Notes under the pieces: generated by a model
What the model was told of the DNA's origin: nothing
Seen by the model: only the letters and a program-made list of their open reading frames with translations
Database searches by the model: none
Translations under genes and position numbers: made by a program
Shown here: in pieces, positions 1 to 64,000 of the stretch
How positions within the stretch are numbered: the stretch's first letter is position 1
How the letters are laid out: every line of letters begins with the position of its first letter
NCBI GenBank assembly: GCA_021811105.1
Contig: JAJZPM010000001.1
Location: 1-64,000 of the forward strand
From: Nitrospirota bacterium
GTDB lineage: Bacteria > Nitrospirota > Thermodesulfovibrionia > Thermodesulfovibrionales > UBA6898
Length of the DNA stretch: 64,000 bases
Direction: 5' to 3'

Positions 1-20
1 TTTTGGCCATGTGGCCAAAA
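1..20. promoter_or_regulatory. Perfect inverted repeat at window edge
   Basis: TTTTGGCCA-TG-TGGCCAAAA has 9-base arms around a 2-base spacer and covers the possible GTG start of the first gene. It could be an operator for a dimeric regulator or a chance palindrome inside a longer reading frame, because that frame is open to the window edge. The function is a guess. Confidence 0.3.
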
Positions 21-811
21 TTGACCCCCCTGCACGAAGTGTCGCCTTAAGACTTTGTAAACCCCTCTTTCCCGCTACCGACCTCCTGCCGGACCTCAGC
101 CTTGATAAGAAGTCTCCAGACAACGAAACGAAGAAAGACGAGCTGACTGAAGAGAGACAGGAGGAAATAATATCGAAACTCACAAAAATATGCGATGTGC
201 TCAGGTCTCTTGAGTGGTTCGACGACGCCGACGATCTGACCATTGTACATTTCCTCCCGATACTCGAGCGGAAGTCCGAAAGACTGAAGAAGGTCATTTC
301 CACGGGCGGATACGCCCTCCTTTACGAAGAGATCAAGGGCCTCTATGACGAGGAGCACGGCCTTCACAAGAAATCGAACGAGGAAAGCGTCAGGAAGGAT
401 GAAACAATAAAGAGGCTGGAACAGGCACTGATCAGAAGGCAGGAAGAATGTAAGCGCGACTGTGAATATTCGCGAGACTGGCTCAAAGAGGAGCTGGACC
501 GCTCGATGGAATACCTCATAGACAATCTCGAAGTTCTCAGGAATGCCCTACTGGAAGGACATGTGCTGGATATCAAAAAGAAACCGATAGATCTGCCAAA
601 GGAAGCCAACCCGGCAATCAACCAACTGGCGCTCAATGCCGCCTATGTGGCCATCTCCCACTTTGAGTGGGCCAAGCTCCACGGAATCAGCACGCTGAAC
701 ATGACAAAGCATTTTCCCCAGTTTCTGAAAGTTATCGAGTCCCTGGATTTCAGCAGTAGGAAAGATATCGTTCAGAGAATCGATGAGGTCAGAGTGTTTT
801 ATCAATCATAA
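11..811 (+). CDS. Hypothetical charged, coiled-coil-like protein, perhaps 5' partial
   Basis: I do not recognise this protein. It has no signal peptide or membrane segment and is likely cytoplasmic. The middle (about residues 110-170) is rich in Glu, Lys and Arg with a heptad-like pattern that suggests a coiled coil. The C-terminal third looks globular and helical. The first available start is GTG at 11, but the frame is open back to the window edge, so the true start may lie outside. The stop is 22 bases before the next gene, so the two are probably co-transcribed. Position upstream of the transfer genes suggests an accessory or DNA-processing role, which is only inference. Confidence 0.55.
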   Translation: MAKIDPPARSVALRLCKPLFPATDLLPDLSLDKKSPDNETKKDELTEERQEEIISKLTKICDVLRSLEWFDDADDLTIVHFLPILERKSERLKKVISTGGYALLYEEIKGLYDEEHGLHKKSNEESVRKDETIKRLEQALIRRQEECKRDCEYSRDWLKEELDRSMEYLIDNLEVLRNALLEGHVLDIKKKPIDLPKEANPAINQLALNAAYVAISHFEWAKLHGISTLNMTKHFPQFLKVIESLDFSSRKDIVQRIDEVRVFYQS

Positions 812-833
812 AGAGTCATTAAAGGAGAGTAAC

Positions 834-1772
834 ATGACGAAGCGAAGCAGGCCCGACGATCATTACAGAGAGTATCTTGAGAGATTCAGCAACTCAGAAG
901 ACGAACTGGGCATTTTTCTGGAAAAGAATTTCTGGCTCATCATCAAGACGGCGCGAAAAAGATTCGGCGCCAATTTCGACCTTGATGAAATAGTGTCGGA
1001 CGCGGCAGCAGCATACGACAGGATGAAGTACTATCACAACCGCAGAAAACCTACCAAGCACACGTCGTCCTACATTTGGTTTCTCAATAAGCAGTTCGAC
1101 AGATCTTCCCGGCATGGCGTCGTGACGGACAAGACCTGGGACAGCGCGCGATATTCCGAAAACGGGAACAGCATGGAATTACCGGATTTCAACGAAACCA
1201 TGATTGATCGGATCAGTCATGACAGTTATTTCCATGACAGCGGGTCGCCGCTTGAGCCGGAGGAAGAAATGCTTTATGGTTCCTCGCTGATCGATCCTCA
1301 GGAGATGGAGGAAGACAGGGAGGAGTCCGCAATGGAAGGGGAAGAGGAAAAAACGTTCTCCAGAGAAGGCAATTCGGGCAGATCCAGGGCCGTTTCCTAC
1401 GGGCCTAAATATCTTATCTGTTTCGAGAGCTTCAAGGGGCTTTTGTCGACAGACCTGTACATGGTTCTCAGCGCCCTGTCGGAAAGGAAGATGCATCGAA
1501 ACCGCAGGCACTGTGAAAGGCTTCTCGAAACATGCCGTTCGATAGGCGATGTCTCCAGACTTCTCAAAAGCAACCTCTGCCACGAGACATCTCAGGCGGG
1601 GCATCGGCTTTACGTTGCGGTATGTGTCAACGGCACCTGCAATAACGTTCTGGTGGCGGCACCCTCCGAGGAAGAGGCGAGAAAACGTCTCATCCCGTAC
1701 GGCGAAACGCTCGAACTCCGCATGATGGACACCATCTCGGGGAAACTAAAGGAGTTGTGTGCCCTTGCATAA
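834..1772 (+). CDS. Hypothetical protein, faint sigma-region-2-like N-terminus
   Basis: ATG at 834 is preceded by AAGGAGAG; an earlier in-frame ATG at 783 lies inside the preceding gene and lacks a site. The 312-residue product starts with a helical segment (about residues 12-60) in which a chain of hydrophobics is followed by an acidic motif, FDLDEIVSDAA, then aromatic and basic residues. This faintly recalls sigma-70 region 2, but I see no clear region 4. A very acidic stretch near residues 135-180 may be a linker. The C-terminal part has several Cys residues. Function is unknown; a regulator of the transfer genes is one possibility. Confidence 0.6.
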   Translation: MTKRSRPDDHYREYLERFSNSEDELGIFLEKNFWLIIKTARKRFGANFDLDEIVSDAAAAYDRMKYYHNRRKPTKHTSSYIWFLNKQFDRSSRHGVVTDKTWDSARYSENGNSMELPDFNETMIDRISHDSYFHDSGSPLEPEEEMLYGSSLIDPQEMEEDREESAMEGEEEKTFSREGNSGRSRAVSYGPKYLICFESFKGLLSTDLYMVLSALSERKMHRNRRHCERLLETCRSIGDVSRLLKSNLCHETSQAGHRLYVAVCVNGTCNNVLVAAPSEEEARKRLIPYGETLELRMMDTISGKLKELCALA

Positions 1773-1839
1773 CGATGTGTAATACCGGTCCAACGTAACT
1801 CATCCATCGGGGTAATACACATAAGGAGATATCGTCGAA

Positions 1840-2469
1840 ATGAAGGGACTTAAGCACAGGAACATCATCGTGATTCACGGCACAATGATATCGGATGTAT
1901 CGCCGGCGCAGGACGGCGCCATTATGGTCGTCAATACCGACGAAGAGGTCAGGGGGCTGAAGAGGTTCCAGGCCGACCATGTAGTTTTTGTGCCCGAACG
2001 ATATTTGGCCGAGGTGAACAAGACACAAAGGCTGGACACGATCATGATCGATGGATACGTGGCTCCGGACAGGCTCATAATCTGCAGGGACTTCTTCAAT
2101 GTTTCGGCAGCGTTCGAGCACCAACAGATGTCCTTCCTGAGGAACAAGAACCATCTCACTGTATACGGCCTTGTCTCTTCCAGGGTCAAACCCATCCGCT
2201 CGGGCTTCATGTTCTTCGTGACTACGGAGACCGAGGTAAAGACGGAGCACGAGATATTCGCGAACGAGTCCATGGCGCAGAGCGTCCTGACGACCCGGGA
2301 AAAAGACTACGTGCTCATAGAGGGCCCCTATTCAAAAGATAAGAGACTCATCGTCTCCAACTTCAACAACATATCATTGGCATTCAACTCCCCAGCGGAC
2401 AGGTCCCCGGTGGTTATGGTTAATCAGGAAAGAGGCGGGCGCTGTCTCTGTGTCGAGGGGAAAAAGTAG
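1840..2469 (+). CDS. Hypothetical protein, beta-rich, cytoplasmic
   Basis: ATG at 1840 follows AAGGAGAT with normal spacing. The 209-residue product has no signal peptide or long hydrophobic segment. It appears to contain two or three related beta-rich units: strings such as VIHGTMISDV, MIDGYVAPDRLIICRDF and LIEGPYSKDKRLIVSNF share a hydrophobic-Gly pattern and the ending F(F/N)N(V/I)S. That suggests internal duplication. It ends two bases before the coupling-protein gene, so it is likely part of the same transcript. I do not recognise the family. Confidence 0.6.
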   Translation: MKGLKHRNIIVIHGTMISDVSPAQDGAIMVVNTDEEVRGLKRFQADHVVFVPERYLAEVNKTQRLDTIMIDGYVAPDRLIICRDFFNVSAAFEHQQMSFLRNKNHLTVYGLVSSRVKPIRSGFMFFVTTETEVKTEHEIFANESMAQSVLTTREKDYVLIEGPYSKDKRLIVSNFNNISLAFNSPADRSPVVMVNQERGGRCLCVEGKK

Positions 2470-2471
2470 CA

Positions 2472-4742
2472 GTGGGGTGGGCGACTCAAAAAGAAGTCAT
2501 CCGGCACTATCATATGCTGACCAAAAAAGAGGCGCTTTCCCGTCAGGTCGCGATATCATCGTTAATCGCTGCCATACCCACTCTCACCTATTTCATCTGT
2601 TCTCCGTTACATAAGGCGATCATCTGTCTGACCTTGCCCTATTACGTTTTTGTCCTGATCGACATCCTGCTGCCTAACCACAAACTCTCTTCGACATTCC
2701 GGCACAAAACACAGAGAATAAAGGCGCCCGGGAAACCCCCGACTTCGGAGACCCCGGAAGCCGGCGTCGCCGACAATGGGCCATCGAGCGGCAAAAGCGG
2801 CGGCGATGGAACCGAGCCGGAGGAAACCAGGGGGGAACAGGACGCGGATAACCCACAGACTGACAGGGCCCTCCACGAGGTCAACCCGAACAGGGAATTG
2901 ACACGCCTTGGGAAAATACTCACGTCGGAGAAGATGCTCAATAGAGCCAAGGCCGGTGTCTCCATAATCGGCGCGACCCCGATCTATTTTGTGAACTTTT
3001 CTATTCTCCCGGAGTTGTTCGTCCTTTTCATGACATTTGTCGTCATGGACGGCGCCGCAATGATGCTTCTTTCCTCTTTTCTGCTTCACATAGAGTCGCT
3101 TGAGATCGACGAGTTCCCGGAGGAACTAAGGGATAAGATATACCTCCATATCTACAAGAATCTTTCATTCTCCCGCGGCTACTATTTCCTGGGCGAAGTG
3201 GATGGCAAGAAGATCGGCCTTCCCAGGATGATGCGCTTTCTCCATACCCTGATCGGAGGACCCACGGGCGAGGGCAAGTCATCGGCCCTGATAATACCGC
3301 CGCTGCTCTTCGACGCCGACAGTCCCGGCTCGGCTGTCGTCCCGGATGCAAAATCACCGGAGCTCTATAACTGGGTGGCCGGCAGGTGGCTCAAGTCCGG
3401 GAAGAAGGTCTACCTCTTCGATCCCTGGCACCCCGAGACAATTGCGCTCAATCCTCTGCTGGGCGCCGACGAGCAGGAACTCCTGACGATATGCGACGTC
3501 ATGCTCAGGGAGAAGGAGGAGGCCATAGGGAAGGAGGATCTCTTTTTCAAATCGAGGACGAGATATCTGCTCTACGCGATCCTTAAGCTGGTTCAGACTT
3601 TCAAGCCGGAATACTGCAATCTCGCAACGGTCTTCAAGATAAGCGAATCGGTCACCACCCTCGAGAAATTCATCAATACCGCCGATGATTATATTCAGGC
3701 CATTTTCGACGATTTTCACAAGCTCAACAGCGAGACCAGGGTCAACGCGCTCACGAGTATCAGGGAAAAGCTCGAGCCCTTCATGGAGGAACCCGTCAGA
3801 AAGGCGTTCAGCAGGAAAGAGTTCGACCTCTCCATGCTGTTCAGGGAAAACCAGCCGTGTCTTCTTGTGCTGGGCTGCCCCATCCATAAGAAGGAGCCGG
3901 GCACCAAACTGACGAGTCTCATAATAAATCTCGTGATCAACATGGCCTTCGAGGAGAGGACCCTGATGAAGCAGGCTATCCAGAGAGGCGAGAAGGCCAT
4001 GACGCCAAACGACCTCTATTTGTATCTCGATGAGTTGAGAAATTTGAAGGTCACCGGTCTGCCGGACCTCGTGTCCATCGCGCGTGAGACCCGGACGCAC
4101 GTTATCGCGAGCGTCACGGATTTGGGATTTCTGAAGTACTACCGGGACGATTACGGTTCGCTGATGTCAAATTTCAGGACGAGAATCTATATGCGAGGGC
4201 TCGACTACGATTCCGCCAAGTACATATCGGACAGTCTCGGGAAGGAGAGGGTGGCATCTTACAGGCTATTCAGAGGACTCATGGTCTCTCAGGAAAGCCT
4301 GAACCTGCTTGACCCGGACAAGGTCACGAACATACCTGAGGACAAGATAATCTGCTTCACCGCTAAAACCAATCCCTTCATAGCCAATAAGGTCAGCATA
4401 TACAAGCGCAAGTGGCTCCAGAGAATGAAGGTGGCTCCGCCCAAGGAGATCAGAAAACTCTACGAGCTGTGGGGCGATGCCCGGGAGCCACTGGCCGACC
4501 TCGTGCTCCCGGCGCTCAAGGACGGAGACTACGACATATCGGCGATCAAGGGCCCGCATAGAGTGGAGATACAGAACAAGGGGCTTATCACCGAAAAAGG
4601 CCATCGTGACCGGATCGGAGGAGGAAAGGCCAGATTCCCCAGGAATCACGACAGCGTCGAGGTCCAGCCGGAGGGCTACAATGACGGCAGCCTCAGAACG
4701 GATGAGGAAATCGCGATGACCGCCGATGATTCTCCGCGATAA
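2472..4742 (+). CDS. traD: VirD4/TraG-family type IV coupling protein
   Basis: This inner-membrane ATPase would bring the relaxase-DNA complex to the transfer channel. Four hydrophobic segments lie in the N-terminal 200 residues, two before and two after a Pro/Gly/Glu-rich linker. Walker A is GGPTGEGKS at residues 262-270 and Walker B ends in D520-E521 (LYLDELR). The string VVPDAKSPELYNW matches the DPKGE-like motif of the TraG/VirD4 group. GTG at 2472 is chosen because GAGGGG precedes it; ATG at 2514 has no site. At 756 residues it has the usual length. The C-terminal tail is acidic and polar, as is common for relaxosome contact. Symbol traD is by analogy with F. Confidence 0.9.
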   Translation: MGWATQKEVIRHYHMLTKKEALSRQVAISSLIAAIPTLTYFICSPLHKAIICLTLPYYVFVLIDILLPNHKLSSTFRHKTQRIKAPGKPPTSETPEAGVADNGPSSGKSGGDGTEPEETRGEQDADNPQTDRALHEVNPNRELTRLGKILTSEKMLNRAKAGVSIIGATPIYFVNFSILPELFVLFMTFVVMDGAAMMLLSSFLLHIESLEIDEFPEELRDKIYLHIYKNLSFSRGYYFLGEVDGKKIGLPRMMRFLHTLIGGPTGEGKSSALIIPPLLFDADSPGSAVVPDAKSPELYNWVAGRWLKSGKKVYLFDPWHPETIALNPLLGADEQELLTICDVMLREKEEAIGKEDLFFKSRTRYLLYAILKLVQTFKPEYCNLATVFKISESVTTLEKFINTADDYIQAIFDDFHKLNSETRVNALTSIREKLEPFMEEPVRKAFSRKEFDLSMLFRENQPCLLVLGCPIHKKEPGTKLTSLIINLVINMAFEERTLMKQAIQRGEKAMTPNDLYLYLDELRNLKVTGLPDLVSIARETRTHVIASVTDLGFLKYYRDDYGSLMSNFRTRIYMRGLDYDSAKYISDSLGKERVASYRLFRGLMVSQESLNLLDPDKVTNIPEDKIICFTAKTNPFIANKVSIYKRKWLQRMKVAPPKEIRKLYELWGDAREPLADLVLPALKDGDYDISAIKGPHRVEIQNKGLITEKGHRDRIGGGKARFPRNHDSVEVQPEGYNDGSLRTDEEIAMTADDSPR

Positions 4743-4769
4743 ATATATATTTGGGATGAAGGAGCAGGC

Positions 4770-5504
4770 ATGAACCAACAACAAAGCAGCGTAGGCTTGA
4801 ATTTCACCCCGCCCGCCACATTGATAGACGCGATGTCCGAGATACAGCAGTACTATCTCGTCGAACAGTCGGGCCAGCCGTTGCACAAGGACTTCTTTAC
4901 CATGAGCCATGTGATGGGTTTCAGCAAAGTAGGGCTGCACTCGGCGTTCAGGGACAGCATCGTCTGGCTTTCACTTTATGTCATAGTGGGCGCCGTGGTG
5001 TACTACGTCCAGGAAAATTACCTCGTTGAGCGCACGACGCAATTCCTGTTATGGACTGTAAGCGGCTCACCCCTTTACTGGTTCATCAAAATGGCGTCTT
5101 TCGGAGGACTTTTCTTCTCGACTTCCATCTGCGTTCTCACCTCCCGTTATTACACCGGCATGACCCCGAAGCGCGCCATAAATACCCTGTTCATAACCAG
5201 GGCCATGTTTCTCATCTCCTTCTCGCTGGTGTCCTTTCTCATCATGGGAGTAATCTTCAAATTCGCGATGAGCGATACAGCAATCGAGAATATGTACCTT
5301 TACCTCTCAAAAATAAACGCGGACTTTGCTACCAACATCTATTATTTCCTGCATAACTACGTCAAGAGGGCGCTGTTCGAAGCCGGTATAACAGTCCTCA
5401 TCGCCAGCTCCGCGGCGATCATGGTGCCTTTCTGCTCCATGCTCTTTTTCAGGCTTCACAAGAAAAAGAACAGAGGCCTTGGCATAGAGGGTGAGGAGGC
5501 ATGA
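4770..5504 (+). CDS. Integral membrane protein of the transfer operon
   Basis: ATG at 4770 follows GAAGGAGC. The 244-residue product has four or five hydrophobic segments (near residues 65-85, 105-125, 140-170 and 205-230) and a basic C-terminus (HKKKNRG), so an inner-membrane location is likely. I do not recognise the family. It sits directly after the coupling-protein gene and overlaps the next small membrane gene by ATGA, so the three are probably translated together. A role supporting the coupling protein or pilin membrane handling is possible but not shown. Confidence 0.65.
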   Translation: MNQQQSSVGLNFTPPATLIDAMSEIQQYYLVEQSGQPLHKDFFTMSHVMGFSKVGLHSAFRDSIVWLSLYVIVGAVVYYVQENYLVERTTQFLLWTVSGSPLYWFIKMASFGGLFFSTSICVLTSRYYTGMTPKRAINTLFITRAMFLISFSLVSFLIMGVIFKFAMSDTAIENMYLYLSKINADFATNIYYFLHNYVKRALFEAGITVLIASSAAIMVPFCSMLFFRLHKKKNRGLGIEGEEA

Positions 5505-5713
5505 ACTATGACGCGATCTATTACAACCTGTTTGCCTTTGCCAACTATAAAGTGCACGGTATTTTGCTCTGCAGAATATTGGCGCCCGTCGTCCTTATTT
5601 CTCTTGTGTGGGTATCGAGAATCATCTCCTCGGTAATCGTCAAGTTTTTTTCAGTCATGATAGCCCTGCTTCTCTATTTCCTTCCGAATATTGTGAGCAT
5701 ATTTCGTGGGTAA
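5501..5713 (+). CDS. Small two-segment membrane protein
   Basis: ATG at 5501 overlaps the previous stop as ATGA and is preceded by GAGGAGG. The 70-residue product is almost wholly hydrophobic after about residue 18, with two likely membrane spans and a short tail. Small membrane proteins of this kind are common in transfer operons, but I see no motif that identifies it. Tight coupling to the preceding membrane protein suggests that the two work together. Confidence 0.6.
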   Translation: MNYDAIYYNLFAFANYKVHGILLCRILAPVVLISLVWVSRIISSVIVKFFSVMIALLLYFLPNIVSIFRG

Positions 5714-5763
5714 GAAACAGTTCGACTCGACTCCGGCGTTTTCCGAGAGGTTCATTTAAGCGG

Positions 5764-6309
5764 ATGGACCGCCTCATGCGACATAGCATGATCATCGTGA
5801 CGATAACTCTTCTTCTGTCAACGGTGACTCATGCCTACGAGGATCCTTCCATAGTCATCCTTGATATCAAAGTGATTCCGTCTCGTGTTCAGACGACATC
5901 CGATTCGACGTACTATGACGATGATTACTGCTTTGTGACTGCCGAGGCGATCTACGGCATCGATGCGAGGGTGCTTTGGTCCATTTCCAGGCAAGAGTCC
6001 GGACATGATCCCCTCGCTGTCAACAGAAACAAAAACGGGACAGTGGATTTCTGCCATATGCAGATAAACAGCGGATGGAAGCAGGTCATAGGAAGGGAAA
6101 ATTGGAGGCTGCTTTCAAATAAGTGTTACTGCACCATGGTCGGAGCCTGGATTCTCGCCGATTGCGTAAGGCGGCATGGATACAACTGGGAGGCCGTCGG
6201 GTGCTACAACAGCCCGAACAGGTCACGAGGGGCGGCTTACGCTCAAAAGATAAACACGATCCTTCGGAAAGTGAACCGGGGAGCAGGGCATGGAAAAAGA
6301 AAGTCCTGA
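5764..6309 (+). CDS. Lytic transglycosylase, VirB1/TrbN-like
   Basis: This periplasmic enzyme would cleave peptidoglycan glycan strands to make room for the transfer channel. ATG at 5764 gives an N-terminal signal peptide (hydrophobic stretch ending at THA, about residue 24). The SLT fold is visible from AEAIYGIDARVLWSISRQES, with catalytic Glu at residue 78 in the RQES motif, followed by FCHMQINSGW, which corresponds to the usual GLMQI segment, and later GCYNSP. The open frame extends upstream to 5608, but that part overlaps the preceding gene and lacks signal character. At 181 residues the length is usual for conjugation transglycosylases. Confidence 0.88.
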   Translation: MDRLMRHSMIIVTITLLLSTVTHAYEDPSIVILDIKVIPSRVQTTSDSTYYDDDYCFVTAEAIYGIDARVLWSISRQESGHDPLAVNRNKNGTVDFCHMQINSGWKQVIGRENWRLLSNKCYCTMVGAWILADCVRRHGYNWEAVGCYNSPNRSRGAAYAQKINTILRKVNRGAGHGKRKS

Positions 6310-6475
6310 GTCTCCCGGCGATAGCGGCTATTCCGTGCAGGTGCTCGATCCGACAGGGAAGCTCTGCTACAAGTGCCGCCCGGCAAAGGCGAGGCAGTTG
6401 CTCAAGCAGGGAGACGCGACTATTGAAAAGCCGGCGGGCAGAGGCAGGCCATTCGTACTGAGGTTGAAAAAGTAA
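6290..6475 (+). CDS. Stand-alone PLMP/RRXRR-like mini-protein
   Basis: The 61-residue product overlaps the end of the transglycosylase gene by 20 bases. Residues 14-60 follow the pattern of the N-terminal PLMP (RRXRR) domain of IscB-type nucleases: VQVLDPTGK, then CRPAKARQLLKQG, then PFVLRL. The tetrapeptide that names the domain is replaced by LCYK. There is no RuvC, bridge helix or HNH part, and no room for a guide RNA gene upstream, because the upstream DNA is coding. In IscB this domain contacts the guide RNA; here it might bind RNA or a protein, but that is inference. The domain match is by eye. Confidence 0.6.
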   Translation: MEKESPESPGDSGYSVQVLDPTGKLCYKCRPAKARQLLKQGDATIEKPAGRGRPFVLRLKK

Positions 6476-6497
6476 TATTCAAGCATAAGGCTTTCAC

Positions 6498-6513
6498 CTC
6501 CTGACAGCAGGAG
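6498..6513 (+). terminator. Short hairpin between operon segments
   Basis: CTCCTG-ACAG-CAGGAG forms a 6-base stem with a 4-base loop, followed after AGTCA by a run of five T. It lies between the PLMP-like gene and the OmpA-domain gene. It may be a weak terminator or attenuator. Confidence 0.35.
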
Positions 6514-6597
6514 AGTCATTTTTGCCGCACCACCCCTGAATATCCATCCTCAGGGCGCTTATCAAAGCCTGGACATTTGTTAAGGAGATTGAGACAA

Positions 6598-7251
6598 ATG
6601 GGCAGAATAAGCGCTCTGAAGACCGACAATTCAACCGAATTCCTGCGTGCCCTGGCCGTAGCTGTCATGCTCTGTGTCCTCCTGGTTCGCGCGGCCTCCG
6701 CCGCTGACATATACCAGATGACTCTCCCACAGGAGGTAAATGTCGTTTCAGTTCCGGCCCGCAACCAGTACGCCATATGCGATACCTGCCCCGCTCTCAC
6801 CCGGATGAACGAGAACGTAGTGGAGGAACGCCGGCCCACAAAAATAGCCATCAGGTTTTCAGAAAAACCGGACATCCCTGCGAAACCAGGTCAAAAAGGT
6901 CCCGCCATTGAGGATCGGCATGGGGCGGGGCCGTTTCTAACTGTAAATTTCGACCTTGACAGCGCCCAGGTCAAAGGAGGTGAGAGAAAGAAAATCGAGG
7001 GCGCAGTACCGTCTCTCCGAACGAAAGCCCCCCTCAAGGTAACCGGCTATACATGTGACCTTGGGTCACAGGCTCACAACGACAGGCTCGCGCTTCAAAG
7101 GGCTCAGGCAGTCAAGAGCGCCTTGATCCGGAGCGGCCTGCGGAGAGACGACATTGCAGTCGTTGAAGGCAAAGGGAAGTGCTGCTTTGCAGACACTTAC
7201 CCGGCCCGTCATTTTGCGAACAGGCGGGTTGAAATCGGCTCACAACAATAA
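6598..7251 (+). CDS. Exported OmpA-domain protein
   Basis: ATG at 6598 follows TTAAGGAGATTG, which is better placed than the in-frame ATG at 6577. The 217-residue product has a signal peptide ending near AASA (about residue 36). Its C-terminal half is an OmpA-like peptidoglycan-binding domain: VNFDLDSAQVKGGERKKIEG, LKVTGYTCDLGSQAHNDRLALQ, RAQAVKSALI and the closing NRRVEIG. It probably anchors part of the transfer apparatus to peptidoglycan. It has several Cys residues, in keeping with the disulfide-rich proteins around it. It sits just before the pilin gene. Confidence 0.82.
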   Translation: MGRISALKTDNSTEFLRALAVAVMLCVLLVRAASAADIYQMTLPQEVNVVSVPARNQYAICDTCPALTRMNENVVEERRPTKIAIRFSEKPDIPAKPGQKGPAIEDRHGAGPFLTVNFDLDSAQVKGGERKKIEGAVPSLRTKAPLKVTGYTCDLGSQAHNDRLALQRAQAVKSALIRSGLRRDDIAVVEGKGKCCFADTYPARHFANRRVEIGSQQ

Positions 7252-7273
7252 CCTTTAAGGAGGAATTGTACGC

Positions 7274-7582
7274 ATGTACATGCTTTTCACCAACAAGCAG
7301 TTCAAGACGGCCGTTCTAGTCATTGCTATGGTCATGTGCTTATCGTCCCTGGCCCTTGCAAACACCTCAAACGGCACCGAGTTCCAGAGCCTGTATGACA
7401 TGGTGGTCAAGTGGGCCACCGGCATGCCGGCGATCATCATTGCGATCGGTATCGCCCTCGTGGCCATCATGAGGGCCTTCCAGTCCGGGTCCTTTGTCTG
7501 GGCTCTCGCCGGAATCCTGGTGGCAGCGCTGATATTCCTGCTGCCCAATATCATCGCAGGTCTTGGCGGGGCCACCATATAG
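7274..7582 (+). CDS. traA: TraA/VirB2-like pilin precursor
   Basis: The 102-residue product has the usual pilin layout: a leader with a hydrophobic stretch ending in LALA (about residue 29), a short polar segment, then two hydrophobic helices joined by a short loop (RAFQSGSF) and a Gly-rich end. GGAGG precedes ATG 7274; ATG 7280 is also possible. It lies just before traL, as in F-type systems. The mature protein would polymerise into the conjugative pilus. A strong hairpin follows, which may raise transcript stability or cut downstream transcription. Confidence 0.8.
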   Translation: MYMLFTNKQFKTAVLVIAMVMCLSSLALANTSNGTEFQSLYDMVVKWATGMPAIIIAIGIALVAIMRAFQSGSFVWALAGILVAALIFLLPNIIAGLGGATI

Positions 7583-7601
7583 TCAGGCGGCTGCCGATAT
7601 C

Positions 7602-7632
7602 GACGGGGGGAAGGGTTTCCCCTCTCCCCGTC
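7602..7632 (+). terminator. Strong G/C-rich hairpin after the pilin gene
   Basis: Arms of 14 bases, starting GACGGGG and ending CCCCGTC, pair with two mismatches around a TTT loop. It stands between traA and traL. Since traL and later genes lack their own clear promoter, it more likely acts as partial terminator or 3' mRNA stabiliser for the abundant pilin message than as full stop. This is inference. Confidence 0.5.
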
Positions 7633-7658
7633 TGCTTATTTCATGAGGAGGAGAGATT

Positions 7659-7949
7659 ATGGCGGTAGAAACACGGTTTCCAAGGTGGGCAGACAGCCCG
7701 CCGCAGTTTTTGATCTGGGAGATGGACGAGATCGTTCCCATGATGCTCTGCTTTGTCTTTTTCCTCCCGACGCGCAAGCTCTGGCTCGGACTGATCATCG
7801 GTTGGTTGCTCTCGAAGGGATACAGCAAACTCAAGGAAACCCTTCCCGCGTTTTTCTATCTTCACTATCTTTGGTACTGGGGAATCTGGCATCCGAAGAC
7901 CAGGAACACCGAGGTCCCAAAGGGCTATATTTCGAGGTATAGGGAATAA
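7659..7949 (+). CDS. traL: Type-F conjugation protein TraL
   Basis: The small inner-membrane protein (96 residues) begins at ATG 7659 after GAGGAGGAG. The pattern RFPRWADSPPQFLIWEMDEI, then two closely spaced hydrophobic segments and a C-terminal WGIWHPK-type tail, matches TraL, which is needed for pilus assembly. It stands directly after the pilin gene, as in F, and two bases before traW. Confidence 0.85.
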   Translation: MAVETRFPRWADSPPQFLIWEMDEIVPMMLCFVFFLPTRKLWLGLIIGWLLSKGYSKLKETLPAFFYLHYLWYWGIWHPKTRNTEVPKGYISRYRE

Positions 7950-7951
7950 CC

Positions 7952-8545
7952 ATGCTGAGTATTGTCCTTGCCACATTGCTTTCAGTGGTTCCTCTCGGGA
8001 CCTATGGAAACCTCTATGACATCAAAGAGAAGGACGCCTTTCAGGAAATCGAGGAGAGGGCAAAAAACATCGATACATCAAAGATAGAGCTGGAGCTCAG
8101 GGAGAAGTTCAAGAACTACAGGCCCCGCGATATGGCCAAGCTGGAGCCTGCCAGGAAGAGCTATTCATATCCGGTAGAGATGCGCCACACCCTTGACTAC
8201 GACATCCCGAGGGTGGACGGGGAAGGGAAGATCGTAGGCATCCTTTACCCCAAAGGCCATACTTATAATCCGGTGGAATTTCTCCCCGGCGATCCACCTC
8301 CCATGGTGGTCTTCGACGGCCAGTCCAGGAAAGAGGTTTCCTGGGTCAAGTACTACTACGGCAACAGGCCCGGTTTCATGCTCGTCATGACACAGGGGGA
8401 CTGGGTCGAGGTCTCGAAGGAAATGGGACAGCAGGTCTACTATCTCAAGCAAGTCATCGTCGACAAGCTCAACCTCAAAAATACGGTCAGCGTAGTCTAC
8501 CGAAAAGGGAAGAATATGCAGGTGGATGTCTATGCGGTTAAATAA
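7952..8545 (+). CDS. traW: Type-F conjugation protein TraW
   Basis: This periplasmic protein has 197 residues with a short signal peptide (ending near VPLGTYG). It shows the TraW pattern: GNLYDIKEKDAFQEIEERA near the N-terminus, YPKGHTYNPVEFLPGDPP in the middle and a VVFDGQSRKEVSWVKYY string. TraW is a pilus-assembly protein that works with TrbC and TraU. The first gene of the traW-traU pair, it overlaps traU by some 14 bases. Confidence 0.88.
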   Translation: MLSIVLATLLSVVPLGTYGNLYDIKEKDAFQEIEERAKNIDTSKIELELREKFKNYRPRDMAKLEPARKSYSYPVEMRHTLDYDIPRVDGEGKIVGILYPKGHTYNPVEFLPGDPPPMVVFDGQSRKEVSWVKYYYGNRPGFMLVMTQGDWVEVSKEMGQQVYYLKQVIVDKLNLKNTVSVVYRKGKNMQVDVYAVK

Positions 8546-9575
8546 AATTGTAGCGTCAATCATTCTTTTGATCTTCCTCAGCTTCGAGGCGGTCACCCCT
8601 TATAAGGCCGCTGCGGACATGATTCCCGGCTCGGGCAACTGTCCCAGCGGGACCTTCATGACCGTTTTCATGAACTACATATCGACTTTGCACAATGTAT
8701 TCCCGATAAAATTCGCCGGCATTACCATACTGAATTTCGGCAACCTCGAAGATCACGACGACAGCGGAGGCGGCTTTATATGTATCTGCCAAATGCCGCC
8801 CCCTATTTTCATAAGAGTCGGGTTTCCGCTTCATCTCTGGGAACCGGCGGATGTGATAGAGACTGTGCAGCAGCCCTGGTGTTCGCCCACTATCGGACTG
8901 AATCTTGGCCTTGGCTTCAACAAGAAGGCCATTGGCGACGAAAGCAGCCTCTCCCAGAACGACAAGACGGCCGCAGCCCAAGCGCATCTTATCGCCTATC
9001 CCGTCTGGTACATGCTTGGCCTCTTTGTCGATTTGATATGTTTTCAGGCTGGCACCGGCTTCGATTATCTCTACGTGACGGAGATAGACCCCCTCTGGCA
9101 GAACGACATGTGGGCGTCTCTTCTCGGCCCCGAGGCTAACCTGTTCGCCAACAAGGTCGCGCAGGCTGCTTGCCCGATAGACTGCGCCACTTCAACGGCA
9201 TCGTTCCCCCTCGATTTCCTGTTCTGGTGCCAGGGCTGCTGGGGAGGGGCATATCCGTTGTCCAAAAACGCATCAAGCGTGGATTATCTTCAGGCGAACG
9301 CGGCCATCATGGGCAAATTCATCTACAAAATGCACAGGGAGCTGATCATGTGGCTGACCAGCGGTCCGATGATGCTCAGAGGCTACTGTCAGGCATTCCC
9401 ATTCCCCATATGGAAAAAAACCCAATATAACCCGTTGCTTCTCTATCCAAGCCGTAACACGAACAGACAGCCCATAGGCCGCACGGCGAAACTCTGGGGG
9501 GTCGGCAAGTCGATGCCTTTCAACGCCAACTATGTCTTCGGTATCTATAGAGCGAGGGACTGCTGTGCGTTCTAA
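8532..9575 (+). CDS. traU: Type-F conjugation protein TraU
   Basis: ATG at 8532 is preferred over ATG 8526 because the GGTGG ribosome site is then correctly spaced. The 347-residue product has a signal peptide (IVASIILLIFLSFEAV) and the Cys- and Trp-rich body of TraU: repeated C residues in CICQMPPP, QQPWCSPTIGLNLG, CPIDCATS and WCQGCWGG. TraU acts in the periplasm in DNA transfer and needs disulfide formation. It follows traW, the F order. Confidence 0.9.
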   Translation: MRLNKIVASIILLIFLSFEAVTPYKAAADMIPGSGNCPSGTFMTVFMNYISTLHNVFPIKFAGITILNFGNLEDHDDSGGGFICICQMPPPIFIRVGFPLHLWEPADVIETVQQPWCSPTIGLNLGLGFNKKAIGDESSLSQNDKTAAAQAHLIAYPVWYMLGLFVDLICFQAGTGFDYLYVTEIDPLWQNDMWASLLGPEANLFANKVAQAACPIDCATSTASFPLDFLFWCQGCWGGAYPLSKNASSVDYLQANAAIMGKFIYKMHRELIMWLTSGPMMLRGYCQAFPFPIWKKTQYNPLLLYPSRNTNRQPIGRTAKLWGVGKSMPFNANYVFGIYRARDCCAF

Positions 9576-9825
9576 GCTGACCATAATCTTCGCCATTTCA
9601 GCTCTCTGTTATGTCGCGGTGCCGCATCCCTACTGTTTTTCGCTGGATGCCAGAGAGGAGACCGCAACGGAGCTGCATCTGTTTTACAAGAAGAACGCTT
9701 TCTTTCTGGATTGCGACAGGGAGACGCGATCCATTATTCGCACCGAAAAGGATATCGTTGTTTATCTCGATGGAAATGAACAGAAAATCATGAGGAATAA
9801 AAAAGTATGCGCAAGAAACAATTGA
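9565..9825 (+). CDS. Small exported protein of unknown function
   Basis: GTG at 9565, with GAGGG six bases upstream, gives an 86-residue protein with an N-terminal signal peptide (basic start, hydrophobic stretch, Ala/Val/Pro-rich end). The mature part is small and charged with two Cys residues. It overlaps the end of traU by 11 bases and the start of the next gene by 19 bases. I do not recognise it. The location between traU and a TraN-like gene is where F carries trbC, but it does not resemble TrbC. Confidence 0.5.
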   Translation: MRSKLTIIFAISALCYVAVPHPYCFSLDAREETATELHLFYKKNAFFLDCDRETRSIIRTEKDIVVYLDGNEQKIMRNKKVCARNN

Positions 9826-11726
9826 CAGTTTGCTGCCTCTCGCTTTTCTTTTTTGCCGCTTCCTCCTTCGCCCTCGATTCGGGAGGCAGGAAGGCCGGTG
9901 AACTCACCGGAGGTTTTGCGGCGGACAAGTATAAAACCAAGAGCGACATAGATATGAAGGTCAAGATGCCTATGACCGACTCGACTACCGAACTAACGAC
10001 GCTCGATGGCAGCAAGAAAAAGAGCGCACCGTTATTTTGCGGACAGGGTGACGTGAAGGACCAGGCACTCGCGATAGAAGTCACGCTCGAACCGACTGCC
10101 ATAACGGTCGGAACGGATACGAATGCGGATGGGTTCATAGACAGCGTGCAGACACAGGCAATCGACAATATCTGCACGGAAGGCGTGCAGGTCGGAACGA
10201 CGTACCTGGCGTGGCAGGTTTCGAATTCAGGCGTAGTCACCGCAACTTCATCCGGGAAGCTTGGCGGCTGTGTTAACCCCGCATCCGCCCCTCCTTCCTA
10301 CGCAGGCGGGAAGATCGCGGAACTCTATGCCGCGAAGACCGGCCGAACAATCATGGGATCGCGGCAGAAGTCCACAAAGATATCCTATTACTCTGGACAG
10401 GTCAAGGATTGCAACAACCAGCCGCAAGACCTTTCAGTCACCAAATACTATGACAATCCCTACTCAATGGAAGGCGATGGAGTAAATCAAGCTTCGGCAT
10501 GCGCGGGATCGGACTCGGCCTCTTGTGTCGCGTATCAAGGAATGCAGGGGGCGAACAACAATATGAGTTCCGGCTCCGGAGACGTGACCTGCACCATCAG
10601 TCGAAAAACGCCCACCACGAAAGGGCCGCAAAACGGCAAGATATGCGAAGCAAACAGGGTCTTTTACGCAAACGGATATTCAGAATCGAACAAGTGGTGT
10701 CAGCTACAGACACGCTGGGATTACACCTCGCAGCTACAGATGAGATGCGACCCCTACGGGACTGCCGTCAAAGTGGAAGGCTGGGCGTCCTGGGAAGGGG
10801 CGCCCTGCGGGACAAGGGCAAACTTTCCTCCCAGCAATCAGATATCGAGGGAAGTGGGCTATTCGGACATTGGCGACACCATTATCGGAAAGTTCAGCGT
10901 CAACTACCGCATGGATGGGCCCAATACGGCGCCGAACGACTTATCCGCCGACGCCCGTTGTTTTTCGGACCTCAATCCTCTCAATGTCCACATGAACACC
11001 GTGTGCGCGGCCGACAAGTCTTCCTGCGATTATGCCTTCACAGTCGACAATGCCCCAAGCTGCGCCTCTTTTGTCGTCCGGGTGAGTCCGCCAGTGGGCG
11101 ACGAAATAAACGATGGTTGCTCGCTCTACTCCGGCAGTGAGAGCACCTACAACTGCAAGCTTAGGGACGAGCGCTGGCAGGACGCAAACGGAACCTGGAC
11201 CCCGATCGTCTCCGGAGGCAACCCGACGCACAACGAGATCCCCGATACATGCAAGACATTCCCCGGCGTGGGGACAATCTGCAAACCATGGTGGGTCAAG
11301 GAGAGGACATATAACTGCCAGAACAAGAAAAACAGCGATCCGGACATTACGCGCGTCAATACCGTAACCGGTTCCACAGCCCTGACAGGCACGACAGTTA
11401 CATACAACAGCGATGAGTGTTCAGAGCCAGGCGCCGAATGCAAGGTCGATACCTGGGACCAGACGGCCGTTGCCGGAGACAGCTGCGAGATGTCATGCCT
11501 CGTCAAAAGGGTGGCCGGCGCGGAACAGAAAGGGAACTCGCAGTACGACTATTACGCTCAACCCTGCGACAAGAAGACCATAGGGGGGACGACGACATAT
11601 TCATGTCCACTTCAGATCGGTGACACGAAGGTGAAAGACTGCGGCTGCATAGACACGTCGGGACAGGCGATCGGCGTCCTCGGCGCCGTCTACGAGGCTG
11701 CGCGGGACAGACAATGCAAGAACTGA
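9807..11726 (+). CDS. Cys-rich exported protein, TraN-like
   Basis: The 639-residue product has a signal peptide (LTVCCLSLFFFAASSFA) and many Cys residues in the mature part, often as CxxxxC or paired. It is predicted to be exported and stabilised by disulfides. It lacks the C-terminal block that marks true TraN, which is present in the giant gene downstream. It may be a duplicated or diverged partner of TraN, or a separate outer-membrane or surface protein that folds with the same Dsb-like helpers. GAGGAA precedes the ATG. No repeat units like those of the giant protein are obvious. Confidence 0.6.
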   Translation: MRKKQLTVCCLSLFFFAASSFALDSGGRKAGELTGGFAADKYKTKSDIDMKVKMPMTDSTTELTTLDGSKKKSAPLFCGQGDVKDQALAIEVTLEPTAITVGTDTNADGFIDSVQTQAIDNICTEGVQVGTTYLAWQVSNSGVVTATSSGKLGGCVNPASAPPSYAGGKIAELYAAKTGRTIMGSRQKSTKISYYSGQVKDCNNQPQDLSVTKYYDNPYSMEGDGVNQASACAGSDSASCVAYQGMQGANNNMSSGSGDVTCTISRKTPTTKGPQNGKICEANRVFYANGYSESNKWCQLQTRWDYTSQLQMRCDPYGTAVKVEGWASWEGAPCGTRANFPPSNQISREVGYSDIGDTIIGKFSVNYRMDGPNTAPNDLSADARCFSDLNPLNVHMNTVCAADKSSCDYAFTVDNAPSCASFVVRVSPPVGDEINDGCSLYSGSESTYNCKLRDERWQDANGTWTPIVSGGNPTHNEIPDTCKTFPGVGTICKPWWVKERTYNCQNKKNSDPDITRVNTVTGSTALTGTTVTYNSDECSEPGAECKVDTWDQTAVAGDSCEMSCLVKRVAGAEQKGNSQYDYYAQPCDKKTIGGTTTYSCPLQIGDTKVKDCGCIDTSGQAIGVLGAVYEAARDRQCKN

Positions 11727-11764
11727 ATCATTTATCAGGACTGAAAGGGTGAAGGAAACATAGT

Positions 11765-12031
11765 ATGGACGAATTGAAAAGAGAAGGGCTGGCGAGCGGC
11801 GCCCCAAAACTCAGCTTCGGCGCCAAGACGCTCATTCTCGAGGTAACCGATGGTCACAAGCTGTCCCGGCGACAATTCCTCAAAAAAACGGTAGTCGTAG
11901 CTGGCGGCGTGGCGTTGTTTTCCATCGTCCTCGGGGAATCGCGTCATGGCCGACTGGAGGCCGCAGACTGCAGCTGTCATGCGGGGTGCTATACCAATTG
12001 TCATTCGGATTGCGGCCGAAAGACATGGTAA
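11765..12031 (+). CDS. CXXX-repeat peptide with Tat signal, probable RiPP precursor
   Basis: The 88-residue protein has three parts. Residues 1-33 are a polar leader. Residues 34-56 form a twin-arginine signal: S34-R-R-Q-F-L-K40, then a hydrophobic stretch. The short C-terminus has Cys at 69, 71, 75, 79 and 83, giving four tandem CXXX units (CHAG, CYTN, CHSD, CGRK) and a final TW. GAAGGAA lies about 8 bases before ATG 11765. Peptides with CXXX repeats are known substrates of radical SAM/SPASM maturases, and three such enzymes lie downstream after traN. I infer that it is folded and modified in the cytoplasm before Tat export. Metal binding without modification is the main alternative. Confidence 0.65.
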   Translation: MDELKREGLASGAPKLSFGAKTLILEVTDGHKLSRRQFLKKTVVVAGGVALFSIVLGESRHGRLEAADCSCHAGCYTNCHSDCGRKTW

Positions 12032-12206
12032 AAGGCGGCAGCAGGCGTAAGAAAGGACTGAATTCGTTTGTGCAGGCGTCATATGGAAAAGTCTTCGTCC
12101 GCGAGGCTCGCATGCCACAGCGCCGGCGGAGAGGGCGCGACCGCGGACATAAAAATGAAAGGGCCGTAGGGGTCCCCCGAACTGGTTATCAGGTGAGGAA
12201 AGGGCG

Positions 12207-15200
12207 ATGCGAAACTTATTGACGAAGCTTTTCCTTTTGGCGATCATCATATTCTCCTCTCAGGTTTATGCCGAGGACACATCATGCAAGGTGTTCGATC
12301 CCATTACCGGAACGGTAAAGTGGGATGGTGTCAGGTGCGCAGTAGACGTAAACGGAAACGAAAGTATCGACGACTGCAGCGAGCTGTTTGTCTGCTCGAA
12401 ACCTAAAAGTGGCGGTTGGTGCGACAAGTCGGCGGATCCGGTGGGTTATAAATGCATCAGCACAGGCATATATTATCTGGCCCAGGGATTCAATGCCGCC
12501 GGTGTTGACCCCGCCAAGACTGAATTCGTTACCCCCGGCACTGAATTCGAGGCCTGCAACAATTTTGACCCCGCGACGAATCTTGGTTGTCCGGATCAGA
12601 CGTGCTCCCCCATATGGTCGTACACATGCTCAAAAGACAGCAGCGTCTACGCTTCCGGAGAACTCTGCCAGTCAAGTTGCGGAGGGCAATGCTCCTGTTC
12701 TCCCGGCGGGTTCTACAACGACCAGACTAAACTATGCGAGATCGAATCAACGAATCCCTGCCCGACCAATATCCCCTTCGATCCTTCTCTCGGCATATGC
12801 GCGGTCACCATTTATTGTCCTCCCGGCAGCCGCTATGACGAGGAGACCAATTCCTGCATCACCGACACCAGCTACACTTGTCCATCCGGCTTTACCTATA
12901 ACAGTTCGACCGGAAAATGCCAGGCCCTGCCCCAGTGTCCGGACGGGACTTTCTACAATAAGCAAAATGACAAATGCGAATCCGTAACCTGCCCCGCTGA
13001 TTATGTTTTTAATTCCTCTGTGTGGCGCTGCGAAAGGGAGACGGATTGCGGGTCGATACCGCTGAACGCCGATACCCAACAGTGCGAGACGGTGATGGGG
13101 AAATGCACTCCCCTGGACCCGACCGACACGCAGACGGACTACGTGAAGATCTTCATGGGTCTTGCTGAGGAAAACTGGTGCGGGCCCTGCACAACATGTG
13201 TCAGCAAACCCGTGATGACGAATGTAGCCGCAGTCCCCGCGGCATACATCTGTCTCGGCCAGTACAGGATCAATATCGTCTCGAACGAATTCAGAGGGTC
13301 CGGATGGTGCAATTACGACCACTGGATAGTTTACGGGAAACCCTATGCCTGCGATCGGACGGCGACCAACTATGACAGGGATACCTGCGACTCTGTCTGC
13401 CCCTGCCCGGTCGACTATACTCCCGATGTCCCGAACAATATCTGTACAAGGAAGGCCTGCAAGACCGGCGAGACGCTCGACGCGGACGACAAGAAGTGCT
13501 GGGTCGCGCCTACCGTCTGGGGCGGGGGAACTTGTCCTCAGAACTACATTGCGAGGAACGGAAGGTGCGAGGCTCCTTATACATGCACGAACGGCACATA
13601 TAATCCCGAGACGGGGAAATGCGAAAATCTAGGGACGGCGGTCTGCCAATCGCCCTATACAGCCCAGGGACCTGTTTGCGTGTATCCCATCTATTGCTAT
13701 CCCGGCGGGTCCTCGTCCGCCTGGAACCCCACACGGGACAGGTGTGAGCAAACAGGCACGTACTATTGCGAACCGGGATATACCTACAGTCAAAGCTACG
13801 GGAGGTGCATAGCCCCATATATCTGTCCTACCGGTTCTGTCTGGAACCAATACGCTCTCACCTGTGTTCAAGCAGGTGGACAGAATGCCTGCGATGCGGG
13901 ATACACGTGGGATGCCGGCTACCAGCGTTGCATAGCCCCATATATCTGCCCTGCCGGTTCTGTCTGGAACCAATACGCGCTCACCTGCGTTCAAGCTGGG
14001 GGACAGAACGCCTGCGATGCGGGATACACGTGGGATGCCGGCTACCAGCGTTGCATAGCCCCATATATCTGCCCTGCCGGTTCCACCTGGAACCAGTACG
14101 CGCTCACCTGCGTTCAAGCCGGGGGGCAGAACGCCTGCGATGCGGGGTATTCCTGGGATGCCGGCTACCAGCGCTGCGTAGCCCCATATATCTGCCCTGC
14201 CGGTTCCACCTGGAACCAATACGCACTCACGTGTGTTGCGTCAGGCGCCAACTATGGCAACTGTTCCGCTTTCGGATACACCTTCAATACTTCCACTTCG
14301 AGATGCGAGAAGGCACCCGAGTGCGACCAGTCCGGCCAATATGTCTCAAGTAGGGGGCGTTGCGAGTTTAACGGCACAACCAACTGTCCCCCGGACTTCA
14401 CCTGGAACGCGCCTTATTGCGAAAAGACACCTACCTGCCAGGATATCGGCGTTTATGATACTACCACTGACCTTTGCCGTATGACACCGCAGGAAACATG
14501 TCCTCTGGGGGCATACGCGTGTTCCGCCGGCCAATGTACGGCAACTGTAAACTGCGACACTGTTCCGGTAATCGTGTCGATATCGGGCGGAGCTCCTCTT
14601 GCAGTCGAAATAAAGAGCTTCGCAGCGGCGGTAGACGGCAAGAGCATAACCTTTGTTCAATCGGATAATAAAAGCTATCTCATCACCTTGAGCGGATGCA
14701 CCGCGTCAGGCAGTGCAACGATAACCGGGACCAGGTCGTTCAGCGCTTCCAGCAGGAGCATAAGCTTCTTCGACGTGAACAGCAATCTGCTTGGCGCAAT
14801 TAACATCGCCGGATGCAACGTCAGCGGCTCCGGCGTCGACCGCGTCTATGGCCCGATAGCGAACGGAGGTCCTACACTGGACTTCATTACCGGTGCTGTG
14901 ACATTTACGCCTGATTCATCGACCAAATACGAATGCCCCCTCGACCGGACGACGGCATGCACAAATGATCCGGTTCCTACTTGCACGGTCACACGCACAT
15001 GCGCTCAAGCCTGTTCTGCCGGATACACACTCGGGACAGACATCTGTACGGCCCCGGCGACCTGCCCGGCCGGAGGAGTGCTGAATACGCTAAGAGATAT
15101 GTGTCAGATGAACTATGCCGGGATGATATCATGCCCGCCGGGAACGATTGCGGACCTCACATTGGGTGTCTGCCACTATTCGGCCACATGCCCAAATGGA

Positions 15201-18008
15201 GGGACGTTAGATGCGGCCGGGGGCGTATGTTACTTCAGCAGCTGCCCGACCAATTTCACGTGGTGCAACGTCAATAGCTACTGCACATATCATTACGGGT
15301 GGAACAACTATATTTACTCCTATTACGGCGGTTCGGGATGCTACGCCAATGAAAACGCCCCGACCTGCCCGGCAACGCCCAATGCCATACTCACGTCCAA
15401 GGATTATTATCGGTGCTACGAGAGCACAGGAGGGGTCTGTCCGGCGGACTTCAAGTGGTGCGATGTGAATGCCTACTGCATATTCCATTATGGGTGGAAC
15501 TATTATATCTACTCATACATGGGCGGGTCGGCGTGCTATGCAAACGAAAACGTCCCGACTTGCCCGGCAACGCCCAACGCCATACTCACATCGAAGGATT
15601 ATTATCGGTGCTACGAGAGCACCGGCGGCAACTGTCCCGCGGACTTCAAGTGGTGCGATGTAAATGCTTACTGCATATTCCATTATGGGTGGAACTATTA
15701 TATCTACTCATACATGGGCGGGTCGGCGTGCTATGCAAACGAAAACGTCCCGACCTGCCCGGCAACGCCCAACGCCATACTCACATCGAAGGATTATTAT
15801 CGGTGCTACGAGAGCACTGGCGGCAACTGTCCCGCGGACTTCAAGTGGTGTGACGTGAATACATACTGCATATTCCATTATGGGTGGAACTATTATATCT
15901 ACTCATACATGGGCGGGTCGGCGTGCTACGCAAACGAAAACGTCCCGACCTGTCCGGCAGCCGTTCAGCCAATCAGCAAGGACTATTATCGATGTTATAT
16001 AGGAACAATAGGGTGTCTCACCGGTTATGGATATACCCTCGATGAGGCAAACCGCGTTTGCTATAATCCCAACAATCCGACCTGTCCTGCCCCCGGAGCA
16101 ATAGACAACGCTCTCGACAAATGCTCCGCACCGCCCACGCAGATAATTTGTCCTGCCGGCTACACATGGAGCGGAACCGGCAAAGTCTGCCAGAAGAACC
16201 CGGAATGTCCCCAGGCTATTTCTACGAAAGACGGAAGGGTCCTGCCTACGTATTTCGATCAGGAACACGGCGTATGCTGGACCTGCAGCGAGAACTTTAT
16301 TTTCAATCCCACGACGGGCACATGCCAGACAGATCCTTACTGCCCGGAAGGCACACTCCTGAACCCGACGCTCGATATATGTGAGAGTGTCGCGGAAATA
16401 GCGTGTCCATCCGGAACTCGATACGAGCCCGCGACAGGCCACTGCATATCGCCGGCAGCTTGCCCCAACCCCCAGTGTTCTCAGGGGTGTTGGGACAAAA
16501 ACCTCAATCAATGCAATCCCGATGCTCAGCAGCCGTGCCCTTTCATCGATACCTACGATCCTATTCTTAAGATGTGCACCTTGAACGGCACAGCCGAGTG
16601 TCCGGTGGACTATGTCTTCAACGCAGCTACAAAAAAATGCGAGCAGACTCCGCAGTGCCCGCCTACAGACTGGATATGTCCCAGGGACACCGATCCGGTC
16701 TGCAAGGAAACCTCTCCCTATGGAAACAAGAACTGGAAGGAGGTAAGTCAAGGGGAGTATTGGACCTTCGCGACCACGGTCAACCCTATGACATACAGCG
16801 AATTCGAGACTGTGACGAACTATCACGATTATGCGGCTGCCATGACGACTCTGGACGATAAGGAAGATATATGGAAGTACTATGGTCAGGGCCCTTTCTG
16901 GATCAAGAACGCCATTCTTTACCAGGACGTTTATCTGAACATCGCCGATTGTACTTATCAGGACTTCGTAGGCAGCACGCCCCCAAGAAAGTGGCGGCCG
17001 AGAAACTTCGCAGTAAATAAGACCTGCAGCAACCCCACTCTTTCCTGGGAGCGATATGAGGAGTCGTGCCTGTGCAAAACGATCAAGGAGGAGACCTTCA
17101 CGCGGTCCTGTAGCGGAGTGACGTTCAACGAGACGCTCACAAATACAAAGCTCACCCCGTCGGACATGTCGACGTGCACAAGCGACCCCGTTCCAACGTG
17201 CACGGCAGGACTTCAGCAGCCCGGCCTCAACAAATGCGACATACATCAGGAGGATTTCTCGGGCTCCATAGTCTGCGGGACAAACGCTTATTCCAAGACA
17301 CGTGTACTGACGACTTGCGCGGATTCGACGCAGGCGATCATCCCGGTGGAGTACAGGTCCGTATCCAGCCTGCGCGGCGTCGTGAAATGGTCTGGCATAA
17401 AGTGCACGCCCTGCCTGACGGCCGACCAGGCCACCGAAGACGATACCCCGTCCGGTCCCGAGCAGCCCATCGACCAGACAAAGCAGTGCACGAACTTCAA
17501 GGTCTTCACTGGGCATGACAAGAGATGCACTCCGACATCTCTTGCAACGCTCTTCAGCAATTGCTGTAACCTCAGCGGGTGGTTCAAGAGCTGGTGCAGC
17601 AACGAGGAGAGGGAGCTCAAGAAGAGGCGGATGGGCGGAACCTGCACCGAGGTGGGGGACTACTGCGCAAAGCGCATCTTCGGAATCTGCATCAAGAAGA
17701 AAGAGACATACTGTTGTTTCAACTCGAAGCTCGGAAGAATCATCAACGAGCAAGGACGCCCTCAGATAGGAAAATCCTTCGGATCGGCGAAAAACCCCGA
17801 CTGCGAGGGGTTCACTCCGGAAGAGCTATCCAAACTGGATTTCTCACGCCTGGATCTTAGCGAGTACATCAACGACATGCAGTCCGAGATGGATGTCACC
17901 GGCGGGCAGTTGAAGGCTGTCGAGGGGATGCAGAACTGGTTCAATAACCAGAACGGCAATTCTCAGAACAAATCCTTCAGCCCCGGATCGACCGATACCG
18001 GCTATTAG
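12207..18008 (+). CDS. traN: Giant mating-pair stabilisation protein TraN
   Basis: The 1933-residue protein has a signal peptide (LLTKLFLLAIIIFSSQVYA) and a very Cys-rich body. Its C-terminus shows the TraN signature: a paired-Cys block (KETYCCFNSKLGRIINEQG), then PDCEGFTPEELSKLDF and a DLSEYIND end. F TraN is about 600 residues, so this protein is some three times longer. The extra length is made of Cys-containing modules such as CP-x-G-x-x-(Y/F)-N-x-x-x-x-x-C, including two sets of tandem repeats. TraN in the donor outer membrane recognises the recipient, so the repeats probably project outward as an adhesin-like stalk or tip. ATG 12207 follows GAGGAAAGGG. Folding should need the DsbC-like and TraF proteins. 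Confidence 0.85.
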   Translation: MRNLLTKLFLLAIIIFSSQVYAEDTSCKVFDPITGTVKWDGVRCAVDVNGNESIDDCSELFVCSKPKSGGWCDKSADPVGYKCISTGIYYLAQGFNAAGVDPAKTEFVTPGTEFEACNNFDPATNLGCPDQTCSPIWSYTCSKDSSVYASGELCQSSCGGQCSCSPGGFYNDQTKLCEIESTNPCPTNIPFDPSLGICAVTIYCPPGSRYDEETNSCITDTSYTCPSGFTYNSSTGKCQALPQCPDGTFYNKQNDKCESVTCPADYVFNSSVWRCERETDCGSIPLNADTQQCETVMGKCTPLDPTDTQTDYVKIFMGLAEENWCGPCTTCVSKPVMTNVAAVPAAYICLGQYRINIVSNEFRGSGWCNYDHWIVYGKPYACDRTATNYDRDTCDSVCPCPVDYTPDVPNNICTRKACKTGETLDADDKKCWVAPTVWGGGTCPQNYIARNGRCEAPYTCTNGTYNPETGKCENLGTAVCQSPYTAQGPVCVYPIYCYPGGSSSAWNPTRDRCEQTGTYYCEPGYTYSQSYGRCIAPYICPTGSVWNQYALTCVQAGGQNACDAGYTWDAGYQRCIAPYICPAGSVWNQYALTCVQAGGQNACDAGYTWDAGYQRCIAPYICPAGSTWNQYALTCVQAGGQNACDAGYSWDAGYQRCVAPYICPAGSTWNQYALTCVASGANYGNCSAFGYTFNTSTSRCEKAPECDQSGQYVSSRGRCEFNGTTNCPPDFTWNAPYCEKTPTCQDIGVYDTTTDLCRMTPQETCPLGAYACSAGQCTATVNCDTVPVIVSISGGAPLAVEIKSFAAAVDGKSITFVQSDNKSYLITLSGCTASGSATITGTRSFSASSRSISFFDVNSNLLGAINIAGCNVSGSGVDRVYGPIANGGPTLDFITGAVTFTPDSSTKYECPLDRTTACTNDPVPTCTVTRTCAQACSAGYTLGTDICTAPATCPAGGVLNTLRDMCQMNYAGMISCPPGTIADLTLGVCHYSATCPNGGTLDAAGGVCYFSSCPTNFTWCNVNSYCTYHYGWNNYIYSYYGGSGCYANENAPTCPATPNAILTSKDYYRCYESTGGVCPADFKWCDVNAYCIFHYGWNYYIYSYMGGSACYANENVPTCPATPNAILTSKDYYRCYESTGGNCPADFKWCDVNAYCIFHYGWNYYIYSYMGGSACYANENVPTCPATPNAILTSKDYYRCYESTGGNCPADFKWCDVNTYCIFHYGWNYYIYSYMGGSACYANENVPTCPAAVQPISKDYYRCYIGTIGCLTGYGYTLDEANRVCYNPNNPTCPAPGAIDNALDKCSAPPTQIICPAGYTWSGTGKVCQKNPECPQAISTKDGRVLPTYFDQEHGVCWTCSENFIFNPTTGTCQTDPYCPEGTLLNPTLDICESVAEIACPSGTRYEPATGHCISPAACPNPQCSQGCWDKNLNQCNPDAQQPCPFIDTYDPILKMCTLNGTAECPVDYVFNAATKKCEQTPQCPPTDWICPRDTDPVCKETSPYGNKNWKEVSQGEYWTFATTVNPMTYSEFETVTNYHDYAAAMTTLDDKEDIWKYYGQGPFWIKNAILYQDVYLNIADCTYQDFVGSTPPRKWRPRNFAVNKTCSNPTLSWERYEESCLCKTIKEETFTRSCSGVTFNETLTNTKLTPSDMSTCTSDPVPTCTAGLQQPGLNKCDIHQEDFSGSIVCGTNAYSKTRVLTTCADSTQAIIPVEYRSVSSLRGVVKWSGIKCTPCLTADQATEDDTPSGPEQPIDQTKQCTNFKVFTGHDKRCTPTSLATLFSNCCNLSGWFKSWCSNEERELKKRRMGGTCTEVGDYCAKRIFGICIKKKETYCCFNSKLGRIINEQGRPQIGKSFGSAKNPDCEGFTPEELSKLDFSRLDLSEYINDMQSEMDVTGGQLKAVEGMQNWFNNQNGNSQNKSFSPGSTDTGY
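13803..14235 (+). repeat. 123-base tandem repeat in traN (about 3.5 units)
   Basis: Units starting near 13807, 13930, 14053 and 14176 are nearly identical and encode a 41-residue module with the strings WNQYALTC, CDAGYTWDAGYQRC and APYICPAG. The last unit is shortened. The frame is kept, so the repeat is coding and can grow or shrink without frameshift. Confidence 0.85.
15243..16000 (+). repeat. 195-base tandem repeat in traN (four units)
   Basis: Units start near 15243, 15438, 15633 and 15828. Units two to four are almost identical at the DNA level; the first is more diverged. Each encodes 65 residues with WCDVNAYC, FHYGWNYYIYSYMGG and TSKDYYRCYES. The near identity points to recent expansion or ongoing gene conversion. 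Confidence 0.85.
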
Positions 18009-18036
18009 CACCGAAGGGCGGAAGTAATATGAGTAC

Positions 18037-19125
18037 ATGATCACGATATTCAAGCCTACCCTCAGATGCAATATCCGGTGTACTCACTGCTTCGTCGGGG
18101 ACCAGAGGACCGCATACCGGGATATGTCGCGGGAGGACGCCATCGAAGTGCTCTCCAGGATCCCGGCCGGGTCTGAATTGATATTGCACGGCGGCGAACC
18201 GACCTTGTTAGGGGTAGATTATTACAGGGACATATTCGCCCCTCACCGGGGGAAGTTCCACACATCGATTCAAACCAACCTCATGCTCATCGACGACCGC
18301 TGGGTGGATTTTATAGGAAACGACCTTAGAGGAAGAATGAGCACCTCGTTCGACGTTGCAGCCTCCCTTCGGCCTATCGATACCGCCCTCTGGCTGGCTA
18401 ACATTAAGAAGCTCAAGAATAGGGGGATATACCCCTATGTCGTCAGCATGCTCTGGCAGGGCAATGAAGACAGTCACCGCGACATGTATGACTTCTTCGA
18501 TTCACTGGACCTCTCATTCCGCCTGAATCCCGTCGAGAATATCGGATACGCCAAGGCGAGATTCGGCCAACTCCGCCATGGACGCCTCAAGTATGCCGAG
18601 GCTGTAATCCACCTCTTTGATCAGTGGTTTATGGCCCCCCGCGCGAAAATCATAGTCGACCCGTGTGCCGAGATACTGAGTTTCCTGGTTATCGGTAATT
18701 CCGTGAGAAAATGTCCGTTTACCGCGAAATGCGCCCTTCACTTTATCAGCATCAACCCAGACGGATCGGTATTTCCCTGCGGAGGGTTCGACGATTTCAC
18801 CGGATTCAATTACGGGAACCTGCTGACCAACACCTTGCAGGAGGTAATGAACTCCCCTGTCCGGATCGAGGCATCGAGGCGCGGCGACAGGCTGCCCGAT
18901 GACTGCTATAAGTGTTCATACTTTCCTGTTTGTAATGGAGGCTGCAGGCTTGAGGCCTATAGCTATCACGGAGACATATACAAAGAGACCTCCCTCTGTG
19001 ATGATTACATGAAGATATTCCGGCACATAGAAGGAAGGCTTCAGAGCGAAAAAGGCGACGTAAACGACTGGTGGTTCACGCTTTATGAGAGGAGGGAGGA
19101 GATTAATGGGCACGATCTATCTTAA
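18037..19125 (+). CDS. Radical SAM/SPASM protein 1
   Basis: The 362-residue enzyme has the radical SAM cluster motif C11-x3-C15-x2-C18 (CNIRCTHC), followed by GGEPT, and a C-terminal SPASM-type Cys set: CPFTAKC, FPCGG, CYKCSYFPVCNGGC and a last LCDDY. The first cluster would reduce S-adenosylmethionine; the SPASM clusters usually help bind a peptide substrate. It starts 29 bases after traN and overlaps the next enzyme gene by 20 bases, so it is in one transcript with it. The likely substrate is the CXXX peptide upstream; the Cys-rich TraN is an alternative. Confidence 0.88.
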   Translation: MITIFKPTLRCNIRCTHCFVGDQRTAYRDMSREDAIEVLSRIPAGSELILHGGEPTLLGVDYYRDIFAPHRGKFHTSIQTNLMLIDDRWVDFIGNDLRGRMSTSFDVAASLRPIDTALWLANIKKLKNRGIYPYVVSMLWQGNEDSHRDMYDFFDSLDLSFRLNPVENIGYAKARFGQLRHGRLKYAEAVIHLFDQWFMAPRAKIIVDPCAEILSFLVIGNSVRKCPFTAKCALHFISINPDGSVFPCGGFDDFTGFNYGNLLTNTLQEVMNSPVRIEASRRGDRLPDDCYKCSYFPVCNGGCRLEAYSYHGDIYKETSLCDDYMKIFRHIEGRLQSEKGDVNDWWFTLYERREEINGHDLS

Positions 19126-20053
19126 GATAACTCGCCGCTGTAACATAATGTGCGGTCACTGTTTCATCAGGGAGTACGAAGGGGACATGGCGACACAGGT
19201 CATCGCCAGAGTCGCACAGTCGTTTCCCTCGTCCATTATTGTTTTCCACGGCGGCGAACCCACTCTGGCAGGGGTCGAGTATATCGAGGAAGCCATCTCG
19301 GTCCTCGGCAATCGTACCTACCTACTGCAAAGCAACATGATCGATTTCGGCCCCATATGGATCCCGCTTCTGAAGAAACACTTCGACAGCAGAATAGGTA
19401 CAAGTCTTGACACTTCCAGGATGCCCTATATTGACCGATGGCTTTCCAACATCAGACGTGCGGCGAATAACTCGATTCACGTGACGGCCGTGGTTACTAT
19501 CACGGCAGATATGACGGTAAAGGAGCTGGCCGGACTCCTCGATCGTTTTGAAGAGGCAGGGGGAACAGCCTTCAGACTCCAATTTGTCACACCGGTCAAG
19601 ACGCCGCCTGTGTCGAAGAAAGACTATGTGACTTTCATAAAAACGTTTTATGACCACCCTCTAAATGAAAGCAGACGAAGAATCGAGGGCGCGGCATGTT
19701 TCGCGGCCCACAGCGGAATCAACGGGGGTAATTGCGGGAGGAACCTCAGGACCATAGACCCCGATGGGACAGTTTACATCTGTCCCGATTTGGCGGGGCA
19801 GGGACTCTTTCCATTGGGCAATGTTCTCAATGACGACGCCCAGGCGCTGATCGGAGCCGAAAAGATGTTCTTTGAGCGAGAGAGGCGACTTGCCCTGGAA
19901 TGCGACGAGGAGTGTTGGCGACTCTGCAGGGGAGGCTGCCTGGCCGCGGCCTATTTTCAGAAAGGCGACTGTATGGGAAAAGACCCCTACTGCAGTTCCT
20001 ATAAAGAGATATTTTCCTTTGTCAGAGGGAGGAATCGTTCAGTCCATGCGTGA
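19106..20053 (+). CDS. Radical SAM/SPASM protein 2
   Basis: ATG at 19106 is chosen because a strong GGAGGGAGGAG stands just before it; ATG 19085 lacks a site. The 315-residue product has C12-x3-C16-x2-C19 (CNIMCGHC), FHGGEPT, and a C-terminal set with NCGRNL, YICPDLAG, CDEECWRLCRGGC and a closing PYCSSY. It resembles protein 1 in length and order and probably arose by duplication. It overlaps both neighbours, so equal amounts of the three enzymes would be made. Confidence 0.87.
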   Translation: MGTIYLKITRRCNIMCGHCFIREYEGDMATQVIARVAQSFPSSIIVFHGGEPTLAGVEYIEEAISVLGNRTYLLQSNMIDFGPIWIPLLKKHFDSRIGTSLDTSRMPYIDRWLSNIRRAANNSIHVTAVVTITADMTVKELAGLLDRFEEAGGTAFRLQFVTPVKTPPVSKKDYVTFIKTFYDHPLNESRRRIEGAACFAAHSGINGGNCGRNLRTIDPDGTVYICPDLAGQGLFPLGNVLNDDAQALIGAEKMFFERERRLALECDEECWRLCRGGCLAAAYFQKGDCMGKDPYCSSYKEIFSFVRGRNRSVHA

Positions 20054-21056
20054 AGGCGCCGCATACAATATCGTCGTCACCAATGACTGCCTGATCCGGT
20101 GCGGCCACTGTTTCATGGACAGAAAGGCCGTCAAATTTCTGAGCATGGATACTGTTAGGGCGATCACGGCCAAGATACTGTCGTTCGACAAGACCCAGGA
20201 CATAAACTGGGGGGGAGGGGAGCCTCTTATTCTGGGACGAGGGTATCTCAGAGGTATGGTTTCCCTTGAGTGTTTCGAGGACCCCGGCACGAGAAATCTC
20301 CTGTATTCGACATATCAGATAGAGCTCGATAACGACTGGAGCGATATCCTCAATCGATTTGATGCCCTGATGTTCAGCATTGATTCTTATCGAGGCGCTC
20401 AAACCAACTTCAGCTCCGGACTCGCTCTCTCCAATTTGAAGAGACTCTCTCCTGAAAAGCACGTATCGTATACCCCGATGGTCGGCGATACTCCCGAGAA
20501 AGTCGCCGGATATTATGCTCAGGCCCTGGATCTCGGCGCCGAGATGTTTCATCTGGGGTTCCTCTACTCAAGAAAATTGATCCCTCCCGCCACATACCTC
20601 AGGCTCATTGACGACCTCCTGGACCTCCAGGTCTCGCTCGATGGACCGGGAATAGGATTTTTCCATAAATCTCAGGACTGCGGCGGCGATTATAAGTCGG
20701 CTGTGGGATGGAGGGGGTATGACTGTTTTGACAAGGGCATGTACTTTTCGAATGACGGCATTGTGACGCCGTGTTTCATCATGTACAGCCTGGGTTTCGA
20801 TGTCCCTCATATCAGGATCGGGGAGTTCTTGTCAGAAGACACGGACATCTTCGGCCTCAATAAGAAATACGCGGCTGAGTTTTTCATCAGAAGCCGTGAG
20901 GGGAAATGCCTCGAATGTCCCTATTATACTCTTTGCATGGGAGGATGTCCCTACTTCACGGCGCGTTCTGAAACCGGCATCGATTATTACTGCGAGGTAT
21001 ACAAGAGAATCTTTGAGACTCTTCTCGGAAGGAACCACAGGGAGGTTTGTTCGTGA
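20046..21056 (+). CDS. Radical SAM/SPASM protein 3
   Basis: ATG at 20046 follows GAGGGAGGAAT; the longer frame from 19872 lies inside protein 2 and is rejected. The 336-residue product has C15-x3-C19-x2-C22 (CLIRCGHC), WGGGEP in place of the usual GGEP, and a SPASM-type tail with TPCFIMY, CLECPYYTLCMGGCPY and YYCEVY. It is more diverged from proteins 1 and 2 than they are from each other. The stop overlaps the next gene's start as GTGA. Confidence 0.86.
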   Translation: MREGAAYNIVVTNDCLIRCGHCFMDRKAVKFLSMDTVRAITAKILSFDKTQDINWGGGEPLILGRGYLRGMVSLECFEDPGTRNLLYSTYQIELDNDWSDILNRFDALMFSIDSYRGAQTNFSSGLALSNLKRLSPEKHVSYTPMVGDTPEKVAGYYAQALDLGAEMFHLGFLYSRKLIPPATYLRLIDDLLDLQVSLDGPGIGFFHKSQDCGGDYKSAVGWRGYDCFDKGMYFSNDGIVTPCFIMYSLGFDVPHIRIGEFLSEDTDIFGLNKKYAAEFFIRSREGKCLECPYYTLCMGGCPYFTARSETGIDYYCEVYKRIFETLLGRNHREVCS

Positions 21057-22687
21057 TAACGATCGGGCTCAACAACAATACTCTTCGGTATCGATATCTT
21101 CAGGAGATGGCAGCGCCCCCCTCGAAGGCTGAAACAGCGCCTTACTACATCTTCGACAGGTATGGGGTGGATTTCCTCGACCGACTCTACATGCTTCAAA
21201 GCTGCGTCACGGCATGTCATGCGCTTGTCCTCTTCGAGCCGCGCGACACGGAAAAAGTCCTGCGCCACATAAACATCCTCGACGGCTTCACTTTTACGCT
21301 GGTGCCGACCGAAATAGATCCCGAGGTCTATGGCAGCATTTATGAATTCTTCATGCACTCCCGGCTTTCGACATCATATATAACCTGGATATCCAAACTC
21401 CTGCTAAGGCCCCATAGGGAAGTCGGCAGTGTCACATTCAACGATATACCTGTCGAATACGCCAAGTGTCAGGAAATCTGTCCGATGCGCGTCAAGGACT
21501 GCAGTAAAGGGCTTCTTTTTACCGAGTTGTTCCATCCGATGAAGGAGTTTCCGACGGATGACGATTTCCGGAAATTCTGTGCCGTCCACAAAGAATATTC
21601 CCTGCGCATAGTGCAGGACTATCTCAATAGCGACCTCGACCTGCCGGAGTTCAGCAGAATTCGCCGAAACTTCGGGATACGCAACCAGTACTGGATAGAC
21701 CCCCAGCGTATTTTCGTGGGAGAAGCCGTCAGCAAAGAGGCGATCATACAGGGTGAAAAGTCCTGGCTTCAAAGAGTTGGACAAGAAGAAGGGAACGGAA
21801 AACCTGTCGACGCGATTGTGACCCTGCTGGACACTCGCTTCGAGAACTCAACTCCGACGGTGGAGGTTGGCTTCACCGCATTTGATAGGGATAGCTTTGC
21901 CCTGGTTATTGACCGTAACGACGAAGCCGAAGGGGACAGCCTGGCAAAGTATATCGACGCCATGGTTTCGGAAATCAAGGGCCCCTCACTCCACGAATTG
22001 TCCTCGGCGATCGTCTCGTCGGATATCGTACAGAATTATCCCCTGGTCAAAATGGACTGCGACAGATATAACGGAAGTGTGGAGCGCGTTTCCATCTATT
22101 ACAGATTCTCGGAGAGGCTTCGTGGTCTCGGGGCGTTGCGCGATCTTTTTGAAGCCCGCCCCTTTGAGATGATATTTGTCCCTGAGCGGCTGCAGCCTTA
22201 TCTCGATCTCGCAGGCAAGGACATCCAGTCAGCCGGATTTACATTGAAGGTGCGGCCCACAACCGGCGAACAAATACTGAGGTTGTGGGTAAATATCCCC
22301 TTCAAGCTGGCATTCGCATACGCTATGGTAAATCTCTCCGACGCCGAGAAGGAAAACACGAAAGCCTTCGCCCCCTATATTAGGAAATGCTATCCGGACA
22401 GGCTCGACAGCGTTTTTATGGGCGTAGACGCGGCTTCCAACCGGGAGAATTCCCCCCTGGTTTTTTCTATAGATGTCCCAGACATTACCGGGGCGGAGCT
22501 GGTCGAGCTTCTGGCTCATTTTGGAGACGTGGGAGCGGACGAGAAGCGCATACAACTCCTTGCCGGCGACAACTGGCGGAATGTCGAGTTTGACTACGTC
22601 AAGTTCAGGCCCGTAAGGACAGGCGAGGGAGTCTCGATCAAATACAGCCTCTCCTATGGGAAGACTCTGCCTAAAGGGAGTATATGA
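21053..22687 (+). CDS. Unknown protein coupled to the radical SAM genes
   Basis: GTG at 21053 is preceded by GGGAGG with good spacing; the alternative TTG 21047 is too close. The 544-residue protein has no signal peptide. It contains a Cys cluster near residue 135 (CQEICPMRVKDC) and a further Cys about 40 residues later, which could hold a metal or Fe-S centre. No radical SAM motif or kinase motif is visible. It overlaps the enzyme upstream and the gene downstream, so it probably belongs to the same pathway, perhaps as a substrate carrier or scaffold. I do not recognise the family. Confidence 0.7.
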   Translation: MITIGLNNNTLRYRYLQEMAAPPSKAETAPYYIFDRYGVDFLDRLYMLQSCVTACHALVLFEPRDTEKVLRHINILDGFTFTLVPTEIDPEVYGSIYEFFMHSRLSTSYITWISKLLLRPHREVGSVTFNDIPVEYAKCQEICPMRVKDCSKGLLFTELFHPMKEFPTDDDFRKFCAVHKEYSLRIVQDYLNSDLDLPEFSRIRRNFGIRNQYWIDPQRIFVGEAVSKEAIIQGEKSWLQRVGQEEGNGKPVDAIVTLLDTRFENSTPTVEVGFTAFDRDSFALVIDRNDEAEGDSLAKYIDAMVSEIKGPSLHELSSAIVSSDIVQNYPLVKMDCDRYNGSVERVSIYYRFSERLRGLGALRDLFEARPFEMIFVPERLQPYLDLAGKDIQSAGFTLKVRPTTGEQILRLWVNIPFKLAFAYAMVNLSDAEKENTKAFAPYIRKCYPDRLDSVFMGVDAASNRENSPLVFSIDVPDITGAELVELLAHFGDVGADEKRIQLLAGDNWRNVEFDYVKFRPVRTGEGVSIKYSLSYGKTLPKGSI

Positions 22688-23649
22688 CGATGGCTGAAAA
22701 GACGGAATTGACCGTTCATATCGACAATTTGCCCAGGGAAGGGAAGAATATCCGGGTCGTCATGACAAACTCAAGAACCCTCAGGGAGCATGCCGGGGGT
22801 GGAAGGATACACGGGCCATCCCTTGTTTTCTCAGATATAGAGAAGGAAAGAGGGGATAGGCACTATTTCGAGATTGTCATCCTCGACGGCGCCGATCAAG
22901 TCATAGACAAGGCATATATCAACGCCGATCTGCCTCAAAAGAAGAATATCATATCCATAAGCCTGGTAGGCGGTATCTGGCGTCTGGAACGGGAGATCAA
23001 TATAGGCGGGAATGTTTACGACCGAATCGTAATAGACCCACTTGATGAAAAAAGGGGAGCCTTGACCTGCGGGACCCATTCTTTTCGCCTGTTTAACAGC
23101 AAAACTGGAGACCAAACCGCTACAGGAGTGTTTTGTTATTACGTCACCGACCGCGAATCTTCTCTTTATGGCGTCGAGGGGATAGAACTCGTAAAGGGCG
23201 CCGATACCCCACAGGATATGCTCATTTGCAACGAAAACCTATTCAATATGGACCTCCAGGCGGGGGCAGTTATAGACACCGAACTCCGAAATGCGGTATT
23301 TACTGACAGGCCTTACCCGTATACCGTGGAAAAGAAGAGGGATCATGTAGAGTTCAGGCTCTGGATAGCCCAGAGCATTCCCAAGAGGGCCAATGTCATC
23401 CAGACCTTGGATATCAGGGAATTCAGGAAAAGACTGGATGCCCTGTCCTCATCACTTTCCTATCGCAATTCATTGCCCCGGATTGAGGACGGCAAAATGA
23501 TCCTTTTGAGGGATGTCCCGGTGCTCCATTTCCGGAAGCAATGCATTGCACAGTACAAGGTATTCCCATATAGTTACAGCTCGGTAACTCTCATATCTGC
23601 ACTGTATGACATAGCGATCCAGAAGGTAAGGGCTGTCAAACTCATATAA
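22684..23649 (+). CDS. Unknown protein, last gene of the modification operon
   Basis: ATG at 22684 overlaps the previous stop as ATGA and follows AAAGGGAG. The 321-residue product has no signal peptide. The N-terminal 100 residues are beta-rich; the rest mixes charged and hydrophobic stretches. I see no motif that names a family. No coding sequence follows for 281 bases, so it closes the operon. Confidence 0.65.
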   Translation: MTMAEKTELTVHIDNLPREGKNIRVVMTNSRTLREHAGGGRIHGPSLVFSDIEKERGDRHYFEIVILDGADQVIDKAYINADLPQKKNIISISLVGGIWRLEREINIGGNVYDRIVIDPLDEKRGALTCGTHSFRLFNSKTGDQTATGVFCYYVTDRESSLYGVEGIELVKGADTPQDMLICNENLFNMDLQAGAVIDTELRNAVFTDRPYPYTVEKKRDHVEFRLWIAQSIPKRANVIQTLDIREFRKRLDALSSSLSYRNSLPRIEDGKMILLRDVPVLHFRKQCIAQYKVFPYSYSSVTLISALYDIAIQKVRAVKLI

Positions 23650-23859
23650 CCCCTCTCATAATGATTTTGCCACCCGGCATGATCAGATGCCGCCATTGAA
23701 TTCGACGAATACTGCATCCATAGCATCTTTCTTGTCGGTATAATCGTTCTCGCCTTCGCCTTAGCTTTGACACAAGGCGAGTAATCGGCAAAATTACATA
23801 AAGTCAGATATTGCGGACAATGCTACACGAACTGGTTCAATTTTCTTCTGACAGTCTCG

Positions 23860-23865
23860 TATAAT
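23860..23865 (+). promoter_or_regulatory. Possible promoter -10 (TATAAT) before the defence cassette
   Basis: TATAAT lies 65 bases before the first gene of the cassette, in an AT-rich stretch. A weak -35 (TTCAAT, 18 bases upstream) is possible. The 281 bases from 23650 hold no gene; the inverted segments GGCGAGTAAT and CTCGCCTTCGCC nearby are unconvincing. A separate promoter would fit an inserted cargo unit. Confidence 0.35.
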
Positions 23866-23930
23866 ACCTAAAATCTATTTAGAGTATAAATAATTGGAAA
23901 TGTGCAGGTTTTTCTTAAAGCTGTCTGAAA

Positions 23931-25622
23931 ATGGATGAGCATAAAGATATAGATTGGTTGGATCGAGATTCAAACCAAATTGAAGGTTTGGACCATCTGG
24001 GTATACAGGCCATATCTGTTGCTATGTATACAAAGCTTCTTCCTGGAATAACAAACGTCACTGATAGAGCACGTTATTTTAGCTTTTACCCATGGCTGTT
24101 ATCTAAATATGACCCAGCGCAAAGTGGTAACTGGTACATCTTCATAAGGCGTCATGAATTCCTGCTGTCCCTTGCGTCTAATTACGCAGTGCACTTGGGG
24201 AAGGCGGACCCGACATACGATGGCGGCGCTGTTGTGGGCTCCGATAGAGCAAAAGATGCAATAGCAGCCTCCACCGCATTAAGAAAGATCCCTTTGGAGG
24301 ATTATACAGCCCTCGACTCAAAAGGGAAAAGAGGCGCAAAAGGGAGCTATTTTAAGAACAAAGAAGGTGGATATGACCAATACTATAAGAGGCAGCTTGA
24401 TATTCTGAGAATAACCACCGAGTCCGATTCAGTCGGCATACCGGACAGAGACATCGTGAAACAAGTTGGCTCTCAGATTGCCGCCTCGGTTGATAGCCAA
24501 TCAGGGTTTAAAGAGCTCAGCAAATTAGCAAGTAAGGACGTCGTCTCCTTTGCTGAATTGGAGCGACTCTCTGATCTCGTTCCGCCCTGGAAAGTTCCAG
24601 AGGACTCCAAAGAAGAACAGATGCTCTGTAATAGTTTTTTCGGATTAGATGAGGCGGCACTTACGTCGCAGGACAAAACGGAGCTATCTGCCCGTCGCAA
24701 TTCCCTCCTGTTACTTCTCTCATTCTTGAAGGAAGCAGCAGCGCCTCACTCAATAGACGAACTGGTTTATGAGTTTAGGTGGTGCGTTATGTTCAATTGC
24801 CTTCCGAATGGTCGTCCTTGGACTGTTGATGAAAAATTGACCGTGACAAGAAACATGTGGGGCATTTATCAATTGCAGGATGTTTTTAATTATACACTCG
24901 AAAACTTTTTGTGGGCGATCCTCGAAGCACTCGACCAGCCCGACGAATGGCCTGCTCAGATCGATGCCCTTATCCAAAAAATGATCGCCACTGTAACCAA
25001 ACAATTCTTATTGCATGAAACCACAAAATACATCAAGAAATCCGTAAAGCCAAGAACGGTCAAGGACTATCTGTTCAACTCGAAACGATCTTCTGATGAA
25101 GACGGCAGAGATCCTTTTGACAAATATAGCGACAGATACATTTTTGAGAAACTGAGAGCTGCCCAGGATATAGATGAGACCTTGGTGCTTGGTACACATA
25201 TGCTATGCAGATTATTGTCACGAGTGGCTTCACCTGTTTATGGCTTATTCGATTTTGATATTGATTTCCTGAAACGATACCCATTGAACCTAGAATACAT
25301 GCCTAAAAAGGTACAGGCCATGAATGACCTCCCCATCGATGTATTTCTCCAACATCATCTGAAAGAAATCATCATAAAAAGACATCTTAAGGTTGCCGCA
25401 AGGAAGTTAAGCCATCAAGGACAATCCACATTCAAATTCATACCTGACTCTGGAAGGCTAATAAGAATCTCTGAAAAACCCGTGCAGCCGACACTGACAA
25501 GTCCCAGACTAAGACAGGCCATTAGAATATTGTGTGACCTTCATCTAATATCATTTGATGATCAGGGACTGAGGCTGACTGACAAAGGGGAAAGGATCGT
25601 TCAGGATTGCTATGCCCTATAA
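23931..25622 (+). CDS. Unknown 563-residue protein, probable defence component
   Basis: The protein is cytoplasmic, without signal peptide. A string near residues 38-55 (TNVTDRARYFSFYPWLL) resembles a motif seen in defence-associated DUF6361-like proteins, but I am not sure of the family. The C-terminus (about residues 515-560) looks like a winged-helix domain with LRQAIRILCDLHLISFDD and LRLTDKGERI. Base composition is more AT-rich than in the transfer genes, so the block was likely acquired separately. It overlaps the next gene by 11 bases. A DNA-binding or sensing role in phage defence is inference. Confidence 0.6.
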   Translation: MDEHKDIDWLDRDSNQIEGLDHLGIQAISVAMYTKLLPGITNVTDRARYFSFYPWLLSKYDPAQSGNWYIFIRRHEFLLSLASNYAVHLGKADPTYDGGAVVGSDRAKDAIAASTALRKIPLEDYTALDSKGKRGAKGSYFKNKEGGYDQYYKRQLDILRITTESDSVGIPDRDIVKQVGSQIAASVDSQSGFKELSKLASKDVVSFAELERLSDLVPPWKVPEDSKEEQMLCNSFFGLDEAALTSQDKTELSARRNSLLLLLSFLKEAAAPHSIDELVYEFRWCVMFNCLPNGRPWTVDEKLTVTRNMWGIYQLQDVFNYTLENFLWAILEALDQPDEWPAQIDALIQKMIATVTKQFLLHETTKYIKKSVKPRTVKDYLFNSKRSSDEDGRDPFDKYSDRYIFEKLRAAQDIDETLVLGTHMLCRLLSRVASPVYGLFDFDIDFLKRYPLNLEYMPKKVQAMNDLPIDVFLQHHLKEIIIKRHLKVAARKLSHQGQSTFKFIPDSGRLIRISEKPVQPTLTSPRLRQAIRILCDLHLISFDDQGLRLTDKGERIVQDCYAL

Positions 25623-28206
25623 ACTGCTTTCCAGATTGAAGCCGACAGAGGGCAGGTACCATTCAAGCATCCTTCTGACATATTCGTTTGATGCTGATTT
25701 TTATGGCCAGGTTATTAGGCGGCGGCTCTCTCAAATGGGAGCAAATAACCAGATTGTTCTAATGGATGCTGGGTGTTATGAGCAAACTCTCAGTTGGGAT
25801 TTATCTTCGGCAAAAGATCTCGGACGATTATATAGCGTGTCCCCGATTTTTACCACAGCTGCATTCCATCCTAAAATACTGTTCCTGCTGGGCAAAGAAG
25901 GTGGGAGGCTCATTGTAGGAAGTGGCAATGCAACGACGGGGGGTTTTCTAAAGAACTGGGAGATATTCGGTGAGTTTGAGGCTTTGGCCGATGAACCGAT
26001 ACATCCTGCATTCCGTGAAGCATGGCGGCTTGTTGAATCTTTGAAGAACGTATTGCCTGAAACAGTTCAATATCAGTTATCAAAGTCCAGAGACATGTCG
26101 GCGTGGCTGGATAATTCTCTTATGGTGGGAGACAACCGAGAACTACTCATCAATACGAAAGATGCGTTATATAACCAGATTATCAAACGAATAAATGAGA
26201 AGTCTCCTAAGAACATCGTCTTAATATCACCTTATTGGGATGAAAGGCTCGAAGTCTTGAATCAACTAAAAACGGCATTCCCTAAAAGCAAGTTTTCAAT
26301 CATTGTTCAATCTGATATTGTCAATCTCAGCGGTGCCGCCGTCAGTAACCTGGGGAAACAGTTTCAGTGGTACAACTTCAACGCTCCCTACGGTGATGAA
26401 GAATGGTCGCTGAGCAAAAGGACCTTTCTTCATGCAAAATTGCTCTTGTTTGAACTTCCCGACGAAGATTTGGCATTTTATGGATCTGCAAATATCAGTA
26501 GAGCGGCGCTACTTAAGAAACCGCTATCGGGGAACTATGAAATTCTAATCGGAATACGTTTCCCGAAGGGTGAAGTAAGGAAAAGGCTTGCTCTGCAGCA
26601 GACTGTTGACAGCGCCCCCATTACTGCAGACTTAATCTCAAAGAAATGGCTATCGGATGATAGATTAGCTTCCAATAATAGTCACATCGCGCTTATTGCA
26701 GTTGAGATTGAAGAAAGCTTGTTAACAGTAAAAGTTGATGCAACGTTATCAAGCGAAGCGAGATTGCAGCTATTCTCGATTAATCAGGAAAAGCTGATGG
26801 AATTGTCGCTGAGATTCGATAACCAGAGTAATCTCTATATTGCATCTTTCCGCTCATCTACAAGGGACTGCCACTTTGCCAAGGTCATATCAAAAGGTCA
26901 GGAGTCTAACTTTGTTGCGATAACAGATCGAGCATCTATAATTTCAGCATGCATGCCGCCTCTTCAGGCCAAGTATGAGAAAGCTCTAAATGACATAAGC
27001 GGAGGCAGAATATCTATCGATATAGTTGATATAGTGGAACTTCTGGCAGACCATCTCTATAGCCAGTCTGTCTCGAAAGATCACGTTGTCCACAGAGGCC
27101 GAAAGGAAGATCCCAGTCAGGAACAAAGAAAACCTATTGAAGTGGACGCGGGCCAGGCTCGCCGCGAATCAAGCAAAAGTGGCGGCTATTCCAGCGATAT
27201 AGATTTACTGGTATCACTTTTCGGGCCAACTATGCCTAAGAGGAGCCCAGCGAAAGAGGAACCCGATTGGTCAGACGAAGAGGCTTTGCTTGATGAGGAA
27301 GCACGCAAGGAGGAGGTAAACAGGGGCACAGAAGAGGAGCGCCCTGTTGGCGTACCACGAAGGGAGAAAGAAACAGAAATCCCATCCACGATAGTAGTTG
27401 AAAAGGCTAAAAGAAAGTTAAAGCGGCGTCTCGAAGGTGCTCTTGAAAGGGTGGCAGAATGTCTTGATGCAGAGGCTCCATTTGACCGGCATCAGCTGCT
27501 TAGATGCTGTGCAATGGCAAGGATTGGAGCTGCCATATTGAATCGAGAGATTGAGACATCAGAGGGCTCTAAAATTATCCTATTAGATGACCGCGGATAT
27601 TCTGAATTCGTCCTGGAGATGGTGAGAATGCTATTTGGAGGAAAGAAAGGAGGCTTGATCGCGAGGTGCCCATCTGAAACATGGAAAAGTATAGGCCGAT
27701 CGGAGACTATTAAGGCGCTTCAGTTTTTACGAACGGCAATGACATATGCAGCATTGACGTTTCCTAAATATCTTCATGAAGCATCAAAGAACATGGAAGA
27801 AGAGACCGACGGAATTTACTATGGGGCATTATATTCTGATCTTGTCGGTGCCAGATTAGCTGCCTTTCTTGATAGTCGGAAAATAGGTATTGATACAAGT
27901 TGCATTTCTGGCATTTGTATGAACGAAAGCCTTCACGATAAAGACTTACGACAGATCGACGAGAGATTCAGCGTGCTTGCAAAAAAAATAAGGCGAATTG
28001 AGACATCACCTAAATATCCAGATCGAATATCTCAGCCAGAACAGGGAGATTATGTTTTCTCTGCAGTTCTTGGCGTTACCGTTGTAGATGAAATTGAGGG
28101 AGATAAGATGATTCTCCTGGATTTTGATTCCGAAAAGGACTTGACTCGAAAATATCAGATGAAAACCGCAAAATATTATAAACTTTCTTTGCATGAGGCA
28201 AGTTGA
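25612..28206 (+). CDS. Phospholipase D-like protein, probable defence nuclease
   Basis: The 864-residue protein has two phospholipase D-type half-sites in its N-terminal part: H-P-K followed by GSGNATTGG (about residues 82-110) and H-A-K followed by YGSANISRAAL (about residues 275-300). Such paired HxK...GS(G/A)N motifs form one nuclease or phosphodiesterase active site. The middle and C-terminal parts (from about 500) have a charged linker and then a helical domain that I cannot name. In defence islands such proteins often act on foreign DNA. It overlaps the previous gene and is followed after 29 bases by the DUF6884-like gene. Confidence 0.68.
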   Translation: MPYKLLSRLKPTEGRYHSSILLTYSFDADFYGQVIRRRLSQMGANNQIVLMDAGCYEQTLSWDLSSAKDLGRLYSVSPIFTTAAFHPKILFLLGKEGGRLIVGSGNATTGGFLKNWEIFGEFEALADEPIHPAFREAWRLVESLKNVLPETVQYQLSKSRDMSAWLDNSLMVGDNRELLINTKDALYNQIIKRINEKSPKNIVLISPYWDERLEVLNQLKTAFPKSKFSIIVQSDIVNLSGAAVSNLGKQFQWYNFNAPYGDEEWSLSKRTFLHAKLLLFELPDEDLAFYGSANISRAALLKKPLSGNYEILIGIRFPKGEVRKRLALQQTVDSAPITADLISKKWLSDDRLASNNSHIALIAVEIEESLLTVKVDATLSSEARLQLFSINQEKLMELSLRFDNQSNLYIASFRSSTRDCHFAKVISKGQESNFVAITDRASIISACMPPLQAKYEKALNDISGGRISIDIVDIVELLADHLYSQSVSKDHVVHRGRKEDPSQEQRKPIEVDAGQARRESSKSGGYSSDIDLLVSLFGPTMPKRSPAKEEPDWSDEEALLDEEARKEEVNRGTEEERPVGVPRREKETEIPSTIVVEKAKRKLKRRLEGALERVAECLDAEAPFDRHQLLRCCAMARIGAAILNREIETSEGSKIILLDDRGYSEFVLEMVRMLFGGKKGGLIARCPSETWKSIGRSETIKALQFLRTAMTYAALTFPKYLHEASKNMEEETDGIYYGALYSDLVGARLAAFLDSRKIGIDTSCISGICMNESLHDKDLRQIDERFSVLAKKIRRIETSPKYPDRISQPEQGDYVFSAVLGVTVVDEIEGDKMILLDFDSEKDLTRKYQMKTAKYYKLSLHEAS

Positions 28207-28235
28207 ATACAAAAGTGCTTTTAGGAAACTGAGGG

Positions 28236-28649
28236 ATGAAGAGGATCGTGTTAATATCATGTGTAAGCATGAAGCTAAAGCGGTCGGCTAAGGCACGAGA
28301 TCTTTATATTAGTCCACTGTTTAAGAAAGCGTTAGCCTATGCCTATACATTTAGCCCTCACAATATCTTCATTCTGTCAGCAAAGTATCACCTGGTCTCT
28401 CTTGATCAAATTATTAGCCCCTATGACCTGACTCTTAACGATATGAGTACAAGGGAGATCAAGGCCTGGGCAGACAAGGTGACCGATCAACTGGAAGATA
28501 AAGCAGATTTAGATAGAGACGAGTTTGTCTTTCTTGCCGGTACGAATTACCGCAGGTTTCTTACACCAAGGGTGAAGAGATATAAAATCCCGATGGAAGG
28601 ACTTGGAATAGGAAAGCAGTTAAGGTTTTTGACTCAGAAGCTAAAATGA
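28236..28649 (+). CDS. DUF6884-like protein
   Basis: The 137-residue protein fits a family of small proteins found in defence islands: VLISCVSMKLKRSAKARDLY, then SPLFKKALAYA, then ILSAKYHLV and ISPYDLTLNDM. The conserved Cys near the N-terminus (residue 9) and the AKARDLY string suggest a nucleotide- or base-binding pocket, but the activity is unknown. Start is ATG 28236 after GAGGG. It is joined to the next gene by a 4-base ATGA overlap. Confidence 0.65.
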   Translation: MKRIVLISCVSMKLKRSAKARDLYISPLFKKALAYAYTFSPHNIFILSAKYHLVSLDQIISPYDLTLNDMSTREIKAWADKVTDQLEDKADLDRDEFVFLAGTNYRRFLTPRVKRYKIPMEGLGIGKQLRFLTQKLK

Positions 28650-29293
28650 CCGACAACTGTCATACACTACATGCGTGGATCAATTCGTTAAGGAGATTCC
28701 GATTTCCTTTTGACAAAGATCTTCCGCTAATTCCGCAAAATGGTATCTATATTCTGTTCGAACAAGGTGAAGCCTTCGATCAAATGGATAGAATTGTTAG
28801 AGTTGGTACTCATACAGGCAATGATCAATTACAGTCTCGGTTGTATCAGCATTTTGTCGATGAAAATAAGGACCGGAGCATATTCAGGAAAAACATTGGT
28901 CGTTGTTTTCTTAATAAGGAATCTAATCCTTACCTGAAGGTCTGGGAACTCGACTTTACAACGAGAGATCAGAGAAAGAAGAATGCACACCTTGTGGATC
29001 GGATTCTCCAGCAACAACTTGAAAAAAGAATCTCTCGTTACATTCGACATAAAATGACCTTCTCAGTTATTGAAGTGAAAAATAGGACAGAACGATTGCG
29101 ATTGGAATCAAGACTTGTTTCTACCATTTCACTCTGCAAAAACTGCAAGTCCTCTGCCAACTGGTTGGGCCAGCATTCTCCAAAAGAGAGAATAAAAGAG
29201 AGTGGCTTGTGGCAAGTCAATGAGCTTTACAAAACGCCTCTAAATGCTGAGGACATGAAACAACTAAAAGCATTGATAGGGAGTAAATTATAG
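28646..29293 (+). CDS. GIY-YIG-like nuclease
   Basis: The 215-residue protein has the GIY-YIG pattern: NGIYILFEQ followed at about 16 residues by RIVRVGTH, then RLYQHF and a later conserved R-L-E-S-R-L string that could supply the catalytic Glu. The second Y-x-G part is changed to VRVGT, as in some diverged members. It is probably a DNA nuclease and ends the defence cassette. Its exact substrate cannot be told from sequence. Confidence 0.65.
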   Translation: MTDNCHTLHAWINSLRRFRFPFDKDLPLIPQNGIYILFEQGEAFDQMDRIVRVGTHTGNDQLQSRLYQHFVDENKDRSIFRKNIGRCFLNKESNPYLKVWELDFTTRDQRKKNAHLVDRILQQQLEKRISRYIRHKMTFSVIEVKNRTERLRLESRLVSTISLCKNCKSSANWLGQHSPKERIKESGLWQVNELYKTPLNAEDMKQLKALIGSKL

Positions 29294-29437
29294 ATAACCC
29301 CGCTGCTCGTCTCGTCTGCTCCTTGTAGCGTAAGCGGCTTCTTTGGATTCTCTTCTCCATTTCACATCGAATCAAAAAGTAATATGTAAACAGACGACAG
29401 CGCACCGGCCGTCAAAAACAATAGGGAGGTAAACAAA

Positions 29438-30184
29438 GTGAAAGCAGTCAGAATTTTCAGTCTTATGATGGCAGTCATGGGGATCATGTGGTTTATGAGT
29501 CCCTCGATTTCAGGAGCCGCCGGCGTCTGTGACGGCATAGACAAGGATCTCCTCGTCAAGCACATCCCTTTTCCCTTCGAAAAGGTGATCGAGATGAAGC
29601 CCCTCAAAGACCTCGATATGTGCCAGGTGATAATCCTGATAAACGGCAACGACGCACCGCTTTACGTGCCCGGTACGAAAGACGCGGTCATCGCCGGAGA
29701 CATCTTCAGAAACAGGACTCCCCTCTCGAGAAATGCCATCGACCACATAGAGGCGCAGGGTTTCGAGAAATACGAGAAAGAAATAAGGGAGACGGTCGCT
29801 TTTGCCTATAAGCCGTCAACCAGAATCAAGGGACTTATCTACATGATAACCGATCCGGATTGCCCCTATTGTGAAAAAGCCAAGGAACCTGTCAAGAGGT
29901 TTGCCGACGAGAACGGGCTTGAAATCCGGGTGGTCTTCTACCCCCTGCCGTTTCACCCCGGCGCAAAGGACAAAGCCGTCAAGGGGATCTGCGGCAAGAT
30001 GGATTACAATGATTACCTCGCTTCCCGCTATAGCGGCGATCTCTGCGGGGAGGGTGAGGAGAAGATCGGCAGATCCATAGAGATGGTGAGGAAGCTGGGT
30101 GTCAACGGGACCCCCACCTTTATAAACGGCAACGGAAGAAGGGTGTCGGGCTTCATACCCGAGCAGCTAAAGAGCCTGCTGTAA
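29438..30184 (+). CDS. DsbC-like thioredoxin-fold protein, CPYC
   Basis: GTG at 29438 follows AGGGAGG. The 248-residue product has a signal peptide ending near ISGAAG, an N-terminal dimerisation-like region, and a DsbC-type thioredoxin fold with the active site DPDCPYCEKAK and the cis-Pro string NGTPTF. It likely isomerises or forms disulfides in the periplasm, serving the Cys-rich TraN, TraU and related proteins. It stands directly before a paralogue and trbC. Confidence 0.85.
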   Translation: MKAVRIFSLMMAVMGIMWFMSPSISGAAGVCDGIDKDLLVKHIPFPFEKVIEMKPLKDLDMCQVIILINGNDAPLYVPGTKDAVIAGDIFRNRTPLSRNAIDHIEAQGFEKYEKEIRETVAFAYKPSTRIKGLIYMITDPDCPYCEKAKEPVKRFADENGLEIRVVFYPLPFHPGAKDKAVKGICGKMDYNDYLASRYSGDLCGEGEEKIGRSIEMVRKLGVNGTPTFINGNGRRVSGFIPEQLKSLL

Positions 30185-30188
30185 AAGG

Positions 30189-30914
30189 ATGGTTATGAAG
30201 ACGACAGCCGCAATTGTAGCACTGTTCATTATTCTTATCCCGCTTTCAGGTTATGGAGGGGCAGCTCCCTGTGACGGAGTCGACGAGAATACGATTACGC
30301 GACATATCCCTTTACCCAAGGTGTCGATCGTCACGAAGAGAGTCATCTCCGATACCTGTGAGGTCATCGCCAAGGTAATGAATGAACATGTGCCCCTTTA
30401 CGTATTCGGTGACTATGTCATCGCCGGCGACCTTTTCAAAGACAAGATGCATATAACGCAGCAGTCCATCGGCGAAACACAGGCAAAGGGTTTCTCGGAT
30501 ATCAAGCAGGAGGTCGATCAGGTCATTGCCTTCAGCTATAAGCCGGCCTCAGGAGCCGAAAGATACGTTTACATGTTCACCGACCCCGAATGCCAGTTCT
30601 GCGAACTCGCAAAGTACCAGATACGGGACTTTGCCGAGAAAAGGAAGGTCGAGATAAAAGTCGTCTTTTTCCCTCTTGCAATGCATGACGGCGCAAGGGG
30701 AAAGGCGATAAAGGCCATCTGTTCGAAGATGGATTACATAAGGTACATAGACGGCGACTATTCCGGGACTTTCTGCAGGGAAGGGGAGGATAAGGTAAGC
30801 AAATCCCTTTCCCTTGGAGAGTCCCTTGAAATCAATGGAACGCCCACTTTCATCGGCCCGGACGGGAGACGAACCGTCGGGTTCGACACAAAACAGATCG
30901 AGGCGATCTTTTGA
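30189..30914 (+). CDS. DsbC-like thioredoxin-fold protein, CQFC
   Basis: This is a paralogue of the preceding gene: similar N-terminal CDGVDENTITRHIP string, active site DPECQFCELAK and cis-Pro NGTPTF. The central dipeptide QF in the active site differs from PY in its partner, so redox potential may differ and the two could act in different steps. The signal peptide ends near GYGGA. ATG 30189 or 30195 may be the start. The stop overlaps the trbC start region. Confidence 0.83.
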   Translation: MVMKTTAAIVALFIILIPLSGYGGAAPCDGVDENTITRHIPLPKVSIVTKRVISDTCEVIAKVMNEHVPLYVFGDYVIAGDLFKDKMHITQQSIGETQAKGFSDIKQEVDQVIAFSYKPASGAERYVYMFTDPECQFCELAKYQIRDFAEKRKVEIKVVFFPLAMHDGARGKAIKAICSKMDYIRYIDGDYSGTFCREGEDKVSKSLSLGESLEINGTPTFIGPDGRRTVGFDTKQIEAIF

Positions 30915-31723
30915 AAAAGAAGTTCCTTCACTTTCCCTCCCCCGGTCTTGCCGTGGCTGTTGTTCTCGCGGCAGCAGTCACGGCAAGCCCCTCTTTTTCA
31001 GGTGTGGGTGACGATGTTGACCGGGCGTTCCAAAGGTCAGAGCAATACGGGGACATCGACATCACTAACAAGAACGGCGCGGAGATGCGGAAAGAGGCCG
31101 AGAAAGGCTTCGGAAACTCACGGAAACGGGGTAAAGAAGTCGAGGGGTGGAAAAGCCGAATCAGGTCGGATGGCAACGGCAATTTTTACGTGGACAAGGG
31201 CCCGTCACCCAGGAAGGAGAAGAGGGAGAATTTCTCGACAAAAAAATACCTTGCGGATGACGAAAGGATCTATATCTTCATATCATCGAGCCTACCAATG
31301 AAAACGCTCACAAATTATGCAGACGGTCTGGATAGGCTGCGCGACCCCCATATCGCGCTGATACTTAGAGGGTGCGTCGAGTCCTGTTCCAAAATAAAGC
31401 CCACGGTCCAGTTCATGAAAAGCATCATAAACCCTACGGAAGATGTAAAGAGGACGGCGGAATTCCAGATAGATCCCTTCCTGTTCAGACGCCACCAGAT
31501 CGGCCAGGTGCCGGCCATCGTCTTTGCGAGAGGGGTCTCCGCTGTGAACCCGGAGCTGTCCGAAGGACTCGACAACAACCTCCAAGAGCCTGTGGAAAGC
31601 TATGTTGTCTATGGGGATGTCTCCCTGGAGTACGCACTGGAGAAGATTAATGGGAAAGCCAACAATCAAAGGCTGAATGCCATTGTCAGGCAGCTCAGGA
31701 GCGGATATTATGGCAAGCAATAA
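30911..31723 (+). CDS. trbC: Type-F pilus assembly protein TrbC
   Basis: TTG at 30911 overlaps the previous stop and gives 270 residues with a signal peptide (HFPSPGLAVAVVLAAAVTA). The TrbC domain is in the C-terminal half: IYIFISSSLPMKTLTNYA, ALILRGCVES, QIDPFLFRRHQIGQVPAIVF and YGDVSLEYAL. TrbC works with TraW in the periplasm in pilus assembly. The charged region of about residues 40-110 is an extension ahead of the domain. It overlaps the next gene by 14 bases. Confidence 0.87.
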   Translation: MKKKFLHFPSPGLAVAVVLAAAVTASPSFSGVGDDVDRAFQRSEQYGDIDITNKNGAEMRKEAEKGFGNSRKRGKEVEGWKSRIRSDGNGNFYVDKGPSPRKEKRENFSTKKYLADDERIYIFISSSLPMKTLTNYADGLDRLRDPHIALILRGCVESCSKIKPTVQFMKSIINPTEDVKRTAEFQIDPFLFRRHQIGQVPAIVFARGVSAVNPELSEGLDNNLQEPVESYVVYGDVSLEYALEKINGKANNQRLNAIVRQLRSGYYGKQ

Positions 31724-32447
31724 TCCGTTGACATCAATTATCATCCCCGTTTTCAACGAATCAAAATATATACTCACGACCCTCAAGAAATGCTGCGATC
31801 TGCCCATACACAAGGAAATCATCGTAGTGGACAACAACTCAACTGACAACAGCCACGAGTTAGTAAGGTCTTATATCGATGGTCCCGGCCGCGGATGCGG
31901 GATCAGGCTGGAGAGGGCCTGGAAGCAGGGCAAGGCAAGCGCGATGAAGGTCGGATTCGCGACAGCGCAGGGGGATTACATCGTGTTCCAGGACGCGGAT
32001 ATGGAATATGACCCAGGGTATATTGTCGATATAATCGAGGCGCTTGAGCATAACGACATAATCCATGGCTGCAGGGTATGCAGGCCTTACGATCTCGGCT
32101 TTTTGCCGTACCTCGCAAACAAACTCGTTCTCCATATGATGACAAAGAGGTACAAGGTCAAGCTATCCGATGTCTTTACGGGCCAGCGCGGTTATAAGAG
32201 GGGTGTAATACACGGGCTGAACATCATTTCCAAAGGTTTCGAGATAGAAACGGAGCTGACCATAAGGGCCGTTCTCAGCGGGCTGCGCATCAAGGAGATC
32301 GACATCCCTTACAAACCGAGGACCAGGCGGGAAGGGAAGAAGATAGGCTTTATGGATTTCCTTGCGATAGCCTATATGTACGAGAAGATATGCCTTCTCG
32401 TATCCCGCGAGAATAAGAGGAAAAGGGTCCTTGCCGGGGCCCACTGA
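31710..32447 (+). CDS. Family 2 glycosyltransferase, DPM1-like
   Basis: ATG at 31710 follows AGGAGCGG. The 245-residue protein has the GT-A fold pattern: SIIIPVFNESKYI, EIIVVDNNSTDNS, and the metal-binding DxD in VFQDADMEYDP. The C-terminal string IPYKPRTRREGKKIGFMD is typical of polyprenyl-phosphate sugar synthases. It probably loads a sugar onto a lipid carrier at the inner membrane. It stands within the transfer operon, overlapping trbC, next to a membrane protein that could use the lipid-linked sugar. Confidence 0.85.
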   Translation: MASNNPLTSIIIPVFNESKYILTTLKKCCDLPIHKEIIVVDNNSTDNSHELVRSYIDGPGRGCGIRLERAWKQGKASAMKVGFATAQGDYIVFQDADMEYDPGYIVDIIEALEHNDIIHGCRVCRPYDLGFLPYLANKLVLHMMTKRYKVKLSDVFTGQRGYKRGVIHGLNIISKGFEIETELTIRAVLSGLRIKEIDIPYKPRTRREGKKIGFMDFLAIAYMYEKICLLVSRENKRKRVLAGAH

Positions 32448-32498
32448 TAACCGGTCGGACAGTCACATTCGCCACAGCTTTATCCTCCCCAAATAGAA

Positions 32499-34166
32499 AT
32501 GGCAGGTAAAAGAGCCTTACGGATTTTCCTTCTCCTCTATGCAAAATTTGTTTCCCGCCAATTTGCGAAGTGTAAGGCGATGCCGATATTGCTTTTCACC
32601 GACATGGAGGAAGGCAGGGGATTGGCATTCAACAACCTCTTTGCCATAAAGCAATCATGGACATTTCTCTCGTCCCTTGATGCGGTCAGGTGTATAGTCG
32701 TCGTAGCCACTGATGCCGGCCTTGCCCGCTTCGCCGCGCTGCAAGACGTCTTCCGCGATAATTTTGTGCTCTTTACGGCGTCATCGTTGCATAGCCCGGC
32801 GACTGCCGGGGTTACGGCAGACCGTATCGGGACATTCCCGTTTGAGACATTCAGCAGGCGCTTCCAATATGAAAACGATATTTTCAGGCCCTATCACCTC
32901 CTCATCTTTCTCGTCGTCACATGGGGCGTAGGGTTCTACGTCGGGTCATTCTTTCCAAAAGACGATCTTCTAAGGCATGCAGTAGCCTACCTCTGGAACT
33001 ATGATTACGGCATTCCCTATCGGTTCACGTCTTTCACTCCCACCTTCGACACTTACATCGGCTTCGACATTATTATGGGATGGTTGCATATGTCCCTGGG
33101 AGATTACGCCCTCGCCGTTCCGCAACTGACCGTTCTCGTCCTGACATTCACTGCCACGAATCGTCTTCTCAAAGGCACGGACAACAACATAAAACTTATC
33201 CTCCTCATGTTCACCATGCAGTACATTGCCGGCAGGATCATGCTGGGGCGGCCTTCGATCGTGTGTTCGTCCATTATGCTTACCCTCTATGCCTATGACG
33301 AGCAGTTAGAGGGAGGCTGCAAGTTTGTGGCCGGCATATTCATGGGGATTCTCTATTATCTGTCCTTCATTTATTTCATTCCACTGCTCATTAAAGACAG
33401 GAAATACCTTGTCCCCCTGGCGGCCGCCATCATCTTCTGGGTTGCCTATTCCCAGGGCGCCTTCCTATCTGAAACGCTCGCAGTGGTGTCGAGCCTCAAA
33501 GATCAAAATCTGCCAGTCTCAGAGAATAAGACGATCATCGGATTTTATTTCAAAATGTTTCTCTTCGCTCTGCCGATGATCTATTTTGGCAGGAGGGACC
33601 TGAAAACGCTTTTCTCTATCTTATTCCTGTCGTTGAGCAATCAGATCAGGTACGTCGAAACCGTCATGTCGCTGATGGTATCCTTTTTCAGGTTTGTGCC
33701 GGCAAGGATAAGGGTCACTCCGGTCATGGTCCTCGGCGCAGTCCTTCTCCTGTTCGTTCAATTCCCCTGGGGGACTCAAGAGGTCTTATCGGAAATCCCA
33801 TCGAGAATGCCCGACAGGAGCGATGTCCTGACCGACGATATGAATGTCATGTATCAACTCATATACAGGAAGCCCTTTCTCCATGTTTCCCCTTGCTACG
33901 CCTATGGTTGGACGGACAAGGAGGTGCAGAAGATGATAAAGAGCATCAACCAGGGCAAGTTGGACTGCAACGAGAGGGTGCTCTATAAATTCCAATACCT
34001 CGTTGAAAGCAAACTGCGGGGACAGCCTCATCACTGCCTGGACCTTGTCGCTGTCGAGCAAGGCAGACGCCTATGGAAGATCAGACCGCCGGAACTCGAA
34101 AGTAATATTCCAGAAACCGGACTGATCGATTATGGAACTTACAAAGGACATAGGCAAGCCCGATGA
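32499..34166 (+). CDS. Polytopic membrane protein, possible lipid-sugar glycosyltransferase
   Basis: The 555-residue protein has a soluble N-terminal part and then about ten hydrophobic segments from about residue 130 to 430, with a soluble C-terminal tail. Just after the first span comes FFPKDDLLRHAVAYLW, an acidic-basic loop that resembles the first loop of GT-C enzymes such as protein O-mannosyltransferases. Together with the preceding DPM1-like gene this points to transfer of a sugar to a periplasmic protein, perhaps pilin or TraN. The family match is by pattern only; the start lacks a strong ribosome site. Confidence 0.6.
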   Translation: MAGKRALRIFLLLYAKFVSRQFAKCKAMPILLFTDMEEGRGLAFNNLFAIKQSWTFLSSLDAVRCIVVVATDAGLARFAALQDVFRDNFVLFTASSLHSPATAGVTADRIGTFPFETFSRRFQYENDIFRPYHLLIFLVVTWGVGFYVGSFFPKDDLLRHAVAYLWNYDYGIPYRFTSFTPTFDTYIGFDIIMGWLHMSLGDYALAVPQLTVLVLTFTATNRLLKGTDNNIKLILLMFTMQYIAGRIMLGRPSIVCSSIMLTLYAYDEQLEGGCKFVAGIFMGILYYLSFIYFIPLLIKDRKYLVPLAAAIIFWVAYSQGAFLSETLAVVSSLKDQNLPVSENKTIIGFYFKMFLFALPMIYFGRRDLKTLFSILFLSLSNQIRYVETVMSLMVSFFRFVPARIRVTPVMVLGAVLLLFVQFPWGTQEVLSEIPSRMPDRSDVLTDDMNVMYQLIYRKPFLHVSPCYAYGWTDKEVQKMIKSINQGKLDCNERVLYKFQYLVESKLRGQPHHCLDLVAVEQGRRLWKIRPPELESNIPETGLIDYGTYKGHRQAR

Positions 34167-34809
34167 GAAGAAAACCGCACAGATTCCCGTCGATCTGGAC
34201 GAAATAGTTCCGGAATACCTGAGCAGCAATCCCCTTGCACGAATCTTATTCAACTGCCGTATAAGCGTCGCAACCGGCTACATAAGGAAAATATCCCCAT
34301 CGAGTCTTCTTGACGTCGGGTGCGGTTCAGGAAAGCTGATACGCAGCATCCCGGCGGCAGGCATCGCCATCGATCAAATCGCTGCTATTGACGTGAACCC
34401 GGCGGTCCTTTCTCTAAACCGGACGATCGCGGAGGGCATTTTTTCCGTACAGAGCATCCTCCAGACTGATTTCCTCAGTTACTCCTTTGACGCCATCGCC
34501 TGTCTCGACACGCTCGAACATATCGAGCAGATCCACACAGCGATGGCCGAAATCGACCGGATACTCAAGCCCGGGGGATATCTGATAACCAGCGAGCCCA
34601 CCGAATCTGCCCTCTACAAAACACTCCGGCTTATCCTTAAGGGAACTTACTCCCAGGAAACCGGCCCTTGCGCGGGGAAGCATTACTATAACGCGCGGCA
34701 AATAGACGAGATCATTCAGAAAAGCGGTTTTGTCCTGGAGCAGAGGACCAGCCTGCCCTTTTTCTTCCCGTTTGACCTCTTTCATCTGAACCTCTACAGG
34801 AAGAGATAG
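34132..34809 (+). CDS. Class I SAM-dependent methyltransferase
   Basis: The 225-residue protein has the glycine-rich SAM-binding motif LLDVGCGSGKL (motif I), then AAIDVNPAVL, then FDAIACLDTLEHIEQ and the RILKPGGYLI string. The fold is that of small-molecule or sugar methyltransferases. It overlaps the membrane protein by 35 bases, so the cassette of glycosyltransferase, membrane protein and methyltransferase is translated as a unit. Possible roles include methylation of the sugar or its carrier. Confidence 0.82.
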   Translation: MELTKDIGKPDEKKTAQIPVDLDEIVPEYLSSNPLARILFNCRISVATGYIRKISPSSLLDVGCGSGKLIRSIPAAGIAIDQIAAIDVNPAVLSLNRTIAEGIFSVQSILQTDFLSYSFDAIACLDTLEHIEQIHTAMAEIDRILKPGGYLITSEPTESALYKTLRLILKGTYSQETGPCAGKHYYNARQIDEIIQKSGFVLEQRTSLPFFFPFDLFHLNLYRKR

Positions 34810-34896
34810 CGTGTCCCATAGGCTCGAAAATGGAAACGTAATATTTCATCAGGCGGCAATGCAATACAGTGCAATCTCGCGCAAAGGTGAAGGAGA

Positions 34897-35139
34897 TTGA
34901 GGGCGGATGAAAACTATTTGAGGCCGGCCGAGGCTGCAAGGCTTCTGCAGGTCTCATTGAGGACCTTCTGGTACTGGGTGGCAAAGGGAGAGATCCCGCC
35001 CGACTGTTTGATGAGGTTTGGGACGACGTTGAGGGTGAATAGGCAAAAGGTTCTCGAAGCCGGCATACGCAATGCCGAGGAATATTTGAAGAAAATGCGC
35101 AGAGAGCTGTCAGGCGCCGGAGGAGGAGACCAGGCATGA
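34897..35139 (+). CDS. Small helix-turn-helix (excisionase-like) protein
   Basis: The product of about 80 residues has LRPAEAARLLQVSLRTFWYWVAKGEIP, split here by the reader only in description: a MerR/excisionase-type winged helix-turn-helix that usually binds DNA. Start is uncertain: TTG 34897 is very close to AAGGAG, and TTG 34918 is also in frame. The stop overlaps the traE start. It could regulate the downstream tra genes or act in element excision. An ATG at 34907 is in another frame. Confidence 0.6.
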   Translation: MRADENYLRPAEAARLLQVSLRTFWYWVAKGEIPPDCLMRFGTTLRVNRQKVLEAGIRNAEEYLKKMRRELSGAGGGDQA

Positions 35140-35717
35140 AGAAAATGAAGTTCTTCGAAACGATGGCGAACAAAAACGAGGAAAACAACCTCCTCAGGTT
35201 TGTTGTGGTCATTCTCACCATGGGTCTGCTGCTTGAAGGGCTGCTTATGGCGTACATGAGAAAAAATGAAAGGACCGTTATAGTCCCGTCTTACCTCGAC
35301 AGAAAGTTCTATGTGGAGGGCAACAAGGCGTCCACTGAGTATATCGAGATGATGGCGAAGTACTCGGTCGAACTGATAACGAATTTTACGCCCGATACCG
35401 TCAAAGAAAGGGTCAACGAGTTCATGAGGTTCATTTCTCCTACCGTCTACAGGGACGTGTCGACCTCGCTTCTCGTCATGGTGGACGAAGCCATAACATA
35501 CAAGATCTCTCAGTATTTTATCCCTCAGAAGATGGTCATGCAGGACAACAACATACAAATCATCGGTCTACTCAGAAAATACACTCAGGACAAGGAGTTA
35601 TTGGTTGCGAAGGCCGAATATCGGATGAAATTCAATATCGAGCAAGGGAGGTTTGTGATTGCCAGCTATGAAAAAATCGAGATACCTGATAGAAATGACC
35701 GGCAAGCGGAGAATTAG
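35136..35717 (+). CDS. traE: Type-F conjugation protein TraE
   Basis: The 193-residue protein has one N-terminal membrane span (FVVVILTMGLLLEGLLMAY) and a periplasmic part with the TraE pattern: NERTVIVPSYLDRKFYVEG, then YIEMMAKYSVELITNFTPDT. TraE is a VirB8-like component of the inner-membrane complex. It overlaps the previous and next genes, in the order traE-traK-traB as in F. Confidence 0.88.
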   Translation: MKKMKFFETMANKNEENNLLRFVVVILTMGLLLEGLLMAYMRKNERTVIVPSYLDRKFYVEGNKASTEYIEMMAKYSVELITNFTPDTVKERVNEFMRFISPTVYRDVSTSLLVMVDEAITYKISQYFIPQKMVMQDNNIQIIGLLRKYTQDKELLVAKAEYRMKFNIEQGRFVIASYEKIEIPDRNDRQAEN

Positions 35718-36813
35718 CAGTCTTATTCTTGCCATGTGCCTGCTGTTGGCTGCCGCGGGGTGGGCTGAAGAGCAGTTTTTCGGCCTGCAGTCGGCTGTCC
35801 CGGCGAATTCCGTTCCTCCCGCCTCCTCTGATGTACGGCCTTCTACCGACACAGAGTTCCCCCAGCCCGAGCCCGCCGCCGTATTCGGCGACAGCTCCAA
35901 GCCTGGTGTGGCCGGCGGCACGGAACCGTCAAAAGAAGTCGAGATCGATACCAAGGCGCTCGAAAACTTTGCAAGCGAGAAACCGCGCGATCCCGCCAGG
36001 CCTCCGGTCACGGAGAAAGCGAACAAGGATGTCGCGAGGGGCGACGGCAATGACGAAGGAAGAGGGGGCCCAGTCGCGGCTGCCGACAATTCCACTGAAG
36101 AGGACGTCATCGAAAAACTGCGTTCTCACAACAAGGCGACGCAGATGGTATACGACGAGGGCTTTCAGCCCGTGGAAATCGCGATGAAGGACATTTCACG
36201 CATAGTCTGTTCCGCTGACATCGCCAATATCGTCTATTCGAAGGAAAAGAGCATGGAAATCAAGTCCCAGGGGAGAGACGCCTTCGTGAAGAATCTTCCG
36301 GTCGAGTCGGTTGATCCGGCCACGGGCGCCGTGATGCTCAGGTATGACAAGAGACCCAAGGAAGTCTATGTGCTGTGCGGCGGCAAGACCTACTCGCTGC
36401 TTCTCATCCCCAGAGATATCCCGGCCACGACAATATTTCTCAAGTCGACAATGGGGGACAAGGAACAGGCAAACAGGTACGAGCGGGCTGCCGACTACGA
36501 GACCACCATCCTGAGGCTTATACGCGACATATACAGGGAGGACGTCCCCATCGGGTATGAGGTCTCCGAGATCAATAGGCTCGTAAAGAACTACCACGAG
36601 AGCGACATCGTCCACAACAGGGACTATATCGGAGACTACCTCAGGGTTCAGGAATATATCGTATACGCGAAGCAGGCGCTTAACCTCGACGAGATAGAAC
36701 TCCTCGACTTGCTGAAGATCAAGAATCCCCTGGCCATAACCCTGGCAGACAACGTCCTGGAGGCCAAGCAGCAGACCAGGGTGATAGTCGTGAGGTTGAA
36801 CAGTCATGAGTGA
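35659..36813 (+). CDS. traK: Type-F secretin TraK
   Basis: TTG at 35659 has GGGAGG seven bases upstream; ATG 35668 is also possible. The 384-residue protein has a signal peptide (ISSLILAMCLLLAAAGWA) and a long Pro/Glu-rich linker of about residues 40-150. The TraK domain follows: EIAMKDISRIVCSADIANI, MLRYDKRPKEVYVLCGGKT and LIPRDIPATTIFLKS. TraK is the VirB9-like outer-membrane core protein. It is longer than F TraK (about 240) because of the linker. It overlaps traB by eight bases. Confidence 0.86.
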   Translation: MPAMKKSRYLIEMTGKRRISSLILAMCLLLAAAGWAEEQFFGLQSAVPANSVPPASSDVRPSTDTEFPQPEPAAVFGDSSKPGVAGGTEPSKEVEIDTKALENFASEKPRDPARPPVTEKANKDVARGDGNDEGRGGPVAAADNSTEEDVIEKLRSHNKATQMVYDEGFQPVEIAMKDISRIVCSADIANIVYSKEKSMEIKSQGRDAFVKNLPVESVDPATGAVMLRYDKRPKEVYVLCGGKTYSLLLIPRDIPATTIFLKSTMGDKEQANRYERAADYETTILRLIRDIYREDVPIGYEVSEINRLVKNYHESDIVHNRDYIGDYLRVQEYIVYAKQALNLDEIELLDLLKIKNPLAITLADNVLEAKQQTRVIVVRLNSHE

Positions 36814-38035
36814 GATACTGTCAGACGAGAAAAAACGCAAAAAAACTCTTGTCATCGCCGTCGTGGGAACTGTGATAGTTCTCCTTGGCGCGGCATATTT
36901 CATTCAGTCATCTCAAAAACAGTATGAGCCTCCTCCCGCCAAACCGAAGATCGACGTCACCGGAAAGCAGGATACGGCGAAGGAAAGCTTCATCAGACAG
37001 AGCACAACCCAAATCCAGCAACAGGATAAACAGATCAAGGAACAGGACAAAGAGTTAAAAGAGCTCAGGGACGCAATCGCGACGTTGCAGAAAGGCGGAA
37101 TACCGGGGACGGGAGCCTCCCAGCAGAGATACCCCTCCGGGCCCCTGCCCCCGGTGCCTCCTCCGCCATCTTCACAGACTCCACCTATCGGTACTCCGTC
37201 GAATGTGCCATTCGCCCCTAACACCGCTTACATGCAACCGGCCCAGGCGGGACAACCGGGTCAGCATATTGGGCAGGCGACTATGCGTGATAAGCAAATG
37301 TCCAACCTCATCGGCATCGAGACCGGAAAGCCTTCAAAGAGCGAAACAAAAGAAGGCGCGAAGTCCGAGGCGGATGCCGGACAGAGACAAGGCACGGGAA
37401 ACAAGCCGGGTCCGGGAACCATTTCAGCCGGTGCGTTTGTCAGGGCTGTGCTTATGAACGGTGTTGACGCTCCGTCGGGCGTAAAGGGGAAAGGAAGTCC
37501 GTATCCCGTACTGCTGAGGATCATAGACCTCGCCCAGCTGCCCAATAAGTTCAGAGCGGACATCCGCGAGTGTTTCGCGATAGGTGAGGCGTATGGAGAA
37601 CTGTCGAGCGAACGGGCGAACATCAGGATAAACACCATATCCTGCAATTCCAAAGACGGCGCTGTCGCAGAGGGCCAGGTATCCGGATATGTGGTAGGCG
37701 AGGACGGCAAACTCGGGGTGGCCGGGCAGGTGGTGACAAAGCAGGGGGCCATGCTCGCAAGAACCATGGCCGCGGGGTTCCTGCAGGGCGTGTCCCAGGC
37801 GTTTTCCCAGTCCGCAACGGTTGTGAATATCAGTCCCACCGGGAGCACATCGACCATTGACCCGAATAAAACCGCACAGGCCGGACTCGGGGGAGGGGTG
37901 TCGAAGGCTGCGGAGGAACTCAGCAAATTCTACATAGACATGAGTAAGGAAATGTTCCCTGTCGTGGAAGTTTCCGCCGGCAGAAAAGTCGAGATCGTCT
38001 TCATCAACAAGTTCTCCCTGAGCGAGGTGAAGTGA
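36806..38035 (+). CDS. traB: Type-F conjugation protein TraB (VirB10-like)
   Basis: The 409-residue protein has one N-terminal membrane span (VIAVVGTVIVLLGAAYFI), a coiled-coil segment rich in Gln and Lys (about residues 60-95), a Pro-rich stretch (PLPPVPPPPSSQTPP) that can span the periplasm, and the C-terminal VirB10-like beta-barrel domain (FVRAVLMNGVDAPSGV, KFRADIRECFAIGEAYG and VVEVSAGRKVEIVFIN). TraB joins the inner- and outer-membrane parts of the channel. Confidence 0.9.
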   Translation: MSEILSDEKKRKKTLVIAVVGTVIVLLGAAYFIQSSQKQYEPPPAKPKIDVTGKQDTAKESFIRQSTTQIQQQDKQIKEQDKELKELRDAIATLQKGGIPGTGASQQRYPSGPLPPVPPPPSSQTPPIGTPSNVPFAPNTAYMQPAQAGQPGQHIGQATMRDKQMSNLIGIETGKPSKSETKEGAKSEADAGQRQGTGNKPGPGTISAGAFVRAVLMNGVDAPSGVKGKGSPYPVLLRIIDLAQLPNKFRADIRECFAIGEAYGELSSERANIRINTISCNSKDGAVAEGQVSGYVVGEDGKLGVAGQVVTKQGAMLARTMAAGFLQGVSQAFSQSATVVNISPTGSTSTIDPNKTAQAGLGGGVSKAAEELSKFYIDMSKEMFPVVEVSAGRKVEIVFINKFSLSEVK

Positions 38036-38280
38036 TGAGGCATGCGCTTTTGGGCCTTGCAATGACAATACTGACCGGCTTGACCGGCTGCGCCAGCACG
38101 GTTATGCCTTACAGCGACACCCCTCTTTGCAAGAAAGGAGCCGCCGCTGGATATTGCGGCTCAATCACCGAAGTCTACGAGGAAACAACCAGGGATGTTC
38201 GTCAGGAGATTCCCGGCAGGAAAAAGGCAAAGGCCTGCGTCGGCGGTACTTGCGCAGGGGACAAGAGCAACACTCGATAA
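38032..38280 (+). CDS. traV: TraV N-terminal lipoprotein fragment
   Basis: GTG 38032 (overlapping the traB stop) or ATG 38035 starts a protein of about 82 residues with a lipobox (LTGLTGCAS) and a short Cys-containing part (PLCKKGAAAGYCGS) that matches the N-terminal region of TraV. It lacks the TraV C-terminal part, which is found in the gene at 40051. TraV is the VirB7-like lipoprotein that anchors the outer-membrane ring. See the finding on split TraV. Confidence 0.65.
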   Translation: MMRHALLGLAMTILTGLTGCASTVMPYSDTPLCKKGAAAGYCGSITEVYEETTRDVRQEIPGRKKAKACVGGTCAGDKSNTR

Positions 38281-38324
38281 AAGAAATGTCCGCATATGCG
38301 GCACAGGACAAAGGAGGTAGAGTC

Positions 38325-38834
38325 ATGAAGAAGAGTCTTTTTGTGGTAGCCATAATCGCGGCAGTAATGGGCGTCCCGATGATCGCTTCGGCGCTCGATG
38401 TGGTGGAGCCTGTCGGAAAGGGATGGGAATACACCCTGGGGGTAGGATACAAACATTTCATGAAAGACGCTGTCGGGGACGCCGCATATGTGGGCTTTCG
38501 CGCACAGAAGCGCGTGCAGTATCCCTTTCTCGTGGGCGTAGGCGTCGAAGCCACCGCAGTAGGGGACGTCCTTTCCGTCGACGCCACGATTCCCGTAAGT
38601 ATTCGTCTCGGCATATACGAATCCGTGAAGTTCGACGCCCTTATCGCCCCAGGCGTGGCGTACGCAAAGAACATGGACACCAAAGTAAAGAGGATCATGG
38701 CCGTGGGAACGGGGGGATTCGAGATCAAGACCTTTCTGAAGAAGGGGTTCAGTCTCGGAGCGGGCCTTTACTTTACCGGGTATTCCAAAAGCGAGTTCAA
38801 CAACATCAAGGCCGGGCTCATCATAGGGTTTTAA
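38325..38834 (+). CDS. Small outer-membrane beta-barrel protein
   Basis: ATG at 38325 follows AAAGGAGG; the longer open frame from 38127 overlaps the previous gene and is rejected. The 169-residue product has a signal peptide (VAIIAAVMGVPMIASA) and alternating hydrophobic strands, ending LKKGFSLGAGLYF and AGLIIGF, typical of a small barrel. Its position between the two TraV parts is unusual. Confidence 0.72.
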   Translation: MKKSLFVVAIIAAVMGVPMIASALDVVEPVGKGWEYTLGVGYKHFMKDAVGDAAYVGFRAQKRVQYPFLVGVGVEATAVGDVLSVDATIPVSIRLGIYESVKFDALIAPGVAYAKNMDTKVKRIMAVGTGGFEIKTFLKKGFSLGAGLYFTGYSKSEFNNIKAGLIIGF

Positions 38835-38836
38835 CC

Positions 38837-40054
38837 ATGAAGCGGGTCATATTTGTCATATCGGCGATATTAATGCTGGCCTCCTGTGGAGGCGGCGGAC
38901 TCGGATCAGGCAATTCTCCAACGGACCTGTCAATATCGCTTTCGACCGATCACATCTATTCGAACAAACTGACGGGAGACGAAAACATAGAGGTAACAGC
39001 GGACTGCAACAGCGGCGACCTCTTCGCCGAAGAGTGCCTGCTTAAAGACGTCACCGTAAACTGGGGAGGAGAGTCTCTTACCTATCCTCTGAATTACAGG
39101 ATAAAGATAGGCGAGAGCAAAAAGTTCACTCTGACGCTCATTTCCGATTCGGAACGCATACTGGAACCGTTTTCCTACCTTTCCGACGCCAATCCGACCA
39201 TGTCTAATTCCAATTGGACTGCGTATTCGGAGACAGTCGGAAAGATCGGTTCCACGCTCTTCGCGACGGGTTCGCAGACATGCTCGCCAGATCCAAATGA
39301 CGCAACAAAAGAGATCTGCGCGGGCGTCAAGTCCTACGCAGGGTATCTGCCCAGCTACACACGGGGGACCCTCAGGATCACAGACGGCGACCAGGTTCTC
39401 GAAGAAACCACGTTCGGGGTTCTGAGCGGGTCCGGCTCCGGCTTTATAGACAGCAAAAACTATCTCAGAGTCACGTTTTCAAAGGAGCCGCAGGTCAACG
39501 CGCTGATAACCGCATCATACATACAGCCGTTATCGGATCTGAAAAATGTCCCGAAGGGAAATGACATGAAAATGGTGTACGGCGCCTTGAAGATGACCCA
39601 GGAGGATATAAACGGGAAGGCGTATCTTCTAAACGAGGCCGATAAGGTCCCATATGCCCAGGTCGCCGACACAGCTATCCTTCCCATTCAGTCGTGGGGA
39701 TTCAAGAACGCGGCTGTTACGGTCTCGTATCATGCAGCCCCCTATAACGGATCGGGGGGAGAGGTCATCGGCGCCGGTGACGGGAAGGCTACCCTTTACC
39801 ATCTCAAGACAAAATATTCTCCGATCGTCGACGGATCGCTGAAAGTATTCACCGCGTCGCAGGCCGGCGAGATTCAGTACTACAACAGGAACACGGGCGA
39901 AGTCACCGTGGTGTTCAAGTCGGCCGTTCCCGCAAGCGAGAATATTAAGGCATCGTACTCCATCTCTCAGGTAAGCGTCCCCATGTCGATCGCCTTTGAG
40001 AGCGATAACGAGGTTCAGAAATTCAATGTGCTCCTGGAGGTCACGAAGAAATGA
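38837..40054 (+). CDS. Lipoprotein of unknown function, beta-rich
   Basis: ATG at 38837 gives 405 residues with a lipobox (LMLASCGGG, Cys about residue 17). The mature part is beta-rich, with two repeated phrases: ITDGDQVLEETTFGVLSGSG and later YNRNTGEVTVVFKSAV, and the string VNALITASYIQP compared with ENIKASYSISQV. These suggest duplicated immunoglobulin-like or jelly-roll units. It is exposed in the periplasm or at the cell surface. I do not recognise the family. It overlaps the next start by four bases. Confidence 0.65.
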   Translation: MKRVIFVISAILMLASCGGGGLGSGNSPTDLSISLSTDHIYSNKLTGDENIEVTADCNSGDLFAEECLLKDVTVNWGGESLTYPLNYRIKIGESKKFTLTLISDSERILEPFSYLSDANPTMSNSNWTAYSETVGKIGSTLFATGSQTCSPDPNDATKEICAGVKSYAGYLPSYTRGTLRITDGDQVLEETTFGVLSGSGSGFIDSKNYLRVTFSKEPQVNALITASYIQPLSDLKNVPKGNDMKMVYGALKMTQEDINGKAYLLNEADKVPYAQVADTAILPIQSWGFKNAAVTVSYHAAPYNGSGGEVIGAGDGKATLYHLKTKYSPIVDGSLKVFTASQAGEIQYYNRNTGEVTVVFKSAVPASENIKASYSISQVSVPMSIAFESDNEVQKFNVLLEVTKK

Positions 40055-40524
40055 GAACAACTATCCTTGCTGCCTTTTTTATCATGATCTTTTCTATGGC
40101 GACGGGAACCGCCTTTGCGGAGGATGGACGCTGGGAGTCTGGCGCAGGAGTCAAACCGATCCCCGATACCGGGGTCGCGCAGCAGGCGACTCAGCACGAG
40201 ATGCCGCTGGTCGAGGCTGAACGGCAACAGAGGATGATCTCTGTGCTCAAGAAACCCCCGATACCCATGAAGATGCCCGACAAGATATTGAGGGTCCTGT
40301 TTCTTCCATATGTGGATCAGCACAATGTCCTGAACAACTATAAGTATTCCTTCATGAAAGTCGAGGAAGGAAAGTGGGTAATCGGAGATTATCTGATGGA
40401 GCCCGCCAGGGTCGACAGAGTTATCATCAACCCCATCGAGAACACTCAGAAGCCGGCCGCTGCGAATTCAGCCGGGAACAAGGGGCAGAAGAAACCGGAT
40501 CAGAAGACCAGGGAGATCCAGTAG
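40051..40524 (+). CDS. TraV C-terminal domain as a separate exported protein
   Basis: The 157-residue product has its own signal peptide (TTILAAFFIMIFSMATGTAFA). Residues about 80-120 (ILRVLFLPYVDQHNVLNNYK, then FMKVEEGKWVIGDYL) match the last domain of TraV, where F has an APYIDNQDVYHQPS string. The ending is Lys/Pro-rich. It lies directly before traC. So TraV function here may need two polypeptides, a lipoprotein and this soluble part. Confidence 0.62.
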   Translation: MRTTILAAFFIMIFSMATGTAFAEDGRWESGAGVKPIPDTGVAQQATQHEMPLVEAERQQRMISVLKKPPIPMKMPDKILRVLFLPYVDQHNVLNNYKYSFMKVEEGKWVIGDYLMEPARVDRVIINPIENTQKPAAANSAGNKGQKKPDQKTREIQ

Positions 40525-43023
40525 GTGAGCGCAATCGCCGGGATATTCTCCTCCTTCAAGAATAGGCTCTTTCCGCCGACCAGCGGCCTTCTTGTTGACG
40601 AAATCAAGAGTTATTACATCAGGAAGCCCCTATCGGAGTATCTTCTCGCCGCCGCGTACGACGAGGAGATCGGATGTTATCTCTGCAGGGACAATACCGT
40701 CGGCTTTGTTTACGAGGCCTATCCGAAACCGCTCGCCGGGGAGGAAACCATCAAGACATTACAGGACATATTCTCCTCCGTTTTCCTGCCGCAGCACACC
40801 GCCATCCAGATAACGTTGTGGGCCGACGATTACCTCGAGCCTTTTGCCAGAAGGTTCATCGATACCCGTCTTGATCGGTACGGAAACTTCCAGAACGATG
40901 AAAGTAGGGTCTGGTGTCAAAGCGTCGCCAATTTCATTACGGAACACAAAATGAAGGGGGCCTTCCCAGACATAGTCCCGGTGCCGTTCAGGAACTTCCG
41001 GCTCTTCATATCGTTCAAGCTTCCCTATGACGCCCAGACCTACAGGGAAAAGGCGCCGGATATCGCCGTAGCCATAAAGAACATAAAGACATCTCTGGAA
41101 ACTGCATATCTCTTCCCCGAGCTCGTCACGCCGGAGAAGTATATACATGTCATGAGCCTCCTTTACAATCCTGGCCACGACAAGAACCTCGCCCCACATT
41201 ACGACGAGAACGAGTATATCTATAAGCAGATAGTCGAAGCGGATACGGAAACCGAGATCGCCAGGACATCGATCCGTTACGACGGAGTATATGGGAAGGC
41301 GCTTACAATAAAACAGTTTCCCGAGGAAGTCACGATCGTGGATGCCGTGACTTTCCTCGGAGATGTCTATCGCAACGAGCTGCAGATAAATTCTCCTTTC
41401 CTGCTCACCCTCAACATTACGCTTCAAGACGACAAGACAAGGTCTTCCCAGCAGCAGAAGGCCGAATTCCTATACAAGCAGAAGGCCGCCAACGCCCTCA
41501 GCGTCAAGCTGACCAAAAAGCAGGAAGAGGCTGCCTGGCTCATGGAAAAGATGGTCGACGGCAACAAGCTTATCAAAGCATATCTGGTCTGGTGGATGTA
41601 TCATCCCGACTATACCATTATCAGCAAGAGCGCCCAAATCCTCAAAAGCATGCTCAATATGCGCGGATATAAGGTCCAGGAAGAAATAAGATCGATGAAC
41701 CTCGGTCTTTTCCTTGCGGCAACGCCCATGAATCTGTCCTACGAGATCGACGAAGCGCTCATCAAGCGCGGACGGACCATGTTCGACTTCAACGCCGCCC
41801 ATCTGAGCCCAGTCCAGGCCGACTGGAAGGGGACCGGGTCTCCCCATGTCCCTTTCGTATCCAGAAGAGGTCAGCAGATGTTCTTCAGCCTCTTCGACGG
41901 CGCCGAGGGATACAATGCCTGCGTTGCCGCCAAGACAGGCTCGGGAAAGAGCTTTTTGATCCAGCACATTCTCGCGTCATATTACACGCTTCCGCAGGTG
42001 TCTAACATATGGGTCATAGACGTGGGGGAGAGCTATAAGACCCTTTGCGAGTCACTGGGCGGGGTTTTCCTCGATTTCCGCGAGGATGCGGATATCGTCC
42101 TCAATCCGTTTTCCGATTGCAGGGACATAGATGAAGACATGGACCTCTTCATCAATCTCATAGCCAAGATGGCAAAACCCACCGAGAAGATCACCGACAC
42201 GGAGAAGTCCGTTATCGAGGAGGCTATAAAAGACGCATGGCTTAAGCACGGGCAGGAGACGAATGTCGATAAAGTCATAGAATCACTGAGGCAGCTTGCA
42301 GAGGCGACCGGGGACCTCCTCAAAAAGCAGGTGACAAACCTTCTTTCGACAAACTTGTTCCGCTGGAGCACGGCCGGCGTCTTCGGGAAGTTCTTTAACG
42401 GCAAGAACAACATAGATTTGGCCCACAAGTTCGTCGTGCTTGAACTCAAGCACCTCAGCCACCGCGAGGATTTACGGAACGTCATTCTGATGGTCCTGTT
42501 CTACCACATATACAGGGTTGTCTACATGGACGACGACCGGAGCAAGAGAAAGCTGCTCATTTTCGATGAGGCCTGGCAATTTTTCGATGATCCGCAGGTC
42601 GCGAAATTCATCGAACGCGGATATAGGACATTTCGCAAACATGGTTCCAGCGCGATAACAATAACGCAGGGCGTCCACGATTTCTACAAAAACGAGAGCA
42701 CCCTGGAGATGATGTTCCAATCCGCGCACTGGCTCCTCCTGAGCCAGAAGCAGGAGAGCATAAACATGCTGAAGAACGAGAGCAAGATCGCGCTCTCAGA
42801 ATACGAGTTTGATCAGCTCGGCAGCCTCAAGACAGTGAAGGGATATTATTCGGAGATATTCTTTATTACCCCCTTTGGCCGAGGTGTAGGCAGGCTGGAG
42901 ATCCCGCGACAACTCTACTGGATATACACGACGGATGCAGACGACGTCTCGAAGAGAAAAAAGATGGTCGAAAATTACGGACTGGAGGATGGCATACGGA
43001 AATGCATAGAAACCTACGGATAG
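40525..43023 (+). CDS. traC: VirB4-like transfer ATPase TraC
   Basis: GTG at 40525 follows CCAGTAG. The 832-residue protein has the VirB4/TraC domains: an N-terminal region, Walker A AKTGSGKS (about residues 469-476) and Walker B with D681-E682 (LLIFDEAW). The later string RTFRKHGSSAITITQG is typical of VirB4 sensor motifs. It powers pilus assembly and transfer from the cytoplasmic side of the inner membrane. It ends within the trbI start region. Confidence 0.92.
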   Translation: MSAIAGIFSSFKNRLFPPTSGLLVDEIKSYYIRKPLSEYLLAAAYDEEIGCYLCRDNTVGFVYEAYPKPLAGEETIKTLQDIFSSVFLPQHTAIQITLWADDYLEPFARRFIDTRLDRYGNFQNDESRVWCQSVANFITEHKMKGAFPDIVPVPFRNFRLFISFKLPYDAQTYREKAPDIAVAIKNIKTSLETAYLFPELVTPEKYIHVMSLLYNPGHDKNLAPHYDENEYIYKQIVEADTETEIARTSIRYDGVYGKALTIKQFPEEVTIVDAVTFLGDVYRNELQINSPFLLTLNITLQDDKTRSSQQQKAEFLYKQKAANALSVKLTKKQEEAAWLMEKMVDGNKLIKAYLVWWMYHPDYTIISKSAQILKSMLNMRGYKVQEEIRSMNLGLFLAATPMNLSYEIDEALIKRGRTMFDFNAAHLSPVQADWKGTGSPHVPFVSRRGQQMFFSLFDGAEGYNACVAAKTGSGKSFLIQHILASYYTLPQVSNIWVIDVGESYKTLCESLGGVFLDFREDADIVLNPFSDCRDIDEDMDLFINLIAKMAKPTEKITDTEKSVIEEAIKDAWLKHGQETNVDKVIESLRQLAEATGDLLKKQVTNLLSTNLFRWSTAGVFGKFFNGKNNIDLAHKFVVLELKHLSHREDLRNVILMVLFYHIYRVVYMDDDRSKRKLLIFDEAWQFFDDPQVAKFIERGYRTFRKHGSSAITITQGVHDFYKNESTLEMMFQSAHWLLLSQKQESINMLKNESKIALSEYEFDQLGSLKTVKGYYSEIFFITPFGRGVGRLEIPRQLYWIYTTDADDVSKRKKMVENYGLEDGIRKCIETYG

Positions 43024-43307
43024 CATTCGGCATTGTCGTGATCGTAACGGTATCGGCGGCTATCTCCGCTTTAGTGACATGGAAATACTTGCGGCGGGAT
43101 ATCGTGGTCGTCGATTTGAAGGAACTCGTGGCCTATGAACAACTCAAGACACAGAAGATGGACAGAGAGCAGGCCGTAAAGGAAGTAGGGATCTTCTTTG
43201 ACACTTTTACAAAGGATGTTCAGGCGAGGAAAGAGCTTGTTTTACTCAAGGAGGCGGTCCTTAATGCGAAACAGTTCAAGGATATCACTCACGAATATAA
43301 GAGATAG
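43002..43307 (+). CDS. trbI: Type-F conjugation protein TrbI
   Basis: The 101-residue protein has one N-terminal membrane span (LRIAFGIVVIVTVSAAISALV) and a short periplasmic part with FDTFTKDVQARKELVLL and an ending KDITHEYKR, as in TrbI. F TrbI affects pilus retraction or length. It overlaps traC by 22 bases and the S26 peptidase gene by 44 bases. Confidence 0.72.
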   Translation: MHRNLRIAFGIVVIVTVSAAISALVTWKYLRRDIVVVDLKELVAYEQLKTQKMDREQAVKEVGIFFDTFTKDVQARKELVLLKEAVLNAKQFKDITHEYKR

Positions 43308-43803
43308 GTTCAGAAGGAGACAGGCAGGACGTACCGAAAAGGCGGCAGCCGCTATCCTCTCAGTCCTCCTCATCTCCCTGTTTGTCTTTTGGATACAGCC
43401 GCGATACCGCTTCGCTGTTCAAACAGACTACAGCGTAAACTTTCTGGTGGGGATGATCGACAAGGGCAACCATTCCCCTGTCAAGGGCGAATACTTTGCA
43501 TTCCGCTTTCTCTCCGTTCCCAACGAACCCCGGTATGGCCGGAGCTTCGTCAAGCGCCTAGGGTGCGTTGAAGGGGAATATTTGGAAAACATCGGGCGCC
43601 GATTCTATTGCAACGGAAAATATCTCGGCACAGCCAAGGAAGTCAGTAGGGAAGGAAAACCACTGGAGATCTTCAAGTACAAAGGGATAATCCCGAAAGG
43701 CAGATACTTCGCGATCGGGGAGACCCTGGACAGTTACGATTCCAAGTTCTGGGGATTTGTGCGCAGCGAATGGGTAATCGGCACGGTCTTCAAAGTCATC
43801 TAA
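43264..43803 (+). CDS. S26 signal peptidase of the transfer system
   Basis: ATG at 43264 follows AGGAGG. The 179-residue protein has an N-terminal membrane span (AAAAILSVLLISLFVFWI) and S26 family blocks: FVKRLGCVEGEYL, where K would be the catalytic lysine, and FAIGETLDSYDSKFWGFV, the conserved GDxxxxSxDSxxWG box. The usual Ser-Met pair near the first block is not clear (a weak DYSVNFLVGM is present). It would process pilin or another exported tra protein, like TraF of RP4. Confidence 0.72.
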   Translation: MRNSSRISLTNIRDRFRRRQAGRTEKAAAAILSVLLISLFVFWIQPRYRFAVQTDYSVNFLVGMIDKGNHSPVKGEYFAFRFLSVPNEPRYGRSFVKRLGCVEGEYLENIGRRFYCNGKYLGTAKEVSREGKPLEIFKYKGIIPKGRYFAIGETLDSYDSKFWGFVRSEWVIGTVFKVI

Positions 43804-43868
43804 GACGCTGTCTTTAAAAGGCAAAAGTAATATTCTTAGAGTGGCAAAGTCTCAATTGCGAGGGCGGC

Positions 43869-44042
43869 ATGATAATCAGACGAAGCGAGAAAGAAAAAGA
43901 CAGGAAGAAGAAAAAGAAGAGGAAAGGGGACTACGAAGGGAGAGAACTGCATAAATACATCGAACTTCCCCCCGAACAAAATACCGTTAAAGAGTCGGCC
44001 GAGAAATTTCTTCACGGAATATTGGGATATGACAGGGCTTAG
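43869..44042 (+). CDS. 57-residue charged protein
   Basis: ATG at 43869 follows GAGGG with good spacing. The product begins MIIRRSEKEKDRKKKK and later has ELHKYIELPP and KFLHGILG. The N-terminal half is very basic; the second half is mixed. It overlaps the traF start by 14 bases. No family is recognised. It could be a small RNA- or DNA-associated or membrane-surface protein. It is supported by its ribosome site and its place in the operon. Confidence 0.5.
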   Translation: MIIRRSEKEKDRKKKKKRKGDYEGRELHKYIELPPEQNTVKESAEKFLHGILGYDRA

Positions 44043-44910
44043 GATTGTCGTATCCCTTCTGATGCTGACCCAATATGCCTTTGCCAGGGAGGAGAACTAT
44101 GCCGACCTGTTCCTCTGCCGCCCGCTCAAAGAACAGTATTTCACGGACAAGGAAAGGGGATGGTTTTATCGAGAGCACTGCAAGCCCCCTCAGACTGAAG
44201 AAAAAAAAGACAAAAGGGAGGAGGAATCGACGGCGCGAAAGGAACGGACAAAAGACCTGCCCCTCGAGTGGGAAAAGGTTCAGGACCCGAAATACCTCGA
44301 CACACTGACAGCCGGCGAATTCAGGGATCTCCTCGACCGCGTCAAGGAAGAGGCCGTTTATCATCCCGACAGCGACAAAATGCTGGCATACCTCCGAATG
44401 CAGGACTACATGAAGGGTAAGACCATGGCCTTTGCCTATACGTGGAGAGACACGCTTCTGCAACATCCTGAACTCGATATGACTGTAAAGCAACCCACCA
44501 GCAATTTCGGGGCACAGGTCCGCAACAAGATAGTGGCGAAGGAAAAGCGGGCCATCATGGAAGAAATCAGGGAGAAGGCCGGCCTCATCTTCTTTGTGTC
44601 GAACGAGTGCCCCTACTGCCACGAACAGAACAAGATCATCGATTTTCTCCGGGCCGATTATGGAATGACCATAAAGACAGTCAGTTCCAATGCATGCGGG
44701 CCCGCTTTCGGAGACTGTGTGGTCGAACCCTTCTTCTTCGAGAAATTTCAGGTGACGTCCACCCCGACACTTATCGCCGTCTTCCGCGACGATCAGGCTC
44801 GACCCGTCTTCCAGCCAATTTCCGTCGGCATCGTGACACTCGACGATATAGTGAACAGGCTTGTCTTTTATTACGAATATCAAAAAAAAGGGAAGTTCCC
44901 GGAAAGTTAA
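44029..44910 (+). CDS. traF: Type-F pilus assembly thioredoxin-like protein TraF
   Basis: The 293-residue exported protein has a signal peptide (IVVSLLMLTQYAFA), a charged coiled region, then the TraF domain with a thioredoxin-like active site CPYC (about residue 201) and a STPTLI cis-Pro string. TraF helps fold disulfide-rich transfer proteins. It stands in the F order, before traH and traG. Confidence 0.86.
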   Translation: MTGLRIVVSLLMLTQYAFAREENYADLFLCRPLKEQYFTDKERGWFYREHCKPPQTEEKKDKREEESTARKERTKDLPLEWEKVQDPKYLDTLTAGEFRDLLDRVKEEAVYHPDSDKMLAYLRMQDYMKGKTMAFAYTWRDTLLQHPELDMTVKQPTSNFGAQVRNKIVAKEKRAIMEEIREKAGLIFFVSNECPYCHEQNKIIDFLRADYGMTIKTVSSNACGPAFGDCVVEPFFFEKFQVTSTPTLIAVFRDDQARPVFQPISVGIVTLDDIVNRLVFYYEYQKKGKFPES

Positions 44911-44919
44911 GAGGTAGCC

Positions 44920-46428
44920 ATGAAGAGAATCCTGCAGAAAGGGATAGTTGTCGCCGTCCTGATCGCCTTCTCCCTTTCCATGATAGTCCCCACGTCATCG
45001 GCCGATATGGGCGCTTATATGTCGCAGGTCTTTAGCGACATCAAGGCATCCGCGCCCAAATCATATCAGGGACAGGAGAGAGGATACTACGTCGGCGGTA
45101 CGGCATCGATGCAATTCAATTTCCAGGACCAGCCCCTTGTATCCTTTACGCCCCCAAGCGCGAAAGTCGGTTGCGGGGGGATAGATATCGTGTGGGGCGG
45201 ATTCAGCTACCTTAATTTCGAGTATTTGGTGCAGAAGTTACAGGCCATATTAAGCGCGGCCCCCGCCTTCGCCTTTCAACTCGCACTCGGGGTGCTGTGT
45301 CCGGATTGCAAGAATATCCTTGACTCCCTCGATGCCCTCGCTAACATGATCAACAACATCAATGTCAACAGTTGCCAGGCGTCAAAGGCGCTCGTCGGGT
45401 GGTCCGGAGAACAGCTCGGACTTTCCATAGGCAGCGGGCAGGGTACGGGGCAGAACAACTCATGGCTCGCCTCGGCGGCCGACGCAATGAATAACGTGAC
45501 TCAAAAATACAGGAGCTGGATCAACACTTACGCCGGCTGCTATGACTATTACGCGGGCTATACCGGATCGCGCACGAATATGGACTGCGCCAAAAAGCTT
45601 GGCACTGTATCGTTTCTCGTACCCTTCATGAGACAGGCCTTCAACGAGGAAGATCTTAGCGCCTTTCCTTTTGAAAGCATCATGAGGGCCAGGTATGGCG
45701 ACGTCTATCAGCTGTCTTCGGAAGGAGACGATAGTACCCTTCCTCCCATTCACTTCGATCCCGGCTGCAACGTGCCAAAATCGGCGCCGTACCTGGTTGA
45801 CGCCATGGTTTTCGGTCAATATGCAGAGAAATCAACCATATCCGACACGGTCAATGCCAATTGCACATATGTCAACGATGAGACCCAGGGACTGGGGTAC
45901 AAGGTGAGACAGTCGCTTGTCAGGATAAGGGATGCCATCAAGAACGGTACGACGGGCGGCCTTGGCCAGGCGGACATCGACCTGATCAACGCATCCCGCG
46001 TTCCCGTCTTTAGATTGATGTCCCTTGCCGCCACTGTCGAACATATCCGAGGCAAGACCGGTGATGCTTCGATCGATAACCTTCTGAGTGACAGCCTTAT
46101 CGACACGCTCGCATATCCGGTCGCGTACGATATAGCCTATTTCGCAAGCCAGCACGCACTGCATAAGACCCGCAATCTCACCTCCCAGGTGCAAGCCGTG
46201 AAGGCGAGCATGACCACTGAAGTCAAGGACAAGATTGCAGGCATCCCGGACAAGATCAATACCGAACTCCAGGCAAGCGAGGACAGGAGGAAGGCGGTGT
46301 GGGAGGCCTTCAGGGATAGTATAGGAGATTCGTTCCAGAAAACGGTAATGATGGAGCAGATCATCCACCAGGAGTTGGCGCGGACTAAACTCCTCGATAG
46401 CTATCGTTTCGCAAGAGGCATGAGGTAA
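44920..46428 (+). CDS. traH: Type-F conjugation protein TraH
   Basis: The 502-residue exported protein has a signal peptide (GIVVAVLIAFSLSMIVPTS) and the TraH pattern: a stretch of Gly and aromatic residues (GGTASMQFNFQDQPLVSFTPP), a paired-Cys string CPDCKNIL and VNSCQASKALVG. TraH is a periplasmic part of the mating-pair and pilus assembly complex. It stands just before traG. Confidence 0.9.
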   Translation: MKRILQKGIVVAVLIAFSLSMIVPTSSADMGAYMSQVFSDIKASAPKSYQGQERGYYVGGTASMQFNFQDQPLVSFTPPSAKVGCGGIDIVWGGFSYLNFEYLVQKLQAILSAAPAFAFQLALGVLCPDCKNILDSLDALANMINNINVNSCQASKALVGWSGEQLGLSIGSGQGTGQNNSWLASAADAMNNVTQKYRSWINTYAGCYDYYAGYTGSRTNMDCAKKLGTVSFLVPFMRQAFNEEDLSAFPFESIMRARYGDVYQLSSEGDDSTLPPIHFDPGCNVPKSAPYLVDAMVFGQYAEKSTISDTVNANCTYVNDETQGLGYKVRQSLVRIRDAIKNGTTGGLGQADIDLINASRVPVFRLMSLAATVEHIRGKTGDASIDNLLSDSLIDTLAYPVAYDIAYFASQHALHKTRNLTSQVQAVKASMTTEVKDKIAGIPDKINTELQASEDRRKAVWEAFRDSIGDSFQKTVMMEQIIHQELARTKLLDSYRFARGMR

Positions 46429-46437
46429 ACCCACCTA

Positions 46438-49400
46438 ATGGAAGTCTTCACATATGGGAATTCAGACTTTCTGGTAAAGATTTTCACTGCCGTCAGGGAC
46501 CTCATGGGGAGCGGGAGCTTTACAACTCTCACGAGGATATCCATCCTTTTAGGGTTCCTGATTCTTTTCTATCAGCTTTTCTTCTCCATGAACGTAACCC
46601 AGATATTCTTGGGCATAGCCAGGCAGTATATATTCGTGATCGTAATGTTCTACGTGCTTCTCGTTCCCAAGGCCGATGTCGTGATATACGACCAGATCAA
46701 GAATGTCTCCCCGGCGGTGAACAATGTACCCTATGGGGTGGCATTGTTCTCTCATATATTCACATCGACGGAAAAAGGCCTGACTACGCTGATTGAAAAC
46801 AGCTTTGCCTTGCCCAATGACATGCGCTTCAATAAAACCGGATTCGCCTTTTCCGTAATGCTTCTTGATTCCTTCAAGAACGCCACACCTACGGACCCCT
46901 ATTTCAAAAGATCACTCAACGATTACGTGAAAGACTGCTTCTTCACCAGTGTCCTTTGGGGGGAGAAGGACATCAACACGGTCATATACTCTAATAACAT
47001 ATGGGCAGAAATGACGGCCACCACCCATTCACAAAATTCCTATACCAAGACCTACTCAGCCACGGATCCCTCGGGCCAGGCGACAACCTGCAATACCGCC
47101 TATGGAGTTCTGGACGGGCAATTTGGAGCCGCGACCACAGCGTCATATGCCGCTTTGCAAAGTTATCTGCAGGCGGATGTAGTGAGCGCGACGCCCACTG
47201 TGTTGCAAAACCTGCTCAACGTGGGGACGGATGCAACAACAGCGATGAAACACGCTATCGGCGTAAATATGATATCGGCTGCCATGGCTGAAACCGCAAC
47301 GATGACCGGCATAGGCGCCGATGCCGTGGCGTACGCGGCTGCTCTAAGTCAGCAGCAACAGCGCAGCGCCTGGGCAACGGGCGGGGAAATGGCCAAGAAA
47401 TATATGCCGATAATACGGCAGATCCTGGAGGCGTTCATCTACGGGATGTTCCCCGTACTCTTCCTCATGATGCTGACTCCGCTCGGAGGGAAGACCCTCC
47501 ATATGTATTTCATCATGCTTTTCTGGCTGATGCTGTGGTCCCCTCTTTATGCAATCCTGAATCTCATAGTCAATGTCCGCGCCGCAACTGTCCTGTCACC
47601 ATCCCAAAACTATTTTGCAATGGGAACAATGCCTCTGGTATACGAATCCACAAACGATCTTGTGGCGATGGCCGGATATATGGCGTGGGCCGTTCCGATG
47701 ATCGCCTTTGCCATTGCAAAGGGCTCGGATTCGGCCCTGGTCCATCTCGCAAGCAGCATCCAAGGAAGTACAAACCTTACACAAAATCAGGCAGCCGGAT
47801 CTGTTACGGGCACTGAAGGCGCCGCCCGCATGGCTCAGGCAACGGCACATTACAAGGCGGCCCAGGCCTATGGTGGAGCGGACATAGTTACCACAGGGAT
47901 GGCGGCCAAGGCATTCAAGGACATGGGAGCAAATGTGACCTATGGGGGAATGAGCGATCCCCAGTTGATGAAGGCTGGTGAAGGCCAGGCCCTCAGTGAT
48001 ATGAGCGTCAACATAGGGAGTGCTTCAGCCATCAACAATCAGGGAGGAGTGGAGACAGCCGCGCAGGCACATTCAAACCAGCATGAAAAAGCGATCTCGT
48101 ATGGGACTACTATCGGTCCAGGAGGCGCTCTGGGCGCATTTGCAGGGCAAGTGGACACCTCCCGCATGGAAGGATATAGCCGGGCATTGAAGAACTGGAA
48201 AGCGGCCGGGAATGGCGGCGGGATGGTGGATATGCTGACAGCCACCACTTCCTCGGAGATGATCAGGAACGTCAACGACAAACAGGCGTACAGGAATGCC
48301 CTGAATTCGCGGGCGGACTATCATCAGGAGCAGAATCCCGGTATGGACCGCGACACAGCCGTTGCCGCCGCAGCATCCGAATTCTCGAATATCGAAGCAA
48401 GCAGAAGGCATGGAGGAGATCTCGGCTGGCAGAGGTCTTATGATACGGCCAGAGCGCATGGATTCCAGGGCAGCGAAATGCAGTACGCATCGTATCTCTC
48501 TGAGATGGCGAACATAAGAAGTTACGCCGACTCTGCATCTATCCAGAACGTCGCCGACAAGCACTGGGGCGGGGATACGGCCGGAATGCTCACCGAAAGG
48601 GCGAACTTTCATAATACTCAGGCCGCGGCAGAGCTCAAAAAAATGGAAGAAAAAGGGTATAGTGCGGAGAGCATGGGGCAATACATGGGCAATATCTCTG
48701 CGCTTAAGAGTATAGCAGCCTCTGAATTTTATCAGGGGTTCGGAGATAGGGGAGTTCTTATTTCCGAAGGCGGCAAGTTGCAGAATGAGCTTGGAAAATT
48801 CGAGATGCTGCAGCGAGCAGCTGTGGCCAGTGGATACGGTGATAAAGATGGAAACCTATCCATGGCGGGTTTCCAAAATTTCCTTCGCGACCACCACGGC
48901 GTTGACATCAAATATGCGAATAATGACGGCATTAATACTTTTTCAATGAATCATGAAGGAAAGGAGATATATAGAGAACAACGGGGACAGATAGATATGA
49001 ATAACCCCGCCCACTTGGCTATGATCACAGAGGCTCAAAAGGATAACCCCAATTTTAGGCCGCAACATGGTGACAGTTTCTCTGTCGGCGGTGGACCCCC
49101 CAAGGTGTATGCCACAGCCCATTCAACGGGAGGAGCAGTTTCGCAGCACAATAATAGAGATGAGTTGAACGCGATGAACACCGTCCAGAAGGGGACTACA
49201 AGCACAATCGGGGAATTCGGGACATACGGGAGCAGACATCAGACATTCCACGAGAATTCTGAGACAGGATTTAAGACTATTCCAGATCCCAACACCGGAC
49301 AACCTATAGCAGTCATTGGCAATTTCCAGTATGCGCCAAATGACAAAAACCACACAGACCCTATTTCTGCGAGTTTCACTAATTTGAAGACCGGAGAAAT

Positions 49401-49908
49401 ATTCACGGCACAGAAGATCATCGACCGCGGCCGGGAAACCTGGCAATTCGGCGTCGATAAAGTACAGATTTCTCCAACTGGACAAAAAGTATCACACTTT
49501 AACTCCCTGAGCACTCAATCTATTGCCACCGGCGGTTATGCGTCCGAAAGCAAAATCGCCCCTGACGGTACTACTCTTTACCAAAAAGCCGATGCTGGTC
49601 AACAGGTTACCTGGTGGCACCAATTCAAAATGAACTTTGAAAAAGGGGCGAACGTTAGCACGATGGGGTTCGTTGCACAATCAGATCTCACGAACCTTAA
49701 TTCCGCACAGACAACAGCCATATATATCGGGGGATCAGCAAAGAATGCAATTGAAAGAGTCAGTTCAGTCCTGAGTGTGTACAATCAGGGCAAAGCTGCT
49801 GGCGAGGGGATGGGGAAAGGGCTGCCATCAGCACAAGAGGCTCCCAATAGGGTCGAAGTTAACAAGCCAGATATTTCAACAACGACAACGGCACCACAGG
49901 AACCTTAA
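46438..49908 (+). CDS. traG: Type-F mating-pair stabilisation protein TraG
   Basis: The 1156-residue protein has an N-terminal membrane part of about 480 residues with several spans, including YIFVIVMFYVLLVP and AFIYGMFPVLFLMML, and a long C-terminal region rich in Ala, Gly and Gln that is periplasmic or translocated. The C-terminal region is typical of TraG, which acts in pilus assembly and mating-pair stabilisation and, in F, in entry exclusion through TraS. The base composition becomes slightly richer in AT near the end. Confidence 0.87.
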   Translation: MEVFTYGNSDFLVKIFTAVRDLMGSGSFTTLTRISILLGFLILFYQLFFSMNVTQIFLGIARQYIFVIVMFYVLLVPKADVVIYDQIKNVSPAVNNVPYGVALFSHIFTSTEKGLTTLIENSFALPNDMRFNKTGFAFSVMLLDSFKNATPTDPYFKRSLNDYVKDCFFTSVLWGEKDINTVIYSNNIWAEMTATTHSQNSYTKTYSATDPSGQATTCNTAYGVLDGQFGAATTASYAALQSYLQADVVSATPTVLQNLLNVGTDATTAMKHAIGVNMISAAMAETATMTGIGADAVAYAAALSQQQQRSAWATGGEMAKKYMPIIRQILEAFIYGMFPVLFLMMLTPLGGKTLHMYFIMLFWLMLWSPLYAILNLIVNVRAATVLSPSQNYFAMGTMPLVYESTNDLVAMAGYMAWAVPMIAFAIAKGSDSALVHLASSIQGSTNLTQNQAAGSVTGTEGAARMAQATAHYKAAQAYGGADIVTTGMAAKAFKDMGANVTYGGMSDPQLMKAGEGQALSDMSVNIGSASAINNQGGVETAAQAHSNQHEKAISYGTTIGPGGALGAFAGQVDTSRMEGYSRALKNWKAAGNGGGMVDMLTATTSSEMIRNVNDKQAYRNALNSRADYHQEQNPGMDRDTAVAAAASEFSNIEASRRHGGDLGWQRSYDTARAHGFQGSEMQYASYLSEMANIRSYADSASIQNVADKHWGGDTAGMLTERANFHNTQAAAELKKMEEKGYSAESMGQYMGNISALKSIAASEFYQGFGDRGVLISEGGKLQNELGKFEMLQRAAVASGYGDKDGNLSMAGFQNFLRDHHGVDIKYANNDGINTFSMNHEGKEIYREQRGQIDMNNPAHLAMITEAQKDNPNFRPQHGDSFSVGGGPPKVYATAHSTGGAVSQHNNRDELNAMNTVQKGTTSTIGEFGTYGSRHQTFHENSETGFKTIPDPNTGQPIAVIGNFQYAPNDKNHTDPISASFTNLKTGEIFTAQKIIDRGRETWQFGVDKVQISPTGQKVSHFNSLSTQSIATGGYASESKIAPDGTTLYQKADAGQQVTWWHQFKMNFEKGANVSTMGFVAQSDLTNLNSAQTTAIYIGGSAKNAIERVSSVLSVYNQGKAAGEGMGKGLPSAQEAPNRVEVNKPDISTTTTAPQEP

Positions 49909-49920
49909 TACGGAGGCGCT

Positions 49921-50241
49921 ATGATTGCGTATAAAGTTCTCATTGTTTCAAATGGCATTATAGTCCTTGCGGACATCACGGAAGACGATGTTGTACAGGT
50001 AAAGTCAGCAGATGTAATGATTGGCATGAATACTTCGGGGCTGGTTATCAAAGCAGCTCATTTTCACATCCCAATACCAGAAAGCGTCTTAGATTTCCTG
50101 ATAGACAATAGAAACATTACAATATACCCTTTTTCCAGTCGTAATTATGTTGAGGAAGCCCTGCTGAATATAGCCCTATCAAGGGAAGCAATTATAGAGG
50201 CCCGCGGTATCTACAATTTCTGGAAAAAGAATAATGTGTAG
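49921..50241 (+). CDS. Hypothetical protein after traG
   Basis: The 106-residue protein, preceded by GGAGGC, has no clear membrane span. Its N-terminal part (YKVLIVSNGIIVLADI) is beta-rich and the C-terminal part is helical. In F the position after traG holds the exclusion gene traS, so an exclusion role is conceivable, but F TraS is a membrane protein and I see no similarity. It is the last gene of the transfer block. Confidence 0.5.
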   Translation: MIAYKVLIVSNGIIVLADITEDDVVQVKSADVMIGMNTSGLVIKAAHFHIPIPESVLDFLIDNRNITIYPFSSRNYVEEALLNIALSREAIIEARGIYNFWKKNNV

Positions 50242-50603
50242 TTGTCACTACTTAACCTAATGGACAATGTCCCAAAGAGTCGCGTGCGGTTTACCGACTA
50301 CTTGAAGCTTTCAAGCCGAAATTACATTAAGAGGGCAACCGGAAATAAACATCATTGGTAAATTTAGAGGGCGACAATTTCAGCGCAACATCGCATCCGC
50401 CTACCGATTAAAGATTGACTATTAGTGATGGAAAGATTGAACTTAATGCCGAGCGGAGTAACTGGCAGGAGCGCTGTCAAAGTCATCACCCCGCTGCCCG
50501 TCACCTCCACACCTCAAGGGGCCCCCTGTTTATCAGACTCGCTCCGCTTCTCCGTCTGTAGCTCATCCCGCTACACGCACAGCGTTCCGTTCTTCAGCGA
50601 CCA
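50242..50603. other. Intergenic region after the transfer block
   Basis: No gene of conviction is seen in these 362 bases; a 60-codon frame at 50425-50607 lacks a ribosome site and has no family look. A weak 5-base hairpin (GTAGT-TGTC-ACTAC) follows the last transfer gene, at 50238-50251. A GTAGC...GCTAC inverted repeat near 50560 is of unknown meaning. It may mark the boundary between the transfer block and the metal region. Confidence 0.4.
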
Positions 50604-50632
50604 TTGACACACATTCTTGAATTTGTCATATT
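50604..50632 (+). promoter_or_regulatory. Promoter of the CadC-like regulator operon
   Basis: TTGACA (50604-50609), a 17-base spacer and CATATT (50627-50632) form a good sigma-70 type promoter 48 bases before the regulator gene. The operator-like element directly follows the -10. Confidence 0.6.
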
Positions 50633-50637
50633 AAGAC

Positions 50638-50659
50638 AGTTGCATTATTGTTCACATAT
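50638..50659 (+). promoter_or_regulatory. Candidate ArsR/SmtB-type operator
   Basis: TGCA-6-TTCA, with AGTTG on the left and CACATAT on the right, agrees at 17 of 22 positions with the operator candidate before feoB. It overlaps the expected transcription start of the regulator gene, as an autorepression site would. Confidence 0.5.
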
Positions 50660-50679
50660 CTCTTGAGGAAGGAGAGACA

Positions 50680-51042
50680 ATGACCAGATCGAAAGGAGAA
50701 GTCTGCGAAGTTTCCTTTATAGATGAGAAAAAGGTGTCTTCCGTCAGAAAGAAGATGAGTTCAGAGATCACAATCCAGCATCTTGCCGAGACCTTTAAGG
50801 TCCTCGGCGACCCCACACGGACCAAGATAATCTTCGCCCTTTCACAGGCGGAGCTTTGCGTTTGCGACATCGCGAGCCTCCTTAGTGCCACCAAGTCCGC
50901 CGTCTCGCACCAGTTGAGGATCCTCCGCAACATGAAACTCGTGAAGTATCGCAAGGACGGAAGGATGGCCTTTTATTCTCTCGATGACGATCACATCAGA
51001 AATCTCTTCGACGAGGGACTAAGGCATGTGAAGGGGGATTAG
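50680..51042 (+). CDS. CadC/SmtB-type metal-responsive repressor (ArsR family)
   Basis: The 120-residue protein, with AGGAAGGAGAG before its ATG, closely follows CadC: an N-terminal Cys (C9) in EVCEVSFIDEKKV, the metal-box ELCVCDIA (C60 and C62), the helix-turn-helix TKSAVSHQLRIL and the alpha-5 site DDDHIRNLFDEGLRH. These residues bind soft metal ions such as cadmium, lead or zinc, which releases the repressor from DNA. It is the first gene of an operon with a two-component system. The two operators described are likely targets. Confidence 0.85.
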   Translation: MTRSKGEVCEVSFIDEKKVSSVRKKMSSEITIQHLAETFKVLGDPTRTKIIFALSQAELCVCDIASLLSATKSAVSHQLRILRNMKLVKYRKDGRMAFYSLDDDHIRNLFDEGLRHVKGD

Positions 51043-51044
51043 CG

Positions 51045-51743
51045 TTGCGGCCGGTCCTTGTTGTAGAAGACGACAGAAAGATTGCACGGGTCATCAAGGT
51101 GTATCTGGAAGAGGCAGGCTTCAGAGTGGTCCACTCTGAAAAAGGTAAGGATGCAATCGAGAATGCCCAGAGAGAGCCGCCTCTCCTCGTACTCCTCGAT
51201 CTCATGCTACCGGATATGAACGGTGAAGAAGTGCTCCAGGAGATGAAGGATATCGGCGATTTCCCTGTGATCTTGCTTACCGCCAAATCCGCGCCCGAAG
51301 AGAGGGTCGCGGGCTTCGCCCTCGGAGCCGACGACTATATCGTTAAGCCCTTTAATCCGAGAGAAATGGTCTGTAGAGTAAGGGCTGTTCTTAAGAGATC
51401 GCGGAAAGAGGAATCTCCCGAAACACCCGTCATAAGCTTTAATAAGGGGCTCTTGATAGTTGATGTACACCGGTATGAGGTAAGAAAGAAAGGAGTGTCC
51501 ATAAACCTCACGCCGACTGAATTCAAGGTCTTCTCGACCCTTGCTGCTGCACCGCAAAAGGTTTTTACCAGAGAGGATCTCATAGAGAAAGCCTTCGGCT
51601 ATGCCTTCGAGGGCTATGACAGGAGCATCGATGTCCACATAAAGAATATTCGTCAAAAGATCGAAGATGATCCTAGGAATCCGACCTTCATACTCACTGT
51701 CTATAAAATGGGATACAAGTTCATCGGCGAAAAGGATGCTTAG
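51045..51743 (+). CDS. OmpR/PhoB-family response regulator
   Basis: TTG at 51045 starts a 232-residue protein with a receiver domain (acidic pair D9-D10, phosphoacceptor D52 in LLDLMLPD, the conserved Lys in IVKPFNPRE) and a C-terminal winged-helix domain of the OmpR type (ending DRSIDVHIKNIRQKIED). It starts two bases after the repressor stop and overlaps the sensor gene by eight bases. It likely answers metal or envelope stress. Confidence 0.9.
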   Translation: MRPVLVVEDDRKIARVIKVYLEEAGFRVVHSEKGKDAIENAQREPPLLVLLDLMLPDMNGEEVLQEMKDIGDFPVILLTAKSAPEERVAGFALGADDYIVKPFNPREMVCRVRAVLKRSRKEESPETPVISFNKGLLIVDVHRYEVRKKGVSINLTPTEFKVFSTLAAAPQKVFTREDLIEKAFGYAFEGYDRSIDVHIKNIRQKIEDDPRNPTFILTVYKMGYKFIGEKDA

Positions 51744-53091
51744 AAGCCTCTGGATAAAGTTCTTCATTCTTCTCCTCGGGGTCTCCCTTATAGCTCTTTC
51801 AGCCGCTCTTGTGCTCAGAGAATTGATGATCAGAGATTTCCGCGAATATGCCGAGGGACAACTTGAGGACAGGGTTTACTGGGTCATTGCAGACCTTGAG
51901 GGAACCTATGAAAAGCACCGCGAATGGAAAGAGGACATCGTCTCGGAAGACGCGATCTGGGCGCTGATGCTGGGCCTTGATGTGAGAGTTCTTGATAGCA
52001 GGGGAACGGTCGTTATGAATACAGAAAGAGCCCTGGGCGGCCTTCCGCCTCTGACAAGAAAGCGGGTCACCGCTATAGCCCATATGAGAGGGGCAGAAAA
52101 ATCAGAGCATTATGTGCCGTACCCTCTCTTCCTGGCGGGCAAGGAGATAGGGTCATTAGAAGTGCAATTCCTCCGTCCTGAGAGGGAAAACGTCTTTATC
52201 GAGCGATCCAACATGTTCATGCTTCTCTCCCTTCTCGGAATGGGCGGCCTCGTGCTCGTTCTGAGCACTATCTTTTCGAGGAGGCTGGCCAGGCCTATCA
52301 AGCGGCTTGCGGCAACTGCTGAGGCTATTAGCGACGGCGACCTGAAGCGCAGAGTGCCTCCTTCAGGGAAAGATGAGATCGGGAGGCTGGCAATCTCCTT
52401 CAACAAGATGGTACGTTCTCTCGAAGCGCAGGAGTCGCTTAGGAAAAGACTCATCTCCAACGTTACCCATGAGATCAGGACACCGCTGACAGCCATAAAG
52501 GGAGAGATTGCGGGCATGATGGACGGATTGATGCCGAACGACAAGGAACAGCTCAAGTCATTATATGAGGAGGCAGGTCGGCTTGAAGGCATACTCGAAG
52601 GGATAGAGGAGTTGTCCCGAGCTCAGGCAGCCAGCCTATTTCTCAACAAAAAAGCTGAGAAGCTCAGACCCCTGCTGCTCAATATCCAGAATACCTTTGA
52701 AAAGCTGTTCCTCGATAAGGGCGTGACTTTTGAGCTTCAGTGCAAAGACGAGCTGACGGCAAATGCAGATGCCGCAAGACTCGGTCAGATTATCGTCAAT
52801 CTCGTGAGCAATTCCTTGAAAGCAACGGAAAAAGGCGGAACCGTTCGGATACGTGCATACAGGAGAGAGAAGGAGATATGTATCGAGGTGGAAGACACCG
52901 GACACGGGATAAAGCAGGACGACCTCCCCTTCATCTTCGAGAGGTTCTATCACTCATCCGAGGGAGGCCTCGGTATCGGCCTTGCGATTGTCAAGGAACT
53001 GGTGGATGCCCATGACGGCAGGATCGAGGTCAGGAGCGAATTCGGAAGAGGTTCGACTTTTACGGTATGTTTGCCGGCGATAGAGTCTTAA
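51736..53091 (+). CDS. Sensor histidine kinase
   Basis: ATG at 51736 gives a 451-residue membrane sensor: one span near the N-terminus, a periplasmic domain of about 120 residues, a second span (MLLSLLGMGGLVLVLSTIF), HAMP, then HisKA with His at about residue 245 (SNVTHEIRTPL), and a catalytic domain with NLVSNSLKATEKG, DTGHGI and GLGIGLAIVKEL. It pairs with the response regulator. The stimulus is unknown; copper or envelope stress is plausible. Confidence 0.9.
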   Translation: MLRSLWIKFFILLLGVSLIALSAALVLRELMIRDFREYAEGQLEDRVYWVIADLEGTYEKHREWKEDIVSEDAIWALMLGLDVRVLDSRGTVVMNTERALGGLPPLTRKRVTAIAHMRGAEKSEHYVPYPLFLAGKEIGSLEVQFLRPERENVFIERSNMFMLLSLLGMGGLVLVLSTIFSRRLARPIKRLAATAEAISDGDLKRRVPPSGKDEIGRLAISFNKMVRSLEAQESLRKRLISNVTHEIRTPLTAIKGEIAGMMDGLMPNDKEQLKSLYEEAGRLEGILEGIEELSRAQAASLFLNKKAEKLRPLLLNIQNTFEKLFLDKGVTFELQCKDELTANADAARLGQIIVNLVSNSLKATEKGGTVRIRAYRREKEICIEVEDTGHGIKQDDLPFIFERFYHSSEGGLGIGLAIVKELVDAHDGRIEVRSEFGRGSTFTVCLPAIES

Positions 53092-53175
53092 CAGATTTTC
53101 ACAACTCACACATAACCGCTTCATATCTTGCTGGTATGCTTAAACCATGACGAAGAGGAAAGGAGGTGAATGAAG

Positions 53176-53580
53176 ATGAAGCGAGTCATGGCTATAGGCA
53201 TCGCGGTTCTGGCGGGTCTGCTTCTGAGCACGGCAGTTTACGCATGGTGGGACGATTACGGTTGGAGCGGTTATGGAATGGGCTACGGGCCGTATGCGAA
53301 TGTTGACAACGTGAAAAAGTTCCAGAAGGATACGCTTGGCCTTCGGGATGAGCTTGGGGCGAAGCAGATCGAACTGCAAAACGAGTACGACAAGCCAAAC
53401 CCCGACTCAAGGCGTATCGTCACATTGAAGAAGGAGATTATCGCCCTTGAGGCGAAAATACAGGACGCTGCTGCCGACTATAACACTCCCGCTGGCGGAT
53501 ACATGGGCGGCATGCCTAGACGCGGATGGGGCCGGGGAATGTATTCATACCCGGGTTACGGATGCGGCTGCGGCTGGTAA
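53176..53580 (+). CDS. ZraP/CpxP-like periplasmic metal-binding protein
   Basis: ATG at 53176 is well spaced from AGGAGGTGA, whereas ATG 53170 is too close. The 134-residue protein has a signal peptide ending near VYA, a Trp/Tyr/Gly-rich part, a helical core (FQKDTLGLRDELGAKQIELQ and LKKEIIALEAKIQDAA) with the CpxP/ZraP pattern and a Cys-Gly tail (GYGCGCGW). It would bind metal in the periplasm. It stands directly after the two-component system, which probably controls it. Confidence 0.78.
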   Translation: MKRVMAIGIAVLAGLLLSTAVYAWWDDYGWSGYGMGYGPYANVDNVKKFQKDTLGLRDELGAKQIELQNEYDKPNPDSRRIVTLKKEIIALEAKIQDAAADYNTPAGGYMGGMPRRGWGRGMYSYPGYGCGCGW

Positions 53581-53588
53581 CAACAAGA

Positions 53589-53612
53589 TGGGGAGGCATG
53601 ATGTCCTCCCCA
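53589..53612 (+). terminator. Rho-independent terminator-like hairpin
   Basis: TGGGGAGG and CCTCCCCA form an 8-base stem around an 8-base loop, followed by AATTTAATTAATT. It stands after the ZraP-like gene; the T-run is imperfect. Confidence 0.6.
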
Positions 53613-53629
53613 ATTTAATTAATTATATT

Positions 53630-53968
53630 ATGCAAATACTGAAAAAAAGATTTTTGATAATAGTTTTTACTGTCGGCCTTCTCGGTGCAGGGTCGCAGGG
53701 ATATGCAATGGAAGACTGGTGCTGCGGACCCTTCGGTGGGTATTGCAAGGGTTCTGACTGGGGATGGTACGGAGCAAGGAAAACGGTCAAGACAGTCGAG
53801 GAGGCAAGAAAAATACTGCGGGAATATTACATGAATGCCGATGTAAAGATAGGCAAGGTCAAGGAAAGGCAGGGGTTCTTCGAGACGGAGATCAGAGATA
53901 AGAACGACAAGCTGATAGATGTGGTAATCGTTGATAAAAGAACCGGTCGGATAAGGTCAATAGATTAG
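53630..53968 (+). CDS. Small exported PepSY-like protein
   Basis: ATG at 53630 gives 112 residues with a signal peptide (FLIIVFTVGLLGAGSQGYA). A Cys/Trp/Gly-rich stretch (WCCGPFGGYCKGSDWGW) is followed by a PepSY-like domain: VEEARKILREYY, then KVKERQGFFETEIRDKNDK and VDKRTGRIRSI. The longer open frame from 53447 overlaps the ZraP-like gene and is rejected. It probably inhibits or senses a periplasmic process; the function is uncertain. Confidence 0.7.
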   Translation: MQILKKRFLIIVFTVGLLGAGSQGYAMEDWCCGPFGGYCKGSDWGWYGARKTVKTVEEARKILREYYMNADVKIGKVKERQGFFETEIRDKNDKLIDVVIVDKRTGRIRSID

Positions 53969-54164
53969 GGAGCTGTCCGGTGGCAATGTCCACCCAGTTA
54001 TTACTATGAGAGTAAACATATCTGCATAGAGTTGCCGCAATACACATGGGTATTCCGGGGGTATTGCGGACAGTGATTCCGCGCTGTTGCAGGACACCTA
54101 AGATACCAATAATGTGGATGCTATAATCATTCCAGCTCAGTTAGGAGTCTTCCGTCCTCATGCG

Positions 54165-54300
54165 GCCATTTTCAGGCTCGCCTTAATTCTTCTCATGGAC
54201 TCTCCTTTTGACTCGATCTTATGGGAATTATGGACTATACGGTCCAAAATGGCATCAACGAGTGTAGGACCGCCTATGAGGTCATGCCATTTTGATAATA
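54165..54300 (-). pseudogene. IS21-family IstB C-terminal remnant
   Basis: Minus-strand sequence encodes the end of an IstB-type ATPase: SKWHDLIGGPTLVDAILDR, then VHNSHKIESKGESMRR. The match stops abruptly near 54300, where a cysteine desulfurase remnant begins on the other strand. It is a broken end of an IS21-type element. Confidence 0.75.
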
Positions 54301-54622
54301 TACGAAATTCAACGGCCATCCCGAGGTGCGATTTCCAGGTAATGTAAACATATCGTTCAAGAACGCTGAGGGCGAACTGCTGGTGCTTCACCTTGACAGT
54401 AGGGGAATTGCCTGTTCCAGCGGCTCTGCCTGCAGTTCCGAGAGTGCGGCAGGCTCTCACGTCATAGAGGCTATCGGCGTGTCCTCCCACAAGACAGGTG
54501 GTTCCCTGAGATTCTCTCTCGGCAGGCACACAACTGAAGAAGATATCGACTATGTTGTACATTGCTTCCTGACGTCATCAAAGAAATTCGGGCGTTTTCA
54601 TTCTTTGAAGAGCAATCGGTGA
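54301..54622 (+). pseudogene. Cysteine desulfurase C-terminal remnant
   Basis: A frame from about 54301 encodes the last hundred residues of an IscS/NifS-type enzyme: NGHPEVRFPGNVNISF, GIACSSGSACSSES with the active-site Cys loop, and GSLRFSLGRHTTEEDIDYVV. The pyridoxal-phosphate-binding part is missing, so it is not functional. The junction with the istB remnant suggests an old insertion and deletion. Confidence 0.78.
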
Positions 54623-54703
54623 CGAGACCTGATATGACGCTTAAGTTCAACAAGACATAATCACCTGAATGGCGGTGCACACATAGGAAACTTTTTCTGT
54701 CAA

Positions 54704-54723
54704 AATAGGAAGTTCTTCCTATT
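54704..54723. promoter_or_regulatory. Perfect 20-base palindrome
   Basis: AATAGGAAG-TT-CTTCCTATT is a perfect inverted repeat about 70 bases upstream of the small Cys protein gene. It could be an operator. No clear promoter is visible with it. Confidence 0.4.
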
Positions 54724-54792
54724 GTAATCGTCCTGGATTCGTGTTACTAATAGCACAATAAAAGCATGTATATGTCCGATGGGGAGGGGTAG

Positions 54793-54945
54793 ATGTCTAC
54801 CAAAACAGCAATAGAGCAACAGATATGTCCGTTTACCCTCGAACCCTGTGAGGATTGGTGCACACAGGACGTGATGAACGAGCATAAAATATGTTCTTTC
54901 ACTCTCGAGCAGTGTTGCTTGATATCTCAGGCAGCTGAGACCTGA
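54793..54945 (+). CDS. 50-residue Cys-rich protein with internal duplication
   Basis: ATG at 54793 is preceded by GGGGAGGGG. The product has two similar blocks, ICPFTLEPC (residues 11-19) and ICSFTLEQC (33-41), joined by EDWCTQDVMNEHK. Codons differ at synonymous sites between the blocks, which points to selection for the protein. The Cys residues could bind a metal such as zinc or copper. It lies 57 bases before a DsrE-like gene. Family unknown. Confidence 0.55.
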   Translation: MSTKTAIEQQICPFTLEPCEDWCTQDVMNEHKICSFTLEQCCLISQAAET

Positions 54946-55002
54946 CATCAATGAGAGGCCCGCACGGCTTAGCATAGAGTTTGACAGTAAAGGAGAATTA
55001 CG

Positions 55003-55563
55003 ATGATCCACAAACTAGTTAAGGTTGTAATCGTGCAGCTTGCCCTCAGCATTGTCACCTCAGTTTGGATCAGCCCCAATATCGTTATCGGAGCCACAAC
55101 ACCTACTCCGGAGGCCGCTGAGTTCACGCCAGCCTCTCAACTTCAGGCACAATCTGCATTTGAGTCCCCTGTGCTTGCTGGAAAAGTCGCCGATCCGCCT
55201 TCTACTGCCGTGCATCCAAAGGTAGTATTCCAAATCAATCAAGCCGCTGATGCCTCGACTATCTTGCGTTTCGTCAGCAATTACCTTATCGCCGAACCGA
55301 CTGCAGAGGTGGCGGTGGTCGGTTATGCTGGGGGGGTGGATTTCATGCTGAAGGGGGCGAATGACACCACGGGCAAGCCATATGCCGAGCAGCTGCAGGC
55401 GCTGGCTATCAAGGGGGTTCATTTTAAGGTATGCAGCAATACATTGAAATCACGTAGCCTGACTGCTGACGCTGTGGTTCCTCAAGCCACAGTAGTGCCA
55501 GGCGCCGTCAACGAGATCATCCGACTGCAGACCAAGGAGGGATACGCTTACTTCCGGCACTGA
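55003..55563 (+). CDS. Exported DsrE-like protein
   Basis: ATG at 55003 follows AAAGGAGA. The 186-residue product has a signal peptide ending near VIGA, then a linker, then a DsrE/DsrF-like fold: KVVFQINQAADASTILRF, VAVVGYAGGVDFML, a KGVHFKVCSNTL string with Cys and a PGAVNEIIRLQTKEGYAY end. Proteins of this family handle sulfur or have redox roles. Here it is exported, so sulfur trafficking in the periplasm is likely; the substrate is unknown. Confidence 0.8.
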   Translation: MIHKLVKVVIVQLALSIVTSVWISPNIVIGATTPTPEAAEFTPASQLQAQSAFESPVLAGKVADPPSTAVHPKVVFQINQAADASTILRFVSNYLIAEPTAEVAVVGYAGGVDFMLKGANDTTGKPYAEQLQALAIKGVHFKVCSNTLKSRSLTADAVVPQATVVPGAVNEIIRLQTKEGYAYFRH

Positions 55564-55701
55564 GCAACCTAATTACCCGGACATACTGGGACTGTACCTA
55601 ATTCGCTACCTGTCAAACGTTGCTTAACTACCTGATTAATAGGAGATGAATGACGGGGCAGCAGTTGAAAGTGGAATAACTGCGGTTCACAACCAGAAAA
55701 T

Positions 55702-55730
55702 TGACTCGCCCGAGAAAGGACGGCGGGTCA
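55702..55730 (+). terminator. Rho-independent terminator
   Basis: TGACTCGCC pairs with GGCGGGTCA (one G-T pair) around an 11-base loop and is followed by TTTTC. It ends the DsrE-like transcript. The rest of the 410 bases between the DsrE gene and feoB holds the feoB promoter and nothing else that I can support. Confidence 0.7.
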
Positions 55731-55865
55731 TTTTCATGCGCGTCAGTTTCTTTTCCATAAGATAACATTTAGGTAAAAGGGCGTCGAGCACGACGACTCT
55801 CACGGCTCACAGACCTTTGGCTACCTCCAAGTCCAGCCTTGGCTTGACATCGTCGATAAAACGAG

Positions 55866-55895
55866 TTGACAACAATCAGCTTCAGTTGCTATAGT
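55866..55895 (+). promoter_or_regulatory. Promoter of the feoB operon
   Basis: TTGACA (55866-55871), an 18-base spacer and TATAGT (55890-55895) form a sigma-70 type promoter 78 bases before feoB. Confidence 0.6.
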
Positions 55896-55914
55896 TGAAT
55901 ATATGTTCACCTAT
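55891..55914 (+). promoter_or_regulatory. Candidate ArsR/SmtB-type operator
   Basis: ATAGTTGAA, TATATG, TTCACCTAT is an inverted repeat with 8 of 9 arm bases matching and the core TGAA-6-TTCA, the pattern of SmtB operators. It overlaps the -10 of the feoB promoter and agrees at 17 of 22 positions with the site before the CadC-like gene. Confidence 0.55.
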
Positions 55915-55973
55915 GGCTTTAACGAGACAAGCTGATAACAAGACTGATTGAGGATCGCAAGGGAGGATATACT

Positions 55974-57968
55974 ATGTTCACGGTGGTGAGAAAATCCGGA
56001 CAGGGCTGTCATGCCGAAGCCTGTGCCGTTTTGGAAGGACTTGGGAAGGTGGTCCTTGTCGGAAACCCTAATGTGGGCAAGAGCGTCATCTTTAACAACT
56101 TAACCGGCAAATACGTGACTGTCTCGAATTATCCCGGTACCACGGTAGAAGTGACACGCGGCAAGGGAAAGGCCGGAGGGAAGGAGTTCGAGGTGATAGA
56201 TACTCCTGGCATGTATTCGCTTCTTGCCATCACCGAGGAGGAACGCGTCGCAATGTCTATGCTCCTGGACGAACGACAGGAGGTTGTTGTCCAGGTCGTT
56301 GACGCGAAGAACCTGCAGAGGATGCTCCATATGACCTTGCAGCTCATCGAGACCGGGCTGCCGGTGATTCTTGATCTGAACCTGATGGACGAAGCGGAGA
56401 AACTCGGCGTGATCATCGACGCGGAGCGTCTCGAGCGAGAACTGGGGATACCTGTTGTCCCGACTGTAGCCACTTCCGGCAGAGGAATGGAAGCGCTCAA
56501 GGAACGAATTTCTTCATACCGGAGGGGCAATAGCCTAGCCTTCACTTATGATGAGGCCATCGAATCTGCTATTCGGAACATCTCCGCCATGCTGTCCGCC
56601 GAATACCGCATATCGAAGAGGGCAATGGCCCTGCTCCTGCTTCAGGAGGACCCCTCTATCACCGCCTCGGTGCGAGAGGACATGGCAGGAGGCTTTACAG
56701 ATGTGCAAGAGGCAATCCATCAGGCGCAGAGCGAATATACCCAGCCGTTGAACTATATCATAACTATTACGCGCCAGCGGGTAATCAACAAAATAATCGA
56801 AAAGGCGACAAGAACAGGCGAGGTGTCGGTGAGCTTTAACGAACGCCTCAGCCGCCTGACGACAAGCCCTATAGCAGGCCTTCCTATATTCCTTTTGATC
56901 ATCTATGCCCTGTACGAGTTCGTCGGTGTTTTTGGGGCGCAGTTTCTGGTCGACTTCCTCGAAAATGCGATATTCAAGGAACACATCAATCCTCTGGTGA
57001 CAAAGGCAGTCACATCGGTGGTGCCCTGGCAGGTGTTGCAGGACCTATTCGTGCACCAGTACGGCATCATTACTTTGGGTATCCGGTACGCCATTGCGAT
57101 CATCCTTCCCATAGTGACTACCTTCTTTATCGCCTTCTCGATTATCGAGGACACGGGATATCTTCCCCGTTTGGCCATGCTCATCGACCGGCTCTTTAAA
57201 AAAATAGGTCTCAACGGCAGGGCCGTAATCCCTATCGTCCTCGGCTTTGGCTGTGACACCATGGCGACGATGGTGACACGAACCCTCGAAACGAAAAGAG
57301 AACGGATCATCGCAACGCTCCTTCTATCCCTCGCCATCCCGTGCTCCGCTCAGATGGGCGTGATCCTCGCGCTCCTTGCAGGCAGTGCGAAGGGGCTAGG
57401 AATATTCATCGGAACTATGGCGGCGATATTCCTTCTCGTCGGATATCTGGCCGCGAAGCTCATGCCTGGAGAAAGACCCATGTTCTATATGGAAGTGCCT
57501 CCGCTGAGATGGCCAAAACTCTCGAATGTCTTCACCAAGACCTACACGCGGGTTGAGTGGTATTTCAAGGAGATACTGCCTCTCTTTATTCTGGCGAGCA
57601 TCATGATATGGGCTGGAAAACTCACCGGACTTTTTGACCTCCTTATAAATATCCTCTCCTATCCCGTGACATGGATCGGGCTGCCAAAGGAGGCCTCTTC
57701 AGCTTTTCTCTATGGGTTCTTCAGGAGAGACTTCGGTGCAGCAGGCCTTTATGATCTGAAAAATGCAGGCATTCTCCATGGTGTGCCACTCGTGGTCTCG
57801 GCGGTTACTATCGCCCTGTTCATGCCGTGCATCGCCCAGTTGTCGATCGCCATAAAGGAAAGAGGTCTGAAGATGGCGCTCGGCATGGCCGCCTTCATCT
57901 TCCCCTTCGCCCTTTTTGTCGGCTTTCTTGTCAATAAGCTCCTGACCGGCCTGGGGGTGGTGTTGTGA
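55974..57968 (+). CDS. feoB: Ferrous iron transporter FeoB
   Basis: The 664-residue protein has an N-terminal G domain (G1 GNPNVGKS at 30-37, DTPG, NLMDEAEKLG) with a Cys-rich start (GQGCHAEACAV), then the FeoB membrane part with two Gate domains (YGIITLGIRYAIAIILPIV; IEDTGYLPRLAMLIDR; LGFGCDTMATMVTRT; LLSLAIPCSAQMGVI). It would take up Fe(II) across the inner membrane. It is shorter than E. coli FeoB (about 770) but has all visible core parts. GGGAGG precedes ATG 55974. It is possible that the unusual regulator makes this a metal other than iron. Confidence 0.9.
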   Translation: MFTVVRKSGQGCHAEACAVLEGLGKVVLVGNPNVGKSVIFNNLTGKYVTVSNYPGTTVEVTRGKGKAGGKEFEVIDTPGMYSLLAITEEERVAMSMLLDERQEVVVQVVDAKNLQRMLHMTLQLIETGLPVILDLNLMDEAEKLGVIIDAERLERELGIPVVPTVATSGRGMEALKERISSYRRGNSLAFTYDEAIESAIRNISAMLSAEYRISKRAMALLLLQEDPSITASVREDMAGGFTDVQEAIHQAQSEYTQPLNYIITITRQRVINKIIEKATRTGEVSVSFNERLSRLTTSPIAGLPIFLLIIYALYEFVGVFGAQFLVDFLENAIFKEHINPLVTKAVTSVVPWQVLQDLFVHQYGIITLGIRYAIAIILPIVTTFFIAFSIIEDTGYLPRLAMLIDRLFKKIGLNGRAVIPIVLGFGCDTMATMVTRTLETKRERIIATLLLSLAIPCSAQMGVILALLAGSAKGLGIFIGTMAAIFLLVGYLAAKLMPGERPMFYMEVPPLRWPKLSNVFTKTYTRVEWYFKEILPLFILASIMIWAGKLTGLFDLLINILSYPVTWIGLPKEASSAFLYGFFRRDFGAAGLYDLKNAGILHGVPLVVSAVTIALFMPCIAQLSIAIKERGLKMALGMAAFIFPFALFVGFLVNKLLTGLGVVL

Positions 57969-58153
57969 AGTGCGATCTCTGCGGATTTGAATTCAGGGAA
58001 GAACAGGCAGGGGCTGCATGCAAAGGGTGTAGTTTGTCCAGATCATGCAGTTTGATCAAGTGCCCGAATTGCGGTTACGAGCTCCCCAGGGAGCCAAGTT
58101 TTATTAAGGCATTAAAGAAATGGAAGGAGAAGAAGTATGAAACTCAGCGATGA
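57965..58153 (+). CDS. Small zinc-ribbon-like protein, FeoB-associated
   Basis: GTG at 57965 overlaps the feoB stop. The 62-residue protein has three CxxC pairs (CDLC, CKGC, CPNC) and a lone Cys in SRSC, followed by a helical Lys-rich tail. It is a zinc- or iron-binding mini-protein. Its place between feoB and the FeoA-containing regulator suggests a role in iron uptake control. Confidence 0.65.
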   Translation: MKCDLCGFEFREEQAGAACKGCSLSRSCSLIKCPNCGYELPREPSFIKALKKWKEKKYETQR

Positions 58154-58784
58154 AGCGGAAGAGCTGCTCGAACAGCTATGGATCAACACCTATGAGCTGA
58201 ACCAGGCGCTCTCTTCCTTCAAGGATTTGAAAACCGGCAGAGACGAAGCGGGGCTCAAAGAACTCCAGGAGGAGGAATATATATCTGTCTCGGAAGACGG
58301 TATGGCATTAAAGAAGGCGGGAATGAAAGAGGCTGAAAATGCGGTGAGACGCCACCGACTGGCAGAACGTTTGATGGTGGACGTCCTCGATATCAAGAAA
58401 AGCCTCATGGAGGAGACCGCGTGTCGTTTCGAACACCTCCTCCATAAAGAGGTGGAGGAGAGTATCTGCACACTCCTTGGCCATCCGACCCTCTGCCCTC
58501 ACGGCAAGCCGATCCCCCAGGGAAGGTGCTGCAGAGAATCCGCGAGGACAGCTAAAAGCGTTGTATCGAGCATTACCGATATGAAAAAGGGCACAAAGGG
58601 GAAGATCGCCTATCTCCACACCAGGGACAATAAGAAACTTCAGAAACTGATGGCCATGGGCATATTGCCCGGGATCTCCATCGATGTGAGACAGAAATTT
58701 CCGTCCTATGTCCTTAAGATAGGCCATTCCCAGATAGCGATGGATGAAGAAATGGCAAAGGATGTCTACGTGAGGTTGAAGTAG
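58137..58784 (+). CDS. DtxR-type regulator with C-terminal FeoA domain
   Basis: The 215-residue protein has an N-terminal winged-helix part, the DtxR/MntR dimer and metal site (CRFEHLLHKEVEESICTLLGHPTLCPHG) and, from about residue 140, a FeoA-like SH3 domain (TKGKIAYLHTRDNKKLQKLM and GILPGISIDV). It combines an iron-sensing repressor and a FeoA part. It would regulate or assist the neighbouring feoB. The helix-turn-helix is less clear than usual (LKELQEEEYISVSEDG is the visible wing). Confidence 0.78.
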   Translation: MKLSDEAEELLEQLWINTYELNQALSSFKDLKTGRDEAGLKELQEEEYISVSEDGMALKKAGMKEAENAVRRHRLAERLMVDVLDIKKSLMEETACRFEHLLHKEVEESICTLLGHPTLCPHGKPIPQGRCCRESARTAKSVVSSITDMKKGTKGKIAYLHTRDNKKLQKLMAMGILPGISIDVRQKFPSYVLKIGHSQIAMDEEMAKDVYVRLK

Positions 58785-58820
58785 ATTACCTATAAATAAC
58801 ATTTAACTTTGGAGGTAGAA

Positions 58821-59207
58821 ATGGAACGGTTCGATTACACAGTAGAAACAAAAAAGGGTTTTGATGAGGCAGTTGCAGCCATTGAAGCCAAGAGCAAAGA
58901 GAAGGGGTTCGGGGTGCTTCATGTCCATGATGTGAAGGCAACCCTTGCGAGCAAGGGGTTTGACAGGGAGCCCCTCAAGATCATCGAGATATGCAACGCA
59001 AAGTATGCAAGTCAGGTATTGGTTAAGGACATAAAGATATCGCTGATGCTTCCGTGCCCGATAAGCGTTTATGCAGAAGGCGGTAAGACTTATATAAGTA
59101 CCTTAAGGCCAAAGGTGATTTCGGACTTTTATCCACAAGCCGACATAAGGGCAATAGCAGAAGATGTTGACAGAATAGTGTTAAGCATCGTGGATGATGC
59201 CAAGTAA
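58821..59207 (+). CDS. DUF302 protein
   Basis: ATG at 58821 is placed after GGAGG. The 128-residue protein shows the DUF302 pattern: FDYTVETKKGFDEAVAAIE, FGVLHVHDVKATL, FKIIEICN-like and SLMLPCPISVYAE, with a Cys before Pro. It is cytoplasmic. Family members are often near metal genes. The following gene starts seven bases after its stop, so the two may be translated together. Confidence 0.75.
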   Translation: MERFDYTVETKKGFDEAVAAIEAKSKEKGFGVLHVHDVKATLASKGFDREPLKIIEICNAKYASQVLVKDIKISLMLPCPISVYAEGGKTYISTLRPKVISDFYPQADIRAIAEDVDRIVLSIVDDAK

Positions 59208-59214
59208 ATAATTT

Positions 59215-61311
59215 ATGACAACCAAAAAAGCTGAAACAATTGAACTTTTTGTGAGCGGGGTGGACTGACCTAATTGCGCACGGCACGTGGAGCGTGCCAT
59301 TCAGTCGGTACCAGGAGTAGTTGATGCAGTAGCCTCAGCGGAAAAGACGGTCATTCGTCTTGACCCCACGAAAGCCAATCTGACGGACATCAAAAAGGCA
59401 ATAGTAAAAGCGGGGCACTCCGTTTCTCTTCCCAATGCTGAGAGCGCTTCGAAAACGCCTCTCGGGAGCTTTACCCGCAGCATTCTGACCCTTTTCGGCT
59501 TGGTTTTCGGCGCCGTACTCTTTATCGTAGTTATTGGGGAATGGCTGGGGCTTTTAGGAGCAGCCACAAGAAAAATACCGTGGCCCTTATGGCTCTTAGT
59601 GATGCTCATCGGCGGTTATCCGGTGTTCCTAAATGTTCTGCGTAAAGCTCTTAGGGGTCGAATCATTTCACATACCCTCATGACGGTGGGGATGCTGGCA
59701 GCGATAGCTGTCGGAGAATGGGCCGCTGCTGTGATCGTAGTTTTCTTCATGCGGGTCGGAGACTATGTTGAGCACTTTACCGAAGAACGTGCCCGCCGCG
59801 CAGTTAAAGACCTTGCTGCCCTCGCCCCGCAGACAGCGAGGGTGGAAAGGGACGGTGTTGAGGTTGAGCTTCCGATAGCACAAGTGCGGGTTGGTCAGAC
59901 GGTAATTGTCAGGCCTGGAGAAAGAATCCCTGTAGACGGCCTGGTCACAGGCGGACAGGCGACAATCGATCAGTCCACCATTACCGGCGAGTCGATGCCG
60001 GTTGAGGCCGGCCCGGGGGCAAACGTTTTTGCTGCAACCATAGCTTCCCTTGGCAGTCTGCGCATCAGGGTCGGGCACGTCGGGGCGGATACAACCTTCG
60101 GGCGGGTCATAAGACTGGTGGAAGAGGCGGAAGGCAACCGGGCCGATATGCAACGCTTTGCGGATCGTTTCTCGGGGTATTTTCTCCCTATAGTTAGTGT
60201 GATTGCTCTTCTCACATACCTGATCAGCCGTAATCCGCTTGCCACGGCAGCGGTCCTTGTGGTGGTATGTTCTTGTTCATTTGCTCTTGCTACACCGCTT
60301 GCCATGATCGCCTCCATTGGCGCCGGTGCGCGTCGGGGGTTACTGATAAAAGGCGGGAAATATTTGGAAGCTCTCAATAGGGTCGACGTGTTGTTGCTCG
60401 ACAAGACTGGAACTCTGACATTGGGTCGCCCCCGGATTACCGATATCATTTCTCTTGCGGGCTTTACCGAAAATGAACTCCTTGTGATGGCTGCCTCTGC
60501 AGAGCGCTATTCCGAACACCCACTTGCCGATGCAGTCCGCTCTGCGGCGCTGGAGCGCGGTCTTCCCCTTCATGATACCGAGAGTTTTGAGGCCATTCCG
60601 GGATTGGGCGTTAGGGCAAGGGTCAATAATCGGACTGTCGAGGTCGGCAGTCATACATTAGCCGCAAAGATGGATTATCCTCCCGATGTAACTAATCTTG
60701 AAGCCCAGGGAAAAACCATGTTGTTTGTCTTCTGCGATGGAAAGCTTGCCGGGGTCCTGGCCGCTGCCGATACCTTGAGGACGGAAGTGCCGACGGCCAT
60801 TGCAGAATTAAGAACGCTGAGGATCAAACACATCAAGTTAATCACCGGCGATAACGAACGGACTGCCGCTCATCTTGCGGAAACACTCGGCATCGAATAT
60901 CTCGCCAATCTCCTCCCGGAAGATAAGATAACCATAGTAAAAGAATATCAGGCGAAAGGACATGTCGTTGTCATGGTCGGCGATGGAGTTAATGACGCAC
61001 CGGCCCTGGCGCAAGCCGATGTGGGGATTGCCATGGGCGCGGCCGGCACTGACATAGCGGTTGAGGCAGCCCACATTGCTTTGATGCGCGAAGATTGGCT
61101 GCTTGTCCCTGAACTTTTCCGAATCGCGGGGCACACCATGGGCGTCGTTAAACTGAACCTTGTCTTTACCGGACTTTACAATCTGGCAGGGCTGACACTG
61201 GCTGCCTTCGGTCTGTTGCCGGTCACGCTGGCAGCCGCGCTCCAGTCGCTCCCGGACCTCGGAATCCTTGCCAACTCCTCGCGTCTGCTTCGTCAAAAGA
61301 ACAGGGGTTAA
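59215..61311 (+). CDS. P1B-type metal ATPase with in-frame UGA (candidate selenoprotein)
   Basis: Read through the UGA at 59266-59268, the frame from ATG 59215 encodes 698 residues. The N-terminal heavy-metal domain then reads GVD-U18-P-N-C21-ARHVERA, where Sec takes the place of the first Cys of the CxxC motif. A hairpin (SECIS-like) follows. The P1B body has the TGE loop, a transmembrane motif C352-S-C354-S in place of the usual CPC, phosphorylation D396 (DKTGTLT), SEHP and GDGVNDAPAL. It would pump soft metal out of the cell. A shorter frame from GTG 59287 would lack most of the metal domain. The site before ATG 59215 is weak; coupling to the preceding gene is possible. Confidence 0.75.
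59266..59298 (+). promoter_or_regulatory. UGA codon with bacterial SECIS-like hairpin
   Basis: UGA at 59266-59268 is followed by a perfect 6-base stem GGCACG-TGGAG-CGTGCC (59282-59298). The loop starts 19 bases after the UGA and has G at its second position. Bacterial SECIS elements are small hairpins at this kind of distance with a G near the loop start. Whether SelB binds it cannot be told from sequence. Confidence 0.6.
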
Positions 61312-61380
61312 TCGGTGTCGAAATCTTTCTTGTCCCTGAGGGACTGTAGTGATATGCTTTAAAGAAAGGGGGCGATCATA

Positions 61381-61602
61381 ATGATGGGACCTATGATGTA
61401 CGGACCGTATGGTGGATGGATGTTCTTTCACTTCTTTTTCTGGATTCTCGTTATTATCGGCGTTGTCCTGCTAATCGTGTGGCTTGTGAAGCAACCCGGC
61501 AGATATGAGCGTGGCCACGGAGAAGAATCCCCTCTTGACATATTGAAGAAGCGATATGCCAAGGGGGAAATCAGCAAGGAAGAATATGACATTAAGGGCT
61601 GA
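61381..61602 (+). CDS. Small membrane protein with SHOCT domain
   Basis: The 73-residue protein has an N-terminal Met/Gly/Tyr part, one membrane span (FFFWILVIIGVVLLIVWLV) and a C-terminal SHOCT motif (DILKKRYAKGEISKEEYDI). Such proteins are common near metal-resistance genes; the function is unknown. A GGGGG run lies upstream of the ATG. Confidence 0.78.
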   Translation: MMGPMMYGPYGGWMFFHFFFWILVIIGVVLLIVWLVKQPGRYERGHGEESPLDILKKRYAKGEISKEEYDIKG

Positions 61603-61649
61603 GGAACAAGTAAAACGAAGATAGTAATAGCTGTGGCCATGTGGTTGGT

Positions 61650-62144
61650 ATGACGAAGAAGAGTGCGGAATTCGGTATGGTTTTAGTGTCGGTGTTCCTC
61701 TTTTCATATGCGGCAAATTTCATATGGGAGTCGCTGCACGCCGTTTTTCTTTATGAGGGGCATGACTTTAATGCAGAGAAATATGTCCGCATGATCAGTT
61801 ATGTCTCTGGCGTTGACGGTCTGATCATTCTGGGAATTTATCTCTTTATAGCGGTTGTGTGGCGAAACATCCTGTGGCTTAAAGAGATGAACAAAAAACA
61901 AGGATTAGCCGTATTTTTACTCGGTATGGTGATAGCCGCCATGATAGAGTACCGAAAAGTTTTTCTGGTGAAAGCATGGACATATAACCCGCTCATGCCT
62001 ACCATATTCGGGATCGGCATGTCGCCTTTGCTTCAATTGAGCATGACCGGGATGTTGGCATTGTGGTTGACGCGGAGGTTATTGTATCAGAAAGGCGTCT
62101 ATTTTAGAGGACCACATCGGATATCCGAACAGCATGAGGATTGA
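61650..62144 (+). CDS. Integral membrane protein of unknown function
   Basis: The start is uncertain: ATG 61650 or GTG 61641. The 164-residue product has four hydrophobic segments, conserved-looking FIWESLHA in the first and EYRKVFLVKAWTY before the last. It lies between the SHOCT and multicopper oxidase genes and may belong to copper handling. Family not recognised. Confidence 0.6.
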   Translation: MTKKSAEFGMVLVSVFLFSYAANFIWESLHAVFLYEGHDFNAEKYVRMISYVSGVDGLIILGIYLFIAVVWRNILWLKEMNKKQGLAVFLLGMVIAAMIEYRKVFLVKAWTYNPLMPTIFGIGMSPLLQLSMTGMLALWLTRRLLYQKGVYFRGPHRISEQHED

Positions 62145-62174
62145 TTTGGCAATGTCGGTGCAAGGAGGATGGAC

Positions 62175-63641
62175 ATGGAGGACATCAAGAGACGGGATTT
62201 CTTGAAATACGCGGGAATCGGCGGCGCTTTGCTTCTGTCGAACTCCGCTTCGATGGGCATTCTGAAGAGCGCCTTCGCCGAAGAGACGAAGGAATTACGC
62301 CTGACCGCTTCAATAACAGAGGTAGATATCGGAATCGGCAAGCCCTTAAAGACGTGGACGTACAATAGTAGCGCTCCGGGGACTGAGATCAGGGTGAAAG
62401 AGGGCGAAACCCTGCGTGTTCATCTCAAGAATAATCTCCCGGAGGAAACCACCATTCACTGGCATGGTGTGCCGGTACCCAACAAAATGGACGGTGTCCC
62501 CGACATTACGCAAAAGCCCGTTCAACCGGGACAATCCTTCACGTACGAATTTAAGGCATCTGTGCCGGGGACCTATTTTTATCATACCCATGTTTCTTAC
62601 CAGTTGGACCAAGGCTTGTACGGCCCGTTAATCATTGAACCTAAGAGAGAAGAAAGAAGCTATGACCGTGAATACGTTCTTTTGTTCGATGACTGGGCTG
62701 CAGTGGACGGCGGCGGCCCCGAGGCGTCCAAGATGGGAAGAACACGGCCGGGCATGATGAGCATGGGCGGAATGGGCATGGGCGGAGGCATGATGGGCAT
62801 GATGAGAAGGCAACCCGAAGCGGGTGAGCCGCTGCAAGAGCCCATCTATGATGCATATGTCATGAACGGAAAGATATTTAAGGCATCTCCACCCCTTAAA
62901 GTCAAAAAGGGCGAACGGGTGAGGCTCAGGATTATAAACGCTGCAGCCGCTACCACCTTTGTGCTCCGGCTCGCCGGGCATCCTCTGATTATTACCCATG
63001 CCGATGGGCTGCCTGTTAAGCCTCTCGAAGTCGATGCCTTAAGGATTGGAATGGGTGAGCGTTACGATGTGGAATTCATGGCGAATAATCCCGGCAGATG
63101 GCAAATTTATAATCTCAATGACGGAAGTCCTGCGGGTGGCTGGTCTCTCGGCACCGTCCTGTATCAGGGGATAGAATCGAAGAGTTACAATGATGACAGC
63201 ATGACGAGAATCAGACTGAATGAATACAGCCTCCTTGAAGGGGTGGAAAATAGCTACGGGAAACCTGTCGGCAAGGTTGACAAAACCTTCAGGATGACTC
63301 TTTCGGGAGGGATGATGGGCTCTCCCTACTGGACAATAAACGGAAAGGTCTATCCGAACACGGAGAACATAACGGTAAGACGCAACGAACACATCAGGTT
63401 TGAGTTTTTCAACATGAGCATGATGGCTCACCCGATGCATCTGCACGGCCATTCTTTTGAGGTCGTCGGCTCCGGTCGGTCGTCCCGCACAAGAATACGG
63501 AAAGACACTCTCCTCATCCCGGCGCACATGGGCGAGGGAGCAGTGGAGTTCATCGCGGACAACCCCGGCGCCTGGATGCACCACTGTCATAACCTCTACC
63601 ATATGATGGCGGGCATGGCAAATGTTGTAAAAGTTACATAA
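62175..63641 (+). CDS. Multicopper oxidase with Tat signal
   Basis: ATG at 62175 is correctly spaced from AAGGAGG; ATG 62169 is too close. The 488-residue protein has a Tat signal (KRRDFLKYAGIGG) and the four copper motifs: IHWHG, YFYHTHVS, HPMHLHGHSF and HHCHNLYHMM. A Met-rich insert (GMMSMGGMGMGGGMMG) near residue 200 is a likely copper-binding loop. It oxidises Cu(I) or organic substrates in the periplasm, as CueO or CopA (copper resistance) proteins do. Confidence 0.92.
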   Translation: MEDIKRRDFLKYAGIGGALLLSNSASMGILKSAFAEETKELRLTASITEVDIGIGKPLKTWTYNSSAPGTEIRVKEGETLRVHLKNNLPEETTIHWHGVPVPNKMDGVPDITQKPVQPGQSFTYEFKASVPGTYFYHTHVSYQLDQGLYGPLIIEPKREERSYDREYVLLFDDWAAVDGGGPEASKMGRTRPGMMSMGGMGMGGGMMGMMRRQPEAGEPLQEPIYDAYVMNGKIFKASPPLKVKKGERVRLRIINAAAATTFVLRLAGHPLIITHADGLPVKPLEVDALRIGMGERYDVEFMANNPGRWQIYNLNDGSPAGGWSLGTVLYQGIESKSYNDDSMTRIRLNEYSLLEGVENSYGKPVGKVDKTFRMTLSGGMMGSPYWTINGKVYPNTENITVRRNEHIRFEFFNMSMMAHPMHLHGHSFEVVGSGRSSRTRIRKDTLLIPAHMGEGAVEFIADNPGAWMHHCHNLYHMMAGMANVVKVT

Positions 63642-63828
63642 AGTAGTATGCTATCTACTTCATTGCTATTGCCGAACATATCGCCTTAAAAGTCACAGAC
63701 CCTGCTAACACGTCGGAGAGTCTGCTCTTGAGATTTTGAAGAAAAGACACGTCGCATGTAAATCCGCAGGGAAGAGGACGCTCGTGGCTTCGACTTAAAA
63801 CCACAATCTAATTCGGGAGGTAAGAGTT

Positions 63829-64000
63829 ATGGATATTTTCAAAGATTGGCAGAAAAAGTTGTTGAGAACGGAACTCATCAAGGGCGTGAATATGATTGCG
63901 AGGGTCATGATAACCGCGCTTGTGTTCCTGATTGCCGTATCAGAAGTCTCATGGGGACACGCGTTCCCTGACCATTCAGATCCCAAAGTCGGTTCGACAG
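63829..64000 (+). CDS. CopC-like copper-binding protein, 3' partial
   Basis: The gene starts at ATG 63829 after GGGAGG and runs past the window edge. A signal peptide (MITALVFLIAVSEVSWG) is followed by HAFPDHSDPKVGST, the CopC N-terminal Cu(II)-binding motif with His directly after cleavage. It fits the multicopper oxidase upstream. The 187 bases between them hold no gene; an AAGTAG...CTACTT inverted repeat lies at 63641-63660. Confidence 0.75.
   Translation, partial: MDIFKDWQKKLLRTELIKGVNMIARVMITALVFLIAVSEVSWGHAFPDHSDPKVGST

Follow-up and report, generated by a model that had tools for sequence, protein, structure and literature searches.

A Tat-signal peptide and three radical SAM/SPASM enzymes as a candidate modified-peptide system in an F-type conjugative element

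A peptide and three radical SAM/SPASM genes around traN

The window, the whole 64,000-nucleotide stretch of DNA that was analysed, holds a complete F-type transfer operon. Within this operon, a gene for an 88-residue peptide lies 5' of traN, and the gene order is peptide, traN, rSAM1-3, ORF5 and ORF6. The following features were annotated.

8526..9575, + strand: TraU (PF06834, 277.7 bits)
11765..12031, + strand: precursor peptide, 88 aa, with a long n-region, a Tat signal and a Cys/His/Tyr-rich C-terminus (from TIGR01409, Shine-Dalgarno site and dN/dS)
11864..11884, + strand: twin-arginine motif SRRQFLK, peptide residues 34-40, read from the sequence; a perfect fit to the S/T-R-R-x-F-L-K consensus
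11963..12028, + strand: likely mature peptide ADCSCHAGCYTNCHSDCGRKTW, read from the sequence, with predicted cleavage between LEA and AD
12207..18008, + strand: TraN, mating-pair stabilisation protein, 1933 aa (PF06986, 113.5 bits)
18037..19125, + strand: rSAM1, radical SAM/SPASM enzyme (PF04055 and PF13186, both over cut-off)
19106..20053, + strand: rSAM2, radical SAM/SPASM enzyme (PF04055, 40.1 bits; TIGR04085, 34.9 bits)
20037..21056, + strand: rSAM3, radical SAM/SPASM enzyme (TIGR04085, 31.9 bits; CX3CX2C and CX2CX5CX3C motifs)
21047..22687, + strand: ORF5, 546 aa, an orphan with no Pfam, NCBIfam, PADLOC or PDB relative
22684..23649, + strand: ORF6, ~320 aa, an orphan with no family match, closing the conserved block
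23931..29293, + strand: defence cargo, ZacAB-like and PDC-M57AB (PADLOC; alignment break)
35136..49908, + strand: TraE, TraK, TrbI/TraB, TraC, an S26 peptidase, TraF, TraH and TraG (Pfam, over cut-off)

Since TraU, TraN, TraE, TraK, TrbI/TraB, TraC, TrbC, TraF, TraH, TraG and a VirD4-type coupling protein all pass their Pfam cut-offs, the operon is of the F type (MPF_F). TraN is unusually long and contains two Cys-rich tandem repeat arrays (123 bp x3.5 and 195 bp x3.6), the repeats being rich in Cys, Trp and Tyr. Both TraN and PilV act in the recognition of recipients (PMC9246713, PMC9045228). No Rfam elements were found in the block.

The peptide gene, present in a single copy in its genome, is preceded by the Shine-Dalgarno-like sequence AAGGAAAC. 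The Tat signal domain TIGR01409 matches the peptide at 17.9 bits against an NCBIfam cut-off of 16.7, while the match to PF10518 (18.6 bits) falls under its cut-off of 22.7. The host genome has two TatC genes. By motif, signal domain and host translocase, the peptide thus qualifies as a predicted Tat substrate. Its tail, CSCHAGCYTNCHSDCGRKTW, has cysteines at residues 69, 71, 75, 79 and 83, which make up four CXXX units and one extra Cys; in the predicted mature part the units read CHAG, CYTN, CHSD and CGRK, followed by a terminal Trp.

All three enzymes carry the CX3CX2C motif and exceed the cut-off of 27 bits for the SPASM-type domain TIGR04085 (56.3 for rSAM1, 34.9 for rSAM2 and 31.9 for rSAM3), which places them, at the superfamily level, among predicted radical SAM/SPASM peptide maturases. 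The Pfam Radical_SAM model (PF04055) is passed by rSAM1 and rSAM2, with rSAM3 under the cut-off, and the Pfam SPASM model (PF13186) by rSAM1 alone. The SPASM cluster motif of rSAM2 is unusual (CX3CX3CX3C), and rSAM3 may start at a GTG at 20037 or an ATG at 20046. The best-matching models are peptide-modifying radical SAM enzymes, cyclophane-forming ones among them; the top named model for rSAM1 is DynA, at 184.8 bits against a cut-off of 450, DarE also scores high, and the anaerobic sulfatase maturase model gives 119.8 bits against 349. The overlaps rSAM1/rSAM2, rSAM2/rSAM3, rSAM3/ORF5 and ORF5/ORF6 are real. For ORF5 and ORF6 the predicted structures have a mean pLDDT of 32 and 39 and are unusable. 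The first-pass annotation had described the peptide with its signal and CXXX units, the overlapping enzyme genes with two coupled genes beyond traN, and their place in a type-F transfer operon; each of these descriptions is borne out.

Conservation of the block and comparable plasmid and phage modules

A MAG that belongs to another family (L022) carries the whole block at 95% identity. Homology ends at ORF6, where the defence cargo begins in the window and L022 carries a different cargo. Between the two copies dN/dS is 0.15 for the peptide, 0.13-0.14 for the radical SAM genes, 0.26 for ORF5 and 0.18 for ORF6, and the peptide tail is identical. These ratios indicate that the block is under purifying selection, and such recurrence at low dN/dS is more than chance. 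Only two copies are known, and 36 other traN-bearing Nitrospirota genomes are without the block, so the block is rare among F-type elements and not essential to F-type transfer. Single-sequence scans of genomes and viral contigs turned up nothing closely related to the peptide, to rSAM1 or to ORF5. Apart from L022, ORF5 occurs in its own genome only among a 396-genome sample of the phylum. It was not found in the plasmid set, and its identification with the plasmid partner protein (A4 family) was rejected, as hhalign gives no homology. Two rSAM3-like matches (G198, G320) were set aside, as their loci have neither traN nor a CXXX peptide.

Conjugative megaplasmids carry a radical SAM trio with a Sec-type peptide (Pseudomonas pQBR57/IncP-2/pMPPla107, Rhizobium, Vibrio, Photobacterium and Cysteiniphilum), mostly directly 3' of a PilV-type adhesin gene and in MPF_I-type or thin-pilus regions. 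The order prepilin/PilV, rSAM1, rSAM2, rSAM3, exported C[HY]xx...SRGWR peptide and partner protein is found in Pseudomonas, Stutzerimonas, Oceanospirillaceae, Rhizobium and Cysteiniphilum, with related arrangements in Vibrio, Photobacterium and Methylococcales, and the Pseudomonas-type peptide is present in 129 plasmid records. The N-termini of these peptides are Sec-type and not Tat by inspection, and their C-terminus is nearly always C[HY]xxC[HY]xxCHGSRGWR. For each of r1, r2 and r3, the alphaproteobacterial and gammaproteobacterial enzymes cluster together (r1 with an SH-aLRT of 93, r2 and r3 starred), which indicates that the trio is old. Three papers list the 'arylsulfatase/radical SAM' region of pQBR57/pQBR103 and IncP-2 as a conserved feature of the backbone with no assigned function (PMC4989453, PMC7070040, PMC13391042). 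We found no description of the system in the literature on radical SAM enzymes with conjugation, PilV or CXXX repeats. Peptide and enzymes, whose separation among relatives had been named as counting against their pairing, stay together in the near relative, but among the proteobacterial lineages seen there is one Vibrio plasmid in which no peptide was detectable beside the trio, and a pair of alphaproteobacterial MAGs with two enzymes and no CXXX peptide. An SRGW-ending peptide on a V. parahaemolyticus plasmid was traced as the fragment ARFYVGNTRWWR only.

A second set of analogues is found in jumbo phages, where proteins ending in CHSSCHTSCHGSRGRR adjoin an enzyme that groups with the first plasmid radical SAM enzyme; the r1-like phage clade joins plasmid r1 with an SH-aLRT of 94. 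A CHxSCHxS... protein lies within the radical SAM cluster in all four isolated jumbo-phage lineages found via a related enzyme (Pseudomonas phage pPa_SNUABM_DT01, Agrobacterium phage Atu_ph07, Sinorhizobium phage Phosso and Burkholderia phage FLC6) and in five IMG/VR contigs. The CHxS-tailed proteins have no export signal. One contig encodes such a protein as a fusion with a tail-fibre chaperone domain, and in two IMG/VR contigs the cluster is close to tail genes.

The window enzymes fall outside the r1-r3 clades of plasmids and phages in our trees, rSAM3 being too divergent to place. Orthology of rSAM1 with plasmid r1 was rejected: its match to the r1 profile scores 165 bits, generic sulfatase-maturase-like enzymes reach 140-175, and the trees argue against it. 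With the plasmid-tail profile, the window peptide is the best non-member among 29,854 ORFs, at an E-value of only 0.06; the phage-tail profile gives 0.68 and a combined profile no match. By eye, CHAG, CYTN and CHSD fit the plasmid C[HY]xx repeats. The resemblance of the tails is thus only suggestive, and common descent of the window set with the plasmid module is unproven.

A proposed role in mating-pair contact and its alternatives

The peptide and the three enzymes are part of the operon's conserved backbone, and we consider it likely that they form a substrate-maturase set. With a probability of about 0.5, the block would be a RiPP-like modified-peptide system that is integrated into those functions of an F-type element which serve mating contact. 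In this proposal, the 88-residue precursor would be made in the donor, with the n-region of about 33 residues as a recognition leader. The three enzymes, perhaps helped by ORF5 and ORF6, would cross-link side chains of the CHAG-CYTN-CHSD-CGRK-TW tail in the cytoplasm, through thioethers at Cys and/or cyclophane-kind three-residue aromatic-x-x links at H-A-G, Y-T-N and H-S-D. The modified product would then be exported by Tat and cut between LEA and AD. Its site of action would be the periplasm or the cell surface, where it would work alongside the mating-pair machinery centred on TraN as a small, stable component for contact or adhesion; such a place in mating-pair contact outside the donor is plausible, at slightly under even odds. 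Cytoplasmic modification before Tat export had been suggested before. The pairing of substrate and maturases stands, as both parts occur in the only other copy; the idea that Tat export follows from cross-linking fares less well, since the plasmid peptides are Sec-type and the phage proteins have no signal.

The predicted export, the top rank of DynA for rSAM1 and the high DarE score would also suit a RiPP akin to darobactin or dynobactin, secreted as an antimicrobial against neighbours or as a signal to them, for which the tra position would give co-expression with cell contact. We regard this as unlikely: rSAM1 is far under the family cut-offs (184.8 against 450), the block has no recognisable exporter, protease or immunity gene, and in the phage analogues the tail stays attached to proteins of virion type that lack export signals. 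Slightly less probable is that the enzymes modify TraN or another Tra protein, the Tat peptide being a separate small protein. The radical SAM genes do lie directly 3' of an unusually long traN with Cys/Trp/Tyr repeats, as the plasmid genes mostly lie directly 3' of a PilV-like gene, but in the plasmid peptide it is the CHGSRGWR tail that is strictly conserved, and this tail is encoded beside the enzymes, phages bear the same kind of tail on another protein beside theirs, and other elements have TraN without such enzymes. The alternation of Cys with His and Tyr, together with copper genes (P-type ATPase and multicopper oxidase, by ORF reading) 27-40 kb away on the contig, could point to a cargo-encoded factor that binds metal or heme or takes part in redox reactions, in connection with copper or with electron transfer. 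This reading is improbable in view of the location of the block in the tra backbone, away from the copper genes and with cargo only after ORF6, and of the Photobacterium analogue, which has lost all Cys but one. A chance neighbourhood, with a coincidental CXXX tail and enzymes acting on something unrelated, would fit the lack of close enzyme relatives of known substrate and the non-significant tail profile match, but is very improbable given that the pairing of radical SAM and C[HY]xx tail recurs in plasmids and phages and that the tail is identical in the second copy.

Returning to the mating-contact proposal, a wider form of it is tentative, with the odds against it: conjugative elements and jumbo phages may share an undescribed device in which radical SAM enzymes cross-link short C-terminal C[HY]xx tails into hardened tips for contact or adhesion, located at pili, TraN and tail fibres or next to them, the window representing a distant Tat-exported branch. 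If true, radical SAM peptide chemistry would be tied to the step of conjugation in which a recipient is selected and held. A candidate substrate peptide of known sequence would give a testable function to the radical SAM cluster of pQBR/IncP-2 megaplasmids, a group with members that disseminate multidrug resistance. That the same tails occur next to radical SAM enzymes in jumbo phages suggests that contact structures are built in a shared way.

Comparison with known systems

CXXX-repeat peptides and their maturases were the known pair first brought up for comparison. The window peptide shares CXXX repeats with TIGR04117 (Syntroph_Cxxx, a CXXX-repeat radical SAM target), whose profile also aligns over the Tat region, but with 19.2 bits it stays under the cut-off of 50; the maturase model TIGR04115 (cut-off 350 bits) is not among the best 25 models of any enzyme, the last of those for rSAM1 having 36 bits. 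The profile assignment therefore fails. No TIGR04117 members above the cut-off were found in two phyla, and matches at L010 and L011 were rejected as wrong-frame readings with internal stops. The first-pass annotation also knew of no described example with a Tat leader, but a relative belonging to the same class (L009) encodes a peptide with an RRTFL Tat-like leader beside a radical SAM gene, in a non-conjugation setting and with CT/CS-rich rather than CH/CY units. Enzymes of the dynobactin/darobactin and sulfatase-maturase types (NF041298, NF038005, TIGR03942) share the radical SAM-SPASM architecture without an RRE; rSAM1 scores a third to half of their cut-offs or less, and the window peptide, as the presumed substrate, is unlike dynobactin or a sulfatase.

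The megaplasmid modules are so similar that the block is no longer without a comparable case in a transfer region, as had been supposed. The Pseudomonas megaplasmids likewise have three tandem radical SAM genes in a transfer/pilus region by an adhesin-type gene, and a small exported peptide with C-terminal CXXX units, in which each Cys is followed by an aromatic residue or His, and with a Trp close to the end. They differ in the Sec-type leader, the MPF_I/thin-pilus setting, the SRGWR ending, the conserved partner protein and extra radical SAM genes downstream, and their enzymes form clades without those of the window. The jumbo phages, in which a larger protein that lacks an export signal bears the tail, resemble the window in combining several radical SAM enzymes with a protein that has CHxS repeats and a basic end.

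Organization of the peptide–radical SAM block

The window covers 64 kb from the start of a contig of 294 kb in a Nitrospirota genome of 3.94 Mb. All of the genes that a first-pass annotation had named at 11765-23649 were found, and its conjugation setting was confirmed by Pfam, which revealed a complete F-type transfer operon around the following block.

8526-9575: TraU
9807-11726: unassigned 639-aa protein
11765-12031: 88-aa peptide
12207-18008: TraN
18037-19125: rSAM1, radical SAM/SPASM enzyme
19106-20053: rSAM2, radical SAM/SPASM enzyme
20037-21056: rSAM3, radical SAM/SPASM enzyme
21047-22687: ORF5
22684-23649: ORF6

The peptide (MDELKREGLASGAPKLSFGAKTLILEVTDGHKLSRRQFLKKTVVVAGGVALFSIVLGESRHGRLEAADCSCHAGCYTNCHSDCGRKTW) contains a consensus Tat motif followed by a hydrophobic stretch, and the proposed twin-arginine signal scored above the TIGR01409 cut-off. 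Reading of the sequence places a plausible cleavage site between LEA and AD, and the tail comprises 22 residues with 5 Cys. The genome encodes two TatC genes. TraN reaches 1933 aa owing to two tandem repeat arrays rich in Cys, Tyr and Trp (13806-14237 and 15255-15959, units of 123 bp and 195 bp); the TraN frames of other sampled elements are shorter (196-937 aa). Past the tra operon, at 51045-63641, two-component system, P-type ATPase and multicopper oxidase genes were read from ORFs only.

The best model for rSAM1 was DynA (184.8 of 450 bits), and its other high scores were with sulfatase maturase and further families of peptide-modifying enzymes, of which several form cyclophanes. rSAM2 and rSAM3 gave lower scores with the same families, and none of the three enzymes reached an equivalog cut-off. 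The closest sequence in the PDB is anaerobic sulfatase-maturating enzyme. The SPASM cluster motif of rSAM2 is CX3CX3CX3C rather than CX2CX5CX3C. ORF5 and ORF6 matched no family, and their structure models were too poor for use.

We consider it probable (about three in four) that the 88-aa peptide is the substrate of the three enzymes and is exported by Tat. More tentatively, its product might serve mating contact. Any assignment of the link chemistry, or of roles for ORF5 and ORF6, is speculative.

A second copy and its distribution

A MAG from another family of the same taxonomic order (L022, G437:C100; JAMCQB010000091.1) matches window positions 8038-23643 at 95% identity and keeps the gene arrangement from the peptide through TraN and rSAM1-3 to ORF5 and ORF6. 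This copy fits transfer of the element, mis-binning being the alternative; the contig is of low coverage, and its rSAM1 carries a one-base indel. Substitutions between the copies are mainly synonymous, with dN/dS of 0.15 for the peptide, 0.13-0.14 for the rSAMs, 0.26 for ORF5, 0.18 for ORF6 and 0.02 for TraU. The likeness ends just 3' of ORF6, beyond which the predicted defence genes differ (ZacAB-like and PDC-M57AB at 23931-29293 in the window versus PDC-S06 at 15614-16780 in L022), indicating that the block belongs to the element backbone and that cargo begins only after ORF6. TraN is present in 37 of the 396 sampled genomes of the phylum. Inspection of the traN neighbourhoods in the other 36, several on short contigs, found neither an rSAM nor an exported CXXX peptide, implying that the block is a rare addition to F-type elements.

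Parallel modules in plasmids and phages

A tblastn search with rSAM1 as query brought up Pseudomonas megaplasmids. One of them, pQBR57, has three rSAM genes directly after its pilus genes; the gene that comes after these encodes a Sec-type 124-aa protein, annotated as hypothetical, with the C-terminus GYCHTACHGACHGACHGSRGWR. The same gene order occurs in IncP-2 plasmids, pMPPla107 (peptide C-terminus ...GCYSNCYSNCHGSRSWR), Pseudomonas sp. FeN3W, P. amygdali, Rhizobium leguminosarum pRlX5 (...CYSNCHDACHGACHGSRGWR), an Oceanospirillaceae MAG, Cysteiniphilum (...CYSNCHSACHGSRGWR) and, with two of the three enzymes, a Methylococcales MAG. The peptide lies between the first and second enzymes in Vibrio hepatarius (...CHGNCHGNCHGNHSSRGWR) and Photobacterium, where an ATPase-like gene precedes the enzyme set instead of the prepilin-type gene (PilV position) of most plasmid loci. 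A partner protein family (A4) comes after the peptide/enzyme set. The conserved module of proteobacterial conjugative plasmids combines two to three rSAMs, an exported C[HY]xx peptide and a partner protein, in most cases behind a prepilin/PilV-type gene (L014, L015, L018-L021, L039, L051, L066, L069, L073, L080, L099); its peptide is labelled hypothetical in every annotated record. Recipient choice is made by PilV in TP114 (PMC9045228) and by TraN in F-like plasmids (PMC9246713).

In our trees, the second and third enzymes of the plasmid trio (r2, r3) form starred clades spanning alpha- and gammaproteobacteria; the clade of the first (r1) has weaker support (93 in one tree, 19 in another). The megaplasmid literature records the rSAM cluster as conserved and of unknown role, and no mention of a peptide was found in the passages on it that were located (PMC4989453, PMC7070040, PMC13391042). 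The plasmid peptides are Sec-type (signals outside the window were judged by eye), so modification does not force Tat export. A rigid tail, or prior folding with cofactors or partners, may account for the use of Tat in the window.

V. parahaemolyticus pVP-16-VB00198-1 contains the trio and partner, with no peptide found. Nor was a CXXX peptide found in two alphaproteobacterial MAGs with r1 and r2, one of which encodes a secreted candidate ending KSWGN...GWGKWE (L065, 14147-14872), possibly a Trp-based substrate of the same module. The Photobacterium tail (WCHNNHSNHSKHHHWKSW) has lost most Cys and kept His-x-Asn, a pattern that would suit an aromatic-x-Asn cross-link no less well than a thioether at Cys.

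Scanning IMG/VR with the rSAM1 alignment yielded large viral contigs. A profile built solely from the tails of plasmid peptides matched rSAM-cluster proteins in L209, L214 and L216 (ends CYSDCHSNCYDSRGRR, CHSNCHSNCHSNCHTNRSRR and CHSNCHSNCHSNHRSRR, respectively) and in L213, whose protein extends further and includes a chaperone-of-endosialidase domain of the kind typically found in tail fibres. A similar stretch in L212 was detected by pattern, with a tail protein upstream. All four isolated jumbo-phage lineages reached via a related rSAM have a protein with such a tail in the rSAM cluster: FLC6 (CHSSCHTSCHGSRGRR), pPa_SNUABM_DT01 (CHTSCHTSCHSARGRR), Atu_ph07 (CHSSCHASCHNSRSRR) and Phosso (CHTSCHASCHSSRSRR). 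The published description of Atu_ph07 does not mention the rSAMs. One rSAM per phage cluster joins plasmid r1 (SH-aLRT 94, not starred). Across the large phages L209 and L212-L220, the repeats of the CHxS/CHxN-repeat protein are mostly C-terminal.

Relation to known systems

The window peptide does not reach the 50-bit cut-off of TIGR04117, a family of CXXX-repeat peptides. The first-pass annotation knew of no CXXX example with a Tat leader; the pairing is not unique to the window, since L009 (G201:C121, 1441-3253), from the same class, encodes a peptide that bears a Tat-type RRTFL motif and numerous CT/CS-rich CXXX units (TIGR04117, 31 of 50 bits), adjoining a 473-aa PapB-like rSAM. No transfer genes occur in the 3.3 kb stretch seen there.

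By eye, the window tail has His/Tyr after three of its Cys, much as the plasmid and phage tails do, and it carries a basic/Trp end. It was the best non-member among 29,854 ORFs with the plasmid profile, yet at E = 0.06, and did not match the combined profile. The window enzymes fall outside the plasmid r1-r3 clades, and rSAM1 scores with the r1 profile at the level of generic relatives. The window set would thus be either a very old branch or the outcome of a separate origin with the same logic.
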